Below the pieces are notes generated by a model that saw only the letters and a program-made list of their open reading frames with translations, was not told the origin of the DNA and did not search any database. Positions 1 through 64,000 of a stretch of 64,000 nucleotides of DNA are shown here, one piece after another. The number at the start of each line of letters is the position of its first letter. The stretch's first letter is position 1. The position numbers were made by a program, and so were the translations under genes. The DNA comes from a virus. The stretch lies in IMG/VR virus record IMGVR_UViG_3300047560_000724, positions 1-64,000 of that record. One strand, 5' to 3'.

Positions 1-920
1 ATACCTAACTTTCCCTGTAGTGCTTCTACTTCTGGACCAACACTTCCAACACCTAATGTTCCAGCAGGCCAACCTTTCTTCTGTCCACTTGCACCACCAG
101 CAGGTGTTGTAGTATCAGCTGGTTTAGCTGCATCAGCAGCAGGAGCCGCAGGTGCAGGATTGTTTTTCATGTTCATGAATTCGCTATATGCTTGACTTAG
201 TTCCTTATGTCCTTGAGCGGTTTCATCTGGATCTAAATCAGCTAGACGCTTCATAATCTTATCCATAGTTTCTTGATCGTCTTCTGCAAGATAACCAAAA
301 CTTTCAATTAATGACTTAGCAAGTAATTCGGCACTTTCTTTCTTAACAGGTGCAGCAGGTGTTTTTTGTGCAGATGCTCCAGCGGCCGGTGCAGTTGCAG
401 TAGCTGGTGCAGCAGGTGCCGCTGTCTTTGCTTCTTGTTCTGCTTTAAATGCTGTAACTAGTTTTAAAAGTATAGCATTTCCCTTGGCAATTAACTTTGG
501 AATTCTTGCTTGTGCTTCTGCAGATGTTTGATTAGCTACAGCCTGTGTGCTAGCTTTGCGTAAGTCTGCATCATATTGGTCGCCTGATTGACCAAATGCC
601 TTTCCTAAGAAAGTTGATGTATTTGCATTACCTGGAATTAGTCCCAGTGGAGCAAGTTTAGCATCGTCAGCTTTAGATGCTGTTGCAGAAATACGAGGTT
701 TTTGTTCTGGCCAGTTTGATGTGTCAGGCATTGCTGAAACAAAGTATCCTGATATTGGATCATATAAACCAGGTAGTCCTTCTTTCTCGGCCATTTGCTG
801 TAAAATCTTAGCACGACCTTGTTCGTCTTTTTCTTTTCCAACTAACGCAGCTGCAATACTCTTTTGTGTAACAGCTTCATTAAGTGTGTCTAATTTACTA
901 ATTAGGCTTCTAAAATCCAT
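1..920 (-). CDS. Virion-associated protein with C-terminal peptidoglycan-binding motif (partial)
   Basis: The gene starts with ATG at 920 and runs off the left edge, so only the first 306 residues are visible. It opens with MDFRSLISKLDTLNEA, a short helical tag with an L-N-E motif like those of the following genes, then an Ala/Pro/Thr-rich linker region (about residues 150-200 and 265-285). The last visible residues, VGPEVEALQGKLG, match the start of a PG_binding_1 repeat, which in phage proteins anchors to peptidoglycan. The neighbours are virion/prohead-type genes. A structural or packaged cell-wall-binding protein is likely; an enzymatic domain could lie beyond the edge. Confidence 0.7.
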   Translation of the reverse strand, partial: MDFRSLISKLDTLNEAVTQKSIAAALVGKEKDEQGRAKILQQMAEKEGLPGLYDPISGYFVSAMPDTSNWPEQKPRISATASKADDAKLAPLGLIPGNANTSTFLGKAFGQSGDQYDADLRKASTQAVANQTSAEAQARIPKLIAKGNAILLKLVTAFKAEQEAKTAAPAAPATATAPAAGASAQKTPAAPVKKESAELLAKSLIESFGYLAEDDQETMDKIMKRLADLDPDETAQGHKELSQAYSEFMNMKNNPAPAAPAADAAKPADTTTPAGGASGQKKGWPAGTLGVGSVGPEVEALQGKLG

Positions 921-933
921 TTTATTCTCCGAC

Positions 934-1386
934 TTATTGTTTTGATGTTGCTCTTAGCATCCAACCGTGTTTACGGTGAGCGTCCATGCGCTCTGCTAAA
1001 AAGTTACTTAGACCATGTGCGCCTTCTCTTTCAGCAAGATCATATGCAAGTTTTAATGCTTCCATCAACTTAGCGTTGTCGGCAAGTAAATTTTCAATCA
1101 TAGTTTCGTAAGGAACAATTTCTCTTTCATCTTCAATGATTGAAAGGTCTTGAAATCTTCCTAAGCTAGCAGGGGTATAAGATCCAATAGCACGAATCTC
1201 TTCTGCAAATCTATCAATAGAACCATATACTTCACTATAAATTGTGTCAAATAGTGCATGTAGTTGTGGGAACAATGGTCCTTCTACATTCCAATGGTAG
1301 TTTGCTGCTTTTAAATAAAAGCTAAAAGTACTAGCAAATGTAATTTTCATTGCTTGTTTTAATTCAGTCATTTCAGTATCCTGCAT
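934..1386 (-). CDS. dps: Dps/ferritin-like protein
   Basis: 150 residues, the usual size for Dps. The segment around residues 30-63 carries the Dps ferroxidase signature (NYHWNVEGP, then HALFDTIYSEVYGSIDRFAEEIRA), with His, Asp and Glu ligands in the expected order. Dps proteins form 12-mers that oxidise Fe(II) and can coat DNA. The start overlaps the stop of the upstream gene (TAATG), so the two are translationally coupled, and the gene sits among tagged virion-type genes. Protection of injected or packaged DNA against oxidative damage is an inference. Confidence 0.88.
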   Translation of the reverse strand: MQDTEMTELKQAMKITFASTFSFYLKAANYHWNVEGPLFPQLHALFDTIYSEVYGSIDRFAEEIRAIGSYTPASLGRFQDLSIIEDEREIVPYETMIENLLADNAKLMEALKLAYDLAEREGAHGLSNFLAERMDAHRKHGWMLRATSKQ

Positions 1387-2768
1387 TATTCGCCTATATT
1401 TTTATCAATGCCTCGAGCATTGGTTCCGCCTTTACGGCGTCTAACGACTAATTCATTTATCCCGTGACGAATTTGTTCTAGGTTTTGTTCTAGACCCATA
1501 AACATTCCGCCTTTAGACAAACGAGTAATCTTTTCCCATGTAACTAAATCATCAGTCTCTGCCATTTGTGCTAGTTCTTTTAACTGAGCACGAGCTTGCA
1601 TAATGCGACCTTTTAAGCTCATAGGATTTGCTTTTTCGTGTCCGTATACAACTGGATCATTAGGATCATCAGTTGCATCAATTGGAGCTTCATTTACTGG
1701 CTTACCTTTTTTAACACGCTTTGGTAGTGTGTTTAGTTTTTTGCCAGTATCAGCTTTATTAAATTCTTTAGCAACAGATCCTTTAATGCCAACTTTCTTA
1801 GCAAACTCTGGATTGTGAGCAGCCGCTGCCATTGTGCGAGCTTGTGCTTGACTCACTGATCGTTCTTCTACACGACCTTCTTTGACTAATACGCGATCTG
1901 CCACTACACTAGCGTATTGACGGATCAGTTGTTTTCTTTCAGCTTGCTGTCGTTGTACTTCTGCTTCTGCTTCTGCAAAATACTTTTTAATAACGCTATC
2001 TCTAACAACGGCTTTCTTTGCTGGTTGTTGATAGTGTTGCATTGCCATCTGAACAGGAAGTGCTACTTTGTGTGGATTAGCACCTTCGTTTATTGTTGAT
2101 TCGTCTTGATATTTCTGATTAAGATTAACAGGCGCTGCCGCAGGTACAGCAGGATCTGGAGCATCATACTCCGCCGCCGCATCAATACCTTTAGCTTTTA
2201 ATCCAGCAGCCATTTGAGCTAATTTTGCTCTCATCTTATCCATGTTAGCAGTTACTTCTGGAGACACACTTGAGTAAGTGTTTTGACCAGGAGTATCATG
2301 TAATGCATCGTAACCGTCTATTTGTGCTCTAAGTTGATTATAAGCAAGTTGTTCTGGTGGCAATGTTGACTCGGTGGTTTCTAATTGCGCAGCCATAGCT
2401 GAATGGTTAGCGTTTGCCTGCGCCATTGAATCAGCATTTTCTTTTTGTCTTGCTTGTTCCCATGCTTGTAAATTAGCACCTGCTAGTTGTGCAGCTTTTG
2501 CTTTAATAGCATTAATTGAAGCAACAGCATCTGGACTTGCGCCTTTTTCAACACCACTATTATCGGGTAGCATTTCTTTAGCAAGCATATCATACTTTGC
2601 CATTAGTTGTGCGTACTCTACATATTTAGGATCTTGAGCTGGAGCAGCAACAGGTTGATTTAATTCAGCCTCGGATACAATGCGTAAAAATTTAGACATT
2701 GATGAAGCACCTTCCACAGGCTTTGTAGAAACGCCATCCATAGCCTGTAGAATTTTCTTCATATCCAT
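1386..2768 (-). CDS. Prohead/virion protein with cleavage-like motifs
   Basis: 460 residues, mostly helical, rich in Ala, Gln, Lys and Glu. The N-terminus MDMKKILQAMDGVSTKPVEG resembles the tags of neighbouring genes. Short V/I-x-E motifs (IVSEAE, TINEGA, LVKEGR, PVNEAP) are spread along the chain and resemble sites for T4-type prohead protease, which cuts after (L/I/V)-x-E. It lies between Dps and a second core-like protein. A prohead core or packaged protein is the most likely role; I do not recognise a catalytic domain. Confidence 0.6.
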   Translation of the reverse strand: MDMKKILQAMDGVSTKPVEGASSMSKFLRIVSEAELNQPVAAPAQDPKYVEYAQLMAKYDMLAKEMLPDNSGVEKGASPDAVASINAIKAKAAQLAGANLQAWEQARQKENADSMAQANANHSAMAAQLETTESTLPPEQLAYNQLRAQIDGYDALHDTPGQNTYSSVSPEVTANMDKMRAKLAQMAAGLKAKGIDAAAEYDAPDPAVPAAAPVNLNQKYQDESTINEGANPHKVALPVQMAMQHYQQPAKKAVVRDSVIKKYFAEAEAEVQRQQAERKQLIRQYASVVADRVLVKEGRVEERSVSQAQARTMAAAAHNPEFAKKVGIKGSVAKEFNKADTGKKLNTLPKRVKKGKPVNEAPIDATDDPNDPVVYGHEKANPMSLKGRIMQARAQLKELAQMAETDDLVTWEKITRLSKGGMFMGLEQNLEQIRHGINELVVRRRKGGTNARGIDKNIGE

Positions 2769-2773
2769 AAAAC

Positions 2774-4387
2774 TTATCCTTTAAGGATCTGTGTTAAATG
2801 TTTGATTCGTGTTAGTTCAGCTGATTCGTTAACAGCTTCCGGCATTGCCATTGCTTTGTCCATCATCTCTTTTCCACGACTTGGCATGATTGCCATTTGA
2901 TGCTTTGCTTTTGCAATAGCATCTTTCTTTTCTGGAGAATAGTTAGCTGACGCATCAGTAGCTGGTGCATCTGTTGCAGGTGCGTTACGGCTTGGATATA
3001 CAGCACTTTGAATTTCTTGTACATCAACAGGCTTGCCATCCTTACCTACTACTTCACCTTTGTCTAAACTAACGCGATCTTTTTGTTGAGTAATTCTTTT
3101 CTCTAAAGCAGCTTTAGCTTCTGGGCTTTGATACTTAGGATCTTTGCGGAGCGCAATTAACTTTTGTAGTTGTGGGCTTTTCTTTGCTAGGTTGTTTTCT
3201 GTGTCCATGCCTAGTGCATCGCCGATTGCATCAACTACACCTTCTGCAACTTTCTTCTTAGCATTCTTCCACATAGCGGCAGCGGCAATCTTCTCGCCTT
3301 TCTCCCCGCCACCAGCAGCCTTGGCTACTTTGTCAAATGACTTGCCTACTTTACCAATGTCTTTACCAGCTTTAGCTTTTTTAACTAAAGAAGACTTTGC
3401 TTTCTTAGACATGCCCGCACTTGGTTTGGCGCTTTCATTTGTAGAACATTCGCACTTAGCCTCGATCATTCCACATTCTTCACACTTTTCATCAGTAGCT
3501 TCTTTAACTTTCTTTTTCTTGCCACCCATTTCGTCTTTACCTAAACGACCAGCGACAACATCACCCTTAGTTACTTTGTCGTATGGCTTGGCATTGTTAG
3601 CTAAATTGCCGTCGTTACCTTCTTTAACTTTCTTGCCTATTGCTTTTTTAATAGCAACATCTTTGTTTTGTTTGTACTCGTCGGTATCAGGCTCGTCCTT
3701 ACCATCGTTATCCATGTCGCCTTTGTCAGACTCGTTAACTTTCTTACCATCTTTATAACGGCTTACAGTACCAGGATGTTTCTTTTCGTATGCTTTGCTT
3801 TCTTTCTCAGCAGCTTTGTCAGCAGCCTTGTCGCCTGCTTTCTCAGCGGCCGAACGGCTTTTAACTTTGCTTGCTGGCTCAGCGTGTTCTTCATCGCTGT
3901 GGCTAGTATTAATATGCTTAACACCTGTTGCAGTTTTAGTTGCTACACCTGTACGAGTTTTGAATGAATCACCTTCTTTAGATTTCTCATCGAAACCTTC
4001 TTCAACCTTTTTATCTTTTAACTTTTCAGCTTGTTGCTTTTTAAAGTTTGCAACTTGCTTTTTAGCTTCCATTAGCTTGTTCTTAAGCACAGCTTTTTGG
4101 CTTTCGCTTAATGTATCGCTATTGTCTAAATGATGTCCGTATTCTGTGAACTTCATTTCATATTCTAAATAGTGATATACGCTGGCAATATAGTCAGCAG
4201 CTTTGGTAATTTTAGCTTGTACCCAAGATTCTAATTGTGTATCATCTTGCATATCCTTGAATAATTTCATAGAATATTTTGCTAACTTGTATAAGTCAGC
4301 TTTGGCCATAGCGCCTTCGTGATCTGTTTCTGGGCTAGGCATATTTGTTGGTTCTTGAGGTTCTAAAGGTTGCATTTCGTCGTGCAT
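2774..4387 (-). CDS. Prohead core/scaffold-like protein, highly charged, with repeated KKVxE motifs
   Basis: 537 residues. The N-terminal part (about 25-130) is a conserved-looking helical domain (ADLYKLAKYSMKLFKDMQ, then WVQAKITKAADYIASVYHYL) of a kind common in T4-like marine phages. The rest is Lys/Glu/Asp-rich with repeated KKVEEG, KKVNES, KKVKEG, KKVKEA and KKVAEG elements, and a small Cys cluster (CEECGMIEAKCEC near 300). The C-terminus reads AELTRIKHLTQILKG. The repeated V-x-E elements suggest multi-site processing during head maturation. A CTAAATA late box lies about 20 nt upstream of the ATG, followed by CGGAG as ribosome site. Confidence 0.6.
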   Translation of the reverse strand: MHDEMQPLEPQEPTNMPSPETDHEGAMAKADLYKLAKYSMKLFKDMQDDTQLESWVQAKITKAADYIASVYHYLEYEMKFTEYGHHLDNSDTLSESQKAVLKNKLMEAKKQVANFKKQQAEKLKDKKVEEGFDEKSKEGDSFKTRTGVATKTATGVKHINTSHSDEEHAEPASKVKSRSAAEKAGDKAADKAAEKESKAYEKKHPGTVSRYKDGKKVNESDKGDMDNDGKDEPDTDEYKQNKDVAIKKAIGKKVKEGNDGNLANNAKPYDKVTKGDVVAGRLGKDEMGGKKKKVKEATDEKCEECGMIEAKCECSTNESAKPSAGMSKKAKSSLVKKAKAGKDIGKVGKSFDKVAKAAGGGEKGEKIAAAAMWKNAKKKVAEGVVDAIGDALGMDTENNLAKKSPQLQKLIALRKDPKYQSPEAKAALEKRITQQKDRVSLDKGEVVGKDGKPVDVQEIQSAVYPSRNAPATDAPATDASANYSPEKKDAIAKAKHQMAIMPSRGKEMMDKAMAMPEAVNESAELTRIKHLTQILKG

Positions 4388-4408
4388 GGTAAACTCCGTT
4401 ATTCTATA

Positions 4409-4415
4409 TATTTAG
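4409..4415 (-). promoter_or_regulatory. Late promoter box before prohead core-like gene
   Basis: CTAAATA on the minus strand, 21 nt before the ATG at 4387, with CGGAG between. Confidence 0.5.
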
Positions 4416-5086
4416 CGTCTTTTGATAGTTGGGCCACCAAAAATGCTTGTGCCTTTCATATCTAATGCGTTATCTGTAGGCTTTTGTGCCTTTGGTTTAG
4501 GCTGTGGAGGCGCCTTAGTACCTGATTTGCCTGGGCTTCCGATGTAGCTTTTCTTGCCACGGGCCTTACCTGGGCTGATGTGCGGTGCATCAACAGTACC
4601 AATGCTAGCAGCACTTGTTGCGCCAGCTGTAGCTGTTTCATTCATTCCACCTAGGATCTTCTTAGCGTTTTCTAAGTCACGAACTTTGCCTTGTAAGCTG
4701 TGATAATCATCACGGCCTTGGCTCCAAGTATTACGGGCACCGTATTGGTAATCGTTGTATGCTTTGTCCATTGCAGGCTTTAATTTAGCAATTTCAGCAT
4801 CGAGATCTACTCCAGCATATTTGTCGCGAACTGATTGCTCGTGATCTGCTTTTGCTTTTGCTTCTCTGTCTGCCGCCCATTTATCAGAGCGTGCCTTAGC
4901 ACGACCTAATCCAATCTCACGGCGGTCAATTTTATGTGAATGCTTTGCTTTTGTTTCGTCGCTTTGATCGTGACCAAATGCTTTGCTCATAGCACGACTA
5001 GCTTGATCTAATTTTGCTTTTCTAGTATAGTCGCCTAGAGAAATCTCTGATAGCTGACTTTCAGTTAGTAAGTCTGTAATTTTCAT
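4412..5086 (-). CDS. Tagged small virion-type protein
   Basis: 224 residues starting MKITDLLTESQLSEIS, a leader-like tag with L-T-E and L-S-E sites, followed by a basic, Ala/Lys-rich helical region and a Gly/Pro/Lys-rich tail ending TSIFGGPTIKRR. No enzymatic motif is visible. It sits in the same run of tagged genes as Dps and the nucleotidyltransferase. Its basic character would suit a DNA-associated internal head protein; that is inference. Confidence 0.55.
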   Translation of the reverse strand: MKITDLLTESQLSEISLGDYTRKAKLDQASRAMSKAFGHDQSDETKAKHSHKIDRREIGLGRAKARSDKWAADREAKAKADHEQSVRDKYAGVDLDAEIAKLKPAMDKAYNDYQYGARNTWSQGRDDYHSLQGKVRDLENAKKILGGMNETATAGATSAASIGTVDAPHISPGKARGKKSYIGSPGKSGTKAPPQPKPKAQKPTDNALDMKGTSIFGGPTIKRR

Positions 5087-5087
5087 A

Positions 5088-5381
5088 TTATTTTCCTGTA
5101 GGCTTTTCGCCAGTCATGTATGGTAAACTAAACCATAGTCTAAACCACTCTGGTGTTCCAGGTTTGATATTTTGTTCGCGTTGTATGCGTCCTTTATCAT
5201 TACCTGTAACACTAATGTTACTACCTTGATTTACACGGTATTCATGTAAACGACCTTGACCGTTTATACCACCAAGGTATTGTAAAACTTTTATTTCATT
5301 AATAGGGTCGCTAGGATCTAGATAGCAATCGTCTTGACTATCTAAATTTAAATGTTCGCTAGTGACTCTGTACTGTTTCAT
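5088..5381 (-). CDS. Hypothetical protein
   Basis: 97 residues with no recognised motif. It begins MKQYRVTSEHLNLDSQDDC and ends WFSLPYMTGEKPTGK. Unlike its neighbours it lacks the R-E-L-F or LxE tag at the N-terminus. It overlaps the upstream nucleotidyltransferase gene by 4 nt (ATGA), so it belongs to the same operon. Confidence 0.6.
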   Translation of the reverse strand: MKQYRVTSEHLNLDSQDDCYLDPSDPINEIKVLQYLGGINGQGRLHEYRVNQGSNISVTGNDKGRIQREQNIKPGTPEWFRLWFSLPYMTGEKPTGK

Positions 5382-5968
5382 TTCTTAACTTTTTCTGGAT
5401 ATTCTTTAAGGTATCTTGCTACTAGGTCAAAAAACTTAACACTACGCTTGCCTACCTTAATAGGAGTATCTGCGCTTACACCTGCCGCCGCACTAAACAA
5501 TTCTCTGTCGCCTTGGCGGACAGCAGCTCTTAGTGCTGTTGCTGAACTTAATCTAGGTGTCGGTTCATGGCTGATACTTGCAAATTTATAAAATCCATGC
5601 GGCCCTTCGATCCCATTATATTTTTCTAAGCTAGATGTTAACCATGCTTCGTCTGTACACACTTTTAAATGAGCATGATGACCGTGCTTTTGTGAAATGC
5701 GTGTTGCTAGTGTAAACAAGTTTTGCTCTGGAATTACATGTCCTGCAACTTCGGGCCAAACAGTTTCCATAGCTACTAATTTTACATCGTATGGTAACGG
5801 GTCGTTTGGACCTTGAGTGTTTTGATTTGTGCCAATGTAGAATGTATCAAACTGTGCGGCAGTTTCCCATGCAGCCTTATGACCTTTATGTGGAGGATTC
5901 CAACGGCCATAACATACGCCAATAGATGGCCCATGCTCTGCATTTTCAAATAATTCTCTTAGTTTCAT
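5378..5968 (-). CDS. Cytidylyltransferase-like nucleotidyltransferase with N-terminal tag
   Basis: 196 residues from ATG 5968, chosen because it overlaps the upstream stop as ATGA and gives the tag MKLRELFENAE. After the tag comes the class I nucleotidyltransferase (NadR/NMNAT-like, HxGH superfamily) signature GVCYGRWNPPHKGHKAAWE, where PHKGH is the (H/P)xGH nucleotide-binding motif, and near residues 128-133 a SSATALR motif resembling the family's ISST.R motif. Such enzymes transfer AMP or CMP to a phosphate acceptor. The tag contains L-F-E, suggesting the enzyme may be packaged in the head. Substrate unknown. Confidence 0.75.
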   Translation of the reverse strand: MKLRELFENAEHGPSIGVCYGRWNPPHKGHKAAWETAAQFDTFYIGTNQNTQGPNDPLPYDVKLVAMETVWPEVAGHVIPEQNLFTLATRISQKHGHHAHLKVCTDEAWLTSSLEKYNGIEGPHGFYKFASISHEPTPRLSSATALRAAVRQGDRELFSAAAGVSADTPIKVGKRSVKFFDLVARYLKEYPEKVKK

Positions 5969-7182
5969 ACTCGCCCTGCCCCAGGTGCCCATGTTGTTGG
6001 CACTATTTTAATATTTCCGTATTTGTGATTCTTCTGTGCATAACGGACATGCCCTTCACCGTTAGTATCCCAAATCTCTTTTCTAGGCTGTTGTTTAATT
6101 GCGGCATCAACCTGATCTTTCATATTTCTAATACCTTTAATCAAGTGGAATATTGCATCAAGGCCACCTGGATGTTCTTGAGTCATAGCAATAATATGTT
6201 GTTGCTTCTTTTGACTTACACCCTTTTCAATCATCCAGTCGATAAATGTTTTTCCAGATATTGTGTTAAAGTCTTGTTTGCCACTAGCGTGTAAGTTACT
6301 CATATGATTAAAGAACGGATAAAAGATTCCATTCTTATCTGGATCTGGCAGGCTAGCTAAGAATCCGTCAATGATTGCACCATTTGTATTAGTATATTCA
6401 ATCATTTGATCAATAGCAGGAGTTTCAAATTCAGGTGCTGTGTCAACATATATAGGACCTTGAACAATTAGTCCTGGAGTACTATTAAACATTTCAAAGT
6501 CGTCAACTGGTCGTTGTGCTTTATCAGGAGCACCAAAAGAATCAAACTCGCCATGACCGACTACCATAACCTGTGCCTTACCAATGCGTTGACCTAGTTC
6601 GCTTGCAGCATCAACATGGTAACAAGTATTTGATTTAGGATTAGGACAGAATGTCCATATACCTGCAGGATATGCTTGTGTAGGCTTTTCTAATTTTTTA
6701 GGATTACCCGGTTCAACGCCGAACAAGTTATCAGCATATACAAAGCCTACAAAATCTTTAGGAGTGGCCGCATCGAACAACGGATATAAATTTGCAAAGT
6801 TTGTAGCAAAGTCTTGTCTTTGCTTTACTTGCTCAGGTGTTGTTGCTTTACCGCTTTGATTGGCAATAAAGTCATAGACTTCGTGAGGACTAGTTGCCTT
6901 AACTCCTCTACTCCATTGATTATGTCCTGCTAATATTAAAGGACCACCTGCTGCTTCTCTACCCCAGTATACTTGAGGGTTACCATCCCACTTACGACGA
7001 ATAGTAGTCTTACCTTCTTTCTCATCAGCTATTTCTTTAAAATGCTGAAGTGCTTCCATTGTACCTGCAGAGCCTTTAAAGAAAACTAAATGCTCTGGAT
7101 GATTGAACGCTCGTCCGTATTTTTCCATACTGTCATCAGTAGGAGCACTTGCTTCACGAAAGAATAGTTCTCTTAGTAACAC
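5965..7182 (-). CDS. Ligase-like nucleotidyltransferase (KxDG), tagged
   Basis: 405 residues starting MLLRELFFREASAP. Around residues 70-75 RRKWDGNPQVYWG carries a K-x-D-G motif, the nucleotidyl-lysine site of the RNA/DNA ligase superfamily, and FVGFVYADNLF (about 155) resembles a later motif of that fold. I believe related proteins occur in T4-like cyanophages as an uncharacterised family. It is coupled to the downstream nucleotidyltransferase (ATGA), so the two enzymes may act on one substrate. Ligase activity is inferred from the motif only. Confidence 0.6.
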   Translation of the reverse strand: MLLRELFFREASAPTDDSMEKYGRAFNHPEHLVFFKGSAGTMEALQHFKEIADEKEGKTTIRRKWDGNPQVYWGREAAGGPLILAGHNQWSRGVKATSPHEVYDFIANQSGKATTPEQVKQRQDFATNFANLYPLFDAATPKDFVGFVYADNLFGVEPGNPKKLEKPTQAYPAGIWTFCPNPKSNTCYHVDAASELGQRIGKAQVMVVGHGEFDSFGAPDKAQRPVDDFEMFNSTPGLIVQGPIYVDTAPEFETPAIDQMIEYTNTNGAIIDGFLASLPDPDKNGIFYPFFNHMSNLHASGKQDFNTISGKTFIDWMIEKGVSQKKQQHIIAMTQEHPGGLDAIFHLIKGIRNMKDQVDAAIKQQPRKEIWDTNGEGHVRYAQKNHKYGNIKIVPTTWAPGAGRV

Positions 7183-7191
7183 GCTAGATCC

Positions 7192-7545
7192 TTAGTACAT
7201 CTTTTTCTTGATGTTTTCAACTTCGTCTTCTTTAATCTTTTCGCATACTTTACTAAAGTCTTCTTGCTCTAAACTTTCAGGTAAAAGCATGTCATTAAAT
7301 TCTGCGATGTAACATTCGTATGCGTGTTTTACTACAGGAGCGAACGATTCTGCTGTTACTCGTTGTCCTTTTTTAATAGCATTTTTGCATTTAATTAGGT
7401 GAGGATAATAGTGACGACGATAGAAATCATCGTTGTTGTGCATATAATAGATTAGGTCTTCACAAATATCAAATGTTGACTGTTCTTCTTTATCTTCTTC
7501 TTTGAGCTTTGGTGAAAAGTTTTCAAAAAGTTCCCTAATTTTCAT
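7192..7545 (-). CDS. Small tagged virion-type protein
   Basis: 117 residues starting MKIRELFENFSPKLKEEDKE, nearly identical in its first nine residues to the tag of the nucleotidyltransferase at 5378-5968. The body is acidic and helical with several Tyr/His residues and no known motif. A GATAAATA late box lies about 20 nt upstream, with AGGATCTGAT before the ATG as a ribosome site. Confidence 0.6.
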   Translation of the reverse strand: MKIRELFENFSPKLKEEDKEEQSTFDICEDLIYYMHNNDDFYRRHYYPHLIKCKNAIKKGQRVTAESFAPVVKHAYECYIAEFNDMLLPESLEQEDFSKVCEKIKEDEVENIKKKMY

Positions 7546-7565
7546 ATCAGATCCTATTTTTAGTA

Positions 7566-7573
7566 TATTTATC
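7566..7573 (-). promoter_or_regulatory. Late promoter box before 7192-7545 gene
   Basis: GATAAATA on the minus strand, 20 nt before the ATG at 7545. Confidence 0.5.
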
Positions 7574-7581
7574 AGTATAGC

Positions 7582-7968
7582 TTACTGGTGTGCTAGTTGT
7601 ATAACGCCTACAGAACCGAAGGTGTATGTTATGCTAGCCCTAATAAATGTATATTTTCCTATAAAATTATCAACCCCAGTAGCAATATCAGTATCTCTAT
7701 CGAACGATCTGTTTGGGAAGTCATAAGTTTTAACTGTAAACCAGTCAGCTTCTGTGGGTTCTAAACACACAGTAGCTTGTATATCGATTGACCCTATAAA
7801 ATTAGTTACAGAATATTGTATAGTGTGGTGCCCAGCACCACCGCCATAGAATCCAGCACCACGACGAGCAGGTCCAACTGTAGTTACAGGCGGGCGAGTA
7901 AGCCCTAAGCTAGGGTTAATATGTGGGTAAAATTGTGCTGTTAATAAATGTGTACTAATTACGGTCAT
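7582..7968 (-). CDS. Hypothetical virion-type protein, possibly leaderless mRNA
   Basis: 128 residues from ATG 7968. This start overlaps the upstream stop as TGATG and is preferred over a TTG one codon earlier. The sequence is beta-rich with a Gly-rich turn (RRGAGFYGGGAGHH near residue 35) and ends FGSVGVIQLAHQ. No family recognised. An AATAAATA late box ends only 4 nt before the ATG, so a late transcript would have almost no leader. Confidence 0.6.
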   Translation of the reverse strand: MTVISTHLLTAQFYPHINPSLGLTRPPVTTVGPARRGAGFYGGGAGHHTIQYSVTNFIGSIDIQATVCLEPTEADWFTVKTYDFPNRSFDRDTDIATGVDNFIGKYTFIRASITYTFGSVGVIQLAHQ

Positions 7969-8615
7969 CAAGTATTTATTGCTTTTACAATGCGCTCTAT
8001 TTTAGATATAGAGCCACCGAGATGCATCTTTGCCATGAGCAAATTCTTCTCTCCAGTGATGTAAAAGTGCGTACCGCCCCAGGTTCTATTCTTCAATAGG
8101 TCCTTTTTACAGCTTTTTGTCAACTTGATTTTTGTACTAGCTTCAGCCCAATTAACAAATGTACTATGCTCTTCAGTAGTTTTTCCAAGGGTAACTCTGT
8201 AGTCAAAGTCAGTCTTGGGCATAATAATTACTCCCACATCTAGCGTTGTATTTGCAGGAGGAACGCTTATATACTTTACCTTATCTTGATCTAGCTTGAT
8301 TAAATCATCAACATTTGTCTTGGTGTTTGTATAGATAGAAATCCAAGGGCTTTCAACACGAACATCTATGTCAGTTAATGACGATAACTTGTTTTGCAAC
8401 TTAAAAGCATAATCAAGATCATCTTTACTTTTAATAGAAGTCCGGTGTAGTCTATAAGGTGACAATGGATCTTTTTCTGTAATATCAATTTTTTTAAGTT
8501 GATTAAGAGTTGATTCAAAATCACCTGATCGAAACATAGACGCACCGGCGCATAACAGTACAACCTTGTACTGATATACGCCTCTAAATAACTTAGTCGT
8601 TGTCTTGGTGAGCAT
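7968..8615 (-). CDS. Hypothetical conserved phage protein
   Basis: 215 residues, overlapping the end of clpA by 23 nt. No catalytic motif is evident. The sequence alternates charged helices with beta segments (DVGVIIMPKTDFDYRVTLG near 130, NRTWGGTHFYITGEKNLL near 175). A start at the internal Met in GASMFRSGDF would avoid the overlap but loses about 26 residues, so the long start is only moderately certain. Confidence 0.55.
   Translation of the reverse strand: MLTKTTTKLFRGVYQYKVVLLCAGASMFRSGDFESTLNQLKKIDITEKDPLSPYRLHRTSIKSKDDLDYAFKLQNKLSSLTDIDVRVESPWISIYTNTKTNVDDLIKLDQDKVKYISVPPANTTLDVGVIIMPKTDFDYRVTLGKTTEEHSTFVNWAEASTKIKLTKSCKKDLLKNRTWGGTHFYITGEKNLLMAKMHLGGSISKIERIVKAINT
7973..7980 (-). promoter_or_regulatory. 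Late promoter box immediately before 7582-7968 gene
   Basis: AATAAATA on the minus strand, four nt (CTTG) before the ATG at 7968; lies inside the upstream coding sequence. Confidence 0.55.
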
Positions 8616-10869
8616 CTTCAGTTATGCTTTCAATTGCAAGTAGCGGAACTTTTGGAGCCTTTGGTTTTGAAATTAATGAAATCTTGTCATCAACTACAGT
8701 AATAGTTAACCAACCACCGTTCTTCAAGTCACCAAATAACATCATACGAGCAAGATCTCGCTTAATTTCTTTATCGATGACTCGTTGTAGAGGACGGGCG
8801 CCCATCTTAGCATCAAAGCCTTTGTCAATAAGCCAGTTAATAGCATCCTTATCAATTTTAATACGGATAGCTTTTTCTTTAACTTGCTCTTTAAGCTCGT
8901 CAATAAACTTCATAACAACCTTAATCATTGTTTCTTTACCTAGCTTGTTAAAGGTAATGATACCATCTAAGCGGTTACGGAACTCTGGGGTAAAGAATTT
9001 ATTAAGTTCTTTGTCGCTATATTGTTTTTGTTGACTACCAAAGCCAATGGCATTTTTATCAGCGTCAGCTGCGCCAGCATTAGTAGTAAGGATAAGAATC
9101 AAATTACGGCAATCTGCTTTCTTACCATTAGACCCTGTTACAAAACCATTATCCATCATCTGCAACAGTACAGTCGACACATCAGGATGTGATTTTTCAA
9201 CCTCGTCAAACAACAGAACAGCGTTTGGATTTTCTTGAATCTGTGTAATCAACAAGCCTGCATTTTCTTCAAAACCAACATAACCTGGAGGGCTACCGAT
9301 TAGCTTAGAGATGCTATGCTTCTCTTGGTATTCTGACATGTCAAAGCGTAGTAGCTTAACACCTAAGTTCTTAGCAAGAGACTTAGCAGTTTCGGTCTTA
9401 CCGCAACCAGTTGGGCCCATGAATACAAATGATCCAATGGGTTTATTTTCAGATTTCAAACCAGCTTGTGCAACAATAATCTTGTCTACCACTTCTTGTA
9501 CAGCAAGATCTTGTCCGTATACTTCGTCTTGAAGTTTTGTTTGTAGAGTTGCAAGGTTATTGCTTTCTGTTTCTGCAACCTGCTCTTCAGGCAAGTTAAT
9601 CATCTTAGCAAGTTCAAACTGGATCTCGCCTTCTCCAACCACACGCTCGTCTGCAAGTTTTAAGTTAAAGCGTGAGCAAGCTAAGTCAATCAAGTCAATA
9701 GCCTTATCCGGCAACTTCTTGTCTGTTTGATATTTGACAGATAATTTAATAGCCGCCTGTAGTGCGTCATCTTTAATTTTTACATTGTGATGACCTTCAT
9801 AGTATTTCTTAATACCTTTAAGGATCTGAAGAGTAACTTCTGTAGTTGGCTCGTCAACAGTAATGCGTTGGAATCGACGCATCAATGCACGATCCTTCTC
9901 AAAGTGCTTGCGATATTCTTCCCAGGTAGTTGACGCTACAACTTTAATGTTGCCTTTGCTTAGTGCAGGCTTCATCATGTTAGCAAGGTCGTTAGCTGAA
10001 TTGCTAGCGGTACCTGCACCAGAGATCATATGCGCTTCGTCAATAAACAAGACAGTTTTGCCTTTCTTCTGAAGTGCTTTAATAACAAGTTTAAAGCGTT
10101 CTTCAAAGTCTCCGCGATACTTACTGCCAGCTAACATAGCACTAATATCTAGGTTATAAACTGTGTAGTCTTTTAAGAAGTCTGGAACCGCACCTTTAAC
10201 AATGTTGTAGGCAAGACCTTCTGCAATCGCAGTCTTACCAACACCCGGATCGCCTACTAAGATCACATTGTTCTTGCTTCTGCGCCCCATTGACAATGCA
10301 ATGTTTTCTAGCTCATCTATACGACCAATCACTGGGTCAATTTTATTCTTCTTAACTTGATCGTTAAGGTTTGTCGTAAATGCGTTTAGTGCTTTGCTAG
10401 AATTACTGTCTTGCGGTTCATCGTCGCCCGCTTCGTCCATGTTGTTGTTAAGGTAATCAGCAAATTTCTCTTTATCAATTTCTGCTTGTGCAATATAAAA
10501 GTGTGCCCAGCTACGCTTCTCGCCCATCATAGCAAGGAACACATCTGTAGGTTCAATGCGTTGACGACCATTGAATAGTACTTGTGTAAATGCACGATTA
10601 AGTACACGCTCGACTGATTGTGTTTTCTTTGGCTTAACTACTACTTCTTGTGTTGTAATTTCGGAACACTTGTGTTGTAAGTAGTCAGCAACATGTTTTT
10701 TTAAGTCATCAGCGTTAGCACCGTATCCTTGAACGCATTTTGTAAATGACTCGTCAAGAAGCATAGCAAATAACAAATGCTCGATGGTTAAGTATTCATG
10801 GTGTAGTTTTTTAGCAGTATCAATTGCTTTTTCAAAAACTGATTGTAAATTGTCGCTTGGTTCAACCAT
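8593..10869 (-). CDS. clpA: ClpA-like AAA+ unfoldase, ATP-binding subunit of Clp protease
   Basis: 758 residues, the length of bacterial ClpA. It has an N-terminal Clp_N repeat domain (1-145), a first AAA+ module with Walker A GDPGVGKTA (about 206) and Walker B VLFIDEAH, and a second with GPTGCGKTE (about 480) and VLLFDEVEKSH. It has no long middle domain, unlike ClpB. Near residue 610 an A-I-G-F segment matches the IGL/IGF loop by which ClpA docks on ClpP. The window also encodes ClpP (41013-41633), so a complete phage ClpAP is possible. A consensus promoter lies directly upstream at 10897-10925. Confidence 0.93.
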   Translation of the reverse strand: MVEPSDNLQSVFEKAIDTAKKLHHEYLTIEHLLFAMLLDESFTKCVQGYGANADDLKKHVADYLQHKCSEITTQEVVVKPKKTQSVERVLNRAFTQVLFNGRQRIEPTDVFLAMMGEKRSWAHFYIAQAEIDKEKFADYLNNNMDEAGDDEPQDSNSSKALNAFTTNLNDQVKKNKIDPVIGRIDELENIALSMGRRSKNNVILVGDPGVGKTAIAEGLAYNIVKGAVPDFLKDYTVYNLDISAMLAGSKYRGDFEERFKLVIKALQKKGKTVLFIDEAHMISGAGTASNSANDLANMMKPALSKGNIKVVASTTWEEYRKHFEKDRALMRRFQRITVDEPTTEVTLQILKGIKKYYEGHHNVKIKDDALQAAIKLSVKYQTDKKLPDKAIDLIDLACSRFNLKLADERVVGEGEIQFELAKMINLPEEQVAETESNNLATLQTKLQDEVYGQDLAVQEVVDKIIVAQAGLKSENKPIGSFVFMGPTGCGKTETAKSLAKNLGVKLLRFDMSEYQEKHSISKLIGSPPGYVGFEENAGLLITQIQENPNAVLLFDEVEKSHPDVSTVLLQMMDNGFVTGSNGKKADCRNLILILTTNAGAADADKNAIGFGSQQKQYSDKELNKFFTPEFRNRLDGIITFNKLGKETMIKVVMKFIDELKEQVKEKAIRIKIDKDAINWLIDKGFDAKMGARPLQRVIDKEIKRDLARMMLFGDLKNGGWLTITVVDDKISLISKPKAPKVPLLAIESITEDAHQDND

Positions 10870-10896
10870 TAGGCTTCCTTATATTGGTGATGTGTT

Positions 10897-10925
10897 ATTT
10901 TATAACTAAACTTTACAAATGTCAA
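10897..10925 (-). promoter_or_regulatory. sigma70-type promoter of clpA
   Basis: Reading the minus strand, TTGACA (10925-10920), a 17-nt spacer and TAAAAT (10902-10897) precede the clpA ATG at 10869 by about 28 nt. Confidence 0.7.
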
Positions 10926-11782
10926 GACTTAATCAAGTCATTTATTTCTTTTAATTTCTTAACCAGTTCCGGATCAGTAATATTTGGCGATTCAATTTGA
11001 ATTACGGTAACAAATCTACCTTTAAGTCCGTTATGTGGATTTGTAAATCCTTGCCCAGCACTTGCGTATTCTCTTCCGGGCATCACTCCACCCCGGATAT
11101 CCAAGTCCATTTCTTGTCCAGTAATTAACTTAACTTTCTTCTTACAACCGATCATTGCCTCAATTGGATTAATAACAATCTCAGTATATAAGTCGTCATC
11201 GATTCTCTTATAGTTTGGATCAGGAAGAATAACGATAGTAACATTTAAATTACCACGAGGCGCATTTGGCATTGTATCATCGCCTAGTCCAGTATAACGA
11301 ATAGTTTCACCGTGGCTAACACCAGGGGGGACATTAATTGCTACAGTCTGGCTCTTACCGCTAGGCAATTTGTAATTTGCTTCTAGTTGTTTACCTATGT
11401 AAGAATCAAGCAAGGTGATTTGGCACTGAATGTTTAAATCGCGATTGCGTCTTATATGTCTGCCAAATATATCACCAAACGGATTTCCATTGCCAAACGG
11501 TCCTCCAAAGTGTGCGCTGAACATATCGTTCATGTCTTGAAAGCCCGGGCCGCCTGTATGGAATCTAAATTCTCTAGGGCCACCGCCTTGGCGTTGCATA
11601 TCATATTCGGCTCGTTTATTAGAATCACTTAGAGTATCATATGCTACACTAATGTCTTTAAATTTAGCTTGGTCGCCACCTTTATCAGGGTGGTGTTTAT
11701 TGGCCAGCTTGCGATAAGCCTTTTTAATTTCGTCAGGGCCAGCTTGCGGGCTAACACCTAATGTTTGATAGTAATCAGTCAT
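10922..11782 (-). CDS. dnaJ: DnaJ/CbpA-type Hsp40 co-chaperone
   Basis: 286 residues. The J domain occupies about 1-68 with the invariant HPD in KHHPDKGGD, which stimulates Hsp70 ATPase. It is followed by a Gly/Phe-rich linker (about 70-105) and two beta-barrel substrate-binding domains. The Cys-rich zinc finger of DnaJ is absent, so this is class B, like CbpA. No DnaK is seen in the window, so it presumably redirects host DnaK. It lies next to clpA, and its promoter carries an inverted repeat that could be an operator. Confidence 0.92.
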
Positions 11783-11794
11783 AGTCGTAAAAAT

Positions 11795-11835
11795 AGGTCC
11801 AATAATAATGTAATATACACTATTTAATTGGACCT
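11795..11835. promoter_or_regulatory. Inverted repeat spanning the dnaJ promoter (possible operator)
   Basis: AGGTCCAAT at 11795-11803 and its exact complement ATTGGACCT at 11827-11835 flank the -10 element at 11812-11817. The downstream arm lies in the 5' leader and the upstream arm covers the spacer and first base of the -35. It could be a repressor site or a leader hairpin. Confidence 0.5.
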
Positions 11836-11840
11836 GTCAA
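11812..11840 (-). promoter_or_regulatory. sigma70-type promoter of dnaJ
   Basis: On the minus strand TTGACA (11840-11835), a 17-nt spacer and TATATT (11817-11812) stand about 30 nt before the dnaJ ATG. Confidence 0.7.
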
Positions 11841-11850
11841 GAGCTAAAAA

Positions 11851-12063
11851 TTATTTCTTTTTAGCTGGCTCTGGAACTGCTTCACCTTCTACTTTTTTAT
11901 GTACTTTGATCTTCTTACACTCTTGTACAGGCTTGCCGTCTTTGCCGTTAACTACTTTACCGGCTTTATCAGTTTTGTCTTTGCAAACTTCTTTCATTTC
12001 ACCACCAGCGTATGCTGTACCGGCTAATGCTAAACTTGCTACTAATGCTAGAATTAATTTCAT
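11851..12063 (-). CDS. Small exported basic protein
   Basis: 70 residues. An obvious signal peptide (MKLILALVASLALAGTAYA, cleavage after AYA) is followed by a Lys-rich mature peptide of about 50 residues with two Cys, ending EPAKKK. It is probably periplasmic. It sits between dnaJ and the holin. Function unknown; a role in the envelope during lysis is inferred from position only. Confidence 0.65.
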   Translation of the reverse strand: MKLILALVASLALAGTAYAGGEMKEVCKDKTDKAGKVVNGKDGKPVQECKKIKVHKKVEGEAVPEPAKKK

Positions 12064-12074
12064 TTTAGTTTCCT

Positions 12075-12620
12075 TTAAATTGCTGGTTGATCAAAATCTG
12101 GAACGATTTTTTTACCACTTGCTGTTACGGCTGGAGTCGCTGTTGCTCCAAAGCCTGTACTGCCACTAAAGCCTCCTGCTGCTGGCGCTGTAGGTACGCC
12201 TCCAAACCCGCCTCCGCCAAAGCCACTTGCGGCTGGTGCTGGTGCTGGAGAACCGAAGCCCCCACTCGTTGCACCAAATCCTGCTGAAGGTGTGCTAGGT
12301 GCTGTAAACCCGCTCGGTGCTGATGATTGTAGTCCGCCATTGTTGGCTCCTCCTAACTTCTCTTGTGTGCGACCAAATGCCGCAATACCTAACACAGCAC
12401 CCATTGCGATATGGAACAATCCAGCACCTTGCAGTGTTAATGGTTGCCATTGTGTAATCTGTGTATGGGTCATTGTTTGTAATAAACTCCATAGGATCGG
12501 AAATATTACCATGTCCATAGTACATACTAACATATACATCCAACCCATCATTGGACGCCATTTAGCATTCATCCAATCTTCTTTTTTCTGCTCGCTTGCG
12601 CTTTTAACTTCGTCTGCCAT
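12075..12620 (-). CDS. Holin of the 3-TM gene-transfer-release type
   Basis: 181 residues. The segment WRPMMGWMYMLVCTMDMVIF near residue 22 and FHIAMGAVLGIAAFGR near 92 match the Holin_3TM (gene-transfer release) family, with three membrane segments. A Gly/Ala/Pro/Phe-rich low-complexity tail (about 105-170) follows. Holins form the membrane lesions that release endolysin. It is the last of a lysis cassette (endolysin, spanin, spanin, holin). An AATAAATA late box and AAGGAG ribosome site lie upstream. Confidence 0.82.
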   Translation of the reverse strand: MADEVKSASEQKKEDWMNAKWRPMMGWMYMLVCTMDMVIFPILWSLLQTMTHTQITQWQPLTLQGAGLFHIAMGAVLGIAAFGRTQEKLGGANNGGLQSSAPSGFTAPSTPSAGFGATSGGFGSPAPAPAASGFGGGGFGGVPTAPAAGGFSGSTGFGATATPAVTASGKKIVPDFDQPAI

Positions 12621-12651
12621 GGTTTTCGCTCCTTGTTGGCTTTAATAGTAG

Positions 12652-12659
12652 TATTTATT
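12652..12659 (-). promoter_or_regulatory. Late promoter box upstream of holin
   Basis: AATAAATA on the minus strand, 32 nt before the holin start codon and followed by an AAGGAG ribosome site. Confidence 0.55.
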
Positions 12660-12924
12660 TGATACTATCCCAAATCTTCTGTTGCCCTTTATACCAAGTA
12701 GCCCAGTCGTCTACTTTTGACTTACAGTCGTAGTATTGTGCATAGTTGTCAGTAACTGTTTCAATTACTGTGCTAAGTTTGTCGTTTGCTGGATCTATAG
12801 TTTTTAAATCAGGACAAGCTACTAATAATTCCTTAGGAATATCGGGGAATTTAGGAATAACAGGCGGTGTGGTTAAACACCCTGTAAGCATTAATGCCGG
12901 CAATAGCAGTGCTAATTTTTTCAT
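12655..12924 (-). CDS. Rz1-like outer-membrane spanin lipoprotein
   Basis: 89 residues with a lipoprotein signal peptide (lipobox LTGC, Cys 16) and a Pro-rich start of the mature chain (TTPPVIPKFPDIP), as in Rz1-type o-spanins. The start overlaps the end of the upstream i-spanin-like gene by 4 nt. Spanins join inner and outer membranes in the last step of lysis of Gram-negative hosts. Assignment rests on lipobox, size and cassette position. Confidence 0.7.
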   Translation of the reverse strand: MKKLALLLPALMLTGCLTTPPVIPKFPDIPKELLVACPDLKTIDPANDKLSTVIETVTDNYAQYYDCKSKVDDWATWYKGQQKIWDSIK

Positions 12925-13397
12925 TTTGCACCCTCCGGATTTTTAGCGGCCTTGTTAATTAATTCGTTAACTTTAGGATCTAAACGACAGTCAGCATTAA
13001 TTTGCTTTTCAACTTCTTTAATTTCAGTTTTAACAGTATTGTAATACTCAACACGAACTTTTTGCTTTTGTTTACGAGTATCGCTTAGTTGTTTGTTAAG
13101 TTCTTCGCTTTCTCTTTCAGCAACAGCAATCTTTTCTTCTAGTTTATGTACGCGATCACGCCAGGACACTTCAGTAGCATAACCGCCGTAGAGGAATACA
13201 CCACCGACCATTAAAATAACACCAAGCCATTCTGCAAGTAATGGATACTGGCCGACCATAGGCATCCATTTAAATGGTGGATATTTTAAGAATTTACTTG
13301 CAAGATACAGCACAGCACCGCTTACTAGGATAACCCAGTAGATCCAGTATAGCATACTATCTGGAATTAAACTGAGTGCCCACTGAAATTGCCACAT
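12921..13397 (-). CDS. Inner-membrane spanin-like protein (Rz-like)
   Basis: 158 residues. Two hydrophobic segments (about 15-35 and 50-75) precede a strongly charged coiled coil (about 80-130: VHKLEEKIAVAERESEELNK onward), which should reach into the periplasm. The layout fits an i-spanin pairing with the overlapping lipoprotein gene. It lies directly after the endolysin. Confidence 0.65.
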   Translation of the reverse strand: MWQFQWALSLIPDSMLYWIYWVILVSGAVLYLASKFLKYPPFKWMPMVGQYPLLAEWLGVILMVGGVFLYGGYATEVSWRDRVHKLEEKIAVAERESEELNKQLSDTRKQKQKVRVEYYNTVKTEIKEVEKQINADCRLDPKVNELINKAAKNPEGAK

Positions 13398-13403
13398 GGT
13401 TAA

Positions 13404-14033
13404 TTAACCTTGCAACACATGAATGGCGTGATTGTAATGCTTAGTACGGTCTTCTAAGCCTAATGTTCCGCCGTTAATGCGTTTTGTTAATGTAAGGATA
13501 TCACCCTTGTCTGCCCATTGGTTTAAGTTGTTAGCTTCCCAGAACCAAGCAGCTGATTGCACACAACCTTCAAATGTTGTTAAATGCTCGCTTGCTTCGT
13601 CTAGACTAATTTGTAAACTTTCAGCATAGCGTGAATAGTTGTCTTTACCAGTCAATTGAATAAGTCCTCTTCCACAAAATTTCCAACCATCGCCTGACTC
13701 TTCTGGGCCGTTACCCATACGATTAGCGTAGGCTCTGTTGGCAATACGCTCTGGTTGTTGTGCGTATTGACGAGCAACATCAATGTTAGGAAAGTATCTT
13801 GGCCATACACGGCAAAGGCTTTCTGCTTTGTAGTTTAAGTTTTCTTTGATTGCTTTATAGCCACCTGACTCGTGAGCTGTCTGTGCTAAGAAAGCTGCGA
13901 CACGAGGAACTGTGTTAATATCATAGTCAGGAAGAATTTCACACAATGCTTCAAACCAATGATCAGCATAAGGATTTTTTCCTATAATTGCTTCAAACTT
14001 TGCCTGTGTAAATTCAAATTCAAATCCGCTCAT
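13404..14033 (-). CDS. Endolysin, glycoside hydrolase family 19
   Basis: 209 residues from ATG 14033, which forms a TAATG overlap with the upstream stop and has GGAG in front; a longer frame back to 14060 has no such support. The GH19 core is clear: FLAQTAHESGGY with the catalytic Glu (about residue 50), NRMGNGPEESGDGWKFCGRG and LIQLTGKDNY. GH19 endolysins cut the glycan of peptidoglycan. There is no signal peptide, consistent with holin-dependent release. Confidence 0.88.
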   Translation of the reverse strand: MSGFEFEFTQAKFEAIIGKNPYADHWFEALCEILPDYDINTVPRVAAFLAQTAHESGGYKAIKENLNYKAESLCRVWPRYFPNIDVARQYAQQPERIANRAYANRMGNGPEESGDGWKFCGRGLIQLTGKDNYSRYAESLQISLDEASEHLTTFEGCVQSAAWFWEANNLNQWADKGDILTLTKRINGGTLGLEDRTKHYNHAIHVLQG

Positions 14034-14752
14034 TATTTTTTCTCCAGTAATACAGCCCAATTGCTGTTTTCAAAAATCAAGGTATCTTTAATTTTTGTAA
14101 TGTTATAGTTTCCAATAAACTTAGTTAAGAACATAACTTCAGCCATATCCTTACCTTCTAATAAGATAGGACCATCAACTTGCTGGTACATATCTTGTTT
14201 TGGCCCGCTATTAATAATATTAAAAGAAATAGGATCCTTCCATATTCTGTGGAAAGTAATTGACTCGTCAACTACCTCGATATTATCTGCAAAGCTGTTT
14301 TGGAAAAAGTTGTTAAAGTTATTAAGATGATTTTGTTCAATAGCAATGTTGTATGAATCACGGTCAAGCGGAACAAGGTTAGTTAAGTTATCTTTAGTTG
14401 CTTCGAAGCTCTTAAAGCTCTTGTGATATCTAAATCGTATGTCTTCTAATCCTGTTAGCTTTTTAATACCTTCGATGATTTCTGCAATTTGCTCAGGAAC
14501 ATATCTATTTCGCTCCATCTCAACAAACACTTTGTAGACACCTTCGTCTGTTTCACCTTCAGTTACATCTGCGTCAATAACAAAAGAATACCCCATCTCT
14601 AGGAAGTTTTCAAGATCGAGAGCGGGCTCTTTTGAATCAACAGTGAAACTTAGTACAACAATATTTTCGTCATCTCCTAGTTTACTTTTGTAACTGTCAA
14701 TTTCAAAAATATGTTTTACTAAATTTTCTAAATCGTTTTCTCTAAGACTCAT
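14033..14752 (-). CDS. Hypothetical conserved phage protein
   Basis: 239 residues, soluble and acidic, mixed alpha/beta, with no catalytic motif I recognise. It is coupled to the endolysin (TAATG) but its sequence does not resemble a lysis protein. It might be a virion or regulatory protein of T4-like marine phages. Confidence 0.6.
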   Translation of the reverse strand: MSLRENDLENLVKHIFEIDSYKSKLGDDENIVVLSFTVDSKEPALDLENFLEMGYSFVIDADVTEGETDEGVYKVFVEMERNRYVPEQIAEIIEGIKKLTGLEDIRFRYHKSFKSFEATKDNLTNLVPLDRDSYNIAIEQNHLNNFNNFFQNSFADNIEVVDESITFHRIWKDPISFNIINSGPKQDMYQQVDGPILLEGKDMAEVMFLTKFIGNYNITKIKDTLIFENSNWAVLLEKK

Positions 14753-14761
14753 ATTCTGTCC

Positions 14762-15322
14762 TTAAGCCGCTGGCGCCGCAGGTGCTGCTGGTGCAGCTGT
14801 TGCGCCACCCGGTGCTGCCGGAGCACCTGCTGAAGCTGCATCCATAGGTGCTGGGGTTGTTGTTTTTAATTCTTCAGAATTGCCTTTGATCTCTTCTCTT
14901 AGTTTTGACATATAACCTTTGTATACATCAAACACTAATTTACGAGGCATAGTAATTTCAACCATCCATATTGGATTATGTTCTAGTTTACCTTTATTTG
15001 TACCTGGACGAAGGTCTTCAGGTGTCTTAATTGGCTTAGGTGCTATTAAGTGAGTTGTTTTATACTTTACATTACACCCGATATCTGCTAGGCGTTTAGC
15101 ACCTACTGGATCAGGCATGCTACTATATGGCCACATAAAGCCAGCTTTAACCCAATGACGGCTAACTTCTGGGCCATAGGCTAATTCGCCGTCTTCCCAG
15201 TTTTCATAGACATAAACATCCATTTCGTCAAGGACACGCTCGAAGTCTTTTAGCACCGCTAAGTTGCTATTGCTTTCGTATAGTTCTTTTATGTTCTTGA
15301 TAACATCTAATATATCGTGCAT
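14762..15322 (-). CDS. Hypothetical protein with Ala/Pro/Thr-rich tail
   Basis: 186 residues from ATG 15322, which has AGGA seven nt upstream; an upstream in-frame start at 15376 would lack one and would start before the late box. The body (1-150) has conserved-looking motifs (YVYENWEDGELAYGPEVSRH, FMWPYSSMPDPVGAKRLAD). The last 35 residues are low complexity (Ala/Pro/Gly/Thr). A CTAAATA late box lies 27 nt upstream of the start. No function can be assigned. Confidence 0.65.
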   Translation of the reverse strand: MHDILDVIKNIKELYESNSNLAVLKDFERVLDEMDVYVYENWEDGELAYGPEVSRHWVKAGFMWPYSSMPDPVGAKRLADIGCNVKYKTTHLIAPKPIKTPEDLRPGTNKGKLEHNPIWMVEITMPRKLVFDVYKGYMSKLREEIKGNSEELKTTTPAPMDAASAGAPAAPGGATAAPAAPAAPAA

Positions 15323-15348
15323 GATAATTCCTAGAATCTTTCTTACTG

Positions 15349-15355
15349 TATTTAG
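15349..15355 (-). promoter_or_regulatory. Late promoter box
   Basis: CTAAATA on the minus strand, followed by a 27-nt leader with an AGGA ribosome site and the ATG at 15322. Confidence 0.55.
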
Positions 15356-15492
15356 CACAGTTCGAACGAGGCGCAAACAATAACATAACAGTTAATTATT
15401 TGCGGGATTCATTAAATAATAGTGTAGGACCTCTGTAGTTATCGAGGCGGTCGCTACAAGTCCTGCTTTTAAAAGAGTAGGAGCACAACTAG

Positions 15493-16206
15493 ATGACAAA
15501 AAGAGTGAAAAAACGCTTTACATCAGAAGTTAAAGTAATTGACTTTCAACCATATCTTCCGCAGAAGAAGCAGCGTGTAAGCCTGTACCCTCGCAATGAG
15601 AACCAGAAAACTTACATACAAAAACTCCAAGACGAACAAAAAAGCATTGTATTTGCTATCGGGCCTGCAGGCACGGGCAAAACTATGTTAGCTGTTCAGC
15701 ACGGAATTAAGCTCTACCAAGAAGGCGTGATTGATAAGATAGTTGTTACAAGACCCGCCGTGTCCGTAGACGAAGATTTAGGATTTTTGCCAGGTGACTT
15801 GAATGAAAAGATGGCACCGTGGACAAGACCTATATTTGATGTCTTGGGCGAATATTATAAGCAGTCAGATATAGCAGAAATGCTAAAGGAAGGTGTTATC
15901 GAGATAAGCCCACTTGCGTATATGCGTGGCCGCACATTTAAAAACGCATACATCGTCGCAGACGAATGTCAGAACACAACAGTAAATCAAATGAAGATGC
16001 TACTAACACGACTTGGCGAAGGATCCAAAATGGTAGTGACAGGAGATTTAGCCCAGGCAGACAGAATGAATGACAATGGTTTAATTGATTTCTGCAATTT
16101 ACTCACAGGAAAAAATTTAAAACACATTGATATTATTGAGTTCGATCATAGAGATATTGAACGACACGATGCTGTTCGGGAGGTGTTAAAAGTATACGGT
16201 GATTAA
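15493..16206 (+). CDS. phoH: PhoH-like ATPase
   Basis: 237 residues. Walker A is GPAGTGKTM (about residue 58) and Walker B is AYIVADECQN (about 160), with the PhoH-typical VTRPAVSVDEDLGFLPGDL between them. PhoH proteins are P-loop ATPases linked to RNA metabolism and common in marine phages. One of few plus-strand genes here, it converges on the dCMP deaminase with a shared terminator between. Confidence 0.92.
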   Translation: MTKRVKKRFTSEVKVIDFQPYLPQKKQRVSLYPRNENQKTYIQKLQDEQKSIVFAIGPAGTGKTMLAVQHGIKLYQEGVIDKIVVTRPAVSVDEDLGFLPGDLNEKMAPWTRPIFDVLGEYYKQSDIAEMLKEGVIEISPLAYMRGRTFKNAYIVADECQNTTVNQMKMLLTRLGEGSKMVVTGDLAQADRMNDNGLIDFCNLLTGKNLKHIDIIEFDHRDIERHDAVREVLKVYGD

Positions 16207-16216
16207 CTACTCATAA

Positions 16217-16242
16217 AAAAAGGACTCTTAGGAGTCCTTTTC
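16217..16242. terminator. Bidirectional rho-independent terminator
   Basis: AAAGGACTC-TTAG-GAGTCCTTT hairpin with A-run on the left and T-run on the right, between the convergent phoH and dCMP deaminase genes. Confidence 0.85.
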
Positions 16243-16680
16243 TATTTGCTCTACTTGTATTCCCGATTGTTTGAGGAATTGTACTCCATCTTCGTTACGA
16301 TAAGCATCACGATAATAGACAACATTAATGCCACTTTGATAAATGAGCTTGGCACAATCAAGGCAAGGACTATGAGTAATAAACATAGTAGCATTGAGCC
16401 CAGACTCAGTACTTCTAGCCAACTTAGCGATTGCATTTGTTTCAGCATGTAATACCTCCGGTCTAGTTTTTAAAATAACTTCAGGTTCGTCGTCACCATT
16501 TTCTTCATATATTTCAAATTCGCAGTTGTTATCCCAGCCTGCCGGCATACCATTGTAGCCGATTGAAATAATCCTATCGTCCTTAACAATGATAGCACCT
16601 ACATGGAGTCTTCGGGCATGACTTAGTTCCGCAAATGTTTCTGCGGTTTCCATATAGGCGGCTTTTAACTTTGTTTTCAT
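16228..16680 (-). CDS. dCMP deaminase
   Basis: 150 residues. The zinc-dependent deaminase motifs are present: HAETNAIAKL (catalytic His-Ala-Glu, about residue 78) and SPCLDCAKLI (PCxxC, about 105). dCMP deaminase makes dUMP for thymidylate synthesis and is standard in T4-like phages. The gene overlaps the clamp-loader gene by 4 nt (ATGA). Confidence 0.92.
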   Translation of the reverse strand: MKTKLKAAYMETAETFAELSHARRLHVGAIIVKDDRIISIGYNGMPAGWDNNCEFEIYEENGDDEPEVILKTRPEVLHAETNAIAKLARSTESGLNATMFITHSPCLDCAKLIYQSGINVVYYRDAYRNEDGVQFLKQSGIQVEQIEKDS

Positions 16681-17591
16681 AGATGTGCTAGTCTGATGAG
16701 CGTTGCTGCGAGGTTAATCTCTGGATCGCTGACCAGTGTGTGATCAACAAGACCTTGCTTGATAATGAGAATAGCTTTGTCTTGAGTCTGTTCGTCTCCA
16801 AAGATGGTGATGTTATCATACAGCCATCTATAAATCTCTTCCATCTCCTCTGGGCGAGCCTGACCGCAGACGAGTTTACGGGCCTCGCTAATTTTGCCCG
16901 CTTTGAATAGCTGGACCATTTCAAGTTTGTAATCTGCTTCACCGGTATCACCCTTTTCTGGAGTGTGCAATTTTCCATCTAAACTATTCATCTGCACAGT
17001 ATTAATACATTTACGCAAGTCTGGGTAAGTTGCCTTGACAAATGTATCAAGTGTATCGAGATCGAACTCGATATTTTCTTCTACCAAAATCGTAGCAACA
17101 CGAGCAGTGAACTCAGTAACATCAACACGCTCAATATGAAAACCCTGACATCTACTGTGTAGGGCAGGAATAATTCTATTAGGATAATTGCAAGTGAGGA
17201 TAAACCTAGCAGTAGTATGGTATTCCTCCATAACCCCGCGAAGCGCCGCTTGAGCGTTGGGAGACAAATAATCTGCTTCATCTAATAGTACTACCTTAAA
17301 GTCTCCAAACGGGATCATTTGGACAAAGTTAACAATCTTATCACGAACATCTTCAACTGAGTTAGTGCGTGAAGCGTTAATCTCTAAAATGTCTAACGGA
17401 TTAACATCTAGTTCATTAAACAAGATCTTAGCAAGTGTTGTCTTACCAATACCTGCATTACCACTAAACAACAAGTGTGGTATAGTGCCTTGTTTAATCC
17501 AGCTTTGTACTTGTTCCTTTTGATGGTTATCTCTAAAAACATAACCGTCAATTTTGCTAGGGCGATACTTCTCTACCCACAATTCTTTCAT
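16677..17591 (-). CDS. Sliding-clamp loader small subunit (T4 gp44-like)
   Basis: 304 residues of the RFC/gp44 family. LWVEKYRPSKIDGYV is the typical N-terminus, Walker A is FSGNAGIGKTTLAK (about 45), Walker B KVVLLDEADYL (about 105), and sensor/arginine-finger motif LHSRCQGFHI (about 155). The complex opens the sliding clamp at primer ends. It is co-transcribed with dCMP deaminase downstream and a small membrane protein upstream. Confidence 0.93.
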   Translation of the reverse strand: MKELWVEKYRPSKIDGYVFRDNHQKEQVQSWIKQGTIPHLLFSGNAGIGKTTLAKILFNELDVNPLDILEINASRTNSVEDVRDKIVNFVQMIPFGDFKVVLLDEADYLSPNAQAALRGVMEEYHTTARFILTCNYPNRIIPALHSRCQGFHIERVDVTEFTARVATILVEENIEFDLDTLDTFVKATYPDLRKCINTVQMNSLDGKLHTPEKGDTGEADYKLEMVQLFKAGKISEARKLVCGQARPEEMEEIYRWLYDNITIFGDEQTQDKAILIIKQGLVDHTLVSDPEINLAATLIRLAHL

Positions 17592-17824
17592 ACTAGTTCC
17601 TCTACAATGCCTAATGCCTCAGCGACAATAAGACCTACACCGCACCATATTGGGAATCCAACTACTAAACAGACACCTGCCGTAATACGGATAAAACTTT
17701 TAGCAAGGCTAACATATAAATGCTTTTTGGCATCTGGATGCTTAATTCCTTGCTCTGGACGGATAGAATCTAATGCTTCTTTTGCTTTTTTAATATCTTC
17801 TAATGCTTCGCTATGTGTACTCAT
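17588..17824 (-). CDS. Small membrane protein
   Basis: 78 residues from ATG 17824, chosen for the AAGGAG ribosome site. A charged helical start (EALEDIKKAKEALDSI) is followed by a hydrophobic segment (about 48-70, ITAGVCLVVGFPIWCGVGLI). Its stop overlaps the clamp-loader start. Function unknown. A perfect sigma70 promoter lies 20 nt upstream, so it is the first gene of this early operon. Confidence 0.65.
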   Translation of the reverse strand: MSTHSEALEDIKKAKEALDSIRPEQGIKHPDAKKHLYVSLAKSFIRITAGVCLVVGFPIWCGVGLIVAEALGIVEELV

Positions 17825-17842
17825 AAGGTTCTCCTTTTTTAT

Positions 17843-17871
17843 ATTATAAAGGAGAGGACAGGGCTTGTCAA
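17843..17871 (-). promoter_or_regulatory. sigma70-type promoter of the clamp-loader operon
   Basis: TTGACA (17871-17866), 17-nt spacer, TATAAT (17848-17843) on the minus strand. The -35 hexamer lies inside the loop of a perfect 7-bp inverted repeat, ACAGGGC and GCCCTGT (17858-17880), which could act as an operator. Confidence 0.8.
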
Positions 17872-17890
17872 GAGCCCTGTTACTCAAAGT

Positions 17891-18283
17891 TTATAGATTG
17901 ACGAAGTCTTGTGGGTTGTGTACAGACCCGTGTGACGGAGTAGCATGAGCACCAAACATAATATCGTTTGGCTTATCATCTGCTGACAGTAAAATTGCTT
18001 TAGTGTCTACACGCCTAATGATAATCTCATCACCGTTTTCATCTTCAACGGTTACACCGCGGGTCCAACGACCGTGTTCAATTAAAATCCATTCACCGAC
18101 TTTAACATCAATTTGTTCTGGACCAATTGCCCAAACACGACCCCACCGAGGTTTAATACCTTCAGTTTTTCCATCATCACTGCGGAGGATAATTCCGCTA
18201 GCCGTTTTCTGTTCATCAAAACTCATATCCGTAATTAAAACATTATCACGGAGTGGTTTTAGTTTACCCTGAACTACATTCAT
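17891..18283 (-). CDS. GroES-like co-chaperonin (T4 gp31 analogue)
   Basis: 130 residues. The GroES fold is recognisable: LKPLRDNVLITDM at the start, a mobile-loop-like segment with ASGIIL (about 29-34), VWAIGP and the RRVDTKAIL strand. It is longer than host GroES by about 30 residues, with an extension after residue 95. T4 gp31 replaces GroES so that GroEL can fold the large capsid protein; the same role is inferred. Confidence 0.82.
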   Translation of the reverse strand: MNVVQGKLKPLRDNVLITDMSFDEQKTASGIILRSDDGKTEGIKPRWGRVWAIGPEQIDVKVGEWILIEHGRWTRGVTVEDENGDEIIIRRVDTKAILLSADDKPNDIMFGAHATPSHGSVHNPQDFVNL

Positions 18284-18285
18284 TG

Positions 18286-18531
18286 TTAGGCCTTTCTTCT
18301 AGGTGTAACTTCGTCCGGAACAGAATTTTGATTCGCACTTTCATACGATTTTAATACATCTTCTCTTGTACGGACAATTCTGCCACCTGGGCCTAATTCA
18401 TCACCGCGAGCGTTAACTTTTACATTACCCACGGCAACTGTCATCTCGTTTTGTAAAGCTAGTTTACCCATGTCAATTTCTTTGCCCTGCATTGAGCGAT
18501 AAGTTTGACGCTGTTGTTCTTTCATTGCCAT
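18286..18531 (-). CDS. Hypothetical small protein
   Basis: 81 residues, polar, containing AVGNVKVNARGDELGPGGRI near the middle and a basic C-terminus (TPRRKA). It starts MAMKEQQRQTYRSMQGKEID after GAGGAGAT as ribosome site. No family recognised. It sits 3 nt upstream of the GroES-like gene. Confidence 0.6.
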   Translation of the reverse strand: MAMKEQQRQTYRSMQGKEIDMGKLALQNEMTVAVGNVKVNARGDELGPGGRIVRTREDVLKSYESANQNSVPDEVTPRRKA

Positions 18532-18557
18532 ATTAATCTCCTCGATTATAATACTAC

Positions 18558-19070
18558 TTATCTCAGGAATTCACGCCAGTCTAAATTATATTTGATAGGA
18601 TCTATGCTGTGTACTCCGATTAAGTATAGCACATAACTTGCTACACTTGATCCTCGTCCTAGCCCCCACAACACTTGCTCTTTTGTACAAGTGTCAACAA
18701 AGTATTTTAACCACCTAAGCAAATCAATCATATTTCGAGCTTTAAACTCAGCAAGCTCTTCTTGCAATCTAGTTGCTTCTGGATCCCAAGGTGGCGCCTG
18801 CTCAAATAGCCATTTTTCAATGTCTAATGTTTTGTACTCGTCTGGCATGAACCAATCGGATTGTAATGCTTGATCATAGTCTGCAATACTAATTGAGTCT
18901 AAGTCGTTGTTATATTTTTTAAATGTAATTTCTGATATAGTTTCTAAATTAGAAATTTCAGTGCTTGGCTCAACTGTTAGCTCAGAAAGAAAATCTGTTT
19001 GACCCTTATAAAGGATATCAAACAGATCTTGTTCATTAAAAATAGGATTACCAAACTTGTCTACATTCAT
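18558..19070 (-). CDS. DnaE-like fragment (bacterial DNA polymerase III alpha)
   Basis: 170 residues. The C-terminal third (QVLWGLGRGSSVASYVLYLI, then GVHSIDPIKYNLDWREFL) matches the GRGSxxxS...ITxxDPxxYxLxFERFL stretch of DnaE/PolC, the start of its palm region. The catalytic aspartates that follow in real DnaE are missing because the protein ends there. So it cannot be a polymerase; it may mimic or bind a replication partner, or be a conserved relic. It lies between tail genes and the GroES operon. Confidence 0.65.
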   Translation of the reverse strand: MNVDKFGNPIFNEQDLFDILYKGQTDFLSELTVEPSTEISNLETISEITFKKYNNDLDSISIADYDQALQSDWFMPDEYKTLDIEKWLFEQAPPWDPEATRLQEELAEFKARNMIDLLRWLKYFVDTCTKEQVLWGLGRGSSVASYVLYLIGVHSIDPIKYNLDWREFLR

Positions 19071-19079
19071 TGCTTGAGT

Positions 19080-19307
19080 TTAACTGATATTAATCAATTT
19101 GTCAAGCCCATTGTCCTGGTTTTTCTGTGCATCTTCCCATTGTTTGGCGCTGCGTACTTCGACTTCTGCGTTGTACATATCCAAAACATTAGCAATCTGC
19201 ATTTTGACCTCTGAGTTAGTTGTCATAAAATATTTTCTGGTTAACTCAGAAATACGGTTTTGAAGGTCCGGATCCTTCAAAGTAGATAAGTCTACTAACG
19301 GGTGCAT
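19080..19307 (-). CDS. Small hypothetical protein, tail gene cluster
   Basis: 75 residues from ATG 19307, which overlaps the upstream stop as TAATG. Helical and acidic (LVDLSTLKDPDLQNRISELT, then VKMQIANVLDMYNAEVEV). It follows the fibre genes and could be a tail assembly chaperone; no motif proves this. Confidence 0.6.
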   Translation of the reverse strand: MHPLVDLSTLKDPDLQNRISELTRKYFMTTNSEVKMQIANVLDMYNAEVEVRSAKQWEDAQKNQDNGLDKLINIS

Positions 19308-19864
19308 TAGTATTCGCCTAAGTATCTCAAGTAAACAGTACCGCCAGCATCGTATGTCCACGCTTCAAACACTTTTTCAACTTGAGTAGTTGGTAAGCTA
19401 ACTGGTGTAGTTACTGATGCTTCAGCAATTACAGTACCGTTATTTTCTGTACTAATAGTACAAGTTCTAATAGACACGCCGTCACCTTTAAGATGTAATC
19501 TTACTTGTCCAAAATGTCCTGCATCAGGCCATCCTGCAAAAGTTAAAGTAACATCAGCACCTAAAACAAAAGTCTGTAAAGTACCATCGGCGATAGTAAC
19601 ATTAGTATTTTGTGTAATTGTGCCAGCGTCTTTAGTAATGTTGTACAAACGGCTAACTTCGGCGTTGTCAATTAAGACACCGTTAAAATTATTGTCAGTG
19701 TTTAATTTTGCTGAATTATTTTGTAAATCAGTGATTTCGCTTTTTGCAACTGAGAATGCTGTTTTAATCGAGTTGAAATTGTCACGGAATCCTTGACTAT
19801 TATTGTCCTGTCCTGCTACTGGGTAAGTAGCATCAATTGTTGATGTGGTAATCTGGCTGGTCAT
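19307..19864 (-). CDS. Short fibre/baseplate-type structural protein
   Basis: 185 residues. The N-terminus (DATYPVAGQDNNSQGFRDNF, NSIKTAF) resembles N-termini of T4-like cyanophage baseplate/fibre proteins that contain (Q)DNxxQGFRDNF. The rest is beta-rich with a repeat-poor C-terminus ending YLRYLGEY. The same motif type opens the 1669-residue protein as GNDGTGDGIRESF, suggesting a common attachment module. Confidence 0.65.
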   Translation of the reverse strand: MTSQITTSTIDATYPVAGQDNNSQGFRDNFNSIKTAFSVAKSEITDLQNNSAKLNTDNNFNGVLIDNAEVSRLYNITKDAGTITQNTNVTIADGTLQTFVLGADVTLTFAGWPDAGHFGQVRLHLKGDGVSIRTCTISTENNGTVIAEASVTTPVSLPTTQVEKVFEAWTYDAGGTVYLRYLGEY

Positions 19865-22056
19865 ACTGTTGTCCTGTCCTTAGTGAATGCAAGATATTTA
19901 TCGCTATTATTGCCGGTCACTGCGTCAATTATATATCGATCTACAGTGAAGTCGATAGATTTAAAATCGAAGTCACTGTGCTTAATGTTTAGAATCATAT
20001 CGTCTGCTGATCCTGGATTACAGAAGCAAATTGGCATGGCTAGCACATAATCGAGCTCAAATAATGATCCGGGCTGTATGCTACTCATCCATTGCGGTAG
20101 ATATGTTCTTTCTAAATCGCCCACAGTTTCAATTGTCTTGCGCCAATTTGTAATACTGTTAGCATAATTATTTTCGGTATTCTTAATATACTTTCCGTTA
20201 ACTTCTAACGGATCTATAACTGTAATGTAAACAACTTCGTATAAAACAGCACCAGTTAATTTATCTATTGCTGATGCTTTTTTAACATCACCGAACTTTA
20301 ACTTTTTAGTTTCGTTTGACATTGCCATTGCTGTAACATAAGATGCCGCGGTTGTTGTTTCAATACCTGCATAAACTAACACTCGCATATCTTTTCTTAC
20401 ACCATAGTTTGGATCTAACGGACGATACAAATAGTCTAGATCAAAAATTGTATTATCTTCAATAAACTGATTCCATACTTGTCGTTGAGATTGTTTAACT
20501 AACGGTCTAATATAAATGTTGCTGTATTGCTTGTCATCGAACGCATCGACAGAAAGTGTAAATGTCTTAGTGTTGTATGCGTAACCGTATTGGTCGCTAG
20601 CTTCAACAGTAAATGTATAAGTTCTATCAATGATTGTTTCACCGCTGTCTAGTGTAAAATCACTACCGTCAATAGTTGTAAGACCTGGATAGATGCTATC
20701 TGGGAACTGACGGACCTTGCCTGCAATTTTGCCGTCAGGTGTAAGTGCCAAGCCTGGCGGTAACTCACCGCTAATTAAATTATAAATTACTTCTGCATCA
20801 GGTACTGTAGTAGTTGCTTCTATTTGTAAAGTAGAAAGTCTATTAGCTCTAATAGTTCCAATGTGTGCATCAGTTACCCACGAAATAAAGCTATCAACTT
20901 CACCAATAATTTTTACACTAAATGATCTACTAGATGAAGTTTCATCGTGGTTAGTACCATATCGAGTCGCTGTTATAGTCCAAGAATACGATTTAATTAA
21001 ACCTGCTTGATACGGTACAACACCATAAACATCTCCAGTGCGTGGATTAAATTCTAATCCAGGCGGTAGATTATCTAAGCTATCAATGTCGTATTGTATA
21101 TTGCCGGTGTCATAGGCATTAAAAGTTTCAATTACTAAAGTGATATAATTGTTAGCTCGATAAACACCTAAGTCCGATGGAGTGATCCAGATTGGTTCTC
21201 TTAGATAGGTCACATCGGCTGTGAATAAGCCAAAGTCTGCTTCAGTGTTGTCTGCACGGAAATAATCATCCCCAACTACAAATATACCAAATTTCTTTTT
21301 GCTAACAGTATCACCGTCAGTTACTGAAACATAAAATTCGTATCTGCGATTAAGTTTTTCTTTAGCTATAAATGGAGTAATGAAATCAAAGAACGCTGTG
21401 TCATATCGATAGGTATCATATCCGTTAAATGGCTTGCGCCCGTAATCGTACAATACAGTATCGTAATAAGTATCATCATAAGTACCGTCACCTTCTTTAG
21501 GTTTGATACTTAGTACCGCTTGTATAAAACCAGATATTAAACCAGTTCTACTTAATGTTAGTCCGGGAGGTAACTCACCGTCTCCGCTACCGATGAAGAA
21601 ACTTAATTGTTGCCCGGTTGAAAGATCGTCATCAATTGCTTCTATCTGATAATTGATCCATGAATTATCTAGAGCATATAACTGTGTTAAGTAATCATCA
21701 AATGGGTGTATTGGGTATACATTAACTGGCGGTAAAACACCAACAGGTAAGTAACCAGCATTTGAAGTTATTAGCGGACTGTCTGCGCCTGCAACAGTCA
21801 TAGTAAACACGCGATCGCTAATTTCGCCGTTTGAACTAGCTCTTATACAAAATGTTGAAGTTCTTGGTCTAGGAACCTCGTGCGGAATACCAACTAAGCG
21901 GTCGTCAATTAACCGTACCCCAGCTGGTAATTTCCCAGAAATAACTGAATATGAAACACTCGGATCTGATACAACAGGTAAGCTAAGATCTAGCTCTTCT
22001 CGCTCCTGATATACGCCAAGGTTAAAGCCAGTAGATTGTGTCCAAACAGTAAGCAT
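19861..22056 (-). CDS. Baseplate/fibre protein with several Ig-like (He_PIG) domains
   Basis: 731 residues. At least four copies of the putative-Ig signature are visible, each with LPPGL or LPAGV followed by G.I.G: LPAGVRLIDDRLVGIP (about 46), LPPGLTLSRTGLISGF (155), LPPGLEFNPRTGDVYGV (328) and LPPGLALTPDGKIAGKV (430). Such domains form elongated surface structures. The C-terminal 200 residues lack repeats. It starts in an overlap with nothing but has GGTAAATA and AAGGACG upstream; its stop overlaps the next gene. Confidence 0.75.
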   Translation of the reverse strand: MLTVWTQSTGFNLGVYQEREELDLSLPVVSDPSVSYSVISGKLPAGVRLIDDRLVGIPHEVPRPRTSTFCIRASSNGEISDRVFTMTVAGADSPLITSNAGYLPVGVLPPVNVYPIHPFDDYLTQLYALDNSWINYQIEAIDDDLSTGQQLSFFIGSGDGELPPGLTLSRTGLISGFIQAVLSIKPKEGDGTYDDTYYDTVLYDYGRKPFNGYDTYRYDTAFFDFITPFIAKEKLNRRYEFYVSVTDGDTVSKKKFGIFVVGDDYFRADNTEADFGLFTADVTYLREPIWITPSDLGVYRANNYITLVIETFNAYDTGNIQYDIDSLDNLPPGLEFNPRTGDVYGVVPYQAGLIKSYSWTITATRYGTNHDETSSSRSFSVKIIGEVDSFISWVTDAHIGTIRANRLSTLQIEATTTVPDAEVIYNLISGELPPGLALTPDGKIAGKVRQFPDSIYPGLTTIDGSDFTLDSGETIIDRTYTFTVEASDQYGYAYNTKTFTLSVDAFDDKQYSNIYIRPLVKQSQRQVWNQFIEDNTIFDLDYLYRPLDPNYGVRKDMRVLVYAGIETTTAASYVTAMAMSNETKKLKFGDVKKASAIDKLTGAVLYEVVYITVIDPLEVNGKYIKNTENNYANSITNWRKTIETVGDLERTYLPQWMSSIQPGSLFELDYVLAMPICFCNPGSADDMILNIKHSDFDFKSIDFTVDRYIIDAVTGNNSDKYLAFTKDRTTV
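19895..19902 (-). promoter_or_regulatory. Late promoter box before 19307-19864 gene
   Basis: GATAAATA on the minus strand, about 30 nt before the ATG at 19864 with AAGGACAGGA as ribosome site; it lies in the end of the Ig-domain gene. Confidence 0.5.
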
Positions 22057-22074
22057 GTTTCGTCCTTGATGCTA

Positions 22075-22082
22075 TATTTACC
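22075..22082 (-). promoter_or_regulatory. Late promoter box
   Basis: GGTAAATA on the minus strand, 18 nt before the ATG of the Ig-domain protein at 22056, with AAGGACG as ribosome site between. Confidence 0.5.
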
Positions 22083-22089
22083 ACTAATT

Positions 22090-25000
22090 TTATGTTCTGC
22101 CTACTGCTACTTCGATAACCCCTAAGTTGCCATCTTCTTTATCTTCTAGTGCTTTTCCGATAATTGCACCCAATGTTGGGTTTAACGCTTTTACAGCGTA
22201 CCCGGCAGTTGCACTAGTTGTTAGCATATCGCCTTTTTTAATTCTACCTAATACTTTACAAGGTACACGACCCTGCAATGCTATACACACTCTAGTACCA
22301 GTTAATCCTTCGTTCATTACATACGCAGGATCTGTAGTAACAACCCCAGCTAATCTAGTGTCGTTAACAATCTTAGTAGTAGTTGTTTCAGCAGCACCGC
22401 CAAACACAACTACAGTTCCGGGCTCGTATTCTGCATCTGAAGAATAGTATTCTGCCAAGTCAGCATAGGTAGCATTTAATTGCGAACCAGCTGTTAAGCC
22501 CCACTTACCTGTAATAGTACCAGTAGTAGTTGCTAGTCCAGTAGTAATCTTTCTAGTATTAATAGCACCAGTTGCTGTTGTTTTTACAAGACTATTTGCT
22601 GCACTAACTGTTGAAATAGGTGTTGACGAATATGTATTATTAGTACCAACTGTAACAGTTAATGCACCAGAAGTTGATACAATTGAATCAAACCCTTTAG
22701 TTACTACTGTACTTAAACTAACTTCTTGAGGATATGTACTTGCACCGCTAACATTACCTAAAACTTTAGCAGTACTCATATTTGCCATTTGTTGGCGAGT
22801 AACTGTGCTTGGCGGAATAATAAATCTTAACAACCCGTTGTCGTATGTTAAAACTCCGTCACCAGTCATAGTAGCGTTGTTCCACATACTAGTATGACCG
22901 TTATAGACTAGCATATCTGCATTGCTAGTGACTGCTGTTAATTTAATGCCGTCTGGTAATACACCGTTTGAGAATACTCCAGGATCACTACTGTAACTTA
23001 AAGTTACACTAGTCAGTGATCTTGCTGTTGATGTAAACACACCGTTGTATGCTAGCGGTCGAACATTTTCAACTATAAACAATGTACCAACCGGATGCGT
23101 TGGCTGTCCTGGGAATGTAAATGTTACTAACCAGCTACCGCCATTTGAAATCTTTGACTGATATGATATTGGCCCAGTTATGGTAGTGTTTAAATCTAAA
23201 TGAACATCTTCTAGTCTGCTTAGTCGTCTGTAAGTCCAGTTAACATAGTCAACATAATATTTGTTAGCAGCATCTGATAATGTTTCAGGAGCATCGAAGT
23301 TAACTCCTCGATTACCACTTAGGTTTAAGTTGCCCTTCATAGGAAGGCTACCGTCTAATGGTAAGTATCCTGGGCCAATTAGTCTACCAGCAGAAACTGT
23401 ACTGCCTGTTTGAGTTTTACCTAATCTACGGTCTACATAATTTCTAACAGCAGATTGCGTAGGTACAATATCAACAGCGTTAGCGGTCATTGAATCATCT
23501 GTTGAAAACTCGTTAATTACAACACCGCGCTTAAATCCTAGGCCATCAAGATTGCTTAATGCGGCTGATCCTGAGATAGAAATAGTACCAGTGTTTTGAT
23601 CAACACTAAAATATCTACCAACTCTAAATACACCGTCTTGGTCTGTTGTTGTATAAATTACAACACCTGACGCTTGTTCTAAAACTTCTTTATCTTGAGA
23701 AACAGTACCTGCTGGTACTCCATTTAGTTTTTTAGGATAGTTAGAAGCATTAATGCCGCCGCCGCCGATGTCAACAAAGGAATGGTTAATAGCATAACAC
23801 ACACTCATGTCGGTTATAACATTAGCTGATGCGCCTGCAACTGGCCCTGCTCTTAATACTACAGGGCTACTAAATCCAGTGATGTTTGCTGTTAGAGCAG
23901 GAGAAAAGTTTAATCGACCGTAGAGTGCTCCGGTAACTGTGGGAGTATCAAAACTTGTAACAGTATGAATAGTTCCCTTCCATCCAAACTGGTAGCCTAT
24001 GATTCTAGTTCTATCAGCGGTAGATAAATTATAAACAGCAATTTTAGTATCGCCTATTGTACCATGAGTAGCAGGTTGTGATATGAAACTAGTCACATCA
24101 ATGTAACTGTAATGTTCTCTAAGATTTGCTAAAGAATATCCAGCAACAGAATTGTCAACGCTAATAATTCTATAAGTTAAATCAGTACTATCGGCAAATA
24201 CTAGTGATTCATCTTCAGCAAGTTCTGTAGTTACACTAAAATTAATAGAACCAAGACATCTAACAGTCATTGGTGTGCCATTTGGAATAGTTGCCGCTAG
24301 GGCAAAATCCGGCGATAAGTTGTTTTGATACTGTCCAAGATTTAATTTTGCAACGCCAACAGGTAAAGTTCCGCCTTCTTCAACATTGGTTATAAAATAT
24401 CTTTTTACAGTTGTGCCTTCTACAATTTCAATCTCAGACTGACCTCTTGGCAAATAGGTATAGCTGGTAACATATACTGATATGTCACCTTCTGCATTAG
24501 TATATGAGCCAGTTGTGTACGCTGTTACACCTTGTGACAAATCTTCAGTAGTTGCTACAGTTGCTGGTGTGCGATTTAAATTGTAACCATATGATCTTAA
24601 ACCATAGTCACCAAAAGTGTTTGTACTTAGGTTTGAACGAATTTGGCCGCCATATAGTGTATAAAAACCTACATGACAGAATTCTGTTTTAACATTTTCT
24701 AAATCAGCTGAACCAGTATTTGTTGCTAATACACCATAACCTAAGTCTGATTTAATTGTAGTATTAGTTACTTGTATTCCAGTATATCCAGCTGCCTCTA
24801 AAGTAATAACAGTACCAACAGATCCTGAATACGGAGTTGCCGGATCTAATGTAATTGTAGTGTTACCTGAACTAGGTGTATATGCGGTAATGCCAATTAC
24901 TTTGTATTCTACTCCGCCTTCAAAGAATGAACTAGGAACATGCGGTTCTCTAGACTGTAACCCATAACCGCCAGTTAGTGCAATAGTTTTACCGCTGTTA

Positions 25001-27099
25001 GTTACAGATGCAACTGTGCCTCTTAGTCTACCAGCATAACCGTCAACAAATGCACCACCACGAATATTATGCTCGTTGGAACTTGCACTTATGAGTATAC
25101 AATTTGATATTTCAGGCAAACTATTAACAATATTACCAGCGGGGTCTAATACTGCCGCAAACGCATTATAGCGATCAACTGTTAAGTTTTTAATTACACT
25201 TGAATCGTTTAATAAAAATACATCAATGTCGTTATTATTTTTAGCTGCACTAGATTCATCTGCAATATCTGTTAGGTAATGACGACCATGATTAGCAGAA
25301 GTAAACGGTAGTGTATCTACTGTAATATTTCTAAAAAAGTATACTTGAGTTAGACCGCTTTCACTAATACGATCTAGTGGACGGATGATAGTTCTTTCTT
25401 TATCATCGCCTATAATTGATACATTGGCCGGAACACGAATTGGAAAGTCTTCCTCATATACTCCTGATTCAACATAGATAGTAATACCTAATGATGGAGC
25501 GCCGTGAGCAAATTCAATAGTTTCGCCTGCCTCAAAGAATACTGGTTTTGTTAAATGTAATGTAAATGTATCATAAGCCTCTCCGGTAACAGGAAAGTCG
25601 CCTTGTGTATATGATACAATATCAGCAACAGCAGATGTAATAATTCCTTTTAATACTTTGCCTGGAATTATTTCACAGTTAGCAGGATCGCCCTGCATAA
25701 CAGAAACAGCTTCGCCATTATTAATTCTAACTCGATATACACCGGTGCCAAAAGTATAGTCTGGCGCTGAGTTAGCACCATTGGTTATAATACTAATAAA
25801 TGTATTAAGATTGCTGTCTACGCTATTCTTAGCAGGTACAGATGATACTTTAGATAAATCAGTTACTTGAACAACCGAAGTTTGGTATCTAGTTGTTGTA
25901 ACATTATTAAGAACTTGTAAGACTACAGTTTTAAAATAATTAATTGCGCCAATGCTATTAGTAACTTGGTCAGCATGGTCTTCAGCTTTTACCTTTACAT
26001 CATAGTATTGATCTTTGGCAGCATGGATAGATTGGTATGTGCCACCTGTAATTAGATCAATTAATAATCCGTTTACAAGATTTCCAATAACAGCTTGATA
26101 TTCTAATGCGTTATATGGAAAGGCACTATACACCTCAGCAACATACGCTGTAAGCTCTGCAATTAAAAAATTCTTATTGTGCTCTAATAACCAGTAAGCA
26201 TTAGTGTAACCAACTACAGTAGCATTGCCATTAATAAATTCTGCTGTTGAAACAGTAGAGAAATTAGTACCCGATCCATTGTCGTAAGTTATTAGTTGTT
26301 TGAAAGAATTAGGTTCTTTTACAGACTGTGCAATTAATTGTTCAGCAGCTTCACAGGCTGCACGAATTGATCTAAATGAATGAGATAAGCTACGACCTTC
26401 TTTTCCAGACGGTGAATTAGTTTGACTATCGTCACCACTTGTAGATACAAAGAAATTAATTTCGCTAGCAAATGCAGAGTTATCCACATAGAATTTTGTA
26501 GCAGCATCTTGGTCGTCAACTGGCTCGCCAACATTTTTAATTTGGTTTGAATTTACATCTATTGAATCAGTTACTTCTAAATTAGTAGCTGTAAGTGTAC
26601 CTTCTTGAGTAGCCGAGCCACTAATGGGCAAATAGTTACTATCAGCATACCCGCGAGTCATTGCTAGCGAGTTTACATTTGGAATTGTAATTCCAAGCGG
26701 CCCGTAAATTGCATTAAAGGCATCGACAATTTCTTGTGTTGGATCTGGCAAGTTACCGAGAGCAAATCCATCTGCATTAATCGGACCTTCTAGTGTAGGA
26801 GTAGGATTAGATGCTGTAATAATAACTTCAGAGTCTGAAGATGCATCGATATCGATACCTGTACCTGCAACAAGGTCTCTTGCTGTTAATCTATTGCCTT
26901 CATTGTTTGCAATAATTATTTGATTTGAGTCATAGTCGGTAGGAGCGTCAGAAAGTTTTGTAAATGGAATAGTTCCGTCTATACCTAAAACTGTATAGAT
27001 TTCGTTAAAGTTTTCATTTACTTTCTTAAACGACTCACGGATACCATCACCGGTACCGTCATTACCTTGTACACCAATATCAATTATCTGTTTTGCCAT
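22090..27099 (-). CDS. Giant baseplate/tail-fibre protein with beta-helix and C-terminal cleavage-type domain
   Basis: 1669 residues. It opens with GNDGTGDGIRESFKKVNENF, a motif of T4-like cyanophage baseplate wedge proteins. Around 210-560 comes a region with SHSFRSIRAACEAAEQLI and IYVESGVYEEDFPIRVPANV, the latter typical of pectin-lyase-like right-handed beta-helices. The last 150 residues (DLAEYYSSDAEYEPGTVVVF ... GAIIGKALEDKEDG) match the C-terminal intramolecular-chaperone/peptidase G2 type found on phage fibres. It probably contacts the host surface or peripheral baseplate. A late transcript is likely. Confidence 0.8.
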   Translation of the reverse strand: MAKQIIDIGVQGNDGTGDGIRESFKKVNENFNEIYTVLGIDGTIPFTKLSDAPTDYDSNQIIIANNEGNRLTARDLVAGTGIDIDASSDSEVIITASNPTPTLEGPINADGFALGNLPDPTQEIVDAFNAIYGPLGITIPNVNSLAMTRGYADSNYLPISGSATQEGTLTATNLEVTDSIDVNSNQIKNVGEPVDDQDAATKFYVDNSAFASEINFFVSTSGDDSQTNSPSGKEGRSLSHSFRSIRAACEAAEQLIAQSVKEPNSFKQLITYDNGSGTNFSTVSTAEFINGNATVVGYTNAYWLLEHNKNFLIAELTAYVAEVYSAFPYNALEYQAVIGNLVNGLLIDLITGGTYQSIHAAKDQYYDVKVKAEDHADQVTNSIGAINYFKTVVLQVLNNVTTTRYQTSVVQVTDLSKVSSVPAKNSVDSNLNTFISIITNGANSAPDYTFGTGVYRVRINNGEAVSVMQGDPANCEIIPGKVLKGIITSAVADIVSYTQGDFPVTGEAYDTFTLHLTKPVFFEAGETIEFAHGAPSLGITIYVESGVYEEDFPIRVPANVSIIGDDKERTIIRPLDRISESGLTQVYFFRNITVDTLPFTSANHGRHYLTDIADESSAAKNNNDIDVFLLNDSSVIKNLTVDRYNAFAAVLDPAGNIVNSLPEISNCILISASSNEHNIRGGAFVDGYAGRLRGTVASVTNSGKTIALTGGYGLQSREPHVPSSFFEGGVEYKVIGITAYTPSSGNTTITLDPATPYSGSVGTVITLEAAGYTGIQVTNTTIKSDLGYGVLATNTGSADLENVKTEFCHVGFYTLYGGQIRSNLSTNTFGDYGLRSYGYNLNRTPATVATTEDLSQGVTAYTTGSYTNAEGDISVYVTSYTYLPRGQSEIEIVEGTTVKRYFITNVEEGGTLPVGVAKLNLGQYQNNLSPDFALAATIPNGTPMTVRCLGSINFSVTTELAEDESLVFADSTDLTYRIISVDNSVAGYSLANLREHYSYIDVTSFISQPATHGTIGDTKIAVYNLSTADRTRIIGYQFGWKGTIHTVTSFDTPTVTGALYGRLNFSPALTANITGFSSPVVLRAGPVAGASANVITDMSVCYAINHSFVDIGGGGINASNYPKKLNGVPAGTVSQDKEVLEQASGVVIYTTTDQDGVFRVGRYFSVDQNTGTISISGSAALSNLDGLGFKRGVVINEFSTDDSMTANAVDIVPTQSAVRNYVDRRLGKTQTGSTVSAGRLIGPGYLPLDGSLPMKGNLNLSGNRGVNFDAPETLSDAANKYYVDYVNWTYRRLSRLEDVHLDLNTTITGPISYQSKISNGGSWLVTFTFPGQPTHPVGTLFIVENVRPLAYNGVFTSTARSLTSVTLSYSSDPGVFSNGVLPDGIKLTAVTSNADMLVYNGHTSMWNNATMTGDGVLTYDNGLLRFIIPPSTVTRQQMANMSTAKVLGNVSGASTYPQEVSLSTVVTKGFDSIVSTSGALTVTVGTNNTYSSTPISTVSAANSLVKTTATGAINTRKITTGLATTTGTITGKWGLTAGSQLNATYADLAEYYSSDAEYEPGTVVVFGGAAETTTTKIVNDTRLAGVVTTDPAYVMNEGLTGTRVCIALQGRVPCKVLGRIKKGDMLTTSATAGYAVKALNPTLGAIIGKALEDKEDGNLGVIEVAVGRT

Positions 27100-27105
27100 A
27101 TTGTT

Positions 27106-27429
27106 TTAAACCCCAAAGCTGCTACCGCAACCGCATGTGTTAGCCGCGTTGGGATTTTTAATTGTAAAACTTGAGCCCATGAGGTCTTCTTTGTAATCTA
27201 TTTCTGCGCCTTGCAGGTATTGCATACTCATAGCGTCTACTAACACTTTCCACGCACCGCACGGCACTTCAAAATCGTCTTCGTTCTTCTCACTGTCAAA
27301 TGTAAATCCATAGCTAAACCCTGCACAACCGCCACCTTGAACAAAGGTGCGTAGGCACAAGTTTTGGTTGTTTTCTTCTGCTAGCAAGTCTTGTATTTTT
27401 ATCTTTGCTGATGGTGAAATTGTGATCAT
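27106..27429 (-). CDS. IscA/ErpA-type iron-sulfur cluster carrier
   Basis: 107 residues of the HesB/IscA family. The three conserved Cys are present: [11 protein letters not shown] (about residue 35) and the C-terminal NTCGCGS (about 98-104). A-type carriers deliver Fe-S clusters to apoproteins. Phage copies occur in marine myoviruses; here the radical-SAM and CDGSH-like proteins of the same phage are possible clients. GATAAATA late box and AAGGAC ribosome site precede the ATG. Confidence 0.93.
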
Positions 27430-27446
27430 AATCAGTCCTTATGTGA

Positions 27447-27454
27447 TATTTATC
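27447..27454 (-). promoter_or_regulatory. Late promoter box upstream of iscA-like gene
   Basis: GATAAATA on the minus strand 17 nt before the start codon, followed by AAGGAC. Confidence 0.6.
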
Positions 27455-27487
27455 AATAGCATTTTATAAGACTTGCAGCCAAGAAAA

Positions 27488-27505
27488 AAGCGTCCTAAGA
27501 CGCTT
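27488..27505. terminator. Rho-independent terminator
   Basis: AAGCGTC-CTAA-GACGCTT hairpin with an A-run on its left (T-run for minus-strand transcription), downstream of the superoxide dismutase gene. Confidence 0.75.
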
Positions 27506-27526
27506 ATAAGTGAATGTAGTGTAGTT

Positions 27527-28087
27527 TTACTCAGCTAATCCTGCTCTAGCACTAATTACATTCCAATTGATGATTTTCCATTGGTTTTCTAAGTACTTCT
27601 TCTTGTCTGCTTGATAGTCTAATGCCCAAGCGTGTTCCCACCAATCAATAAGCAATACAATATCAAACTTAATATCGTGGTTCTTTATAGTCTTTATTTT
27701 TCCATCTTTTGCCAAGTATACCCATCCGCTACCTTGAATTGCCATCGCTTCTTTAGCAAATGCTTCTTTAAACTTGTCAAAAGTCTTAAAATGTTTAGTA
27801 ATAAGTTCACTTGCTGAACCGCTAGGAGCATTAGAATTTGTTGGCTTTTGAAATTGTGTAAAGTACAGATCGTGTAAGAATGCACCTGCTTCATTAAAGT
27901 CTGCATCGCCTTCTCCGTTATTAAACCGGTCAACATAGGCTTTATATAACTTACCATAATGGTAATCTAATGACTGTTTACTTAAACTTTTACCTAACTC
28001 ATTACGGTCGTACGGTAACGCTGTCTGTGTTAAAGTTTTAGGTGCTTTGCCTTCATTTAATGAAACATATCTGATAAAGTTATACAT
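27527..28087 (-). CDS. sod: Fe/Mn superoxide dismutase
   Basis: 186 residues, close to the usual 190-200. LPYDRNELGKSLSKQSLDYHYGKLYKAYVD carries the first metal His (about 42), FLHDLYFTQ the second, and LLIDWWEHAWALDYQADKKKYLE the Asp and His ligands (about 144-148). It converts superoxide to peroxide. Some usual residues after the first His (HHxxY) are altered, so metal preference is unclear. The ATG follows a CTAAATA late box by 5 nt with no ribosome site, suggesting a leaderless late mRNA. Confidence 0.9.
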   Translation of the reverse strand: MYNFIRYVSLNEGKAPKTLTQTALPYDRNELGKSLSKQSLDYHYGKLYKAYVDRFNNGEGDADFNEAGAFLHDLYFTQFQKPTNSNAPSGSASELITKHFKTFDKFKEAFAKEAMAIQGSGWVYLAKDGKIKTIKNHDIKFDIVLLIDWWEHAWALDYQADKKKYLENQWKIINWNVISARAGLAE

Positions 28088-28092
28088 AATGA

Positions 28093-28099
28093 TATTTAG
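28093..28099 (-). promoter_or_regulatory. Late promoter box immediately before sod
   Basis: CTAAATA on the minus strand separated from the ATG at 28087 by TCATT only; no Shine-Dalgarno sequence fits in between. Confidence 0.6.
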
Positions 28100-28238
28100 C
28101 TATAAATAACACGGTCAAGCGGTCAACTGGGCATCCAAGGATCCTTAAGCCACTGCTTTCTCAGTTTTCAAGTGGCACAGCCAATGTGGCTACAGGCAAA
28201 TTGGCGCTTGACATTTTTATAATAATGGGTTTTTTTAT

Positions 28239-28246
28239 TATAAATA
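28239..28246 (+). promoter_or_regulatory. T4 late promoter consensus (TATAAATA)
   Basis: Exact TATAAATA on the plus strand, 23 nt before the ATG of the basic protein at 28270, with AAGGAG between. Confidence 0.75.
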
Positions 28247-28269
28247 AAAAACCTAAGGAGACACATAAA

Positions 28270-28515
28270 ATGTTAGGATTATTGAAAAAACTATTTGGCG
28301 GTAAGCCAGCAGAAGCAGCACCATACAAGGTTGAAACTCCAACCGCAGAAGCAGCACCACAACCAGCTGTTGCTGTTGAAGGTGCCGGCGCTGTTGAAGT
28401 TGTTGCTGAAAAGCCTGCTAAACCAGCCAAAGCTAAAAAGGCACCAGCTGCTAAAAAGCCAGCTGCACCAAAAGCTAAAAAGCCACGCAAGCCTAAAGCT
28501 AAGCCACAGGCATAA
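28270..28515 (+). CDS. Small Lys/Ala/Pro-rich basic protein (histone H1-like tail)
   Basis: 81 residues from ATG 28270 (AAGGAG 9 nt upstream). The start MLGLLKKLFGGKPAE is amphipathic; residues 50-81 are repeated KPAK/KKAP/PKAKK blocks like the tails of histone H1 or AlgP. Nucleic-acid or polyanion binding is likely. A perfect TATAAATA late promoter drives it, so it may be a virion or condensation protein. Its 3' end overlaps the convergent UvdE gene by 17 nt. Confidence 0.75.
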   Translation: MLGLLKKLFGGKPAEAAPYKVETPTAEAAPQPAVAVEGAGAVEVVAEKPAKPAKAKKAPAAKKPAAPKAKKPRKPKAKPQA

Positions 28516-29533
28516 TACCTAGTTCTATTGCTTGCTCGTATAGAGCATAGCTAGCTAAGTTTTTACCTTTGGATTCGCACATGATATCGTGCGTGCCTGC
28601 AAAGCTCAGAGCCCATTCGTTAGATTTTTTATTCCAATAAAAATCAGAGTGCGCTCTGAGCTTTTGCTTTTTATATCCGTCTAGAAGGAGCTGGGCATGA
28701 ACAGGTGCGGTAAGCCGGTCATGGTCCACAAGATAATCTTCACGACTAACTGAATAATGAAGTGTAGGGCGCACACCGCGCCAACTATCCACAACACGGC
28801 TAATGCGAGGATCGTCCGCAGAGATGTATTCCCCTTCACGGATCCAATGGTGATGTATATCGAGCACAATAGGAACGATATCGCTAATAGATAAACAGTC
28901 ATTTAATCCCCATGCGTTTTCTTCGTTTTCGATAGTAATACAGTTTCTTGCTTCTGGCGATAATTTTGCGTAGGCACTGCGGATACCGGCTGGACCTTCT
29001 TTACCGGAGATGTGGACATTGATCTTGAAGTCCTGAAAGGACTTGCCGTAACCCATCCAACGAGCCATATCCGCATGATATTCAAATTCCTCTATTGACC
29101 GGTTGACAATACCGGGGTTGCTAGATGCCAAAACTGTAAACTGACCAGGATGCATACTAAGTCGAACACCGTGAGCTCTAGCAATATCACCCACTCGTTT
29201 AAAGTTGGTTTCGGCGTATGATACAACAGAAGGTTCGCGCCAATAACTAGCATAATCGTCGTGAGTATAAACAGGCAGAATGTCGCTAGACAAGCGTACC
29301 ATACGCAAAGGTTCAGGAAGCTGGCTAACACGCTCTACCAACTTGCGAGTTGCTTCGATATTGCCTACCATTAGGTCCCATAGTTTTTGCTCCGCGACAT
29401 CTCTTGATTGTCTATTTAACCAAGCTACGGTAGTTGTGCTAGTATTGTATTGTTTTGCATCGTCTTTGGCGCCGATGCCATTAACTTGTTCAGGATGATC
29501 GATCCATTTACATGCGAAGCCTATTTTGCCCAT
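28499..29533 (-). CDS. uvdE: UV damage endonuclease (UvdE)
   Basis: 344 residues of the UVDE TIM-barrel family: GFACKWID at the start, VRLSSDILPV (about 80), RLSMHPGQFTVLAS (about 122), ITIENEENAWGLNDCL (about 197) and VLDIHHHWIREGEY (about 218) supply the metal-binding His/Glu/Asp set. It nicks DNA 5' of UV photoproducts. This is expected for a sunlight-exposed aquatic phage. Confidence 0.93.
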   Translation of the reverse strand: MGKIGFACKWIDHPEQVNGIGAKDDAKQYNTSTTTVAWLNRQSRDVAEQKLWDLMVGNIEATRKLVERVSQLPEPLRMVRLSSDILPVYTHDDYASYWREPSVVSYAETNFKRVGDIARAHGVRLSMHPGQFTVLASSNPGIVNRSIEEFEYHADMARWMGYGKSFQDFKINVHISGKEGPAGIRSAYAKLSPEARNCITIENEENAWGLNDCLSISDIVPIVLDIHHHWIREGEYISADDPRISRVVDSWRGVRPTLHYSVSREDYLVDHDRLTAPVHAQLLLDGYKKQKLRAHSDFYWNKKSNEWALSFAGTHDIMCESKGKNLASYALYEQAIELGIMPVA

Positions 29534-29540
29534 TTGTGCC

Positions 29541-29705
29541 TTACCAGTGACGGATTACTCCTGCCACAATAAAAATGTTAGTGATAATGTATGTTAACAC
29601 AATACAAGTACGAATGCAAGCAATTCGGTCCGCTTCTGCGTCCGAATTACCTGCTTTTTCTCCTAATGCTTTAGCCCAAAGTCGCCAAACTTTATTGTTT
29701 ATCAT
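29541..29705 (-). CDS. Small single-TM protein
   Basis: 54 residues. A polar N-terminal half (INNKVWRLWAKALGEKAGNS) is followed by a hydrophobic helix (about 31-50, CIVLTYIITNIFIVAGVIR). The ATG overlaps the end of the upstream gene by 14 nt. Function unknown. Confidence 0.6.
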   Translation of the reverse strand: MINNKVWRLWAKALGEKAGNSDAEADRIACIRTCIVLTYIITNIFIVAGVIRHW

Positions 29706-29838
29706 CTTTCGGTACTACAATGCCATATTGCTTGTACATCCAATTGATAAAATGTTCAATAGGATAGCTAGGGCCTACTTCTTTTGTATAAGCCTTATAT
29801 GCAATACTTACACGCTCTAGCCATTGTTTATCGTTCAT
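29692..29838 (-). CDS. Small hypothetical protein
   Basis: 48 residues (starts MNDKQWLERVSIAYKAYTKE, ends GIVVPKDDKQ). It overlaps its neighbours on both sides, in an operon with the two QueD-like genes. No motif recognised. Confidence 0.55.
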   Translation of the reverse strand: MNDKQWLERVSIAYKAYTKEVGPSYPIEHFINWMYKQYGIVVPKDDKQ

Positions 29839-30350
29839 GCAAACAAATCCTCGTTCCATTCACGATGACCTTCACGGAAAGCCATATTGCTTTGTGTTTC
29901 TCTAACTTCTACACGATAGCACCATAGTCTTGCTGCTTCGCCTGGGCCCCACATTTCTGGAATGTAAACACCGTTAACATATTTGTAAAGCATATCGCTA
30001 AGACCTTCACAACCTAGTCTTGGTAGTACCACTACCTTAGCCATTTTCTTTTCTACTAACAGCTTATATGTTTCCATTTCTGGATCATCAGCGGCTACAA
30101 TAAGTGTGTGGTCAAATTGATCTTCTAATGTTTTCTTTAGTTCTTTAAGACCACCGTAGTCAGCAGCCCAATTACGGACATCTAAATCGTTGGTGCCAAA
30201 GTAAAATTTCATACTAAATGAATAGCCGTGAATTAGATTACAATGACTATCAGCTCGCCATTGGCGATAAGCGCAGGGAAATGCGTCGTGATATTCTTTT
30301 GTACTTGTATATTTGTATGTGATTGGTTTTGGATCAATTATTGTTGTCAT
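29835..30350 (-). CDS. QueD/PTPS-family protein 1
   Basis: 171 residues of the 6-pyruvoyl-tetrahydropterin synthase/QueD fold. The metal motif near residue 37-42 reads HCNLIHGYSFSMKFYF, and FDHTLIVAADDPEM (about 95) matches the active-site D-H segment. The first zinc His (normally in xFxAAHxL) is replaced by a divergent segment FPCAYRQWRADSHCN, so activity may differ. It is adjacent to a second family member; QueD makes 6-carboxytetrahydropterin in 7-deazaguanine synthesis. Confidence 0.7.
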   Translation of the reverse strand: MTTIIDPKPITYKYTSTKEYHDAFPCAYRQWRADSHCNLIHGYSFSMKFYFGTNDLDVRNWAADYGGLKELKKTLEDQFDHTLIVAADDPEMETYKLLVEKKMAKVVVLPRLGCEGLSDMLYKYVNGVYIPEMWGPGEAARLWCYRVEVRETQSNMAFREGHREWNEDLFA

Positions 30351-30776
30351 TTATATTCCTACGGTTACATTGCATTTTCTTGTTTCTTCAATATTAACTG
30401 ATACTAGTTTAACACCAGTGCCATCTAATTGTCTAGGACCTATTTCGTCAATTAAATACTGTCCCATATTTTCTGCGGTTGGATTAAAGTCTACTACTAC
30501 TACACCTTCTGGGTCTGCTAAAGGCAATGTTTTTGCCAAAGGATCTTTATCCCAAACAAGAAATTTGTGATCCCATTCTTCCTCTAGCCAGTAGCCCAGT
30601 CGTTCTTTAATTGCGGAAAAGTCCATAACACGCCCGACTGAATCGAGTTCGTCTGCTTCCACTGTTAAATGGATTCTATAGTTGTGGCCATGTAAATGGG
30701 CGCACTTTGATTCGTGTCCGTAAACACGATGACCTGTTGAAAAGTCGTGATAGCGAGTTGCTGTGATTTTTGCCAT
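30351..30776 (-). CDS. queD: QueD-like 6-carboxytetrahydropterin synthase 2
   Basis: 141 residues, the usual QueD length. FSTGHRVYGHESKCAHLHGHNYRIHLT contains the Cys and the three zinc His (HR..., HLHGH), RVMDFSAIKERLG and EEWDHKFLVW the Asp and active-site DH, and PTAENMGQYL the Thr-Ala-Glu motif. It has the complete catalytic set. Together with the radical-SAM genes it could feed a 7-deazaguanine (preQ0) pathway, but QueC and QueE proper are not in this window. Confidence 0.88.
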   Translation of the reverse strand: MAKITATRYHDFSTGHRVYGHESKCAHLHGHNYRIHLTVEADELDSVGRVMDFSAIKERLGYWLEEEWDHKFLVWDKDPLAKTLPLADPEGVVVVDFNPTAENMGQYLIDEIGPRQLDGTGVKLVSVNIEETRKCNVTVGI

Positions 30777-30847
30777 TGTTAATCTCCATTAAGCAATGAC
30801 ACGCAGAATTTATAATGCGGGATGAGCGTCTAAGGCCGCATACTGTA

Positions 30848-30875
30848 ATTATACAGTATTTGATATTAATGTCAA
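30848..30875 (-). promoter_or_regulatory. sigma70-type promoter of the queD pair
   Basis: TTGACA (30875-30870), 16-nt spacer, TATAAT (30853-30848) on the minus strand, about 70 nt before the ATG at 30776. Confidence 0.75.
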
Positions 30876-30877
30876 TG

Positions 30878-32755
30878 TTATTGGCGTCCAATACCGCCAA
30901 ATGGTTCCCATTGTCCTGGAGTACCAGTTACTACACAAACCCAACCTACATAACTGTGAACTTGTGGTTTGGTATTCCAACAGATATCACCTACTTGGAA
31001 TGAACCTTGGGTAGGTACTTCGGACCCAGTGATAAATTTCTTACCATCAATCCTTGCAGGGCCTTTTACAGTTAAGTCAACATCTGCGTCTGGGTTGTTA
31101 ACACCAACGCTTAGTTTTCCGTAAACATTAATAATCTTTGCTGGATCTAACTTGTTGCCAATACCAAAAGTATCTTTTGTAATTTGTAAGCGGTTAAATC
31201 CGTAAAATCCAACATTGAATGAACTAGTTGGATTAACACCAGTTGGTGTAAATGTTAAAGTATTAACATCATCTTTTACAGCAATGCTGCTAGATAAAAT
31301 CTTATTAGCGTTAAGCTCTCCTGAAAATTCAGATGCGCCTTGTACGCTTAGTGTCTTTAGTGCGCCTAGTGTAGTTAATTTTGATTCTACCACTGAGTCG
31401 CCGAGTGCGGTTTCTGTGATAACCGTCTGCTTGTTTATGCTGAATACTTTTGTTTTAGCAAGATCGATAGATTCAGTTGACCAAATTCTATCAGGACCAT
31501 TCATTAACATAAATTGCTTAGGACCTCTAGGACTAGACCATAGCAAGCCCATACCATATACAGGGTTATCTGGAGTTTCCGCAAACTCTAACGGAGTTGA
31601 TCTAGTTAGTCGTGTATCGCTAACAACTTTATCAGCATGAAGTTCGCCGAACACTCTTAGGATACCGTTACGGGTACTTTCGTTTCCAATATGTACCTCA
31701 CCATTACTTTTTAATATAATGCGATCAGTGTTGTCTGTAACCAGTGATAAGTCATGACTAGTATGAGTACCAATCTTACCTTTACCAAGAGTAGGTGCTC
31801 CAAACACAAGTTCTACATCATTTTCTGCAAGACTTAAAAGCGCATTTGGAACATCAGTACCTAAGCCTAAACGACTGTCAGTAAAGAATGCAAATTGACT
31901 AATGTTAGCATTACCATTAACTGTTAATGAAGTTAAGTTACCTAATCGTCTTAGGTTACTGCTTACAATTGAATCGCCAAGCCTGTCTGCAAGGATAACA
32001 GGAATGTTGTTTACACGATATGATTTATCTTTAGGAATATTAAAGTTAGCATCAGTAAAGATGTTACCACCTGCTTGGTATGCTAGTTTGTAGTTTAAAG
32101 AATCAATGTGCCATGACAAACCTTTATTAACGACATCAGCATCTACAGCACCTTTAAATTTTCCAAACTCTAATGTTGAGCCGTCTTCTGTTAAGATGTT
32201 TTTTGCTTTGATTGTTTCGGCTTCAATGCCTTTTACTTTTAAAAGTCCAGTAACTGTTAGTGTTTTAGATGCAGCATTTACTTCGACAAAACTTGATAAT
32301 TTTACATCGCCGCGAACATCTAAAGTTAATAGCTCACCAACTTTAGTTAAGTTACTGTTTGTAACAGTATCACCAATTGTTGTTGTATTAATTACTAATG
32401 AGTTGTTAATCTTGTATTCTTTATCTTTAGCTAGATTAACACTAGTGTCTGCAAAAATTGTTCCGTTAGCTTGATATACTAACTTGTAAGATTTTGCATC
32501 TGTGTGCCAGAACATACCTGTATTTTGTATGCCAGCATCTTCCATACTGCGGTATACACCTGGCTCTGCGTAGGATCCGTTGTCTGTAACAATTTTGCTG
32601 GCTCTTAGCACACCGGTTACAGTTAGGTTATTGTTAACATCAACCGCACCCGCTACAATTAATTGGCCAGTATGGTTAACTGTGCCCTCTATTTGTGCAA
32701 CTTTAAGTTTGTTAATAACGACCTTGTCGTCTTCAATATTGAAAATTTGGCTCAT
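30878..32755 (-). CDS. Repeat-containing tail fibre protein
   Basis: 625 residues. Three diverged copies of a roughly 130-residue unit are visible, each with W-H/SS...K.YKL.YQA or QFMLMN, then NxxKDKxYxxNN or LAKTKVFSINK, VI, GDxVxxSNL or ESKL, and a LGxLxxLxVxGxA strand (about 70-150, 200-285 and 400-480). The N-terminus (NIEDDKVVINKLKVAQIEGT) and the C-terminal WVCVVTGTPGQWEPFG are typical of phage fibre ends. A GATAAATA late box precedes it. Receptor-binding or fibre-connector role inferred. Confidence 0.75.
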   Translation of the reverse strand: MSQIFNIEDDKVVINKLKVAQIEGTVNHTGQLIVAGAVDVNNNLTVTGVLRASKIVTDNGSYAEPGVYRSMEDAGIQNTGMFWHTDAKSYKLVYQANGTIFADTSVNLAKDKEYKINNSLVINTTTIGDTVTNSNLTKVGELLTLDVRGDVKLSSFVEVNAASKTLTVTGLLKVKGIEAETIKAKNILTEDGSTLEFGKFKGAVDADVVNKGLSWHIDSLNYKLAYQAGGNIFTDANFNIPKDKSYRVNNIPVILADRLGDSIVSSNLRRLGNLTSLTVNGNANISQFAFFTDSRLGLGTDVPNALLSLAENDVELVFGAPTLGKGKIGTHTSHDLSLVTDNTDRIILKSNGEVHIGNESTRNGILRVFGELHADKVVSDTRLTRSTPLEFAETPDNPVYGMGLLWSSPRGPKQFMLMNGPDRIWSTESIDLAKTKVFSINKQTVITETALGDSVVESKLTTLGALKTLSVQGASEFSGELNANKILSSSIAVKDDVNTLTFTPTGVNPTSSFNVGFYGFNRLQITKDTFGIGNKLDPAKIINVYGKLSVGVNNPDADVDLTVKGPARIDGKKFITGSEVPTQGSFQVGDICWNTKPQVHSYVGWVCVVTGTPGQWEPFGGIGRQ

Positions 32756-32773
32756 AATAAGTCTCTCGTCCAG

Positions 32774-32781
32774 TATTTATC
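32774..32781 (-). promoter_or_regulatory. Late promoter box upstream of repeat fibre
   Basis: GATAAATA on the minus strand, 18 nt before the ATG at 32755, with GAGAGA between. Confidence 0.55.
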
Positions 32782-32810
32782 TTAGACTGTGAGCATTACT
32801 TGAGCCAAAA

Positions 32811-32834
32811 AAAAGCGGCATTTAAGCCGCTTTT
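32811..32834. terminator. Bidirectional rho-independent terminator
   Basis: AAAAGCGGC-ATTTAA-GCCGCTTTT, perfect 9-bp stem flanked by A and T runs, between the 400-residue gene and the fibre gene. Confidence 0.85.
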
Positions 32835-32837
32835 GGG

Positions 32838-34040
32838 TTATGCTACTTTGAGTAGAATGGTGTCTTCGTTGAGACGACCATTCATTTTAGTGTCTGTAGC
32901 GTTGATATCTTCTAGGAACTTACGCAACTGTACCTTACCCGCCGCTTTAAACTCTTTGAGCTTTTCTTCTGGCTTGCGGATAGTTTTACAGATACTCTTG
33001 AACTCGTCGAATCCTGTAAGACTTGTGCCTTTAACCCCTAAATCCGCAAACTCAGATGCAACATACTTGCCTAGCTTACGAGTTTTAGTGTTATAGATCC
33101 AAAGCTCTTTTGCACCAATGATATCTGTAGGGCTAACTGATACCAGCTTCAACGGTTCGTCACTCTTCTTAAATTTAAGTTTAGCAACAACCTTCTCTGC
33201 TGGTACTGTCTTTTTAGCACGAGGCTTGCGGTTAACCTTAGCTTCTTGTGCAAGCATTGTACAAGCAGAGTCAACTTCTTGATAGAATGCAATTAGAGCT
33301 TTAATCTGCTTCTTGCTACGGTGTGAGTAACCTTCACGCAACTGTTCGTCAGCTTTGCCGCTAGCAAGCTCAAGCAATTCATTCAAGTCTTTGCTATAAA
33401 AGTCTTTGATAATACGAGCATGAGCGGCTTTGGCTTCTACAGCCTTGAGCAAGTTAAGAACCTTAAATGCTTTTGGATCAAAGTTCTCAGCATCTGTTTG
33501 GAAACTTTCAATCGCATTTTCGATTTCCTCAGTCATACGATAAGCGGCTTCACGAACACGCTCTTGAATTGACGGAGTATAAACTGCAGGCTTGTCTGCT
33601 TCTTTAGCCTTTTCTGCTTCTTCGTCGATGTCATCTTTACCTTGAGAAATCACATCGACAATTTGTTTACGCAACCATTCAGCAGTATCACGACCTTCGT
33701 TGAAGTCTGCTCGCTGAGGAGTCATTCCGCGAAGCAAACAAGATGCAATAGCACCCATTGTTGATCCGCAACGGTTGTCTTTAGTTTTCTTAAATGCGGC
33801 AATGTCAGCTTTAGTGCAACCAACTTTTTCCATCCACTTAATTACAGCAGGCTTGAAACTCTTGCTGTCTGCTTCAAGGCGATAGTAGTTCATTGCCACT
33901 CGAAAGTGTTTATGGAACTGATCAGCAGGCCAAGTTTCGCAACCATCCCAAGTTGGGCTATAGTCCTTAGCCGCCTTAGTGCGGTGGGCAATAACTTGCT
34001 TTTTGGTTACACGAGTTTTGGTTGCAGATTTTGTAGCCAT
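32838..34040 (-). CDS. Conserved T4-like phage protein of unknown function
   Basis: 400 residues, basic and mostly helical. Residues 27-130 form a Trp/Cys-containing domain (SPTWDGCETWPADQFHKHF) and about 290-400 a second domain with KELWIYNTKTRKLGKYVASE. The middle is Lys/Glu-rich. I cannot name a family. It has a perfect early promoter (34071-34099), so it is made early, which argues against a simple structural role. Confidence 0.65.
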   Translation of the reverse strand: MATKSATKTRVTKKQVIAHRTKAAKDYSPTWDGCETWPADQFHKHFRVAMNYYRLEADSKSFKPAVIKWMEKVGCTKADIAAFKKTKDNRCGSTMGAIASCLLRGMTPQRADFNEGRDTAEWLRKQIVDVISQGKDDIDEEAEKAKEADKPAVYTPSIQERVREAAYRMTEEIENAIESFQTDAENFDPKAFKVLNLLKAVEAKAAHARIIKDFYSKDLNELLELASGKADEQLREGYSHRSKKQIKALIAFYQEVDSACTMLAQEAKVNRKPRAKKTVPAEKVVAKLKFKKSDEPLKLVSVSPTDIIGAKELWIYNTKTRKLGKYVASEFADLGVKGTSLTGFDEFKSICKTIRKPEEKLKEFKAAGKVQLRKFLEDINATDTKMNGRLNEDTILLKVA

Positions 34041-34070
34041 TTAAGTCACTCCTAACTGTTAATATGTATT

Positions 34071-34099
34071 ATTATAGCACGAACAATAGGTTGTGTCAA
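34071..34099 (-). promoter_or_regulatory. sigma70-type promoter
   Basis: TTGACA (34099-34094), 17-nt spacer, TATAAT (34076-34071) on the minus strand, about 30 nt before the ATG at 34040. Confidence 0.85.
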
Positions 34100-35166
34100 C
34101 CGGGCTGTTGCTGATTGAATTCGAATACTTTGTCCAAATCTTCTTGTGTGTAGTCCGAACGCAATTGGCTACCATCAACAATATCACGCATTGGTACCAT
34201 ATCAAATTGGACCCGATGCTTACTGTTATCGTCAAAGTTGTGCCAGCCAATTTCTGCTTTTAAGCTATCGGCAAAATTAATACTCTGTTGGATTTCTCCA
34301 GGTTTAGTCATTAATTTGACAATTATTTTTTCTAATCGAGTAGGATTATTTCTTATTACTTCAACCACTTTGGAAAAGTTTTTTGTAAACAATTCCGGCT
34401 TCATAAATTCAAAGTGAGCACTAAAAATTAATATGTTATAGTTGTCTGCATTCTTAGCCCAATAACTAGGGCCTTGACTTCCATTGGATACTAGCATTAC
34501 ATGTTGGTTGCGTTGAGCAAGATGTTCAACAAACGGTTCAAAGTCTGGATTAAGTGTAGGTTCACCGCCACCAAAGTACCAACGGATAGGATTACCTTCA
34601 CTCCAATTGTCAATTATGTTGTCTGCTGTTCTTGTTAGCAATGCTAGTGACTTATGCGGATCAGTAGTGTTATGTACTCCCGGCCAGCAATAACTACAGC
34701 TATAGTTGCATCTCCTACCAATATCCCATAATACTTGTTTTGGTATTTTTACTTTTAATTTTAATGCAGACGGGCTAGTGATATTTTTTAAAGGTATTAA
34801 TGTGTAGGTAAAATTGTCTTTTAAGAATTCTGTAGGGCTGTCTTTACATTTTGTAATAACAATGTCAGAACCGCACCCGCAACTATTGTAAGGGCATACT
34901 ACTCCCGTCTTAGGTAGTACATATTCTTTTCGTATATTACCGCGAAACCCCCAAGGCCGCAAACCACTCTTTATATCATAGTTTAGCCTAGCATCTGAAC
35001 TTGCACAGTTAGCGACCCACATATAACCATCAAAGTCTATATACAAGTTTTCAACTCCTGCAGAACAGTTCCATCCTTTAAAAGAATTAAGTTTAGACGA
35101 CACAAGATCTTCAATGCTTGCTTCTGCTATTCCGCTCTCGCCTTGTAAAATTAAAGTCTTGCTCAT
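34096..35166 (-). CDS. Radical-SAM protein with N-terminal SPASM-like region
   Basis: 356 residues. The first 110 residues hold a Cys-rich region resembling a SPASM/twitch domain (FKGWNCSAGVENLYIDFDGY, then CPYNSCGCGSDIVI). The radical-SAM core follows at about 145-300 with the CxxxCxxC motif RRCNYSCSYCW and the GGGEP motif. This order is reversed relative to its neighbour at 35163-36110, where the same kind of Cys-rich region is C-terminal. The two genes overlap by 4 nt (ATGA). Substrate unknown; peptide or nucleic-acid modification are both possible. Confidence 0.82.
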   Translation of the reverse strand: MSKTLILQGESGIAEASIEDLVSSKLNSFKGWNCSAGVENLYIDFDGYMWVANCASSDARLNYDIKSGLRPWGFRGNIRKEYVLPKTGVVCPYNSCGCGSDIVITKCKDSPTEFLKDNFTYTLIPLKNITSPSALKLKVKIPKQVLWDIGRRCNYSCSYCWPGVHNTTDPHKSLALLTRTADNIIDNWSEGNPIRWYFGGGEPTLNPDFEPFVEHLAQRNQHVMLVSNGSQGPSYWAKNADNYNILIFSAHFEFMKPELFTKNFSKVVEVIRNNPTRLEKIIVKLMTKPGEIQQSINFADSLKAEIGWHNFDDNSKHRVQFDMVPMRDIVDGSQLRSDYTQEDLDKVFEFNQQQPG

Positions 35167-36110
35167 TCTTCTTTAGTACACATAATGTCAAAGTTACAAT
35201 GACACATTGTTTTATTACATACTATTGGCTCATCTGGAAATGTTAAGTTAGGATCGTCAATACGGCCAATAGGTCCGCCTACCTTACACCAACCTCTGTG
35301 TACAGTACCGTCCATGTCTACAATTAATTGTTCAAGTCCTGCATAACATTTCCAACCTGACCAGTCATTTGCATTCCTAGCAATAAACTGGTGTGCGCCT
35401 GCAATTTTAAATTGCCCTGCAGAGTTTACCATCTTCATAGCACCGCGATATGTTCGCATTTCTTTATCATGCTTAATTTTAGGTGTAAACACTTGATGTT
35501 GGGTATCAAACACTTTCTTTTGTTCTTCAGTGTAATTGTACAGCGTATCACCAAAATCAACAATCAGCGGCTGTAGTGCCAATGATATGTTTGAGTATTC
35601 TACTACACGCTCTGCAAGTTTGTAACACTCGTCAAACTTTTCAGGACTCATCATAACATTGACATGCGTTCTTATGTCGTTATGTACGGTGCCTAGTATT
35701 TTTAAAAAGTGTTCAGGATCTGCAAATTCAGGATGGAAACTTAAACATACATGATCAAACAGTAGTTTATTTTCTTCCCACCAGCGTTGTGTTCTAGAGC
35801 CGTTTGATATTAGACCAATCTTTACATCTTGATCTTTACAGAACTGTGCTAGTTCTAAGAAATGTTTGTAGACTGTAACTTCACCACCGGTGAATTCAAA
35901 GTATAGTTTCTTATTAGCAAAGCGTTCTTTAACTTTAAGAATAAAGTTTTGTATTGTTTCTAGTGCCGGCCAACCTTGGCTACCGTCATGTAACCCTTTA
36001 GGGCAATATGAACAAGCATAGTTACAAGTGTTACCGAGACACCAATTTACTACAAACCAATCGGCATTTGTAGGATCAGCATGGACAAGTTTAATATATT
36101 TTTTAGGCAT
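35163..36110 (-). CDS. Radical-SAM protein with C-terminal SPASM-like region
   Basis: 315 residues. The [4Fe-4S]-SAM motif is GNTCNYACSYCPKG (about residue 25), followed by FEFTGGEVTVY (GGE). The C-terminus repeats the neighbour's N-terminal pattern: WSGWKCYAGLEQLIVDMDGT, then VCNKTMCHCNFDIMC, a cluster of Cys that could hold an auxiliary Fe-S cluster. It is translationally coupled to the other radical-SAM gene, suggesting joint action. Confidence 0.85.
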   Translation of the reverse strand: MPKKYIKLVHADPTNADWFVVNWCLGNTCNYACSYCPKGLHDGSQGWPALETIQNFILKVKERFANKKLYFEFTGGEVTVYKHFLELAQFCKDQDVKIGLISNGSRTQRWWEENKLLFDHVCLSFHPEFADPEHFLKILGTVHNDIRTHVNVMMSPEKFDECYKLAERVVEYSNISLALQPLIVDFGDTLYNYTEEQKKVFDTQHQVFTPKIKHDKEMRTYRGAMKMVNSAGQFKIAGAHQFIARNANDWSGWKCYAGLEQLIVDMDGTVHRGWCKVGGPIGRIDDPNLTFPDEPIVCNKTMCHCNFDIMCTKEE

Positions 36111-36117
36111 ATAGTAA

Positions 36118-36342
36118 TTATGTCCAGCGTAACAAAAACCAGTCTAAGTCCGACTTCTTTTTAAATTCGAAGATGTGATACGCAGTCCGAGCATGATACC
36201 CGAGTGTATCTAAGCACCAGTTGTTTATTTCTACATACTGTTCTTCGGCAAACGGTTCAGGCTGTCCAAATTTAGCCGGAGCATTTTCCGACCAAACTTC
36301 AGCCATCCACTTCTTACCTCTTTGCCGTATCTCTATGTCCAC
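36118..36342 (-). CDS. Hypothetical small protein
   Basis: 74 residues, rich in Trp, Tyr and Phe (NNWCLDTLGYHARTAYHIFE, LDWFLLRWT at the end). It overlaps the gene upstream by 10 nt. No family recognised. Confidence 0.55.
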   Translation of the reverse strand: MDIEIRQRGKKWMAEVWSENAPAKFGQPEPFAEEQYVEINNWCLDTLGYHARTAYHIFEFKKKSDLDWFLLRWT

Positions 36343-37163
36343 AAACTTTGACGAATTTTAATTAGACGAATCATCATTTGCTCGTCTTCTTTTTCGTAAG
36401 CGGCTTCGATTTTACGAAGCAACTTGTGCGACTTATTGCTCATTTTACGAAGTTCGGCATTATCTTGTTCACCGAAGTTTAATCTTCCACCGTTGGCCTG
36501 ACGACTAGCTTCGCAATATTCACTCCACCCGCTAGCATCGTAAGGGTCAGGACGATTGCGATAAGTAACAGTCCACCAAGTGTAAAGCTCAATAATTTCC
36601 TTAGCGGCTTTAGCTTGGTATGTGGGTTCTGCTTTGTGTTTCTCACCTTCTTCAAGGAATTCTTCATTAGTAAGAGTGGCCGCCCAGCGTAGATATTCTA
36701 AGCCAGCTTCTGGGCAACGCCAGGTACGCCAGCGCAACCAACCACTACGATACCAAGGCACATTGAACTTAGTTTTAGCTTCGTCACTCCAAATGCAGTG
36801 ATGCCATGCCTGTTCTATTTCAACGAAATCAACAAGCTCATTAAAAAGGCAAGGAAGGAACCGACTGCCAAGATCAGACCAACTACCGGGTTTAATGTCT
36901 CGGGGATGAGCTGTAAGACTATGAGACCTAGAGACCCAACGATTATTAATATAGTATCTAACATCATTAAGTTTGTCCGGAATCCAGTAAACAATTTTTT
37001 GAGCATAATCTAATCCTTCTTCTGCAATCCACCACCGGACAGGATGTGCAGACTTAGCCTGCTCTTCCCAGTTGTTCCATTCTGCACTAGTACCCATTTT
37101 AAGTTTTGGTGTACCACGCAACCAATCTGCAAACGGACTAATTGTCCAGTAGTGACTACGCAT
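36333..37163 (-). CDS. Hypothetical conserved phage protein, Trp-rich
   Basis: 276 residues with an unusual number of Trp (SEWNNWEEQ, RWWIAEEG, WRTWRCPEAG). The N-terminus SPFADWLRGTPKLKMGTSAE and the C-terminal LRKIEAAYEKEDEQMMIRLI look well conserved, but no catalytic motif is evident. Seen in T4-like marine phages to my knowledge as an uncharacterised protein. Confidence 0.6.
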   Translation of the reverse strand: MRSHYWTISPFADWLRGTPKLKMGTSAEWNNWEEQAKSAHPVRWWIAEEGLDYAQKIVYWIPDKLNDVRYYINNRWVSRSHSLTAHPRDIKPGSWSDLGSRFLPCLFNELVDFVEIEQAWHHCIWSDEAKTKFNVPWYRSGWLRWRTWRCPEAGLEYLRWAATLTNEEFLEEGEKHKAEPTYQAKAAKEIIELYTWWTVTYRNRPDPYDASGWSEYCEASRQANGGRLNFGEQDNAELRKMSNKSHKLLRKIEAAYEKEDEQMMIRLIKIRQSLWT

Positions 37164-37165
37164 TT

Positions 37166-37303
37166 TTATTCCTTAATCAAATCGATTGCATATACTTGGC
37201 CGAAGCCGGCCTTGTATACGCAAAACATTGTTGCTTCGTGGAAGTTTGGAAAGACTTTGCTGACTAGTGTTCCTCCACTTAGATAATACTTAACTCTATA
37301 CAT
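37166..37303 (-). CDS. Very small hypothetical protein
   Basis: 45 residues (starts MYRVKYYLSGGTLVSKVFPN). Its ATG overlaps the stop of the Bax-inhibitor gene (TGATG), and its stop lies 3 nt before the next gene. Position and phase support it as real. Confidence 0.55.
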   Translation of the reverse strand: MYRVKYYLSGGTLVSKVFPNFHEATMFCVYKAGFGQVYAIDLIKE

Positions 37304-38001
37304 CAGTCCTTCTTATCCCCAAACAACTGTAGCAAGCTCAAGAAGATGTTAATAAAGTCTAGGTACAAGGTCAACGCACCGATAACTTCAACAGCCGGGC
37401 TTGAATCTTCACTGATCATTTCTCGAATTTGTTGTGTGTCGTAAGCGGCTAATCCCATAAAGATGATAATAGCTAACGCACTGATAACCATTTGCATTAC
37501 TGAGCTACCAATAAAGATATTGATGATACTAGCAATGATAATAGCAATTAATCCAACAAACATAAATTTACCAAGGCTGTCTAGATTCTTCTTGGTAAAG
37601 TATCCGTAGAAACTCATAGTGCCAAACAAGACAGACGCACCCATGAATGCACTAAAAATACTGCCCATAGTGTAGACAGCAAAGATGACAGCAAAACTCA
37701 AACCCATTACAGCCGCAAATCCTGCTAACAGAGCGATTGCAATTTCTTTTGGAGGGTTAGAGTTAAGTGCAATAGTAATTCCAAACACCGCTAATAGTGG
37801 TGCAAAAATTACCACATAGTGCATTATGCCTGTGAAGAAAAATTTCACAAGCTCCGGGCTAGTTCCAACAAAGAAACTAACCAACATACTAACTAATGTA
37901 GCAAGACCCATGTAACCATATACACGGCCCATTGCCTGATTTACTTCCCCGGCAGTACGGTAGTTAATAATTCCACCGTCTGTGTAGTTATGTCCAAACA
38001 T
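37303..38001 (-). CDS. Bax inhibitor-1 (BI-1/YccA) family membrane protein
   Basis: 232 residues with seven hydrophobic segments and the family signature near the end (FMGLAAYDTQQIREM, residues about 180-195). BI-1 proteins are pH-sensitive Ca2+ leak channels; bacterial YccA inhibits FtsH protease. T4-like marine phages often carry one. It might modulate host FtsH or delay envelope stress; that is inference. Confidence 0.88.
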   Translation of the reverse strand: MFGHNYTDGGIINYRTAGEVNQAMGRVYGYMGLATLVSMLVSFFVGTSPELVKFFFTGIMHYVVIFAPLLAVFGITIALNSNPPKEIAIALLAGFAAVMGLSFAVIFAVYTMGSIFSAFMGASVLFGTMSFYGYFTKKNLDSLGKFMFVGLIAIIIASIINIFIGSSVMQMVISALAIIIFMGLAAYDTQQIREMISEDSSPAVEVIGALTLYLDFINIFLSLLQLFGDKKD

Positions 38002-38013
38002 AGTATTTTTCCT

Positions 38014-38376
38014 TTATACAAATGGTTTAAGATTAGGTGGCACCCAACCTACTGGTTTTAAAACTTTCCCGTCTTCACGCTTACGAACTTTGCCAGTATC
38101 TTTATCGATCTTGGCAAAGTTAGTTTGCATGACTTCTTTCCACGCACCTTCTGCGTCACTACCCATACTATGGATAGCACCAATAGTAACAACTAGAATA
38201 TCAATAAGAGCATCTAGCGTTTCTAATTGATCGTTATTATTTACAGCAACTTGGAGTTCTTTATATTCTTCATCGATAAGACCAAGATACATTTTAAATT
38301 GTTCCTGGTCAAACTCGCCGCCTGTAGTTTGATCACAGGCCTTCATAAACTTTTCTTGATCTCTAAACGGGTTCAT
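38014..38376 (-). CDS. MazG-like NTP pyrophosphohydrolase
   Basis: 120 residues. The all-alpha NTP-PPase metal motif E-E-x-x-E...D-x-x-x-D is visible in LIDEEYKELQVA and ETLDALIDILVV. The C-terminus KVRKREDGKVLKPVGWVPPN is typical of T4-type phage members. Predicted to hydrolyse (d)NTPs to NMPs, in step with phage nucleotide metabolism (dCMP deaminase). Confidence 0.8.
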   Translation of the reverse strand: MNPFRDQEKFMKACDQTTGGEFDQEQFKMYLGLIDEEYKELQVAVNNNDQLETLDALIDILVVTIGAIHSMGSDAEGAWKEVMQTNFAKIDKDTGKVRKREDGKVLKPVGWVPPNLKPFV

Positions 38377-38385
38377 ATCTTTCCT

Positions 38386-38622
38386 TTAAACACTATTTTC
38401 AATTGTTGGCTCAACACCTTCTCGGCAAGGTATTGGATGACCGTAATAATCGAGCATTAATGATCCCCACACCTTACCGTTTTCTTCAAACTCTACAAAC
38501 ACTCTACCGTAAGCACAGAACGCCCTTGTTTCTGTTGTAGGCTTTGATTTGCTAATAAACAACCAAATCAACAGAGTAACTACAATTAGCCACCCGATCA
38601 CAATGTTTCTTACCAGTTTCAC
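38386..38622 (-). CDS. Small single-TM protein
   Basis: 78 residues. One N-terminal TM helix (about 7-24) and a soluble domain with two Cys, GHPIPCREGVEP. The start overlaps the upstream stop by 4 nt (ATGA). Unknown. Confidence 0.55.
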   Translation of the reverse strand: MKLVRNIVIGWLIVVTLLIWLFISKSKPTTETRAFCAYGRVFVEFEENGKVWGSLMLDYYGHPIPCREGVEPTIENSV

Positions 38623-38867
38623 TTCATTGCTTCCATGGTCTGCCTCTTAGCCTCTTCTTTAACTTCTTGTTTGTGTATAGTTTGAAGACCCCTAAACATG
38701 TCTTCAACTACATGGATTATAGCATCCTTGCCATCTTCTGTCAAGTGGCTGTACTCTGGACTTACACTACTTTCATGCCAAACACGCTGATTTTTTACAA
38801 GTTCTAGCAATGCACCGTAGAGCATGTCTTTGTGCATACTTCGTTTGATATCAAATTTTCTCGCCAT
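38619..38867 (-). CDS. Small helical hypothetical protein
   Basis: 82 residues from ATG 38867. The frame is open back to 39068 but that would overlap the ligase gene by more than 200 nt; the start at 38867 has AGAGG eight nt upstream and overlaps the ligase end by only 17 nt. The product is helical and charged (HLTEDGKDAIIHVVEDMFRG). Confidence 0.6.
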   Translation of the reverse strand: MARKFDIKRSMHKDMLYGALLELVKNQRVWHESSVSPEYSHLTEDGKDAIIHVVEDMFRGLQTIHKQEVKEEAKRQTMEAMK

Positions 38868-40176
38868 CTTTAAAGCCTCTGAAATGGAGAAACCGTGGAA
38901 AGCGCAAAGAGTAACTACCGTCTTGATTCTGTGTAATGGCGTCGGCTCGTACTTCAACGATCTTCCCAACCACCGCATTACGATCCTTCCAATAATCATC
39001 CCGGTTGCTATCAGTGAACCCGCTACCAACATTGACCCGTATAGACTTTCCGTCATCTTCACCCTCACATACTAGTGCGCCTAACTTACCTACATTACGA
39101 CCAGTGCCTTCTTCAATTGCTGTTACTGTCAAAGACACTTCAATGAACGGCTTCAACTTCAACCATGCTACTGAACGCTTACACTCATAACCTGCTTCTG
39201 GATCTTTAAGCATAATGCCTTCGTATCCCCCAGCAATGGCACTACTATTAATTTCTTTATAACGCTTCTGTCCAGCATCTGTGTCCAAATCAACAAGTTC
39301 GTGTCCGACTACAGTAACATTAGGCAACATGTCTTTGTAAGTCTTGTGCCAGTAGTAAACCATGTCACTGCGTGTTGATTGATCTTTATCCCAGAAACCT
39401 TTTTCAAAATCTGCTAATGGAATAACATCAAACAAATTAAGGATAGCATCACCTGCTTCTACATTGTCCTTGCGGTGTACTTGTTTCATTAAGTCTTGGA
39501 AACTGGACGACATAATTTCGCCGTCTAGTACAACATCCATATTTTGACTAGAGCCATGCTTCTTAACTACAGCACTAATCTGTTCTACAATGTGTGGAAA
39601 ATTGACCAGCTCTTTACCATTTCGGCTAAACATATCAACCCGGCCATCAGCACGAACAATCGTAATAACGCGAACGCCATCGAGTTTGACTTCAATAAGT
39701 TTCTTCCCTGCAACCTTTCCTTCATGATTAGCACTATCATGAGCAAGCTGGCAACTGAAAACAGGAATAGAATATTGTGCATGGTTCTTACCTACAACTT
39801 TGTTAACGGTGGCTTCGCTAAATCCAGCTCGCATGTCTTTGATAAGAATACGGCGGTACCAATCATTCCATTCTGCTTTTGTAGCAATAGCAAGACACAA
39901 TTCAATCGCCGTCTTTGCGTCATTGCCTGTTAGTTCACGCTTTTGAAGTTTACTTGCAAGTTCAGTAAACACATTCCAAGGCAAGCCTTGACCATCTGGG
40001 CCACTGTGTGTTGGAACTTTCTTGACACCAAATGTAATCATTGAGTCAAGTGCAAGTTTACAGCCTTCAAAGAATGTAGAGTTACCTGCGTCTAGTTCTT
40101 CTTTAATAATGGATTCTTTAACCAAGCGACTGTTGTCTGCTTCAAGTAGAGAAATTACTTGCCAAGGTTGACGCAT
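38851..40176 (-). CDS. ATP-dependent DNA ligase
   Basis: 441 residues, T4 gp30-like. The adenylation motif I is EVKLDGVRV (K-x-D-G, about residue 163), motif III VVLDGEIMSSSFQDL, motif IV YEGIMLKDPEAGYE, and motif V SVAWLKLKPF. The C-terminal OB domain follows. It seals nicks in replication and repair. An early promoter is directly upstream. Confidence 0.93.
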   Translation of the reverse strand: MRQPWQVISLLEADNSRLVKESIIKEELDAGNSTFFEGCKLALDSMITFGVKKVPTHSGPDGQGLPWNVFTELASKLQKRELTGNDAKTAIELCLAIATKAEWNDWYRRILIKDMRAGFSEATVNKVVGKNHAQYSIPVFSCQLAHDSANHEGKVAGKKLIEVKLDGVRVITIVRADGRVDMFSRNGKELVNFPHIVEQISAVVKKHGSSQNMDVVLDGEIMSSSFQDLMKQVHRKDNVEAGDAILNLFDVIPLADFEKGFWDKDQSTRSDMVYYWHKTYKDMLPNVTVVGHELVDLDTDAGQKRYKEINSSAIAGGYEGIMLKDPEAGYECKRSVAWLKLKPFIEVSLTVTAIEEGTGRNVGKLGALVCEGEDDGKSIRVNVGSGFTDSNRDDYWKDRNAVVGKIVEVRADAITQNQDGSYSLRFPRFLHFRGFKDGEKI

Positions 40177-40208
40177 TTTTGCTCCTAAGAATTTACTGTA
40201 ATGTATGT

Positions 40209-40237
40209 ATTATACAGCAGAAATCTTAGTATGTCAA
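40209..40237 (-). promoter_or_regulatory. sigma70-type promoter of the DNA ligase gene
   Basis: TTGACA (40237-40232), 17-nt spacer, TATAAT (40214-40209) on the minus strand, about 33 nt before the ATG. Confidence 0.85.
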
Positions 40238-40954
40238 GTGATTTGTGGTCTTAAATGGCTTGCCGATACAGGCGTATTCTAATTGGGTCATTATTTTACG
40301 CTTCATTTGTCGGACTTTTGGATGGTTGTGATTGTATTCAAACGCTTTCATAAAGCGTTCCCAATCATTTGGACGGATCCGTTTTGTTACCTTAGCATCC
40401 ATATATTCTCGGATACCTTTTGGATTCCACCCAAATTTATCAATCATCATCTGGGCAATGTTAAAAGCATGGGCACCCATTTCATCTCGGTCACCATAAT
40501 ACTCTTGCTGTTTACGATCTCGAGCATAGTAGGCTGTGCTTTCATATCCTGGGATAGGTTTGAAATTACGAGCACGATGTTGTCTAGCGTGGATAATTTC
40601 ATGTAGCATTATGTCAGCAAAAACTGTACAAATTCTTTCCCAACGATATGGGCTAGTCTTCATAGTTTGAGCATCTGTTGGGTAAGCTATCTGGACTTCG
40701 ATAAAACGCTTCTTACCGGCTTTATCTTCTCCAGAATAATAAACTCCACCTAGCCAAAGCTCGCCCTTTTTAACTGGTTTGTACTTACCGCTGGTTACTT
40801 TTACAGGGAGATGTTGTTTGATATGTTTGCTTAAGAGCTTGACGATTTGACCAATAGGTAATCGCTTGTCTACGATCTCTGATTTAAGTTCGTAAAGCAT
40901 AGAGTACAAGGTATCTCGATCCAGTAAGGACCAGTTGAAAGCCTGACGGGCCAT
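40226..40954 (-). CDS. Putative zinc metalloprotease, HExxH type (paralogue A)
   Basis: 242 residues. The zinc motif is LHEIIHARQHRARNF (about residue 117), with a downstream acidic/His segment DRDEMGAHAFNIA (about 160) that may give the third ligand. The gene at 47282-47956 has the same arrangement (HEYKHQRQSRKRKF and DPDELDAYALSIA), so they are paralogues. A perfect TATAAATA late box precedes it. Possibly acts on virion or host proteins; no substrate is known. Confidence 0.65.
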   Translation of the reverse strand: MARQAFNWSLLDRDTLYSMLYELKSEIVDKRLPIGQIVKLLSKHIKQHLPVKVTSGKYKPVKKGELWLGGVYYSGEDKAGKKRFIEVQIAYPTDAQTMKTSPYRWERICTVFADIMLHEIIHARQHRARNFKPIPGYESTAYYARDRKQQEYYGDRDEMGAHAFNIAQMMIDKFGWNPKGIREYMDAKVTKRIRPNDWERFMKAFEYNHNHPKVRQMKRKIMTQLEYACIGKPFKTTNHLTY

Positions 40955-40973
40955 AATACACTCCTAACATAGT

Positions 40974-40981
40974 TATTTATA
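40974..40981 (-). promoter_or_regulatory. Late promoter (TATAAATA)
   Basis: Exact T4 late consensus on the minus strand, 19 nt before the ATG at 40954, with TAGGAG as ribosome site. Confidence 0.7.
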
Positions 40982-41012
40982 GTGTACTACGGCCAACCAT
41001 TATATACGCACT

Positions 41013-41633
41013 TTATGGGCGTTTTGTAACAACTTTATCAGCCAAGCCATAAGCAACGGCTTCTTCTGCGCTTAAAAATGTGTCAAATTTCATGGTTTCG
41101 AACAGTTCTTCGTAACCCTTACCCGCTGTATTATGGCGAACATACAGTTCTGTAAGACGCTTATTGATACGAACTGATTCCTCAAACGATCGTTTTGCGT
41201 CTTCAAACTGAAGATCCTGCACATGAACTGAGCCACGGGTTCCAGGAGTACCTGAACTTACACGATGGATCATAGTACGACTTTCTGGCAACACCATCCG
41301 TTTTCCAGGGGTGCCTGCTTGGGCTAGGAAACTACCCATGCTTGCAGCTTGCCCAATTACAATAGTTTGAATCTCGGGCTTGATAAACTGCATAGTATCG
41401 TAGATAGCCAAGCCGGCAGTTACACTACCGCCCGGACTGTTAATGAAGAACTGGATGTCTTCGTTTCCTTGACTCTCTAAAAAGAGTAACTGAGCCACAA
41501 TGACACTAGCCGAATGTTCGTTAACATCTGTATCTAGCATTACAATACGGTCTTTAAGCAGACGACTGTAAATGTCGTAACTGCGTTCACCTCGAGCTTC
41601 TTGCTCAACAACCATTGGTACCAAATGTGGCAT
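41013..41633 (-). CDS. clpP: ClpP protease proteolytic subunit
   Basis: 206 residues, normal length. N-terminal [20 protein letters not shown] as in bacterial ClpP; catalytic Ser in [10 protein letters not shown] (about 102), His in [10 protein letters not shown] (about 127), Asp in [13 protein letters not shown] (about 176). The set is complete, so the enzyme should be active. It would pair with the phage ClpA or host ClpA/ClpX. Confidence 0.94.
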
Positions 41634-41642
41634 CTTATTCCT

Positions 41643-42197
41643 TTATTGATCTAATTCTTTAAATGCTTCAGGCGCCCGTTTAAGAGCGATTTCACGCTGA
41701 CGAGCCGCCTCTTTTGCCTTACGCAAGATGTTTGCATCACCAGTGGGCAATGCTACTAGGACATAAGTTCTAAAACGAGGACCTTCGGCAATGCGTTTAA
41801 TTTCTTTGACCTCTACACCAGTAAGGTCAACTTCTTTACACGAAGCACGAATTGCCTGTTCGCTGAACTCAGTGCTAGTGTTTTCGGAATCTGTACGGTA
41901 AATCTTAGTACGCTGACTAGCGGTACCGCCAGCTGTCATACAAATCTTACCATAAGCGGCTGCTTTGGCTTTTGCATCAGCCATTGAAAAATCCCCACTA
42001 ACCGCAGTACCAGCTTCATAAACCGCACTATTACTAATTGGGATATCAGTCATCCACTTAGGAGCCTTGTCAATTGCTCGCTCGACATATTTTTCTTGTC
42101 GTTCGCGTTCGTACTCGGCTCGCTTTTGATAAGGGTCACTAGTACCGCAAGCCACTAACAATGCCGCAACGGGCAATAATGTAATAAGTTTTTTCAT
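41643..42197 (-). CDS. Lipoprotein
   Basis: 184 residues with a lipoprotein signal (LLVACG, lipidated Cys about 17). The mature domain (AKAKAAAYGKICMTAGGTAS, VALPTGDANILRKAKEAARQ) resembles LPP20-type lipoproteins. It lies immediately upstream of clpP. Function unknown; an envelope role is implied by the signal. Confidence 0.65.
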   Translation of the reverse strand: MKKLITLLPVAALLVACGTSDPYQKRAEYERERQEKYVERAIDKAPKWMTDIPISNSAVYEAGTAVSGDFSMADAKAKAAAYGKICMTAGGTASQRTKIYRTDSENTSTEFSEQAIRASCKEVDLTGVEVKEIKRIAEGPRFRTYVLVALPTGDANILRKAKEAARQREIALKRAPEAFKELDQ

Positions 42198-42198
42198 T

Positions 42199-42321
42199 TT
42201 ATTTTCCTGTCATCTTTTCTTTAGTCCAATCTGCCATGCCGGAAATATCGTTTCCAACACCCTTAACTGTACCACAAGCGGTAAGCATAACAGTGATAAA
42301 AATTACTAATGCCTGTTTCAT
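42199..42321 (-). CDS. Entericidin-like mini-lipoprotein
   Basis: 40 residues: short signal with lipobox LTAC (Cys 16), then GTVKGVGNDISGM, which matches the EcnA/EcnB entericidin signature (CNTxRGxGxDI). Entericidins are small envelope lipoproteins of proteobacteria, one toxic and one protective. Its ATG overlaps the stop of the TM peptide gene before it. Confidence 0.72.
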   Translation of the reverse strand: MKQALVIFITVMLTACGTVKGVGNDISGMADWTKEKMTGK

Positions 42322-42446
42322 TTTGCCATCTCCTGACTCTGTGTCTTAACTGTGTCTACACCTTTATCAAGCATACGAGCAATGCCGGAGAACCCAACAG
42401 TAGCCAGTACCAATCCAAAGATAGTGCCTGCGATAAATGCCTTCAT
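42318..42446 (-). CDS. Small membrane peptide coupled to entericidin-like gene
   Basis: 42 residues, one N-terminal TM helix (FIAGTIFGLVLATVGFSGIA) and a polar tail. It overlaps the entericidin-like gene (ATGA) and follows a good early promoter, so the pair is probably made together. Confidence 0.6.
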   Translation of the reverse strand: MKAFIAGTIFGLVLATVGFSGIARMLDKGVDTVKTQSQEMAK

Positions 42447-42478
42447 AGTGTGCCTCTCTGTGTGTTAATGATGTGTAT

Positions 42479-42507
42479 ATTATAAATGAACAAAACCTAA
42501 AAGTCAA
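42479..42507 (-). promoter_or_regulatory. sigma70-type promoter of the entericidin-like pair
   Basis: TTGACT (42507-42502), 17-nt spacer, TATAAT (42484-42479) on the minus strand, about 33 nt before the ATG. Confidence 0.8.
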
Positions 42508-42508
42508 G

Positions 42509-43051
42509 TCACCATTTGTCCACAATTAGCCAATCTTCTGCATGACCGCCAGTTTGGCAAATAACTCCGTGATTAACAACCATTCTACCCTCTGCCGGGT
42601 ACTTTTCTCTAAACATACGGCATTTGGATTTGCTATGTGTAAAGTATTGTTCAATGCCTGGAACTTTGGCTACTTCATTTTCCAAAATAACTTGTCCAAT
42701 TTTAATTGGCTTAAAGTCTGGATTGATGCCTTCCTTACAAACATTAATCATTTCGGTTTTATATTTGCCACCTAAGTTGACTAGAATGTTACTACGGCCT
42801 TGGGCGATTGCTTGATGACACAGCATTTCGTCTGGGAGCATACCATTAACCGTTTCGTTTACTTGATATTCTTGTCCATCAATTTTAAGTTTGAATTGAA
42901 CATTACATCGACCAGATGCTTTGTTCTTAACAACATCATACGGTGCCGAAACTGTATATTCGTTTGACAGTTGAGTTGCCGCCCGCAATGAACATTCTGC
43001 GTGTGCAACCACAGATGACAGCAGGTTAATTGTTAGTAGAATCTTCTTCAT
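42509..43051 (-). CDS. Exported hypothetical protein
   Basis: 180 residues from ATG 43051. A signal peptide (MKKILLTINLLSSVVAHA, cut after AHA) and six Cys in the mature part suggest a disulphide-bonded periplasmic protein. The ATG lies inside the end of the upstream lipoprotein gene. A GTG three codons earlier is possible. Confidence 0.6.
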   Translation of the reverse strand: MKKILLTINLLSSVVAHAECSLRAATQLSNEYTVSAPYDVVKNKASGRCNVQFKLKIDGQEYQVNETVNGMLPDEMLCHQAIAQGRSNILVNLGGKYKTEMINVCKEGINPDFKPIKIGQVILENEVAKVPGIEQYFTHSKSKCRMFREKYPAEGRMVVNHGVICQTGGHAEDWLIVDKW

Positions 43052-43304
43052 AGCGATCACAAGTATATGAATACCACCAAATGGTTGATTTGAGTCTAGC
43101 GTTATAAAGTTGATCTTGCTCGTCTAGCTTTTCTATTTCTTTTGGAAAGGCTTTAATTTTTTGTATTGCTTTGAGCTGTGCCATTTGAGTTTCTCGCTTG
43201 GCACAGCTAACTGGAAATTCTTTTAGCTCTTTGTAAGATAATACCTTGGTAGCATTACTGTCACACCCTGCAAGTATGACCAATGCAAAGATAAGATATT
43301 TCAT
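43026..43304 (-). CDS. Small lipoprotein
   Basis: 92 residues with lipobox LAGC (Cys 14) and a Lys/Glu-rich helical mature part. It overlaps genes on both sides. Unknown function. Confidence 0.6.
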   Translation of the reverse strand: MKYLIFALVILAGCDSNATKVLSYKELKEFPVSCAKRETQMAQLKAIQKIKAFPKEIEKLDEQDQLYNARLKSTIWWYSYTCDRYEEDSTNN

Positions 43305-43720
43305 CAGTGTCTTTCTTCAAGTGAAGTTGAAGTTAGTTGTGCTAGGTTCTGGAACTTATCCCAAGCACCTTTAAGGGTAGGATTTTTATCTAGCTCTTCG
43401 CTAGGTAATACGGTCTCAACCCAAATGTAGGGCAATCGTCGAGGATGTGCGCCAAACTTACGAGGCTGATGTAGTTTGCCTTGATTCCAAAGATCAATAC
43501 TCACTGTACGGAACTTGTCTTCGTCTTCGTTGGGGTAACTAGCCCATTCTGGATTAGAGAAAGGACTGTATCCGTGGTATCCTTGCCAAATACCTGCCCA
43601 CTGATCGTCATTAGTTGGATCAAAATCTGTACGAGAAATAATAACAAGGACATCATCGATGTCAATATTACCATCAACGATGTCACGGACGCACCGACTA
43701 TAACTAAGTCCAATTTTCAT
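43304..43720 (-). CDS. Conserved hypothetical phage protein
   Basis: 138 residues. Distinct segments MKIGLSYSRCVRDIVDGNID, WAGIWQGYHGYSPFSNPEW and PRRLPYIWVETVLPSEEL look well conserved but match no named family. Overlaps the next gene by one base. Confidence 0.6.
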   Translation of the reverse strand: MKIGLSYSRCVRDIVDGNIDIDDVLVIISRTDFDPTNDDQWAGIWQGYHGYSPFSNPEWASYPNEDEDKFRTVSIDLWNQGKLHQPRKFGAHPRRLPYIWVETVLPSEELDKNPTLKGAWDKFQNLAQLTSTSLEERH

Positions 43721-43721
43721 T

Positions 43722-43961
43722 TTAACCCCTACTACTGGTTTGTGTTACTGAAATTTTAGGTCCTGCGCTAGTAAAGTCCATTCCGGCCATTCTGCCTTCG
43801 TAGATTTTACCATTCCATTTCATTGGAAGTTTTACGCTTTTGTTTAGTATAACATCGAGCCGTTCGTTTTCCCTAAAGTCTTGGACAACCGCTTCAACAA
43901 ATTTTCCAGTACCTTCTTGTTTGACTTGGCAAGTGTCACTGTGTCTGCGTAGCTGACTCAT
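43722..43961 (-). CDS. Small hypothetical protein
   Basis: 79 residues from ATG 43961 (GGGGAAG upstream), overlapping the preceding gene by 26 nt. Beta-rich and basic; ends PKISVTQTSSRG. No motif. Confidence 0.5.
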   Translation of the reverse strand: MSQLRRHSDTCQVKQEGTGKFVEAVVQDFRENERLDVILNKSVKLPMKWNGKIYEGRMAGMDFTSAGPKISVTQTSSRG

Positions 43962-44274
43962 TTTCTTCCCCAATAGTAAACTCTACTCGTTTGATAGAAT
44001 CCCAACGGAAACTACGCCAAGATTTAGCATCAAGGTCATAAACGGGCATAACATCTTCATTAACCTTTTTAACTTTTGGAAAGTCAATAGGATTGTCGGT
44101 GTTAGTTTCGTGAGCCTTTGATTCAACTAGCGGAACAAGATCTGCATTGGTTGTGCATTTCATTACCCGTTCTGTACCGTCCTTTTTGGTAAAAACTACA
44201 GTTGTAGGTCCGTAAGCCAAATGGCTCTTAAGCCATTTCTTAAACAGCTTTAGTTCTTTTTCGTTTAGGTTCAT
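43936..44274 (-). CDS. DUF2693-like SH3-barrel protein
   Basis: 112 residues. The C-terminal DVMPVYDLDAKSWRSFRWDS resembles the phage family in which a short barrel ends with (V)xVxDxxxxxWRSFR. The ATG at 44274 lies in the end of the upstream gene. Such proteins often follow WYL-like or nucleic-acid-binding modules; role unknown. Confidence 0.5.
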   Translation of the reverse strand: MNLNEKELKLFKKWLKSHLAYGPTTVVFTKKDGTERVMKCTTNADLVPLVESKAHETNTDNPIDFPKVKKVNEDVMPVYDLDAKSWRSFRWDSIKRVEFTIGEENESATQTQ

Positions 44275-44440
44275 TTTGTTTACTTTCAAGTTCTACAATA
44301 CGACTTTGCAATCTTACCACTTCTTGTTCTAACTTTTCTATATGTTCAGAAACATAGAACATAAAGTTGCTGGTGTTTTCACCGGTCACCCGTAGCATAT
44401 CTGCTACAGATGGTGGTGTTAGGTCTTCAGGATTATTCAT
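44240..44440 (-). CDS. Small coiled-coil protein
   Basis: 66 residues; residues 30-55 (HIEKLEQEVVRLQSRIVELE) are a clear heptad coiled coil followed by a basic tail (PKRKRTKAV). Probably oligomeric. Unknown function. Confidence 0.55.
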   Translation of the reverse strand: MNNPEDLTPPSVADMLRVTGENTSNFMFYVSEHIEKLEQEVVRLQSRIVELESKQNEPKRKRTKAV

Positions 44441-45286
44441 TTAAATCTCCAATACAATGTTAGGATCCCATCCGCTATCAGGCTCATACCCTTCGTAACC
44501 ACGGGGATTACAAACAATACGAGTCTCGCCGATCATATAATCAAACGCATGATGAGTGTGCCCATGTGTCCACAGTTTGATCTGCGGACGATCTAAGATA
44601 AACTCACTCAAGTCACTGTGATAAGCACCATTCATCAAAGTTTCTCCTCTGTACTGTTCATGTACGCTTTGGAAACTTGGACTGTGATGTCCTACTACAA
44701 CAAACTTTTCGTCTGGGCGTTCTGCTACTACAGTTTTAATATAGCCGAGCATATGGCGATGGCGCAAGACTGTGTCATGCGGCTTGAGGTTAGTGTAGCC
44801 TTCATCTTCTTTTTTGATAACACGGAAGTCGTTCATCATGTCACGAACAGCATGAAGTGTAAGCGGATCGCCTTTGTTCATATCAGTCCATAAGGTTCCA
44901 CCGATAAATGTTACATCATCAATTTTCTTTGAGCCTGCTTCTAAGAAGTAAACATTAGGAAACTTGCCGCACTCGTCAAATAATACCTTAGGTGTACGAT
45001 TCCACTTTCCGTGGTAGAACTCGTGGTTGCCAGCAACATAAACAGTATGCGGGAATTGGAAACTACAACGCTTTAAGAAGTCGCGGAACCGTTGGACACG
45101 CTGTTGCTTGCGGCCAAGATCTGGAATAGCGCCATACATATTGTAGCTAGGCAATTCCATATGGTCGTAGAGTTCTTCGGCAATCATAATATCGCCTGAA
45201 AGAATTAGCACATCACAATTATTATCGTTTGTGATGTTGATATCAGAAAACTCTAAGTGGAGATCTGATACAAGTTTAATCCTCAT
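44441..45286 (-). CDS. Calcineurin-like metallophosphoesterase
   Basis: 281 residues with all five motifs: SDLHLEF, LSGDI, AGNHEFYH, VVGHHSPS and THGHTHH. Members hydrolyse phosphoester bonds using two metals. It ends next to the coiled-coil protein. Substrate unknown. Confidence 0.88.
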   Translation of the reverse strand: MRIKLVSDLHLEFSDINITNDNNCDVLILSGDIMIAEELYDHMELPSYNMYGAIPDLGRKQQRVQRFRDFLKRCSFQFPHTVYVAGNHEFYHGKWNRTPKVLFDECGKFPNVYFLEAGSKKIDDVTFIGGTLWTDMNKGDPLTLHAVRDMMNDFRVIKKEDEGYTNLKPHDTVLRHRHMLGYIKTVVAERPDEKFVVVGHHSPSFQSVHEQYRGETLMNGAYHSDLSEFILDRPQIKLWTHGHTHHAFDYMIGETRIVCNPRGYEGYEPDSGWDPNIVLEI

Positions 45287-45839
45287 CCTGTTCCTCTAAC
45301 CATTTCTGCGCCTTTTCTTTAGTAAGACGCCCTGCTTCAACTTCTACAAGAGCATGCCGTAGTGCTTCTTCAACAAACTCGTTAAAGGTCATATCACGCT
45401 CGTGCGCCATTTTCATATATTGTAACAGATCTTCATCGGAGAAGTCAACCTCCATTTGGACCCTAGTGTCATAATCCTCGCCTGCAGCAATAGCTAAACA
45501 CTTTTGGATAAAGTCGTCATCTACATCTAAGTCAATGTAGTCAACATTATCCCATGCTTCTTTCTTGCTAACATCTCGCCGTTTGGCTTCCTTTTTCATT
45601 TTCTTTTGGAAGTCTTCATTGACCATACGATACGCACGATTATGGACATAGTCGTGTGCTTGTACTTCGTAAACAGTTTGATCTTTAGTATCAAAAATGA
45701 TAGTAAAGCTGTGACCATCCTGATCACCATTCCAACTGTCTAGCATATAGGCATTCGGACCGTAACATTCCCAACAGTAATTACTACCTTCAGTGATCCG
45801 GTAGTCAACGATCTCCATCCATTCTTTTAGAGTAATCAT
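45276..45839 (-). CDS. Conserved hypothetical phage protein
   Basis: 187 residues. N-terminal ITLKEWMEIVDYRITEGSNY and NAYMLDSWNGDQDGHSFTI look conserved; the rest is acidic and helical, ending with a Lys/Glu-rich coil. I know similar proteins only as uncharacterised T4-like cyanophage/pelagiphage proteins. Confidence 0.6.
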   Translation of the reverse strand: MITLKEWMEIVDYRITEGSNYCWECYGPNAYMLDSWNGDQDGHSFTIIFDTKDQTVYEVQAHDYVHNRAYRMVNEDFQKKMKKEAKRRDVSKKEAWDNVDYIDLDVDDDFIQKCLAIAAGEDYDTRVQMEVDFSDEDLLQYMKMAHERDMTFNEFVEEALRHALVEVEAGRLTKEKAQKWLEEQDED

Positions 45840-46273
45840 AGTTCCAAGCCATCCTTTCTTGCTTGTTCTTCAATCCGAGCATTTCGCTCTGCTTCGTGTA
45901 TATCACACAATGTACGCACCCATCCACCACTACGGCGTGTACCAATACCGCCACATGCTTCACAGGCAACACCAGCCCACGACTCTGCCATACTAACTAG
46001 CCCATGAACATATTCGTCTCCGCCTTCGTAGTAAAACCTAAGTCCACCGAACTTTTCTTTAACTTGCATTACAACAACTTGCGGACATACTTCTTCTTTT
46101 CTATTAGCAAACTCAATATGTTGCTGAATGCTATGACTCAATCGTTCAATAATTGGCCACCAACCCTTGCCTACGGCAAATCCCCCATACGCACCAGGAT
46201 ACATCTTTGGATACGATTTTTCCATACGCTGGGCAAATGCTTCGTAGTCTTTAAATTCTTGATCGTCGTTCAT
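45836..46273 (-). CDS. Hypothetical protein with zinc-ribbon-like Cys pair
   Basis: 145 residues. The central part (GWWPIIERLSHSIQQHIEFA, VKEKFGGLRFYYEGG) is followed by VACEACGGIGTRRSGGWVRTLC, where CxxC...C..H could bind zinc. Coupled to both neighbours by ATGA. Confidence 0.55.
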   Translation of the reverse strand: MNDDQEFKDYEAFAQRMEKSYPKMYPGAYGGFAVGKGWWPIIERLSHSIQQHIEFANRKEEVCPQVVVMQVKEKFGGLRFYYEGGDEYVHGLVSMAESWAGVACEACGGIGTRRSGGWVRTLCDIHEAERNARIEEQARKDGLEL

Positions 46274-46524
46274 TTTATCTCATCCGATGTTTCAATAAAA
46301 TCATTAATAATTAAATTCAATGCTTCAATTCTGCGTATGTTACCTGTTACATCTTCTGGGTGTAGCCAGTAACCATCTGGGTTATCTTCTGTCTTAGGAT
46401 TCTTTTTCCATTGTGCTAATTCCTTTTTAAGGTAAGAACGATAGTCTTTTAAGTTAAGACTAGTGATTCGATCCGCAGTTTCCCCGTCAATCCATTGATA
46501 CGGTTTGTGTTTTGCTTTACTCAT
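46270..46524 (-). CDS. Hypothetical small protein
   Basis: 84 residues from ATG 46524, which overlaps the upstream stop as ATGA. Basic first half, acidic second half. No motif. Confidence 0.55.
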   Translation of the reverse strand: MSKAKHKPYQWIDGETADRITSLNLKDYRSYLKKELAQWKKNPKTEDNPDGYWLHPEDVTGNIRRIEALNLIINDFIETSDEIK

Positions 46525-47246
46525 TGTGCGGCCTTTACATAATTTAATCGGGTTACTGGAATTTCGTGTTTCCAATGCTTGTTGTGGTCTTTGACTTTTG
46601 CCTTTACAACAACACACGGGCCAAGTTTTAAATCAACTTTGCTCATCCATGAGACCATCTTATTTTCAATTATAGCATCAACATTCCAAGCATCAAAGTT
46701 TTTTGAGCGTTGGCTTGATAAGATTTCGCAATCCTTATCAAAGATGTTATCGCCAATTAAGCCAACATATTCTTGATCAAATGTTTTGATACGCTTTTCT
46801 ATTTGAGTCCTAGCATAGTCTCTTTTGTACACACTTGGTAGGCAAGCAATGAATCCTAACTTATTCAACGGAACTTCTTCGCTGTTAAGTAGACTGTTAA
46901 CCTCAGTTTGAAATTCGTTATCACCTTGGATTGCAGAAAATGCTAGCCTTCGAAAATATTTTTGGATATCAGTTGCTAATTCTCGATCTTCAAGATTAGT
47001 ACATAGTAAAGGAGGTTTTGGAATATCACCCCAATTAGCTTTATCCTCTCCTAGTGTGACTAGCATTAAATCTCGGTTTGAATAGTTGTAATACATCACC
47101 TTGCTACCTTTTGAACCAAAAGTATCTTCGGGATCAGCATACACTGGCATGACTGTTTTAATGTAGTCTTTATTGTGCCGTTGAGCGGCACAGGCAAGCT
47201 CAAGGAGTTGCTGTAAAGGATATTTAGGTGCTGTGAAGCCAGGCAT
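46521..47246 (-). CDS. Hypothetical protein
   Basis: 241 residues, mixed alpha/beta, no motif recognised (starts MPGFTAPKYPLQQLLELACA). A TTAAATA box lies about 20 nt before the ATG. First gene of a run of overlapping small genes. Confidence 0.55.
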   Translation of the reverse strand: MPGFTAPKYPLQQLLELACAAQRHNKDYIKTVMPVYADPEDTFGSKGSKVMYYNYSNRDLMLVTLGEDKANWGDIPKPPLLCTNLEDRELATDIQKYFRRLAFSAIQGDNEFQTEVNSLLNSEEVPLNKLGFIACLPSVYKRDYARTQIEKRIKTFDQEYVGLIGDNIFDKDCEILSSQRSKNFDAWNVDAIIENKMVSWMSKVDLKLGPCVVVKAKVKDHNKHWKHEIPVTRLNYVKAAQ

Positions 47247-47281
47247 TCTTGCTCACGATGTTTATTTAAGATAGTACTATT

Positions 47282-47956
47282 TTAAACGAAAATCGCGTCT
47301 GTGTCAACTTTTTGTAGCCGTACATAGACTTTTTTGGCTAGTTGTTTTAGGAGTTCCGGGTTGTGATCTTTAAAGTGAGCTACATACGCATTTAAGTTTG
47401 GGCTAACATATTGATCTTTGATTTTAAGTTTGGCTAGTAAAGTAAATTTGGGCATGTATCTTAATGCTCGATACTTGCCCAAAGTCCTGCACAGTTCGAT
47501 TGCAATGCTCAAAGCATACGCATCGAGCTCGTCCGGATCTTGCAGGTAGATTTGATATTGTGTGCCACCGTCATGCCGTTCCCAGAATGTTTGAAACTTT
47601 CTTTTGCGGCTTTGGCGTTGGTGTTTGTATTCATGAACTACAGCATCAAAAATTTGTACTAGCAAATCAGTAGTATGTTTCTGATCCCAGAGGACTTCTT
47701 TATTAAAGTTATGATAGATTATAACTTCTATAGGAGTTTCTTTTTGTTGATCTTCTTCAGCATCGTAATATGCGTTAACATAAAACTCTTCTGAATCTAA
47801 ATATTTTTTAGTTTGTGACTTTAAAGATAAGTCAAAGCCTTGTCGTTTAAATTCTCGGCGGACTAGACTCAACAGTTTCTGGAAACTTAGGCCATGCTTG
47901 CTATTCGCTTTTACTGTAGTGCAAACAGAGCAAACCGTTTCCATTATACTGTTCAT
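47282..47956 (-). CDS. Putative zinc metalloprotease, HExxH type (paralogue B)
   Basis: 224 residues. VVHEYKHQRQSRKRKFQTFW (about residue 108) has HExxH and shares HExxHxRQxRxRxF with the 40226-40954 protein; DPDELDAYALSIAIEL follows about 38 residues later in both. Basic overall. Two copies in one phage suggest different substrates or stages. Confidence 0.62.
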   Translation of the reverse strand: MNSIMETVCSVCTTVKANSKHGLSFQKLLSLVRREFKRQGFDLSLKSQTKKYLDSEEFYVNAYYDAEEDQQKETPIEVIIYHNFNKEVLWDQKHTTDLLVQIFDAVVHEYKHQRQSRKRKFQTFWERHDGGTQYQIYLQDPDELDAYALSIAIELCRTLGKYRALRYMPKFTLLAKLKIKDQYVSPNLNAYVAHFKDHNPELLKQLAKKVYVRLQKVDTDAIFV

Positions 47957-47957
47957 A

Positions 47958-48176
47958 TTATAACCTATAAGTTACTCTACCCTTAGATAGATCGTATGGA
48001 CTTACTTCTATCTTTACCTTATCCCCAAGGATAATTCTAATTTTATGTTGTTTTAATTTGCCACCCATATAGCACAATAATGCGTTAGGAATGTTATCAA
48101 CTTTAACCCTAAACATATTGCCGGGTAACACTTCTTCAACGGCGCCTGTTAATTCAATAATATCGTCTTTAGCCAT
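47958..48176 (-). CDS. infA: Translation initiation factor IF-1
   Basis: 72 residues, exactly the bacterial length. The S1-type OB fold is unmistakable: IIELTGAVEEVLPGNMFRVK, then KLKQHKIRIILGDKVKIEVS and PYDLSKGRVTYRL, as in cellular InfA. IF-1 binds the ribosomal A site with IF-2 and IF-3. It overlaps an AbrB-like gene by 8 nt. A phage copy could bias initiation to phage mRNAs, in particular leaderless ones; this is inference. Confidence 0.92.
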   Translation of the reverse strand: MAKDDIIELTGAVEEVLPGNMFRVKVDNIPNALLCYMGGKLKQHKIRIILGDKVKIEVSPYDLSKGRVTYRL

Positions 48177-48345
48177 TTACTTTGGACAGTACCATGGCAC
48201 CGTCTTTTACCTCAATATTAATTGTATCGCCTTCTTTCCATCCCTGTGCCTCACAGATTTCTGGGGGAAGTTTCATCATGACATTATCTGGATCTCCAGG
48301 AATGTCTTCAAACAGTTCTTCTACCGTATAGGTTAATTTAGTCAT
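48169..48345 (-). CDS. AbrB/SpoVT-like DNA-binding protein
   Basis: 58 residues: TVEELFEDIPGDPDNVMMKL, PPEICEAQGWKEGDTINIEV, KDGAMVLSK. The swapped-hairpin AbrB pattern (PPEI/VCEAxGWKEGDxIxIE) is clear. Such proteins are transcription regulators or antitoxins. The ATG follows a GTAAATA late box by 4 nt with no ribosome site. The stop lies inside infA, so the two are co-expressed. Confidence 0.78.
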   Translation of the reverse strand: MTKLTYTVEELFEDIPGDPDNVMMKLPPEICEAQGWKEGDTINIEVKDGAMVLSKVNG

Positions 48346-48349
48346 AATG

Positions 48350-48356
48350 TATTTAC
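48350..48356 (-). promoter_or_regulatory. Late promoter box immediately before the abrB-like gene
   Basis: GTAAATA on the minus strand, four nt (CATT) before the ATG at 48345; it would give a leaderless abrB-infA mRNA. Confidence 0.55.
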
Positions 48357-48357
48357 T

Positions 48358-48753
48358 TTAAACTCCGTCATCATCGTATGGTACAGGAATCCATCCTAGG
48401 TCGTAAAGATCTTTGGCAATTTCTTCTGTAACATGGCCTTCTGGCACAAAATTTTTTCTAGCCATATACTCTTCACCTTCTTTTAAATCGTAAGTAGCAA
48501 CGCCGCCCATACCCGAACAATAATAGTCCATGTAGTCTTCGCCTTTGCCGCGAAGGTCTGCTATAATCCCGCCAGCACCTCGCCAACTTGCCGACCAGTA
48601 TCTTTCGGATAACACCGGCCATAGTTCTCTCTTACACCATTGCATATTGCACCATGCCGCATACAAGTTTTGGGCATAGTCATCACGAGTCTTTATCTTT
48701 TCCATTAGCCACGGACAGTCGCGGATTTCTTCTTGTAAATCGTATTCTTGCAT
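48358..48753 (-). CDS. Conserved hypothetical phage protein
   Basis: 131 residues, acidic, rich in Trp/Tyr (AAWCNMQWCKRELWPVLSER, YWSASWRGAGGIIADLRGKG). No catalytic motif that I recognise. Overlaps the next gene by one base. Confidence 0.6.
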   Translation of the reverse strand: MQEYDLQEEIRDCPWLMEKIKTRDDYAQNLYAAWCNMQWCKRELWPVLSERYWSASWRGAGGIIADLRGKGEDYMDYYCSGMGGVATYDLKEGEEYMARKNFVPEGHVTEEIAKDLYDLGWIPVPYDDDGV

Positions 48754-49094
48754 TACTTTTGGCCGTTTTCAGAGTGCCAATCACCTTGGAAACAATGTCT
48801 AACTTCGTGACCGAGGCTGTGCATAGTAGTATCTTTTCCTGTAACAATGGTACAGGTATTACCTTCCCAAAAAGCACACGCTTGGAGAGTAAATCCAAAG
48901 TTATGATACCCTCTACTCTTTGCTTCTTTATTACATACAGCTTGAGGATTAGCGGCAGTTTTCCATGTAATAGTAACTGTCGTGTACCTGTTGCTAGATG
49001 TCGAAAAGTTTTGTGTAGGAGATTCGTCATACGCTGGACTTGCAAGTACACTACCTGCAAACATTACAGCAATAATTAGAGCTAACTTTTTCAT
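48753..49094 (-). CDS. Exported protein with HExxH motif
   Basis: 113 residues. Signal peptide MKKLALIIAVMFAGSVLA, then a small domain with four Cys and HSLGHEVRHCFQGDWH (about residue 92), where HEVRH is a zinc-protease-like motif and HxxxxxH continues. It may be a secreted metallopeptidase acting on the envelope or outside the cell. Confidence 0.6.
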   Translation of the reverse strand: MKKLALIIAVMFAGSVLASPAYDESPTQNFSTSSNRYTTVTITWKTAANPQAVCNKEAKSRGYHNFGFTLQACAFWEGNTCTIVTGKDTTMHSLGHEVRHCFQGDWHSENGQK

Positions 49095-49119
49095 ACTTGC
49101 CTTTCTTGTGCCTATAAAT

Positions 49120-49235
49120 TGGTGTAGATGGTAGGATTCGAACCTACAAAGTCGCCCTGTGGGCTAGACCTGTTCCCTCCGCAACCAGTGGGGGCTGGCT
49201 TTGGAGGAGGTATACCATGTTCCACTCACATCTAC
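49120..49235 (-). ncRNA. 116-nt tRNA-like RNA with acceptor, T-arm and encoded CCA
   Basis: On the minus strand the RNA begins GUAGAUG (49235-49229) and ends CAUCUAC-A-CCA (49130-49120), a perfect 7-bp acceptor stem. The T-arm GTAGG-TTCGAAT-CCTAC is perfect. Between them are two long extended hairpins instead of a normal D-arm and anticodon arm: CCTCC...GGAGG enclosing AGCCAG/CTGGTT, and AGGTC-GCCC-ACA-GGGC-GACTT. No 7-nt anticodon loop fits. A perfect sigma70 promoter ends 7 nt upstream, so the RNA would start at its first acceptor base. Function unknown; an intron-containing tRNA is the alternative. Confidence 0.6.
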
Positions 49236-49241
49236 CTTTGT

Positions 49242-49270
49242 ATTATATATTCTTTTGGACTCAGTGTCAA
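49242..49270 (-). promoter_or_regulatory. sigma70-type promoter of the tRNA-like RNA
   Basis: TTGACA (49270-49265), 17-nt spacer, TATAAT (49247-49242) on the minus strand; predicted start at about 49235. Confidence 0.85.
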
Positions 49271-49309
49271 CCTGAAATGGCAGAATATTTTTGGCTAATA
49301 ATAATAGCA

Positions 49310-49316
49310 CTAAATA
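49310..49316 (+). promoter_or_regulatory. Late promoter box before plus-strand operon
   Basis: CTAAATA on the plus strand, five nt (ACTTC) before the ATG at 49322; no Shine-Dalgarno sequence. Confidence 0.5.
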
Positions 49317-49321
49317 ACTTC

Positions 49322-50074
49322 ATGAAATATCCATCTCAAATAATGCCAGGTTTCTCAGAAAGTGTTGTCGATTTTTATAGAGATCGAAATGTAGAGCCAC
49401 GGTTCAGCGGAATTTATGCTCAAGGTATAGACCGTTGGCTATTAGTTGACGGATACGATCCTTGGATGACTTTTGAAACAGCCAAAATTTTATCATCAAA
49501 GTTGCCTGTACTTACATTCTTATTGCCTAATAATATTGGATCAATGACTAATCAAAATTGTATGAACTATTATATTTTTAAGAAGTTACATATCAATACA
49601 GGACGACAGACTCCTACCTTTACAAGGATCTGGGATCCTGCACAGATCAACTACTTAGGTGTTCCAGAAGATTTTAAAAATGAACAAGGTCTTGCAATGT
49701 TAGAAAAGTTACAGGCGTTTGCTAATTTTGTTCATGTTGTAGTGTATGCTGCGTCATGGATGGATGCATCGAGCAACGTAGACAATACACAAGACATAGC
49801 AGAAAGATTTTTACCAGACGGCTGGTCTGACACTATGTTTTCAAATGTTGACCGTTCTCAAACTAAGAACGGAATGGCTACTGAAATTAAAAAAATACTG
49901 TATAATTCTAATACAATTGAAGAAGCAGATTCTGCAATATACAATTTATGGTTAACTCAGTCTGCTGATATACCTTGGCAACGAAATGCCTACTATAAAA
50001 TTCTAGGCCGTGATGTTCCACAAGCCCTTTCTAACTTACCAGGCACTGGTAAATTTACTTATTTCTCAGTATGA
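49322..50074 (+). CDS. Unknown protein coupled to PP-loop ATPase
   Basis: 250 residues from ATG 49322. The frame is open upstream to 49217, but that would run through the tRNA-like RNA and the late box, so the inner ATG is preferred. No family recognised; segments FSGIYAQGIDRWLLVDGYDP and LSSKLPVLTFLLPNNIG suggest an alpha/beta fold. Its stop overlaps the next start (ATGA), so the two products probably act together. Confidence 0.65.
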   Translation: MKYPSQIMPGFSESVVDFYRDRNVEPRFSGIYAQGIDRWLLVDGYDPWMTFETAKILSSKLPVLTFLLPNNIGSMTNQNCMNYYIFKKLHINTGRQTPTFTRIWDPAQINYLGVPEDFKNEQGLAMLEKLQAFANFVHVVVYAASWMDASSNVDNTQDIAERFLPDGWSDTMFSNVDRSQTKNGMATEIKKILYNSNTIEEADSAIYNLWLTQSADIPWQRNAYYKILGRDVPQALSNLPGTGKFTYFSV

Positions 50075-51318
50075 TTGATATTAACGACACAATTTATTGG
50101 CACAACATTAGCCTTAACATCGATACCGCAGATATATGGAGTAGTATTAGAGAACAAGCAAGTCCTGCTGGTCAGTTTTACATAGATATTAGTAAACGAA
50201 TTAACCCTGGTAGGTTTGTTACTCGTAACGGCGAATGGAGTTTACCTTGGAAACAAGAACTACTGCCAGGATATGAGATGCCTGTTTACAACCCTAACTA
50301 TTCTAAATCGTTTGATCAAGTGACTAATGAACGGGCAATAGAGATTAAGCAACGAATTACACATGGTGAGAAGTTTGCTGTAATGTTTAGCGGCGGCATT
50401 GACAGTACAGTTATAATGGCTGCACTGATTAAAAATCTAACAGTCGAAGAATTAAAATCAATTACTGTTTGTTGTAGTGTACACACTATGTTAGAAAACC
50501 CTACTTTCTTTGAAAAGTTTATTCACGGAAAGTTTGACACAATTGATTCGAGAACTATCAAGTATGACGACTTGATTGAAAGAGGATTTACTCCTATCAC
50601 AGCAGACGAAGGTGATTGTATCTTTGGAACCATGTTTGGATTAAACATGTATAACAACTTTGAAGTGCTTATCAAAGATTTTTCACCTGATGCAAAAGCA
50701 AATTTAAGAAAAATTAAGTTTGATGTAGCTAATCCAGATGTACATTACAGTAGGTATAAAGATCTTATCATAAAACATTTTGGTATAACAACTGATCCAG
50801 ACTTTGGTCGTTTATTCTACGAGAAGTGTGTTAAGAATGTAGAAACAGCAAGTGTTCCAATTAATAGCTTGCATGATTTCTTTTGGTGGCTAATTTTTAA
50901 TATCAAGTATTTGAACTGTGCTGTTAGAGGTGCATTGTATTTTAATGATAGAATTGATTGGCAAGTGTGCATGAATCGGATTGTTAACTGGTTCGGGCAT
51001 CCGGAATACCAACGATGGTCCATGGCTAATAACAACAATGGTCAGAAGATTAGGAAAACACAGTCAACTTACAAGTGGGCCGCTAGAGAATACATTTACG
51101 ATTTAGATAAAAACGATTGGTATAAGTTTTTTAAAATTAAATTAGAATCGCTGTATCTAGTAGTTAATCAACAGCCGAGACTATTAGATCTCGAAGCAAG
51201 TAAGCGTCCTAATTTTAGAGCAGGACTAACTAAAAATTACAAAATGCTCTACTTGCAAGACCAAGAAACACAAGATTTCTTTAAACATCACCTTGCAAAC
51301 TACCAACAAGACTGGTAA
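50071..51318 (+). CDS. PP-loop (asparagine-synthase/N-type ATP pyrophosphatase) protein
   Basis: 415 residues. The P-loop-like motif KFAVMFSGGIDSTVIMAAL (SGGxDS, about residue 110) defines N-type ATP pyrophosphatases, which adenylate a carbonyl or phosphate before amidation or thiolation. No N-terminal glutaminase (Cys2) domain is present, so it is not a standard AsnB; no zinc motif as in QueC is visible. Probably activates an unknown substrate together with the coupled upstream protein. Confidence 0.75.
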   Translation: MIDINDTIYWHNISLNIDTADIWSSIREQASPAGQFYIDISKRINPGRFVTRNGEWSLPWKQELLPGYEMPVYNPNYSKSFDQVTNERAIEIKQRITHGEKFAVMFSGGIDSTVIMAALIKNLTVEELKSITVCCSVHTMLENPTFFEKFIHGKFDTIDSRTIKYDDLIERGFTPITADEGDCIFGTMFGLNMYNNFEVLIKDFSPDAKANLRKIKFDVANPDVHYSRYKDLIIKHFGITTDPDFGRLFYEKCVKNVETASVPINSLHDFFWWLIFNIKYLNCAVRGALYFNDRIDWQVCMNRIVNWFGHPEYQRWSMANNNNGQKIRKTQSTYKWAAREYIYDLDKNDWYKFFKIKLESLYLVVNQQPRLLDLEASKRPNFRAGLTKNYKMLYLQDQETQDFFKHHLANYQQDW

Positions 51319-51340
51319 GTTAGCCCAAAATCTCCTAACA

Positions 51341-51348
51341 AATAAATA
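51341..51348 (+). promoter_or_regulatory. Late promoter box before dctP-like gene
   Basis: AATAAATA on the plus strand, about 50 nt before the ATG at 51399; an AAGGAAAAACCCTTGC dyad and GGAG lie in the leader. Confidence 0.5.
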
Positions 51349-51398
51349 CTAGAGCAAGGAAAAACCCTTGCTAAATTCATTTAAATGGAGAATTAAAC

Positions 51399-52346
51399 AT
51401 GGAAAAAAGACATGTAAAGTGGGTCATTGCCCATGAACCAATTGGTTTATTTTTAAAAGTTGCAGAGCGTTTTGCTAAAGAAGTTAATGAGCAAACTAAC
51501 GGTATGTTCGATATCGAAGTTCTTTCATTATCAGACTATAGTGAAAAATACAATGGCGGCAAGCGAGTTACGAAGAACGATTTGATGGACCTAATAAATA
51601 CCGGTGCTATCGAAATGAGTCATATCTACACAACTTGGTTAGCTGACTATAACAAAGATCTACACGCATTAGATCTACCTTTCTTATTCCAAGATCACGA
51701 TCATGCTGATCGCGTTCTAGAAGGCGAGATTGGTGCTGAGTTACTTGCAGGTGTTTCTAAACAAAGTAACATTAAAGCTATGAGTTTCACATACTCAGGC
51801 GGTTACCGTGTTGTTCCTGCTAACTTTGAAGCAGACACAGTAGAAGCATGGGCTGGCAAGAAAGTTCGTACAAGCCGCAGTCCAGTTGCTGTTGATACAT
51901 TCAAGCTATTAGGCGCACAACCTTTTGAAGGTATTGCACTTGAAGAAATGAATGAAGCAGCAGACGCAGGTATTATCGAAGCTGGTGAATCCACTTATGT
52001 TCGTGTGTTCCCTCTAGATCAATACAAGAGCTTCGAAGTTGTTAACGATACAGCACACAGTCTGTTCCTAACTTCAATCATTGTTAATCAAGACTTCTTT
52101 AAACAATTTGATGCTGAAGTACAAGAAATCTTATCAACAGCTGCATTCAATGCTGCTCGTGCAGAGCGCCGTGAATCAGTTGCCGACATTCCAAACATTC
52201 TAGCACAATGCGAAGAAAAGGGTGTTAAAGTTATTAAGATGGATTCAGCAGAAGAAGCAAAGTTCAAGTCAGTTACTTCTAAAGTATATGACATGTACGC
52301 AGACTACTTCACTCCTGGTCTAGTACAAAAGATTCAGTTACACTAA
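51399..52346 (+). CDS. DctP-like TRAP solute-binding protein without signal peptide
   Basis: 315 residues of the DctP family: HIYTTWLADYNKDLHALDLPFLFQ, FTYSGGYRVV, WAGKKVRTSRSPVAVDTFKLLGA and GIIEAGES are typical. Host DctP proteins are periplasmic, but this one starts MEKRHVKWVIAHEP without a hydrophobic leader. It may act in the cytoplasm, be released at lysis or be in the virion. The neighbouring TctC-like gene keeps its signal, so the loss here seems specific. Moderately higher GC and codon pattern than neighbours suggest host origin. Confidence 0.85.
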   Translation: MEKRHVKWVIAHEPIGLFLKVAERFAKEVNEQTNGMFDIEVLSLSDYSEKYNGGKRVTKNDLMDLINTGAIEMSHIYTTWLADYNKDLHALDLPFLFQDHDHADRVLEGEIGAELLAGVSKQSNIKAMSFTYSGGYRVVPANFEADTVEAWAGKKVRTSRSPVAVDTFKLLGAQPFEGIALEEMNEAADAGIIEAGESTYVRVFPLDQYKSFEVVNDTAHSLFLTSIIVNQDFFKQFDAEVQEILSTAAFNAARAERRESVADIPNILAQCEEKGVKVIKMDSAEEAKFKSVTSKVYDMYADYFTPGLVQKIQLH

Positions 52347-52363
52347 TCTTTACTAGTCAAAAT

Positions 52364-52387
52364 AAAAGGGCTCTTAGGAGCCCTTTT
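52364..52387. terminator. Bidirectional rho-independent terminator
   Basis: AAAAGGGCTC-TTAG-GAGCCCTTTT followed by T-run, between the convergent dctP-like and tctC-like genes. Confidence 0.9.
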
Positions 52388-52401
52388 TTATTTGTTAAAC
52401 T

Positions 52402-53319
52402 TTATTTGTTATCTAATTTAACTTTTGATGCAAGTGTTTTCCAGTAGCTAGTATGGAAGGCGAAGAATTTATCTAGCCCGTCATATGTAACTGTTTGCGG
52501 CTCGCAATAGTCAACAGCGTATGCAGCTCGAACAGCATCGGACTTTGCAGCCATAGCAAAGATTTCATGGAACTCTTTACGCTTACTTGCTTCAGTCTTT
52601 ACTGGAATTAGCATATGATGACCGACATTCATGTCAGCAAAGCTCTTATCGAATCCTTGCTTAACTAATGGTTGATATCCGTTAACAACTTTAGAGCCGG
52701 TAATACCTAATACAGTAACCTTACGATCTGATTTAGTATTCTCTTTGCTCCATTGTTCAGCTTCACTAATAAAGCCAATGTGGAAATCAGTTTGACCTGA
52801 GATCATGCTTAACATTGAATCGTTTGTACTCTTAAAAGGTACAATGTTCATATTAGGATACTTTGATTGAAGTTCAATCGCGGCCAAGTGTGTTGTAACA
52901 CCTAAGCCAGAAATGCCTACGCTAACCTTTGCATCACTCTTAACATCCTTCCATGACTTGTATTTTGTACTAGTCACAGCCATCGGTGCCATACAGTGAA
53001 CATATTGCTCTTGGTATTGTGTCAAGTCATAACTTTCATTAGGATAAACTACTGGTCGTACAAAGAATGCAGTGCTATGTGCTAGTATACTGTTTGATTC
53101 TTTTAGTACATGGTTGGCTGCAATGGCACCGCCTGCACCCGGTTTGGTATCAAAAACAAAATTATATTTGTCTTGAATCTTGTTTGCTTCATTAGCAATA
53201 GTACGATGGTAATTTGCTACAGAGTCACCAGGGCCCCATGCGTAATAAATTACGATGTTTTCTTTAGCGATTGCTGTAAGACTTAATGTTGTTAGCAATG
53301 TTGCTAATAATTTTTTCAT
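52402..53319 (-). CDS. TctC-like tripartite tricarboxylate transporter binding protein
   Basis: 305 residues with a signal peptide (MKKLLATLLTTLSLTAIA). The TctC/BugT fold shows in FDTKPGAGGAIAANHVLKES (PGAGGxxAA, about residue 58), VSVGISGLGVTTHLAAIELQ and FKSTNDSMLSMISGQTDF. Host homologues bind carboxylates in the periplasm for uptake. Marine T4-like phages are known to carry such genes as auxiliary metabolic genes. Confidence 0.88.
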   Translation of the reverse strand: MKKLLATLLTTLSLTAIAKENIVIYYAWGPGDSVANYHRTIANEANKIQDKYNFVFDTKPGAGGAIAANHVLKESNSILAHSTAFFVRPVVYPNESYDLTQYQEQYVHCMAPMAVTSTKYKSWKDVKSDAKVSVGISGLGVTTHLAAIELQSKYPNMNIVPFKSTNDSMLSMISGQTDFHIGFISEAEQWSKENTKSDRKVTVLGITGSKVVNGYQPLVKQGFDKSFADMNVGHHMLIPVKTEASKRKEFHEIFAMAAKSDAVRAAYAVDYCEPQTVTYDGLDKFFAFHTSYWKTLASKVKLDNK

Positions 53320-53558
53320 GCTGATACTTCCTCTTCTTTAATTTCTTTTCCTGCATCAATTCTATTCCAAGCCCGTTCGTGGAAGTAGTAAAGGATACTG
53401 TTAACGACTAAAGCAAAGCTAACAACGCCTAGCCCTACCGCCCAAGATCCTGATGCTAACCAACCTCCAATGAAGTTTGTAATTGTAACAAGGATACGCC
53501 AAGTAACTACCTTACCTAGACTACGCATTGCTTTTTCGTAAAATTTTGTATTAATCAT
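53316..53558 (-). CDS. DUF2061-type small membrane protein
   Basis: 80 residues from ATG 53558 (GGAG upstream). KVVTWRILVTITNFIGGWLA and NSILYYFHERAWNRI match the DUF2061 family (two TM helices, conserved YYxHERxWN). Coupled to the TctC-like gene by 4 nt. Role unknown; possibly works with the binding protein. Confidence 0.8.
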   Translation of the reverse strand: MINTKFYEKAMRSLGKVVTWRILVTITNFIGGWLASGSWAVGLGVVSFALVVNSILYYFHERAWNRIDAGKEIKEEEVSA

Positions 53559-53615
53559 TTTTTCTCCGAATACAGATTGCATTTTACTTATCATCCGTAG
53601 AAATACTAGTCAAGA

Positions 53616-53639
53616 AAATAGGCCCCGAAGGGCCTATTT
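53616..53639. terminator. Rho-independent terminator
   Basis: AAATAGGCCC-CGAA-GGGCCTATTT palindromic hairpin downstream of the kinase gene. The stem includes the first bases of the stop region of that gene. Confidence 0.75.
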
Positions 53640-54102
53640 ACTGTGCGTACCAAATTTGGCTAAAGCCTTCATCTAAGGTCGGTTCTTCCCATCCGTCAAT
53701 CATTTGATCTACAACATATTTTGGAATATGCTTACCAGGACGACCTGACAACCTTACATCTAACTCATCGCGATTCGGTGTACGGAATACAATAGCAATG
53801 TGTTCGTAATCCGGCAAGGTATTAAACTTTCGGGTACGACTCGCGATAGTGGTACTAGTCTGATCCCAGATTAAATCCAAATTGTTTGCTTGACAAATTA
53901 ATGCTTGATTAACCATTAACTTAACTGCAATTGGCATATAATCTTTAAATACTTCGGAATAAGTTTTACCTTGTTCCTTAGCATAGGCTTCTACAAACGA
54001 ATCTGTACAGACTACAGGCATATCCTTAGCCCAATCTTGATTAGAAATCCAGGTGCTTTTTCCAGCACCCGGAACTCCTACTAGTTGATAACACTTTGGC
54101 AT
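53638..54102 (-). CDS. Polynucleotide-kinase-like P-loop kinase
   Basis: 154 residues, kinase domain only. Walker A is LVGVPGAGKSTWI (about residue 8); DLIWDQTSTTIASRTRKFNT resembles the lid/acceptor region of T4 PNK (DxTxxxxxxR), and RLSGRPGKHIPKYVVDQM the C-terminal helix. T4 PNK phosphorylates 5' ends in tRNA repair but has an extra phosphatase domain, missing here; a separate HCX5R phosphatase and a metallophosphoesterase are encoded next door. Confidence 0.75.
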   Translation of the reverse strand: MPKCYQLVGVPGAGKSTWISNQDWAKDMPVVCTDSFVEAYAKEQGKTYSEVFKDYMPIAVKLMVNQALICQANNLDLIWDQTSTTIASRTRKFNTLPDYEHIAIVFRTPNRDELDVRLSGRPGKHIPKYVVDQMIDGWEEPTLDEGFSQIWYAQ

Positions 54103-54110
54103 ACTACTCC

Positions 54111-54716
54111 TTACATCGTTGGGCCGTTGCCCGATCTGAAACCAACAACACCGCCTTCTTCGGCGATACGCTTTAACACATCTTCAAATAAGATAGGTGC
54201 AAAGTCCGGTGTTTGTTCCACACAAACGCAATGGTAGCGTGGATCAATTTCATCACCATATAACACTTCGCCGGTCTTGGCATCAACACCACGAGCTTTC
54301 ATAACACGATTTGCGTGTAAGTGTCCGTGAATGTTAACACCAAAACGACCTAAGCTATCTGCGTGTACAGGAATATGGCTTAAGATCATTCCGTTCATAA
54401 CATGGTATGCTCGTAATTCTCTAAAGTACTGCCTGTACTCGTCATCTCTAAAGATGTCGTGGTTACCACGAATTAAAACCTTATCACCGTTCAAGCGATG
54501 TAACACTTTTAAGGCCTTGCGGTTAATAACAACATCGCCTAAATGGTAAACCTTGTCAGTAGGCTTGACTCTTTCGTTCCAAGCCCTGACCATAGCTTCG
54601 TCCATTTCGTCCGGGTCATCCCACGGCCTTAACTTTGTAAACCCGTCGTTCCGGGTGAAGCGACATACACCTGTGTGACCAAAGTGCGTATCGCTAACTA
54701 AAAATACACTAGGCAT
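54111..54716 (-). CDS. Metallophosphoesterase
   Basis: 201 residues with SDTHFGHTG, LGDVV, IRGNHDIF, SHIPVH and IHGHLH motifs. It belongs to the small calcineurin-like group. It could be the 3'-phosphate or cyclic-phosphate partner of the adjacent PNK-like kinase, which lacks its own phosphatase domain; inference from position. Confidence 0.85.
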   Translation of the reverse strand: MPSVFLVSDTHFGHTGVCRFTRNDGFTKLRPWDDPDEMDEAMVRAWNERVKPTDKVYHLGDVVINRKALKVLHRLNGDKVLIRGNHDIFRDDEYRQYFRELRAYHVMNGMILSHIPVHADSLGRFGVNIHGHLHANRVMKARGVDAKTGEVLYGDEIDPRYHCVCVEQTPDFAPILFEDVLKRIAEEGGVVGFRSGNGPTM

Positions 54717-55213
54717 TATATGTCTCCTTCATAGTTCTTTGGCACAATCAAACCACTGTCTAATTCAATGCCGTTAATCGTATGGGGCTCGTTTTCATCG
54801 TAAGTCCAACCGAGCACCTTCATCATTTTATGCTTGACCATCAAGTTAGGGCTACGAAAAACTTCAGTATCACGGAAGCCCATCATAACTCCAACCTCGC
54901 AGACTGCACCCGAACGGCACACACCTGCAACACAATGCACAACAACATTCATTCGTTGTTCCATTGCATGTTCTAGCAATCGAACAAGTCTTTCGGCTTG
55001 CTCGTCTGTAACCTTAAAGTCGTCGCCCCACTTGTCGTCTTGTTCCAAATCCAAGAACTCAAACTGATGAGTTTCACGGAACTGATGCCTAGGAGTAGGG
55101 AACTCCATAGCAGGGTCAACTATTTGAATGAGCATACTGTTAATGCCCGCATCAATGTGATGGCCTTTTGGAATGTCAGCAAACGAGACATTTTGAATCC
55201 ACGGGGTTAACAT
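54716..55213 (-). CDS. Dual-specificity-type phosphatase (HCX5R)
   Basis: 165 residues. The cysteine-phosphatase loop is VVHCVAGVCRSGAVCEVG (HC-x5-R-S, about residue 93). Some HCX5R enzymes remove 5' phosphates from RNA, others act on proteins. It is first in an early operon with a metallophosphoesterase and a PNK-like kinase, so an RNA end-processing role is plausible. One-base overlap with the next gene. Confidence 0.78.
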   Translation of the reverse strand: MLTPWIQNVSFADIPKGHHIDAGINSMLIQIVDPAMEFPTPRHQFRETHQFEFLDLEQDDKWGDDFKVTDEQAERLVRLLEHAMEQRMNVVVHCVAGVCRSGAVCEVGVMMGFRDTEVFRSPNLMVKHKMMKVLGWTYDENEPHTINGIELDSGLIVPKNYEGDI

Positions 55214-55236
55214 GTCGCTCTCCTTATTATTTGTAT

Positions 55237-55265
55237 ATTATAGCACAAAATTTTGGCTAAGTCAA
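55237..55265 (-). promoter_or_regulatory. sigma70-type promoter of the phosphatase-kinase operon
   Basis: TTGACT (55265-55260), 17-nt spacer, TATAAT (55242-55237) on the minus strand, with a TTAGCCAAAA motif inside the spacer. Confidence 0.85.
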
Positions 55266-55273
55266 TCTAAAAA

Positions 55274-55295
55274 AATAGGGCCCAAAGGCCCTATT
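55274..55295. terminator. Rho-independent terminator
   Basis: AATAGGGCC-CAAA-GGCCCTATT, perfect 9-bp stem; A-run on its left serves minus-strand transcription from the Ro-like gene. Confidence 0.85.
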
Positions 55296-55322
55296 CAAAC
55301 TGTGTTGTATTTCTACAACAGT

Positions 55323-56732
55323 TTACAGGTCGTAGCGTGGGACCATTACAGTCTTAAGCATAATACCTTCTGGAGTGAACTGATCAAGATCAGCACTCAA
55401 AAGAGCTGTCATAATGCTTGGGCTGAACCCTGACACCAAAGCAGCTCCTGTCTTGTCTGCCTTAACAGGTACATTGTCTGAACTGTTTAGGTTCCAGAAA
55501 ACAATCTGTGGCATTGCATAGCCAGCGGCTTCGAACTTGCGTTCGATCATTTCCATTGCGCTATCGTCGTAACGGGCGCATTGGTTGAATTGCATGTCTG
55601 ACAAGATTAGTAGCATAGCTGGCATATCGCTAGCAGGAACATTTCCCTTAACTGCTGTGCTTAGGATCTTATCCATAGCGGCATGCAGGTTAGTACTCAT
55701 TTCCCAGTTGCTACGAGACATTTGGTCAACCTTTTCAACAATGTTACCCTTTAGAGTAACAAGTTGTGGCTTGCTTGAGAAAGTCAAGAATGTGTCCTTG
55801 AACGCACCCTTGTTCTTGTCTGCAAGGTACAAGCCTAGGCTTACGGCTACATCAAGACAACGAACACTAGTGTCACGACCTGCTGGGCAAGTCATAGAAC
55901 CAGATACATCAACTAGAGGTAGGATACTTGCGTTGCCTACATAGTTTGGCAGAGCATCCCATTGTGCGATCACATGGTTAGTCTCTGTCTTGTCCAAAGT
56001 CTTGTAGCCGTGTGCGATGCCCTTTAGGACATCATGTGGGAAGATTGCGTTGGCGTTAACCTTAACAGTCTTATCCCCTGCCACCAACTTGGCCACATAC
56101 TCTGCAAACGCAGGTGTGTGACGGTTGAATGCCTTCTTGTATTGGCGAGCCGCTACAGAAGGAACATGGCTAAAGTTGATGTTATCCCAATCTCCTGCAC
56201 ACATTTGGGTTTCAACAACCTTTGTAAGTGCCACAAGGCTCTTACGGTATTGCTTTGGAGTCATGCCAAAGAAGGCACGGATCTCAGCGGCAATCTGACC
56301 CTTACGAGGAGTCCACTTTGCAGCCAAACCGTTCTTAGCACGAAGGGCATCGCCCAACATGGTATAAGCGGCTGACTTCAGAACTGGGTCTGAGAAGACA
56401 AAGATGTCATCCCAACGACCAACTTCTGGAACCTTGCGAAGCAAAGCCAAAGCGGCGTCTGGGTCACGCTTTTCTAGATGAACTAGAATGTCGCGGAACA
56501 GTTGACGCTCACCTGCACCACCACGGACATCTCGTGCCCATTGTGCAATGCGAAGTGCAACATCAGAGTTTTCCACATAGGCTGCAGTGAAGTCAGCCTT
56601 AATATCCTTACCACGGCTTGCGCCGATCTTGTAGAACAAGTCAACACACGCCTTAGCTGTGGACTTACGAGCCTTCATGCCATTGGCAGTACGGGCTTCT
56701 TGATTTGCGATTGCGTTTACAAATGCGTTCAT
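55323..56732 (-). CDS. Ro60/TROVE-like RNA-binding ring protein with vWA domain (DUF2828-like)
   Basis: 469 residues. The N-terminal two thirds are helical repeats (ADFTAAYVENSDVALRIAQW, RDVRGGAGERQLFRDILVHL, KVPEVGRWDDIFVF) as in the TROVE/DUF2828 group; RGGxGER is characteristic. The C-terminal vWA domain has a MIDAS DVSGSMTC (about 282-289) with downstream Thr and Asp. Ro60 binds misfolded RNAs and Y RNAs and partners PNPase in bacteria. It is next to an RNA-repair-like operon and the tRNA array and is preceded by a 0.5-kb structured gene-free stretch. Confidence 0.8.
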   Translation of the reverse strand: MNAFVNAIANQEARTANGMKARKSTAKACVDLFYKIGASRGKDIKADFTAAYVENSDVALRIAQWARDVRGGAGERQLFRDILVHLEKRDPDAALALLRKVPEVGRWDDIFVFSDPVLKSAAYTMLGDALRAKNGLAAKWTPRKGQIAAEIRAFFGMTPKQYRKSLVALTKVVETQMCAGDWDNINFSHVPSVAARQYKKAFNRHTPAFAEYVAKLVAGDKTVKVNANAIFPHDVLKGIAHGYKTLDKTETNHVIAQWDALPNYVGNASILPLVDVSGSMTCPAGRDTSVRCLDVAVSLGLYLADKNKGAFKDTFLTFSSKPQLVTLKGNIVEKVDQMSRSNWEMSTNLHAAMDKILSTAVKGNVPASDMPAMLLILSDMQFNQCARYDDSAMEMIERKFEAAGYAMPQIVFWNLNSSDNVPVKADKTGAALVSGFSPSIMTALLSADLDQFTPEGIMLKTVMVPRYDL

Positions 56733-57247
56733 TTTATTACCTCACAGAATGTATTGTTTTTCGATATGCTTGAAAATTGAAAGTTGCTGTTAACATTCTA
56801 AAATTCTAACAGGATGATTGTGCCAATTTGTTTATTATTCTGGTCTGACCAATTACGGCACTCAGACCCTAACAACAATTCATGTTGTCTATCTTGTATT
56901 GTGTCTGTACAAGCATCATATTACGGATTCTCCGTACCTATCTATTCCTTCGGCGTCTATTTCTAGAAAGCATTTCTGCTTGTCCTCCGACCGCCTTCTA
57001 TAGCTGTAGTCGTAGTAGTTTAAATTGCTGTAGTCATCCTATGACTAACAGGATCGTTGTTGACTGCTTTTATTAGACTCAGGCCATCACTCTGAGCTCG
57101 TCCAGGGCATTTCAATAGTTACCTTCAACATACTCGGGCGAACCTCTGTACTCCAATAACTACCATGCACTATCCAGACCTTTCATAGTAATATGAATGT
57201 TGCTGTGCCGATCCTAAAACTGTTTGTTAATTGCTTAACATGTATCT
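56733..57247 (-). ncRNA. Structured gene-free stretch, candidate noncoding RNA upstream of the Ro-like gene
   Basis: No convincing coding frame. From the promoter at 57248-57276 a minus-strand transcript would run through many short perfect hairpins: TAGTCAT-CCT-ATGACTA (57031-57047), GGTCTGA...TCAGACC (56841-56867), ACAAC-AATTCAT-GTTGT (about 56870-56890), ACGGA-TTC-TCCGT (56923-56935), and a long-range AGGATCG/CGATCCT pairing (about 57050 with 57210). It may be a long leader, or one or more Y-RNA-like RNAs for the Ro-like protein. Confidence 0.5.
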
Positions 57248-57276
57248 ATTATAGTACAGATTGTACTTCTTGTCAC
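57248..57276 (-). promoter_or_regulatory. sigma70-type promoter upstream of the candidate ncRNA
   Basis: GTGACA (57276-57271), 17-nt spacer, TATAAT (57253-57248) on the minus strand, preceded by TTTAGCCAAAATAT. Confidence 0.8.
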
Positions 57277-57307
57277 TATATTTTGGCTAAATTCGCAAAA
57301 TATATTT

Positions 57308-57385
57308 TGGAGCAACGGGAGGGATTTGAACCCCCGGTTTTACGGATTTGCAATCCGTTGCATTGGGCCGCTCTGCCACCGTTGC
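57308..57385 (-). tRNA. tRNA-Cys (GCA)
   Basis: Acceptor GCAACGG, anticodon loop TTGCAAA, T-arm GGGGG-TTCAAAT-CCCTC, discriminator U73 (Cys identity) and encoded CCA. Confidence 0.95.
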
Positions 57386-57390
57386 ATATT

Positions 57391-57466
57391 TGGTGGGTCC
57401 TGACGGGCTCGAACCGCCGACATTCTGCGTGTAAGGCAGACGCTCTACCAACTGAGCTAAGGACCC
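57391..57466 (-). tRNA. tRNA-Val (UAC)
   Basis: Acceptor GGGTCCT, anticodon loop CTTACAC, canonical D-loop TTGGTA, encoded CCA. Confidence 0.95.
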
Positions 57467-57473
57467 AAATGCT

Positions 57474-57704
57474 TTACTTGACTCGCTTCAAGTACTCTTT
57501 ACCAATCTTACCTTCTTGAATTTCTTCTAAGGCTGTAATGATAGGAAAAATATGTTCTCGCTTAGTGCTTTCTTGATTGTGTCTTTTGATTTCTCTAGAC
57601 CTTGCCGCAGCAATTAATACAAGATCAAATCTATTCTCCCCTGCATTAGTAACACACTTGTCAGTGTCAATACCAGTACCACGACTATCACTTAGCTTTC
57701 TCAT
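57474..57704 (-). CDS. rpoZ: RNA polymerase omega subunit
   Basis: 76 residues. DKCVTNAGENRFDLVLIAAA, RSREIKRH and PIITALEEIQEGKIGKEYL follow the omega pattern (C...NRFxLVxxAxxRAREI ... ALxEIxxGK). Omega helps assemble beta-prime and affects sigma choice. The copy lies between tRNA-Val and tRNA-Arg in the tRNA array. It might replace host omega to tune RNA polymerase for phage promoters; inference. Good length and motif agreement, so confident of the family. Confidence 0.88.
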   Translation of the reverse strand: MRKLSDSRGTGIDTDKCVTNAGENRFDLVLIAAARSREIKRHNQESTKREHIFPIITALEEIQEGKIGKEYLKRVK

Positions 57705-57732
57705 ATAATATCCTCTTTGTGTATTTAATACT

Positions 57733-57807
57733 TGGTCCCGTTACCAAGAATCGAACTTGGATCTAATTCTTAGGAGGAACTTGTTCTATCCATTGAACTA
57801 TAACGAG
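57733..57807 (-). tRNA. tRNA-Arg (CCU)
   Basis: Acceptor CTCGTTA with one G-U pair, anticodon stem AGTTC/GAATT, loop CTCCTAA, encoded CCA. Confidence 0.9.
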
Positions 57808-57808
57808 A

Positions 57809-57898
57809 TGGTCCCCCGTTGAGGAATCGAACCTCATCCTGGACCTTATCTAGATTAAGGTGTTATAAGCACCCCTGCTCTCCATGAGCTAACGGGGG
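57809..57898 (-). tRNA. Unusual 90-nt tRNA: Ile (UAU) or, in an alternative fold, CUA anticodon
   Basis: Acceptor CCCCCGT and T-arm TGAGG-TTCGATT-CCTCA are perfect and CCA is encoded. Between D-arm and T-arm are two overlapping 5-bp/7-nt hairpins: GGGTG-CTTATAA-CACCT (anticodon UAU) and CCTTA-ATCTAGA-TAAGG (CUA). They share bases, so only one can form fully. If the first is the anticodon arm, the tRNA has a long variable arm, unusual for Ile. Confidence 0.7.
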
Positions 57899-57905
57899 AT
57901 GAAGT

Positions 57906-57979
57906 TGGTTGCGGGTCCCGGAATCGAACCAGGATCTCGAGCTTATGAGACTCGTGAGTTACCGTTTCTCTAACCCGCT
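57906..57979 (-). tRNA. tRNA with CAU anticodon (Met or Ile2), copy 1
   Basis: Anticodon loop CTCATAA in stem CGAGT/GCTCG, T-arm CCTGG-TTCGATT-CCGGG, encoded CCA. The first pair of the acceptor is an A1/A72 mismatch, reminiscent of initiators, but the G-C run of an initiator anticodon stem is absent. Lysidine-modified Ile2 is also possible. Confidence 0.88.
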
Positions 57980-57985
57980 ATAAAT

Positions 57986-58062
57986 TGGTCGGAGTACAAG
58001 GATTCGAACCTTGGACCCCCTGGTCCCAAACCAGGTGCGCTACCAGACTGCGCCACACTCCG
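57986..58062 (-). tRNA. tRNA-Pro (UGG)
   Basis: Acceptor CGGAGTG, anticodon loop TTTGGGA in stem CCTGG/CCAGG, T-arm intact, encoded CCA. Confidence 0.95.
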
Positions 58063-58064
58063 AA

Positions 58065-58277
58065 TTAAACTGTTGTTTTCTTTTTCCTAGTCTTCTTAAC
58101 TGGAATTTCTGCACTCGCTACACTAGCAATAGCTTCTTGGACATCACGCATAAGGGCTTCGTCGTCCCATATAAGTTCTGTACTTCCGTCTTCAAATGTC
58201 TTAACGGTTAGGTGACTACCTTGATTAATCTTTGGCCATCCGTTAGCTTCTACATTTTTTAATTTCTTAGTCGCCAT
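58065..58277 (-). CDS. Small conserved phage protein
   Basis: 70 residues: MATKKLKNVEANGWPKINQG, DGSTELIWDDEALMRDVQEA, basic end KKTRKKKTTV. I know this type only as an uncharacterised protein of T4-like phages. It lies between tRNA-Pro and tRNA-Gly. Confidence 0.6.
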   Translation of the reverse strand: MATKKLKNVEANGWPKINQGSHLTVKTFEDGSTELIWDDEALMRDVQEAIASVASAEIPVKKTRKKKTTV

Positions 58278-58295
58278 TTGCTAGTCCTTAAAATT

Positions 58296-58368
58296 TGGAG
58301 CGGGTAGTCGGATTCGAACCGGCTTCTTTAGCTTGGAAGGCTAAGTCCTCTCCCAGGAGAATACCCGC
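58296..58368 (-). tRNA. tRNA-Gly (UCC)
   Basis: Acceptor GCGGGTA, anticodon loop CTTCCAA in stem TTAGC/GCTAA, T-arm GCCGG-TTCGAAT-CCGAC, encoded CCA. Confidence 0.95.
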
Positions 58369-58571
58369 ATAGTGTTTAGCTACTCCCACCACAGGAGCCC
58401 TAAACTGAGCTGTTACTCTGTCCACTAGCCTTTCCATCTAGACGGTGCTGAGGTCCGCCTTTGTGATTTCTCAAGTCGCTTTACACAAGCCTTGCGGTAG
58501 ATCCAATGCACCGAGCTATTAAGGTTTAAGCAATTACCTAACTCTATTACGCTGAGTTAACGCGGGGTTTT
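58369..58571 (-). other. 203-nt structured spacer in tRNA array, candidate ncRNA
   Basis: No coding frame and no T-arm. Minus-strand RNA can form GTTTAG-GGCTCC-TGTGGTG-GGAG-CTAAAC (a strong hairpin near 58380-58415), a 6-bp long-range stem CGGTGC/GCACCG and a hairpin AACTC...GAGTT. Unlike usual tRNA spacers of 2-10 nt it is long and GC-richer than nearby intergenic DNA. Confidence 0.4.
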
Positions 58572-58647
58572 TGGTGCCCCTTGTCCGACTCGAACAGACC
58601 ACCTACTGATTACAAATCAGTTGCTCTACCAGATGAGCTAAAGGGGC
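58572..58647 (-). tRNA. tRNA-Thr (UGU)
   Basis: Acceptor GCCCCTT, anticodon loop TTTGTAA in stem ACTGA/TCAGT, encoded CCA. Confidence 0.95.
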
Positions 58648-58653
58648 GTATTG

Positions 58654-58914
58654 TTATTTAATTTCGTTACCTGCTAGGTCTGCTTTTCCAGTCTCATAAA
58701 GTTCTTTGCGTCTTGCAAATTCATCTTCACTTAAACCGTGCCAACCAATACACTTGCCAGTTGGGCTACGGCCACACCCGCATCTTCCAACTTCGTCTAT
58801 ATTTTCTTTTACTCTTACTTGCATATCTTTATCTTTTTTAAAAATTGCATCCCAGTTACTATCAAATGTAGTTAATGGAACACTTAACGGTCTTGCTTTA
58901 CTGCCTTTACCCAT
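58654..58914 (-). CDS. CDGSH-like iron-sulfur protein
   Basis: 86 residues from ATG 58914 (AGGAG upstream). RCGCGRSPTGKCIGWHGLSE has C-x-C-x2-S-x4-C-x-G-x-H, close to the CDGSH cluster motif C-x-C-x2-S-x5-C-D-G-x-H, though one residue shorter and with Ile for Asp. It may hold a 2Fe-2S cluster or a zinc ion. It lies between tRNA-Thr and an HNH gene. Confidence 0.55.
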   Translation of the reverse strand: MGKGSKARPLSVPLTTFDSNWDAIFKKDKDMQVRVKENIDEVGRCGCGRSPTGKCIGWHGLSEDEFARRKELYETGKADLAGNEIK

Positions 58915-58942
58915 TAGATAATCTCCTGTGTGTTTGGTGGAC

Positions 58943-59329
58943 TTATCGTTTAAGTCCCCTTGCCTGTCTGCCCTTACCTTTATTCTTAGCAACAAATGTA
59001 TCTGTTTGACTATGGCAGTTTGGACACAACAGTCTTAAATTTTTTGGCTTATCATTACCTGCATCACCGTCTATATGATCTAATTGTAGCACTAAAGGTA
59101 CATCGTTGTAAACCCCTTCATTGCCACAACTTACACATCTATAACCATGCAAGTGTGTTAAGCATCTTATTAAAGTTCTTCTTGTAGAAATTTCGCCTTT
59201 TAAAAACTTAGACAAAGTTTCTGTTTCAAATTGATGTTGCTGCTGACAAGTGTTATTACAATACTTGTTTGCATAATTCCTTTTTACAGGATTCTCTTTA
59301 CCGCAACATAAACAATTGAATGTATTCAT
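58943..59329 (-). CDS. HNH endonuclease
   Basis: 128 residues from ATG 59329. Zinc-ribbon pairs CLCCGKE...YCNNTC and CVSCG...CPNC surround the HNH core LQLDHIDGDAGNDKPKNLRLLCPNCHSQT. Free-standing HNH enzymes in phages act as homing endonucleases or aid packaging. Placement inside the tRNA array suggests a mobile insertion. Confidence 0.85.
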   Translation of the reverse strand: MNTFNCLCCGKENPVKRNYANKYCNNTCQQQHQFETETLSKFLKGEISTRRTLIRCLTHLHGYRCVSCGNEGVYNDVPLVLQLDHIDGDAGNDKPKNLRLLCPNCHSQTDTFVAKNKGKGRQARGLKR

Positions 59330-59369
59330 AATGTAGTCCTCTACATTATTTATACAGAACTCTACATTT

Positions 59370-60050
59370 TTAAAGAACTTTGGTGGAGGTAACAGGGATC
59401 GAACCTGCGACATTTTGGTTGCAAACCAAACGCTCTCCCAGCTGAGCTATACCCCCGAATAACGCTTTTTTAGCATCATCAAAATAAACAGCGCCTGGAT
59501 TAACATCTCTTAATGTTAGCACCATTCTTTCATTTTTTGATTTGCTGTTATCAAAATCGTGAAAAATTTCTGTATTAAAAAGAATACACTCGCCCTGTTG
59601 TGCGGTCATACGCTTTAATGGAGTATGTTTTTTAGAATCAAATCCTAAACATTCTCTACTTTGTTTCCTTTCAATAGGATCAGGATCAATTGGGTATTCT
59701 TTTAACTCTTCATCGGAATACCAACTTGTAACACAATCGTTATCAAGAATCTTAACTGTATAATTAAGACTGTAGCGATGGTCTAACCCGTCCTTATGTG
59801 CTCTATAATAATATCCTGGCTGTGTTGTAAACAACGACACTCGCCATTGATTTAATTTTAGTTCTTCATTCAATGGTATACTATCCATAATATCTTTTGC
59901 TTGTGCTGTAGGATATATGTGATGTGTAAATCCTTTTGTAAAGGACATACCCCATACATACGCCAGGCATTTAGTTATTACAGTATCTAGTCCTTCGTGT
60001 GTAAAACGAATATAGTACGGACTACAGTCTTCTATTATAGTATACTTCAT
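59370..60050 (-). CDS. 2OG-Fe(II)-oxygenase-like protein whose frame runs through tRNA-Ala
   Basis: 226 residues. YYYRAHKDGLDHRYSLNYTV and ILFNTEIFHDFDNSKSKNER give HxD...H and a distal Arg, as in 2OG-Fe(II) oxygenases of T4-like phages. The last 28 residues (GIAQLGERLVCNQNVAGSIP) are simply the translation of tRNA-Ala at 59381-59456, so the natural C-terminus was probably extended when a tRNA abutted it. The ATG follows CATAAATA by 4 nt (TACA), suggesting a leaderless late mRNA. Confidence 0.65.
   Translation of the reverse strand: MKYTIIEDCSPYYIRFTHEGLDTVITKCLAYVWGMSFTKGFTHHIYPTAQAKDIMDSIPLNEELKLNQWRVSLFTTQPGYYYRAHKDGLDHRYSLNYTVKILDNDCVTSWYSDEELKEYPIDPDPIERKQSRECLGFDSKKHTPLKRMTAQQGECILFNTEIFHDFDNSKSKNERMVLTLRDVNPGAVYFDDAKKALFGGIAQLGERLVCNQNVAGSIPVTSTKVL
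59381..59456 (-). tRNA. tRNA-Ala (UGC)
   Basis: Acceptor GGGGGTA with the G3-U70 pair that defines alanine identity, anticodon loop TTTGCAA, encoded CCA. It lies inside the 3' end of the oxygenase-like frame. Confidence 0.96.
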
Positions 60051-60054
60051 TGTA

Positions 60055-60062
60055 TATTTATG
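60055..60062 (-). promoter_or_regulatory. Late promoter box immediately before oxygenase-like gene
   Basis: CATAAATA on the minus strand, four nt before the ATG at 60050. Its upstream end overlaps the CCA of tRNA-Asn. Confidence 0.55.
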
Positions 60063-60137
60063 GCTCCCCGAGCTGGGCTCGAACCAGCGACACCTTGATT
60101 AACAGTCAAGTGCTTCTACCAACTGAGCTATCAGGGA
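60061..60137 (-). tRNA. tRNA-Asn (GUU)
   Basis: Acceptor TCCCTGA, anticodon loop CTGTTAA in stem CTTGA/TCAAG, T-arm GCTGG-TTCGAGC-CCAGC, encoded CCA. Confidence 0.95.
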
Positions 60138-60143
60138 ATATTC

Positions 60144-60593
60144 TCATATCTCTTTATGTAGCCTATAAAATTTAGGGTACATACCGACCTTGGCCGCTGA
60201 TGCTAAACGACTCTTGTTGTTTACTTCAACAAGACTACTTAACATATAAGCGCCTAATTTTTTACAATCTGCCTCGTAGTACTCGTGGCAAATTTGATTT
60301 AATCCTCTTCCTCGGAATTCTGGTTCAGTAAAACTAAGAACTAACCAGCCCATTCGTTGATCTGGATAGTATTCATAAGCAATACCGCCTTGAACATTAC
60401 CACTAGTATCTTGCACCCAAACAACTCTGTTTGAAATCTTAAATGCAAAAGTGGGTAATGAAAACCCTTTATCAACAAGTTCAGCCCAAACTTTTAAAAA
60501 CGGAGCAACAACTGGAGTATATTGCATCGTATCCGATTGCCAAACTTCAATTGGGTTACCTAGCTTGTCTTGAGCATCTGCTATCTTCTTCAT
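60144..60593 (-). CDS. GNAT-family acetyltransferase
   Basis: 149 residues. The acetyl-CoA motif is LSFTEPEFRGRGLNQICHEY (R-x-x-G-x-G-like, about residue 92), followed by VEVNNKSRLASAAKVGMYPK typical of motif B (NxxSxxxxxKxGF). Substrate unknown; a target in translation or envelope is possible. Confidence 0.8.
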   Translation of the reverse strand: MKKIADAQDKLGNPIEVWQSDTMQYTPVVAPFLKVWAELVDKGFSLPTFAFKISNRVVWVQDTSGNVQGGIAYEYYPDQRMGWLVLSFTEPEFRGRGLNQICHEYYEADCKKLGAYMLSSLVEVNNKSRLASAAKVGMYPKFYRLHKEI

Positions 60594-60634
60594 ACTTACA
60601 CCTTTAAAAATGTAAATTACTTATCACTACTAAT

Positions 60635-60728
60635 TGGCGGTGAGCGAGAGATTCGAACTCTCGATGCAGGTTTATGCCCACATGCCTCCTTAGCAGGGAG
60701 GTACCTTCGGCCACTCGGTCAGCTCACC
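60635..60728 (-). tRNA. tRNA-Ser (GCU)
   Basis: Acceptor GGTGAGC, anticodon loop CTGCTAA in stem CCTCC/GGAGG, long variable arm, discriminator G, encoded CCA. Confidence 0.95.
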
Positions 60729-60934
60729 ATTAGTTGTATTGTCTTGTTATGGACAACAATAACCCTATTGCCGTTTGCTTTTAACGAGCACAACTTGTAT
60801 GAGTCCTCCTGCAGAAGGTTGTCTCACTTTCATTATGCATCAACAGTATTGGCCGCGCTAGCTAGACGGAGGACCCATTGACTGTGCATTACCCAGGTGT
60901 ACACTGAGTTTTTCCAAAACAATACAACTAATGG
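60727..60934 (-). repeat. Spacer RNA closed by a 20-bp inverted repeat between tRNA-Tyr and tRNA-Ser
   Basis: CCATTAGTTGTATTGTCTTG at 60727-60746 and CAAAACAATACAACTAATGG at 60915-60934 are complementary except one position. The outer bases belong to the first two bases of tRNA-Ser and the CCA end of tRNA-Tyr. Inside, GGGTCCTCC and GGAGGACTC form a second 9-bp stem. No coding frame. A structured ncRNA or processing element. Confidence 0.6.
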
Positions 60935-61016
60935 TGGACAGGGACGGATTCGAACCATCGTAGCCTGAGGCGGCAGATTTACAGTCTGCTGGTATTAACC
61001 ACTCACCCACCTGTCC
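60932..61016 (-). tRNA. tRNA-Tyr (GUA)
   Basis: Acceptor GGACAGG, anticodon loop CTGTAAA in stem GCAGA/TCTGC, long variable arm as in bacterial tRNA-Tyr, encoded CCA. Confidence 0.95.
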
Positions 61017-61022
61017 ATTGTT

Positions 61023-61107
61023 TGGTGCGACCTCCCGGAATCGAACCGGGACGACTTTCGTCGAGAGATTTTAAGTCTCTTGTGTCTACCTATTTCACCA
61101 AGGTCGC
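61023..61107 (-). tRNA. tRNA-Leu (UAA)
   Basis: Acceptor GCGACCT, anticodon loop CTTAAAA in stem AGAGA/TCTCT, long variable arm, discriminator A, encoded CCA. Confidence 0.95.
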
Positions 61108-61112
61108 ATATC

Positions 61113-61340
61113 TTACTGACTTCTGCGCTTCATCCAAGTGTAGTCTACACCGTCTGGACACTTTCCGTCATTAACGCTGTCAGCACCAAAGATGCCAACA
61201 ATTTCCATTTCGTTACCTTTTATAGTAACAAATTCATTCATGTGCTTTGCAAGGTTCATTGCTTCTGCAAGTGTAAGAACCTTAAATGTTTCTTCTTTAC
61301 CTATTACTTTATACATTGTTAATTTTACTTTCTTTTTCAC
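61113..61340 (-). CDS. Small hypothetical protein
   Basis: 75 residues if the GTG at 61340 is used, 67 from ATG 61316; neither has a strong ribosome site. Contains LTLAEAMNLAKHMNEFVTIK and ends DYTWMKRRSQ. It fills the gap between tRNA-Leu and tRNA-Trp. No family recognised. Confidence 0.5.
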   Translation of the reverse strand: MKKKVKLTMYKVIGKEETFKVLTLAEAMNLAKHMNEFVTIKGNEMEIVGIFGADSVNDGKCPDGVDYTWMKRRSQ

Positions 61341-61366
61341 TCATCACAACAATGACGACAATTAAA

Positions 61367-61440
61367 TGGCGTACCCCCAGGGACTCGAACCCCGACCGAC
61401 AGTTTTGGAGACTGTAATGCTGCCATTACACTAGGGATAC
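61367..61440 (-). tRNA. tRNA-Trp (CCA)
   Basis: Acceptor GTATCCC with a U-G pair, anticodon loop CTCCAAA in stem ACAGT/ACTGT, discriminator G, encoded CCA. Confidence 0.94.
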
Positions 61441-61447
61441 ATGTCCT

Positions 61448-61539
61448 TGGCGGAAGCTGAGAGATTCGAACTCTCGGACGGGATAAACCGTCGGCAGTTT
61501 TCAAGACTGCTGCAATAAACCGGACTCTGCCAAACTTCC
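61448..61539 (-). tRNA. tRNA-Ser (UGA)
   Basis: Acceptor GGAAGTT, anticodon loop CTTGAAA in stem GCAGT/ACTGC, long variable arm, discriminator G, encoded CCA. Confidence 0.95.
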
Positions 61540-61544
61540 ATTAT

Positions 61545-61627
61545 TGGTGCCCCCTCCGAGACTCGAACTCGGACGCTCTCGCACTGGCTTCTAAGACCAG
61601 CGTGTCTACCAATTCCACCAAAGGGGC
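61545..61627 (-). tRNA. tRNA-Leu (UAG)
   Basis: Acceptor GCCCCTT, anticodon loop CTTAGAA in stem CTGGT/GCCAG, long variable arm, encoded CCA. Confidence 0.95.
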
Positions 61628-61637
61628 ATAATTCTTT

Positions 61638-61731
61638 ACCATATAGAAACACACTAGCGGGCATATCTAGGTTGCCGCTTATCGCACCTTAGTCCTAGTA
61701 CTGAGTATAGGCTAGTGCATTTTTATATGGT
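61638..61731 (-). repeat. Hairpin element 1 (ACCATATA family)
   Basis: ACCATATAGAAACACACTAG at the left end pairs with the right end (CTAGTGCATTTTTATATGGT) to form a stem of about 20 bp with few mismatches; an inner CTAGG/CCTAG stem follows. The right end overlaps the CCA of tRNA-Glu. Same terminal sequence as elements 2 and 3, different interior. Confidence 0.65.
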
Positions 61732-61803
61732 ACTCGGTAGGGGAATCGAACCCCTCTTCCCGCCGTGAAAGGGCGGTGTCCTAGACCGATAGACGAACCG
61801 AGC
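61728..61803 (-). tRNA. tRNA-Glu (UUC)
   Basis: Acceptor GCTCGGT, anticodon loop CTTTCAC in stem CCGCC/GGCGG, encoded CCA lying inside the ATATGGT repeat. Confidence 0.95.
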
Positions 61804-61863
61804 AAATTAACCGTTAAATTTTTAATGAACAATTATACTACTGTGTTAACAGCGTATGTATCT

Positions 61864-61892
61864 ATTATATAGCCTACCAAGCATTGTGTCAA
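61864..61892 (-). promoter_or_regulatory. sigma70-type promoter inside the tRNA array
   Basis: TTGACA (61892-61887), 17-nt spacer, TATAAT (61869-61864) on the minus strand, preceded by TTAGCCAAAAAAG; about 55 nt before tRNA-Glu. It would drive the array from Glu downwards. Confidence 0.88.
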
Positions 61893-61923
61893 TACTTTTT
61901 TGGCTAACAATGCAAATATATTT

Positions 61924-61998
61924 TGGCCGGGCTTAGAGGAATCGAACCTCTACCTGCGGTTTCGAAGACCGTAATGATATCCATTTCACCAAAGCCCG
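61924..61998 (-). tRNA. tRNA-Arg (UCG)
   Basis: Acceptor CGGGCTT, anticodon loop CTTCGAA in stem ACGGT/ACCGC (first pair A-C mismatch), T-arm AGAGG-TTCGATT-CCTCT, discriminator G, encoded CCA. Confidence 0.9.
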
Positions 61999-62000
61999 CA

Positions 62001-62007
62001 ATAAATA
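62001..62007 (+). promoter_or_regulatory. Late promoter box immediately before plus-strand oxygenase-like gene
   Basis: ATAAATA, four nt (TTCT) before the GTG start at 62012, just after the tRNA-Arg gene on the other strand. Confidence 0.5.
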
Positions 62008-62011
62008 TTCT

Positions 62012-62554
62012 GTGAAAAATTATTATCCAATACTAGTTGACAATTTAGAATCATTAAGGGAAAAAGTACTTGCCAATCTTCCTGAACGAGTTTTTAACTT
62101 TACTGCCGTTACTTACGACCATGCACTTGCTTATAACATAGCAAGACTACCCGAAGTAGTTTCTGCACTCGAACAGTTTGGAGGTATTAAACAAATTGAG
62201 TCAATTGCGTTTAATGTAACACCACCTAACCGTACTGGGAAGATACATACCGACACTGGCGGATATGCTTACACTTTTAATATTCCATTATTAAATTTTA
62301 GAAACACATTCTTACGGTTACACAGGAAAACTAAAGAACCTATTTCTAAAACTTATAAAGATCCGCAAGGTAATGATATCAATTATCACTTATACAATAA
62401 AACAAACTGTGTGTTAGATCAAACAATAGAAACGCTTGAACCACATATATTTAATACAACAGTTCCACATCAAGTAGTTAATCCTAACGATACTATCAGA
62501 ATTAATATGCTGATTAGATTGAAGTTAGATACTGACTTTAGTAAATTTAATTAA
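62012..62554 (+). CDS. 2OG-Fe(II)-oxygenase/cupin-like protein
   Basis: 180 residues from GTG 62012; no ATG or ribosome site is available near the start and the ATAAATA box ends 4 nt upstream. TGKIHTDTGGYAYTFNIPLL gives HxD and FNTTVPHQVVNPNDTIRINM the distal His and an Arg, the facial triad pattern of non-haem iron oxygenases. Only plus-strand gene inside the tRNA array, divergently placed. Substrate unknown. Confidence 0.65.
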   Translation: MKNYYPILVDNLESLREKVLANLPERVFNFTAVTYDHALAYNIARLPEVVSALEQFGGIKQIESIAFNVTPPNRTGKIHTDTGGYAYTFNIPLLNFRNTFLRLHRKTKEPISKTYKDPQGNDINYHLYNKTNCVLDQTIETLEPHIFNTTVPHQVVNPNDTIRINMLIRLKLDTDFSKFN

Positions 62555-62555
62555 C

Positions 62556-62630
62556 TGGCACCGCGAGTTGGATTCGAACCAACATCTTACACTTTAGAAG
62601 AGTGTTGCCTATCCCTTAGACTATCGCGGT
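62556..62630 (-). tRNA. tRNA-Arg (UCU)
   Basis: Acceptor ACCGCGA, anticodon loop CTTCTAA in stem ACACT/AGTGT, T-arm GTTGG-TTCGAAT-CCAAC, discriminator G, encoded CCA. A permuted UCU copy lies at 63150-63262. Confidence 0.95.
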
Positions 62631-62631
62631 A

Positions 62632-62705
62632 TGGTGCTCTTAGATAGAATCGAACTATCATTACCTCCATACCAAAGAGGCGTTCTACCATTTAACTATA
62701 AGAGC
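62632..62705 (-). tRNA. tRNA-Thr (GGU)
   Basis: Acceptor GCTCTTA, anticodon loop TTGGTAT in stem CCTCT/GGAGG, T-arm GATAG-TTCGATT-CTATC, encoded CCA. Confidence 0.9.
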
Positions 62706-62707
62706 AA

Positions 62708-62786
62708 TGGTACCCCTGCTCCGATTCGAACGGAGAACAACTTCTCCTTTTGAGAGAGACGACTTTACCAATTTGTCCACAGGGGC
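62708..62786 (-). tRNA. tRNA-Leu-like (CAA) with short variable arm
   Basis: Acceptor GCCCCTG, Leu-like D-arm GAC-loop-GTC, anticodon loop CTCAAAA in stem TCTCT/GGAGA, T-arm CTCCG-TTCGAAT-CGGAG, encoded CCA. The variable region is only about 7 nt, unlike normal Leu tRNAs. Confidence 0.82.
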
Positions 62787-62843
62787 ATAGAATTTGTCTT
62801 AGATTGTTCACCGCACAATCTAAGAAAGCGGGGGTCTGTTGAA

Positions 62844-63056
62844 TTTGTAAGTAGTTCCCCCATCGTTATAGGAACCATTCACCCGTGTAATTAAGCCGGC
62901 CGGGACTCGGTACGCCACTAGGGATACTAGTCCAGTTTAGCAACCTGTTTGCAACCGTCCTTCCGGGCGGCCGGGAGTTGAACCCGCAACCTTCTACTAT
63001 TTCGGTCCTTCGAAGAAACCTAGATAGCGTGACATTCTCTTGCTGACACTTACAAA
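62844..63056 (-). ncRNA. Candidate second circularly permuted tRNA-like RNA
   Basis: Outer ends pair as a perfect 9-bp stem (ACTTACAAA at 63048-63056, TTTGTAAGT at 62844-62852). On the minus strand a T-arm CGGG-TTCAACT-CCCG (62986-62972) is followed directly by acceptor strand GCCGCCC, a GGAA tetraloop, and a complementary acceptor strand GGACGGT (62960-62954) and a D-like arm GCAA-ACAGG-TTGC. So the 3' half precedes the 5' half. A 5-bp/7-nt hairpin with loop CTTCGAA lies upstream (63020-63004). One A-C mismatch in the acceptor. Confidence 0.5.
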
Positions 63057-63061
63057 ACTGT

Positions 63062-63137
63062 TGGGGTGCTAGATGGGGAACGATCCCATACTATCGCTTT
63101 CACAGAGCGAGGTGCAGACCACTACACTACTAACACC
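63062..63137 (-). tRNA. tRNA-His (GUG)
   Basis: Extra G-1 opposite C73, the histidine identity pair, is encoded; acceptor GTGTTAG, anticodon loop CTGTGAA in stem TCGCT/AGCGA, encoded CCA. Confidence 0.95.
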
Positions 63138-63149
63138 ATAGAAAAAACA

Positions 63150-63262
63150 GGATACATTTTATAGCGCACTACCAATTGTGCTAACTTGGCATGAAGCCAA
63201 ATGTTGGACTCGAACCAACAACCTCTCGCTTAGAAGGCGAAAATTGTTTGCTGTTAGTATCC
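63150..63262 (-). tRNA. Circularly permuted tRNA-Arg (UCU)
   Basis: Reading the minus strand: anticodon arm TTCGC-CTTCTAA-GCGAG (63241-63225), variable AGGTT, T-arm GTTGG-TTCGAGT-CCAAC (63219-63203), acceptor 3' strand ATTTGGC (63202-63196), a 5-nt loop TTCAT, acceptor 5' strand GCCAAGT (63190-63184), TA, D-arm GCAC-AATTGGTA-GTGC (63181-63166), G26. All arms are complete and the acceptor has 7 pairs, but the 3' half comes first; the break is between positions 26 and 27. Ends GGATAC and GTATCC pair. CCA is not encoded. Confidence 0.78.
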
Positions 63263-63268
63263 TAAACT

Positions 63269-63344
63269 TGGAGCGGGAGACGAGGTTCGAACTCGCGACA
63301 TTTACCTTGGCAAGGTAATGCTCTACCAACTGAGCTACTCCCGC
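63269..63344 (-). tRNA. tRNA-Gly (GCC)
   Basis: Acceptor GCGGGAG, anticodon loop TTGCCAA in stem TTACC/GGTAA, encoded CCA. Confidence 0.95.
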
Positions 63345-63352
63345 ATGAGACT

Positions 63353-63429
63353 TGGCGCGGTGGACGGGGCTCGAACCCGCGACCCTTGGCGTGACAGGCC
63401 AATACTCTGACCAACTGAGCTACCACCGC
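63353..63429 (-). tRNA. tRNA-Asp (GUC)
   Basis: Acceptor GCGGTGG, anticodon loop CTGTCAC in stem TTGGC/GCCAA, discriminator G73 (Asp identity), encoded CCA. Confidence 0.95.
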
Positions 63430-63452
63430 GTAATTTTAATTATCTTTTATTT

Positions 63453-63526
63453 TGGTTCCTCCAACAAGAATCGAACTTGTAATGACCGGTTATCAGCCGA
63501 TTGTTATACCATTTAACTATAGAGGA
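63453..63526 (-). tRNA. tRNA-Ile (GAU)
   Basis: Acceptor TCCTCTA, anticodon loop CTGATAA in stem ATCGG/CCGGT, T-arm ACAAG-TTCGATT-CTTGT, encoded CCA. Confidence 0.93.
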
Positions 63527-63532
63527 ATAATT

Positions 63533-63607
63533 TGGTGGTGATGAGTAGAGTCGAACTACCACCAGACTCCGTATGAAGGAGGCGCACTACCATTATGCTA
63601 CATCACC
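63533..63607 (-). tRNA. tRNA with CAU anticodon (Met or Ile2), copy 2
   Basis: Acceptor GGTGATG, anticodon loop TTCATAC in stem CCTCC/GGAGT, T-arm GGTAG-TTCGACT-CTACT, encoded CCA. Its first bases are part of hairpin element 2. Confidence 0.88.
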
Positions 63608-63703
63608 ATATAGAAACACACTCGTGCCTTTTTCGTCAGAGGAAGGTGGCCTTTCCCAGTACCCGGACTATGTCCGGTGTCGAATATGTTTTCATATGGT
63701 AAT
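63605..63703 (-). repeat. Hairpin element 2 (ACCATATA family)
   Basis: Left end ACCATATAGAAACACACT, right end TGTTTTCATATGGTA; inner CCGGAC-ATA-GTCCGG hairpin. It begins within tRNA-Met copy 2 and abuts element 3. Confidence 0.62.
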
Positions 63704-63790
63704 ACCATATAGAAACACACTGGCTTGCAAGACTTCTACTAACCTTTCGATGGATGTCGCAGTTAGTATTCAATGTGTTTTTATATGGTA
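63704..63790 (-). repeat. Hairpin element 3 (ACCATATA family)
   Basis: Left end TACCATATAGAAACACA and right end TGTGTTTTTATATGGTA pair over 17 positions with one mismatch. The right end overlaps the CCA of tRNA-Lys (UUU). Confidence 0.68.
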
Positions 63791-63859
63791 GGGGCACAGA
63801 GAATCGAACTCTGATTAATAGGTTAAAAGCCTACTACTTTGCCGTTAAGTTATACCCCC
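63786..63859 (-). tRNA. tRNA-Lys (UUU)
   Basis: Acceptor GGGGGTA, anticodon loop CTTTTAA in stem GTAGG/CCTAT, T-arm CAGAG-TTCGATT-CTCTG, encoded CCA within the ATATGGTA repeat. Confidence 0.93.
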
Positions 63860-63862
63860 GTA

Positions 63863-63937
63863 TGGTCCACGCTCTGAGAATCGAACTCAGTTCCTCCGGG
63901 TAAGAGCCGGTTACTTCGCCACTAAAGTTTAGCGTGG
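63863..63937 (-). tRNA. tRNA-Lys (CUU)
   Basis: Acceptor CCACGCT, anticodon loop CTCTTAC in stem ACCGG/CCGGA (first pair A-A), position 8 is A instead of U, T-arm CTGAG-TTCGATT-CTCAG, encoded CCA. Confidence 0.85.
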
Positions 63938-64000
63938 TTGGTCGTAATTAAATTGATTTAATGTGCCAACCAGGACCAATACGGGGTCAAGGTCGACACT
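63938..64000. other. Right window edge, spacer with inverted repeat
   Basis: TTGGTC (63938-63943) and GACCAA (about 63974-63979) form an inverted repeat starting one base after tRNA-Lys. Probably another closed tRNA spacer, cut by the edge. Confidence 0.3.

What the first reader, a model, noticed from the sequence alone, without database searches (positions are those of the whole stretch)
1..7545. Run of proteins with a shared N-terminal tag and L/V-x-E sites: candidate packaged cargo
MKLRELFENAE, MKIRELFENFS, MLLRELFFREA, MKITDLLTESQ, MDFRSLISKLDTLNEA and MDMKKILQAMDG open consecutive genes with otherwise unrelated bodies. T4 internal proteins carry a short capsid-targeting sequence cut after L/I-x-E by the prohead protease. 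Here the cargo would include a nucleotidyltransferase and a ligase-like enzyme, which could be injected with DNA; the Dps gene lies in the same run.
Basis: partly seen in the sequence, partly recalled or inferred. Interest (0 to 1): 0.7.

Follow-up and report, generated by a model that had tools for sequence, protein, structure and literature searches.

The report
Phage enzymes tagged for head packaging
A run of unrelated proteins in a T4-like phage begins with the same short peptide ending in a protease cut-site motif; evidence from many relatives and from published virion proteomes suggests that this peptide loads enzymes into the virus head, probably to be delivered with the DNA, by a T4-type system not previously noticed in these phages.

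Summary
The tags are real. Genes at 7192-7545, 5965-7182, 5378-5968, 4412-5086 and 3-920 begin with an amphipathic peptide ending in hydrophobic-x-Glu. Across about 20 orthologues each, the peptide of the first three is the most conserved part (100/86/85% identity), is followed by a hypervariable linker, and varies synonymously in the DNA. The Glu is invariant, allowing for one mis-called start. The 4412-5086 family gives the clearest cut-site evidence: 17 short orthologues fuse the tag directly to E|(S/T)ATAGATSAGNI, the segment that also follows the predicted maturation cut in the major capsid protein; P1 is Glu in 35/35, P3 is I/L/M/V in 34/35. A 161-kb relative encodes the gp21-type (S77) protease. 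In cyanophage S-CREM2, five of 28 non-structural virion proteins carry the T4-spaced tag against 1 of 167 undetected proteins (p=0.00024). Orthologues of the nucleotidyltransferase and of a tagged superoxide dismutase were detected in other phages' virions. Corrections: MDMKKILQAMDG is not the cut tag (the T4-spaced 10-mer is at residues 24-33); Dps and the 5088-5381 gene are untagged; 2774-4387 looks like a multiply cut core protein; "ligase" rests only on KxDG/DUF6267. No virion data exist for this phage; injection is inferred.

The parts
7192..7545 (-). 117-aa protein of unknown function; tag MKIRELFE|N at 7522-7545
   Evidence: 20 orthologues: tag 85%, linker 39%, body 49% identical; E8 invariant
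5965..7182 (-). 405-aa DUF6267 protein with KxDG motif (6982-6993); tag MLLRELFFRE|A at 7153-7182, GTG start
   Evidence: tag residues 1-7 100% identical in 18 orthologues, E10 in 20/20, linker 42%, body 74%; synonymous variation; Pfam PF19782 4.8e-8
5378..5968 (-). 196-aa cytidylyltransferase/NMNAT-like nucleotidyltransferase (GRWNPPHKGH at 5879-5908); tag MKLRELFE|N at 5945-5968
   Evidence: tag 86%, linker 19%, body 54% identical; phrog_3041 9.6e-12; orthologues in virions of S-CREM2 gp154 and S-SZBM1 gp140
5088..5381 (-). 97-aa protein, untagged
   Evidence: starts MKQYRVTSEHLN; no L-x-E site
4412..5086 (-). 224-aa protein; tag MKITDLLTE|S at 5060-5086; second site MNE| followed by capsid-arm-like TATAGATSAASIGTVD (4589-4645)
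   Evidence: best hit in this record to the mature N-arm of the relative's major capsid protein; short orthologues fuse tag to TATAGATSAGNI
2774..4387 (-). 537-aa candidate multiply cleaved head-core protein, no N-terminal tag
   Evidence: 10 [LIVM]xE[AGSN] sites against 2.3 expected (P=0.0002); G001 orthologue 7 against 2.0; scaffold gp22 of G001 15 against 3.1
1386..2768 (-). 460-aa head protein with 33-aa presequence; T4-spaced 10-mer MSKFLRIVSE|A at 2670-2699; second site INE|G within 2064-2093
   Evidence: [VI]xE|[GA] conserved at the same place in relatives; PHROG virion structural families
934..1386 (-). Dps/ferritin-like protein, untagged
   Evidence: Pfam Ferritin 2.8e-21; no tag in 16 orthologues
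3..920 (-). Open-ended protein; longer tag MDFRSLISKLDTLNE|A at 876-920
   Evidence: relatives keep a similar N-terminus followed by an E site
27527..28087 (-). Fe/Mn superoxide dismutase with N-terminal extension MYNFIRYVSLNE|G at 28052-28087 (outside the finding)
   Evidence: Pfam Sod_Fe_C 4.5e-24; PA5oct orthologue gp223 (MNDSIKKYISIAE|A) annotated ESI-MS/MS

Best explanation
The shared N-terminal peptides are T4-type capsid-targeting propeptides. They dock each protein to the prohead core, and the gp21-type protease then cuts after [L/I/V/M/F/Y]-x-E, releasing the mature protein inside the head. The cassette therefore encodes head-interior proteins: a nucleotidyltransferase, a DUF6267 protein, a small unknown protein, a capsid-arm-like protein, a multiply cut core protein and others. 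Shown from sequence: tag conservation, detached linker, invariant Glu, a matching site in the capsid protein, protease in a relative, and virion location of orthologues elsewhere. Inferred: cleavage in this phage, copy number, and delivery of the enzymes into the host with the DNA.
For: (1) Tag, linker and body identity: 100/42/74% (5965-7182), 86/19/54% (5378-5968), 85/39/49% (7192-7545). (2) Twelve distinct nucleotide versions of the 5965-7182 tag encode nearly one peptide, so selection acts on the peptide. (3) In the 4412-5086 family P1 is E in 35/35 and P3 is I/L/M/V in 34/35; 17 short members read like MKIREIFE|TATAGATSAGNIATV, and the capsid protein reads KYLME|SPTAGATSAGNIST. (4) Peptidase_S77 in the 161-kb relative. 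(5) S-CREM2: T4-spaced tag on 5 of 28 non-structural virion proteins (SAM hydrolase, kinase, cytidylyltransferase, gp13, gp136) against 1 of 167 undetected, p=0.00024; over all 52 virion proteins p=0.0032. (6) Nucleotidyltransferases in several T4-like virions (PMC3037559, PMC9602691, PMC10665884, PMC9146016). (7) T4 controls: the pattern finds IPII, IPIII and gp24 (MAKINELLRE|S) among the T4 genes checked; in IPIII residues 4 and 7 target, 8 and 10 are for processing (PMC9026906).
Against: No proteomics for this phage. The 80.6-kb record lacks the head operon, and the relative's protease frame is interrupted. In PA5oct the tag is not significantly enriched in MS-detected proteins (3/93 against 7/246, p=0.55; looser motif p=0.06). 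P3 is F/Y in most 5965-7182 orthologues, outside the strict L/I-x-E of T4. Three tags are one or two residues shorter than T4's. The S-CREM2 authors warn that enzymes in CsCl virions may be carry-over.
Confidence: 0.8

Rival explanations
1. The peptides dock the proteins to something else, such as the tail, membrane or a replication complex, and are never cut.
For: Only sequence is available for this phage; short amphipathic peptides can serve many docking roles (inference).
Against: P1 Glu and hydrophobic P3 are invariant or nearly so and followed by a hypervariable linker; the same site context is at the capsid protein's predicted maturation cut; tags of this kind mark virion proteins in S-CREM2.
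Confidence: 0.1
2. The proteins are tagged and packaged but stay in the head as structural or core proteins and are not injected (a sub-case of the best explanation).
For: The neighbours at 1386-2768 and 2774-4387 look like core or structural proteins; T4 IPs and Alt are the established injected cargo.
Against: The tagged set includes enzyme families (nucleotidyltransferase, superoxide dismutase), for which a purely structural role is less natural.
Confidence: 0.35
3. Chance similarity plus N-terminal composition: many phage proteins start MK-hydrophobic and contain Glu.
For: The bare L/V-x-E motif is not enriched across this record (9 against 7.9), and PA5oct shows no clear enrichment.
Against: Conservation above body level with synonymous change and 35/35 P1 Glu.
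Confidence: 0.03

Closest known systems
T4 capsid-targeting sequence of IPI/IPII/IPIII (MKTYQEFIAE|A) cut by gp21
   Same: Short N-terminal amphipathic peptide, hydrophobics three apart, cut motif hydrophobic-x-Glu, unrelated bodies behind one tag
   Different: Three of the window tags are shorter (Glu at 8 or 9), P3 can be F/Y, and the bodies include recognisable enzyme families
T4 gp24 propeptide (MAKINELLRE|S)
   Same: Closest in letters to the 4412-5086 family tags (MKINELLGE, MKIREIISE types)
   Different: gp24 is a vertex capsid protein; the window family is an 80-220 aa protein carrying only a capsid-arm-like segment
Virion-borne nucleotidyltransferases of T4-like cyanophages (S-SM1, S-SCSM1, S-SZBM1, S-CREM2)
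   Same: Same domain family; tag present in both virion-detected ones whose sequence I read (MKNFSSFLTE in S-CREM2, MRFRQFIIE in S-SZBM1)
   Different: The papers read do not explain how the enzyme is packaged
Head protein propeptides of giant phages phiKZ and SPN3US
   Same: Cleavage after x-x-Glu by a gp21-related protease
   Different: Mostly long propeptides and an A-x-E or S-x-E motif

Membership tests
T4-type capsid-targeting sequence | Short peptide at the extreme N-terminus shared by proteins with unrelated bodies | tested here: met
   Five genes; orthologue alignments
T4-type capsid-targeting sequence | Cleavage motif L/I-x-E at the end of the tag | tested here: met
   Glu invariant apart from one mis-called start; P3 L/I/V/M in most families but F/Y in most 5965-7182 orthologues
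T4-type capsid-targeting sequence | Exact T4 spacing of key positions 4, 7, 8, 10 | tested here: inconclusive
   Exact in 1386-2768 residues 24-33 and in G001 5549-6160; same relative spacing but one shorter in 4412-5086; not exact in 5378-5968, 7192-7545 and 5965-7182
T4-type capsid-targeting sequence | gp21-type prohead protease in the same phage | tested here: inconclusive
   Absent from this fragment; Peptidase_S77 2e-19 in the 161-kb relative, with an interrupted frame
T4-type capsid-targeting sequence | Tagged protein present in the virion, processed after the Glu | not testable with these tools
   No proteomics for this phage; orthologues detected elsewhere, without N-terminal mapping
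T4-type capsid-targeting sequence | Tag alone directs a foreign protein into the head | not testable with these tools
   Needs a fusion experiment
DNA/RNA ligase (5965-7182) | Nucleotidyltransferase fold with motifs I, III-V | tested here: inconclusive
   KWDG motif I-like and DUF6267 only; AlphaFold model pLDDT 67 with no PDB fold match
Cytidylyltransferase/NMNAT-like superfamily (5378-5968) | Superfamily match with the HxGH motif | tested here: met
   GRWNPPHKGH; phrog_3041 9.6e-12; Pfam below cut-off. Substrate not determined

The most novel reading that the evidence does not exclude
A portable packaging code is used widely by T4-like phages outside the T-evens to load metabolic and counter-defence enzymes (NMNAT-like, superoxide dismutase, SAM hydrolase, kinase, a Cas9-annotated nuclease) into the head. 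It includes a family in which the tag is fused to a copy of the major capsid protein's own mature N-arm, which changes with the capsid protein between lineages and may tether cargo to the inner capsid or act as a pseudo-substrate of the protease.
Probability: 0.5. Interest if true: 0.8.

Novelty: new variant of a known kind. Interest (0 to 1): 0.66.

Why it matters
Virion proteomics of T4-like phages keeps finding enzymes whose packaging is unexplained and which are sometimes suspected to be contamination. A readable tag would turn genome sequence into a prediction of which enzymes ride in the head and act at the start of infection. It also gives a direct test for each protein (N-terminus after the Glu) and candidate tags for loading proteins into other phage heads. 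The capsid-arm-like family is a separate lead on how cargo meets the shell.

Tried and rejected
Bare L/V-x-E count as evidence: rejected, not enriched in this record. PA5oct enrichment test: not significant, though individual MS-detected proteins are tagged (gp333 MKINDIITE, gp246 MKIKDILVE, superoxide dismutase gp223). My first S-CREM2 run used my own gene caller, whose wrong starts hid two tags; repeated with annotated starts. Two looser patterns tried on S-CREM2 gave weaker results (regex A p=0.037; window-type p=0.23 over all virion proteins, 0.028 for non-structural ones); I quote the T4-derived spacing because it was fixed by T4, but several patterns were tried. Ligase fold for 5965-7182: low-confidence model, no PDB match, no useful sequence match to solved structures. 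Direct tblastn of the 405-aa protein in annotated phages: none; the link to cyanophage DUF6267 came through profiles. Dps as tagged cargo: rejected. DNA-level or gene-overlap constraint as the cause of tag conservation: rejected by synonymous variation. Capsid-arm mimic in T4: none among 41 T4 proteins checked (inh was not correctly translated there and remains unchecked).

Full report
What was checked. The window is bases 1-64000 of an 80,579-base linear virus record. All nine genes between 1 and 7545 are on the minus strand. The quoted N-termini are correct. The 405-aa gene starts with GTG behind AAGGATCT, and the nucleotidyltransferase starts at MKLRELFE, at an ATGA overlap with the upstream gene.

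Is it more than chance? A bare [LIVFM]xE[AGSN] near the N-terminus is not enriched in this record (9 genes against 7.9 expected) but is in the 161-kb relative G001 (18 against 7.7, none of 2000 resamplings). A tag pattern gives 6 of 80 genes against 2.4 expected, four of them in this run. Orthologues settle it. Relatives came from 24 IMG/VR loci. In the 5965-7182 family tag, linker and body are 100, 42 and 74% identical; in 5378-5968 they are 86, 19 and 54%; in 7192-7545 they are 85, 39 and 49%. The terminal Glu is present in every orthologue of these three, allowing for one mis-called start. The tags change freely at synonymous positions (twelve nucleotide versions of MLLRELF with one residue change), so the peptide is what is kept.

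The cut site. The protein at 4412-5086 carries MKITDLLTE and, ending at residue 150, MNE followed by TATAGATSAASIGTV. In relatives this family also exists as 80-90 aa proteins in which the tag runs straight into that segment, such as MKIREIFE|TATAGATSAGNIATV. Of 35 distinct members with the motif, P1 is Glu in all 35 and P3 is I, L, M or V in 34. The same segment follows the predicted maturation cut of the major capsid protein in G001 (KYLME|SPTAGATSAGNIST) and PA5oct (RFLVE|NASAGATQAGNIAT). With the capsid arm as query, this family is the best non-capsid match in each genome tested: this record, G001-G004, PA5oct (gp281) and S-CREM2 (gp160). In S-CREM2 the arm is a different sequence (GFTGAAAPGGPNAGFDPVM) and the partner matches that one (GFTGAAAPEGPVAGYDPLM; score 95 against a background of 20 +/- 5), and PHROG independently calls the N-terminal segment 'major head protein'. 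gp281 and gp160 were both detected in virions by mass spectrometry. G001 encodes the gp21-type protease (PF03420, 2e-19), although its frame is interrupted in that assembly.

Independent test on published virions. T4's targeting sequence is ten residues; positions 4 and 7 target, 8 and 10 serve processing, and gp21 cuts after L/I-x-E (PMC9026906). I applied the T4 spacing to S-CREM2, a T4-like cyanophage with a published virion proteome (PMC10665884, Table 3). Five of 28 non-structural virion proteins carry it (SAM hydrolase MKDFDSFLEE, kinase MKRFDAFLTE, cytidylyltransferase MKNFSSFLTE, gp13 MKDLHSFLTE, gp136 MQTFSMFFSE) against 1 of 167 undetected proteins (p=0.00024; p=0.0032 over all 52 virion proteins). 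The Cas9-annotated virion protein carries RFASFMAE|A a little inside its N-terminus. In S-SZBM1 the cytidylyltransferase is tagged (MRFRQFIIE|A) and detected, while the adjacent DUF6267 protein is untagged and was not reported (PMC9146016). Nucleotidyltransferases of this kind recur in T4-like virions, and those authors leave packaging unexplained or suspect carry-over. In a similar test PA5oct is not significant, though its tagged superoxide dismutase, orthologous to window 27527-28087, was detected. As a control the T4 spacing finds IPII, IPIII and gp24 (MAKINELLRE|S) among the T4 genes checked.

Corrections to the finding. MDMKKILQAMDG is conserved but is not the cleavable tag; its protein has a 33-residue presequence ending in MSKFLRIVSE|A, with exact T4 spacing, at 2670-2699. 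Dps and the 97-aa gene are untagged. The 537-aa protein at 2774-4387 has ten [LIVM]xE[AGSN] sites where 2.3 are expected (P=0.0002); its G001 orthologue has seven, and the G001 scaffold fifteen, so it is likely a core protein cut in many places, as T4 gp22 is. Calling 5965-7182 a ligase rests on KWDG and a modest DUF6267 match (4.8e-8); the predicted structure was poor and matched nothing.

Mechanism. Most likely each tag docks on the prohead core, the protease cuts after the Glu, and the mature protein stays in the filled head. Tag conservation, the site, and the virion location of orthologues are shown; cutting in this phage and injection are inferred. An injected nucleotidyltransferase could act on NAD metabolism from the first minutes, but its substrate is unknown.

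Standing. This is a variant of the T4 targeting system. A search for 'capsid targeting' in the open-access library returned T4, P1, SPN3US and vaccine-platform papers among the phage hits shown, and no report in cyanophages or in these relatives; subscription journals are not covered.

Noticed in passing
window 4589-4645; PA5oct gp281 (L054:27321-28817); S-CREM2 gp160 (L050:28342-29235): A head-protein family carries a copy of the mature N-arm of its own phage's major capsid protein, and the copy differs between lineages in step with the capsid protein. Function unknown; tether or protease pseudo-substrate are guesses.
   Followed up: partly
window 27527-28087: Fe/Mn superoxide dismutase with a 12-residue tag-like N-terminal extension (MYNFIRYVSLNE|G); the PA5oct orthologue is tagged and annotated as MS-detected, while the Vibrio phage 2.275.O orthologue has no tag.
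   Followed up: partly
L030:5201-5829 (G001:C1:45201-45829): The S77 prohead protease frame of the 161-kb relative is interrupted (a TAA within the match, two overlapping frames), probably an assembly error or a real frameshift.
   Followed up: no
window 2777-2833: The 537-aa protein ends in VNE|SAELTRIKHLTQILKG, a leucine-rich tail behind a possible cut site; scaffold proteins of relatives end in similar IRKLAGLKI / LRRLAGIK tails. Possibly a C-terminal docking element.
   Followed up: partly
S-CREM2 gp12 (L048:7704-10313): A protein annotated as Cas9-like was detected in virions (PMC10665884) and carries a T4-spaced tag (RFASFMAE|A) near its N-terminus.
   Followed up: no
window 57308-63937: 28 tRNA genes in one cluster covering many amino acids.
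   Followed up: no
window 8593-11782: ClpA-like ATPase next to a DnaJ-like protein just upstream of the cassette; PA5oct annotation shows the same pair.
   Followed up: no
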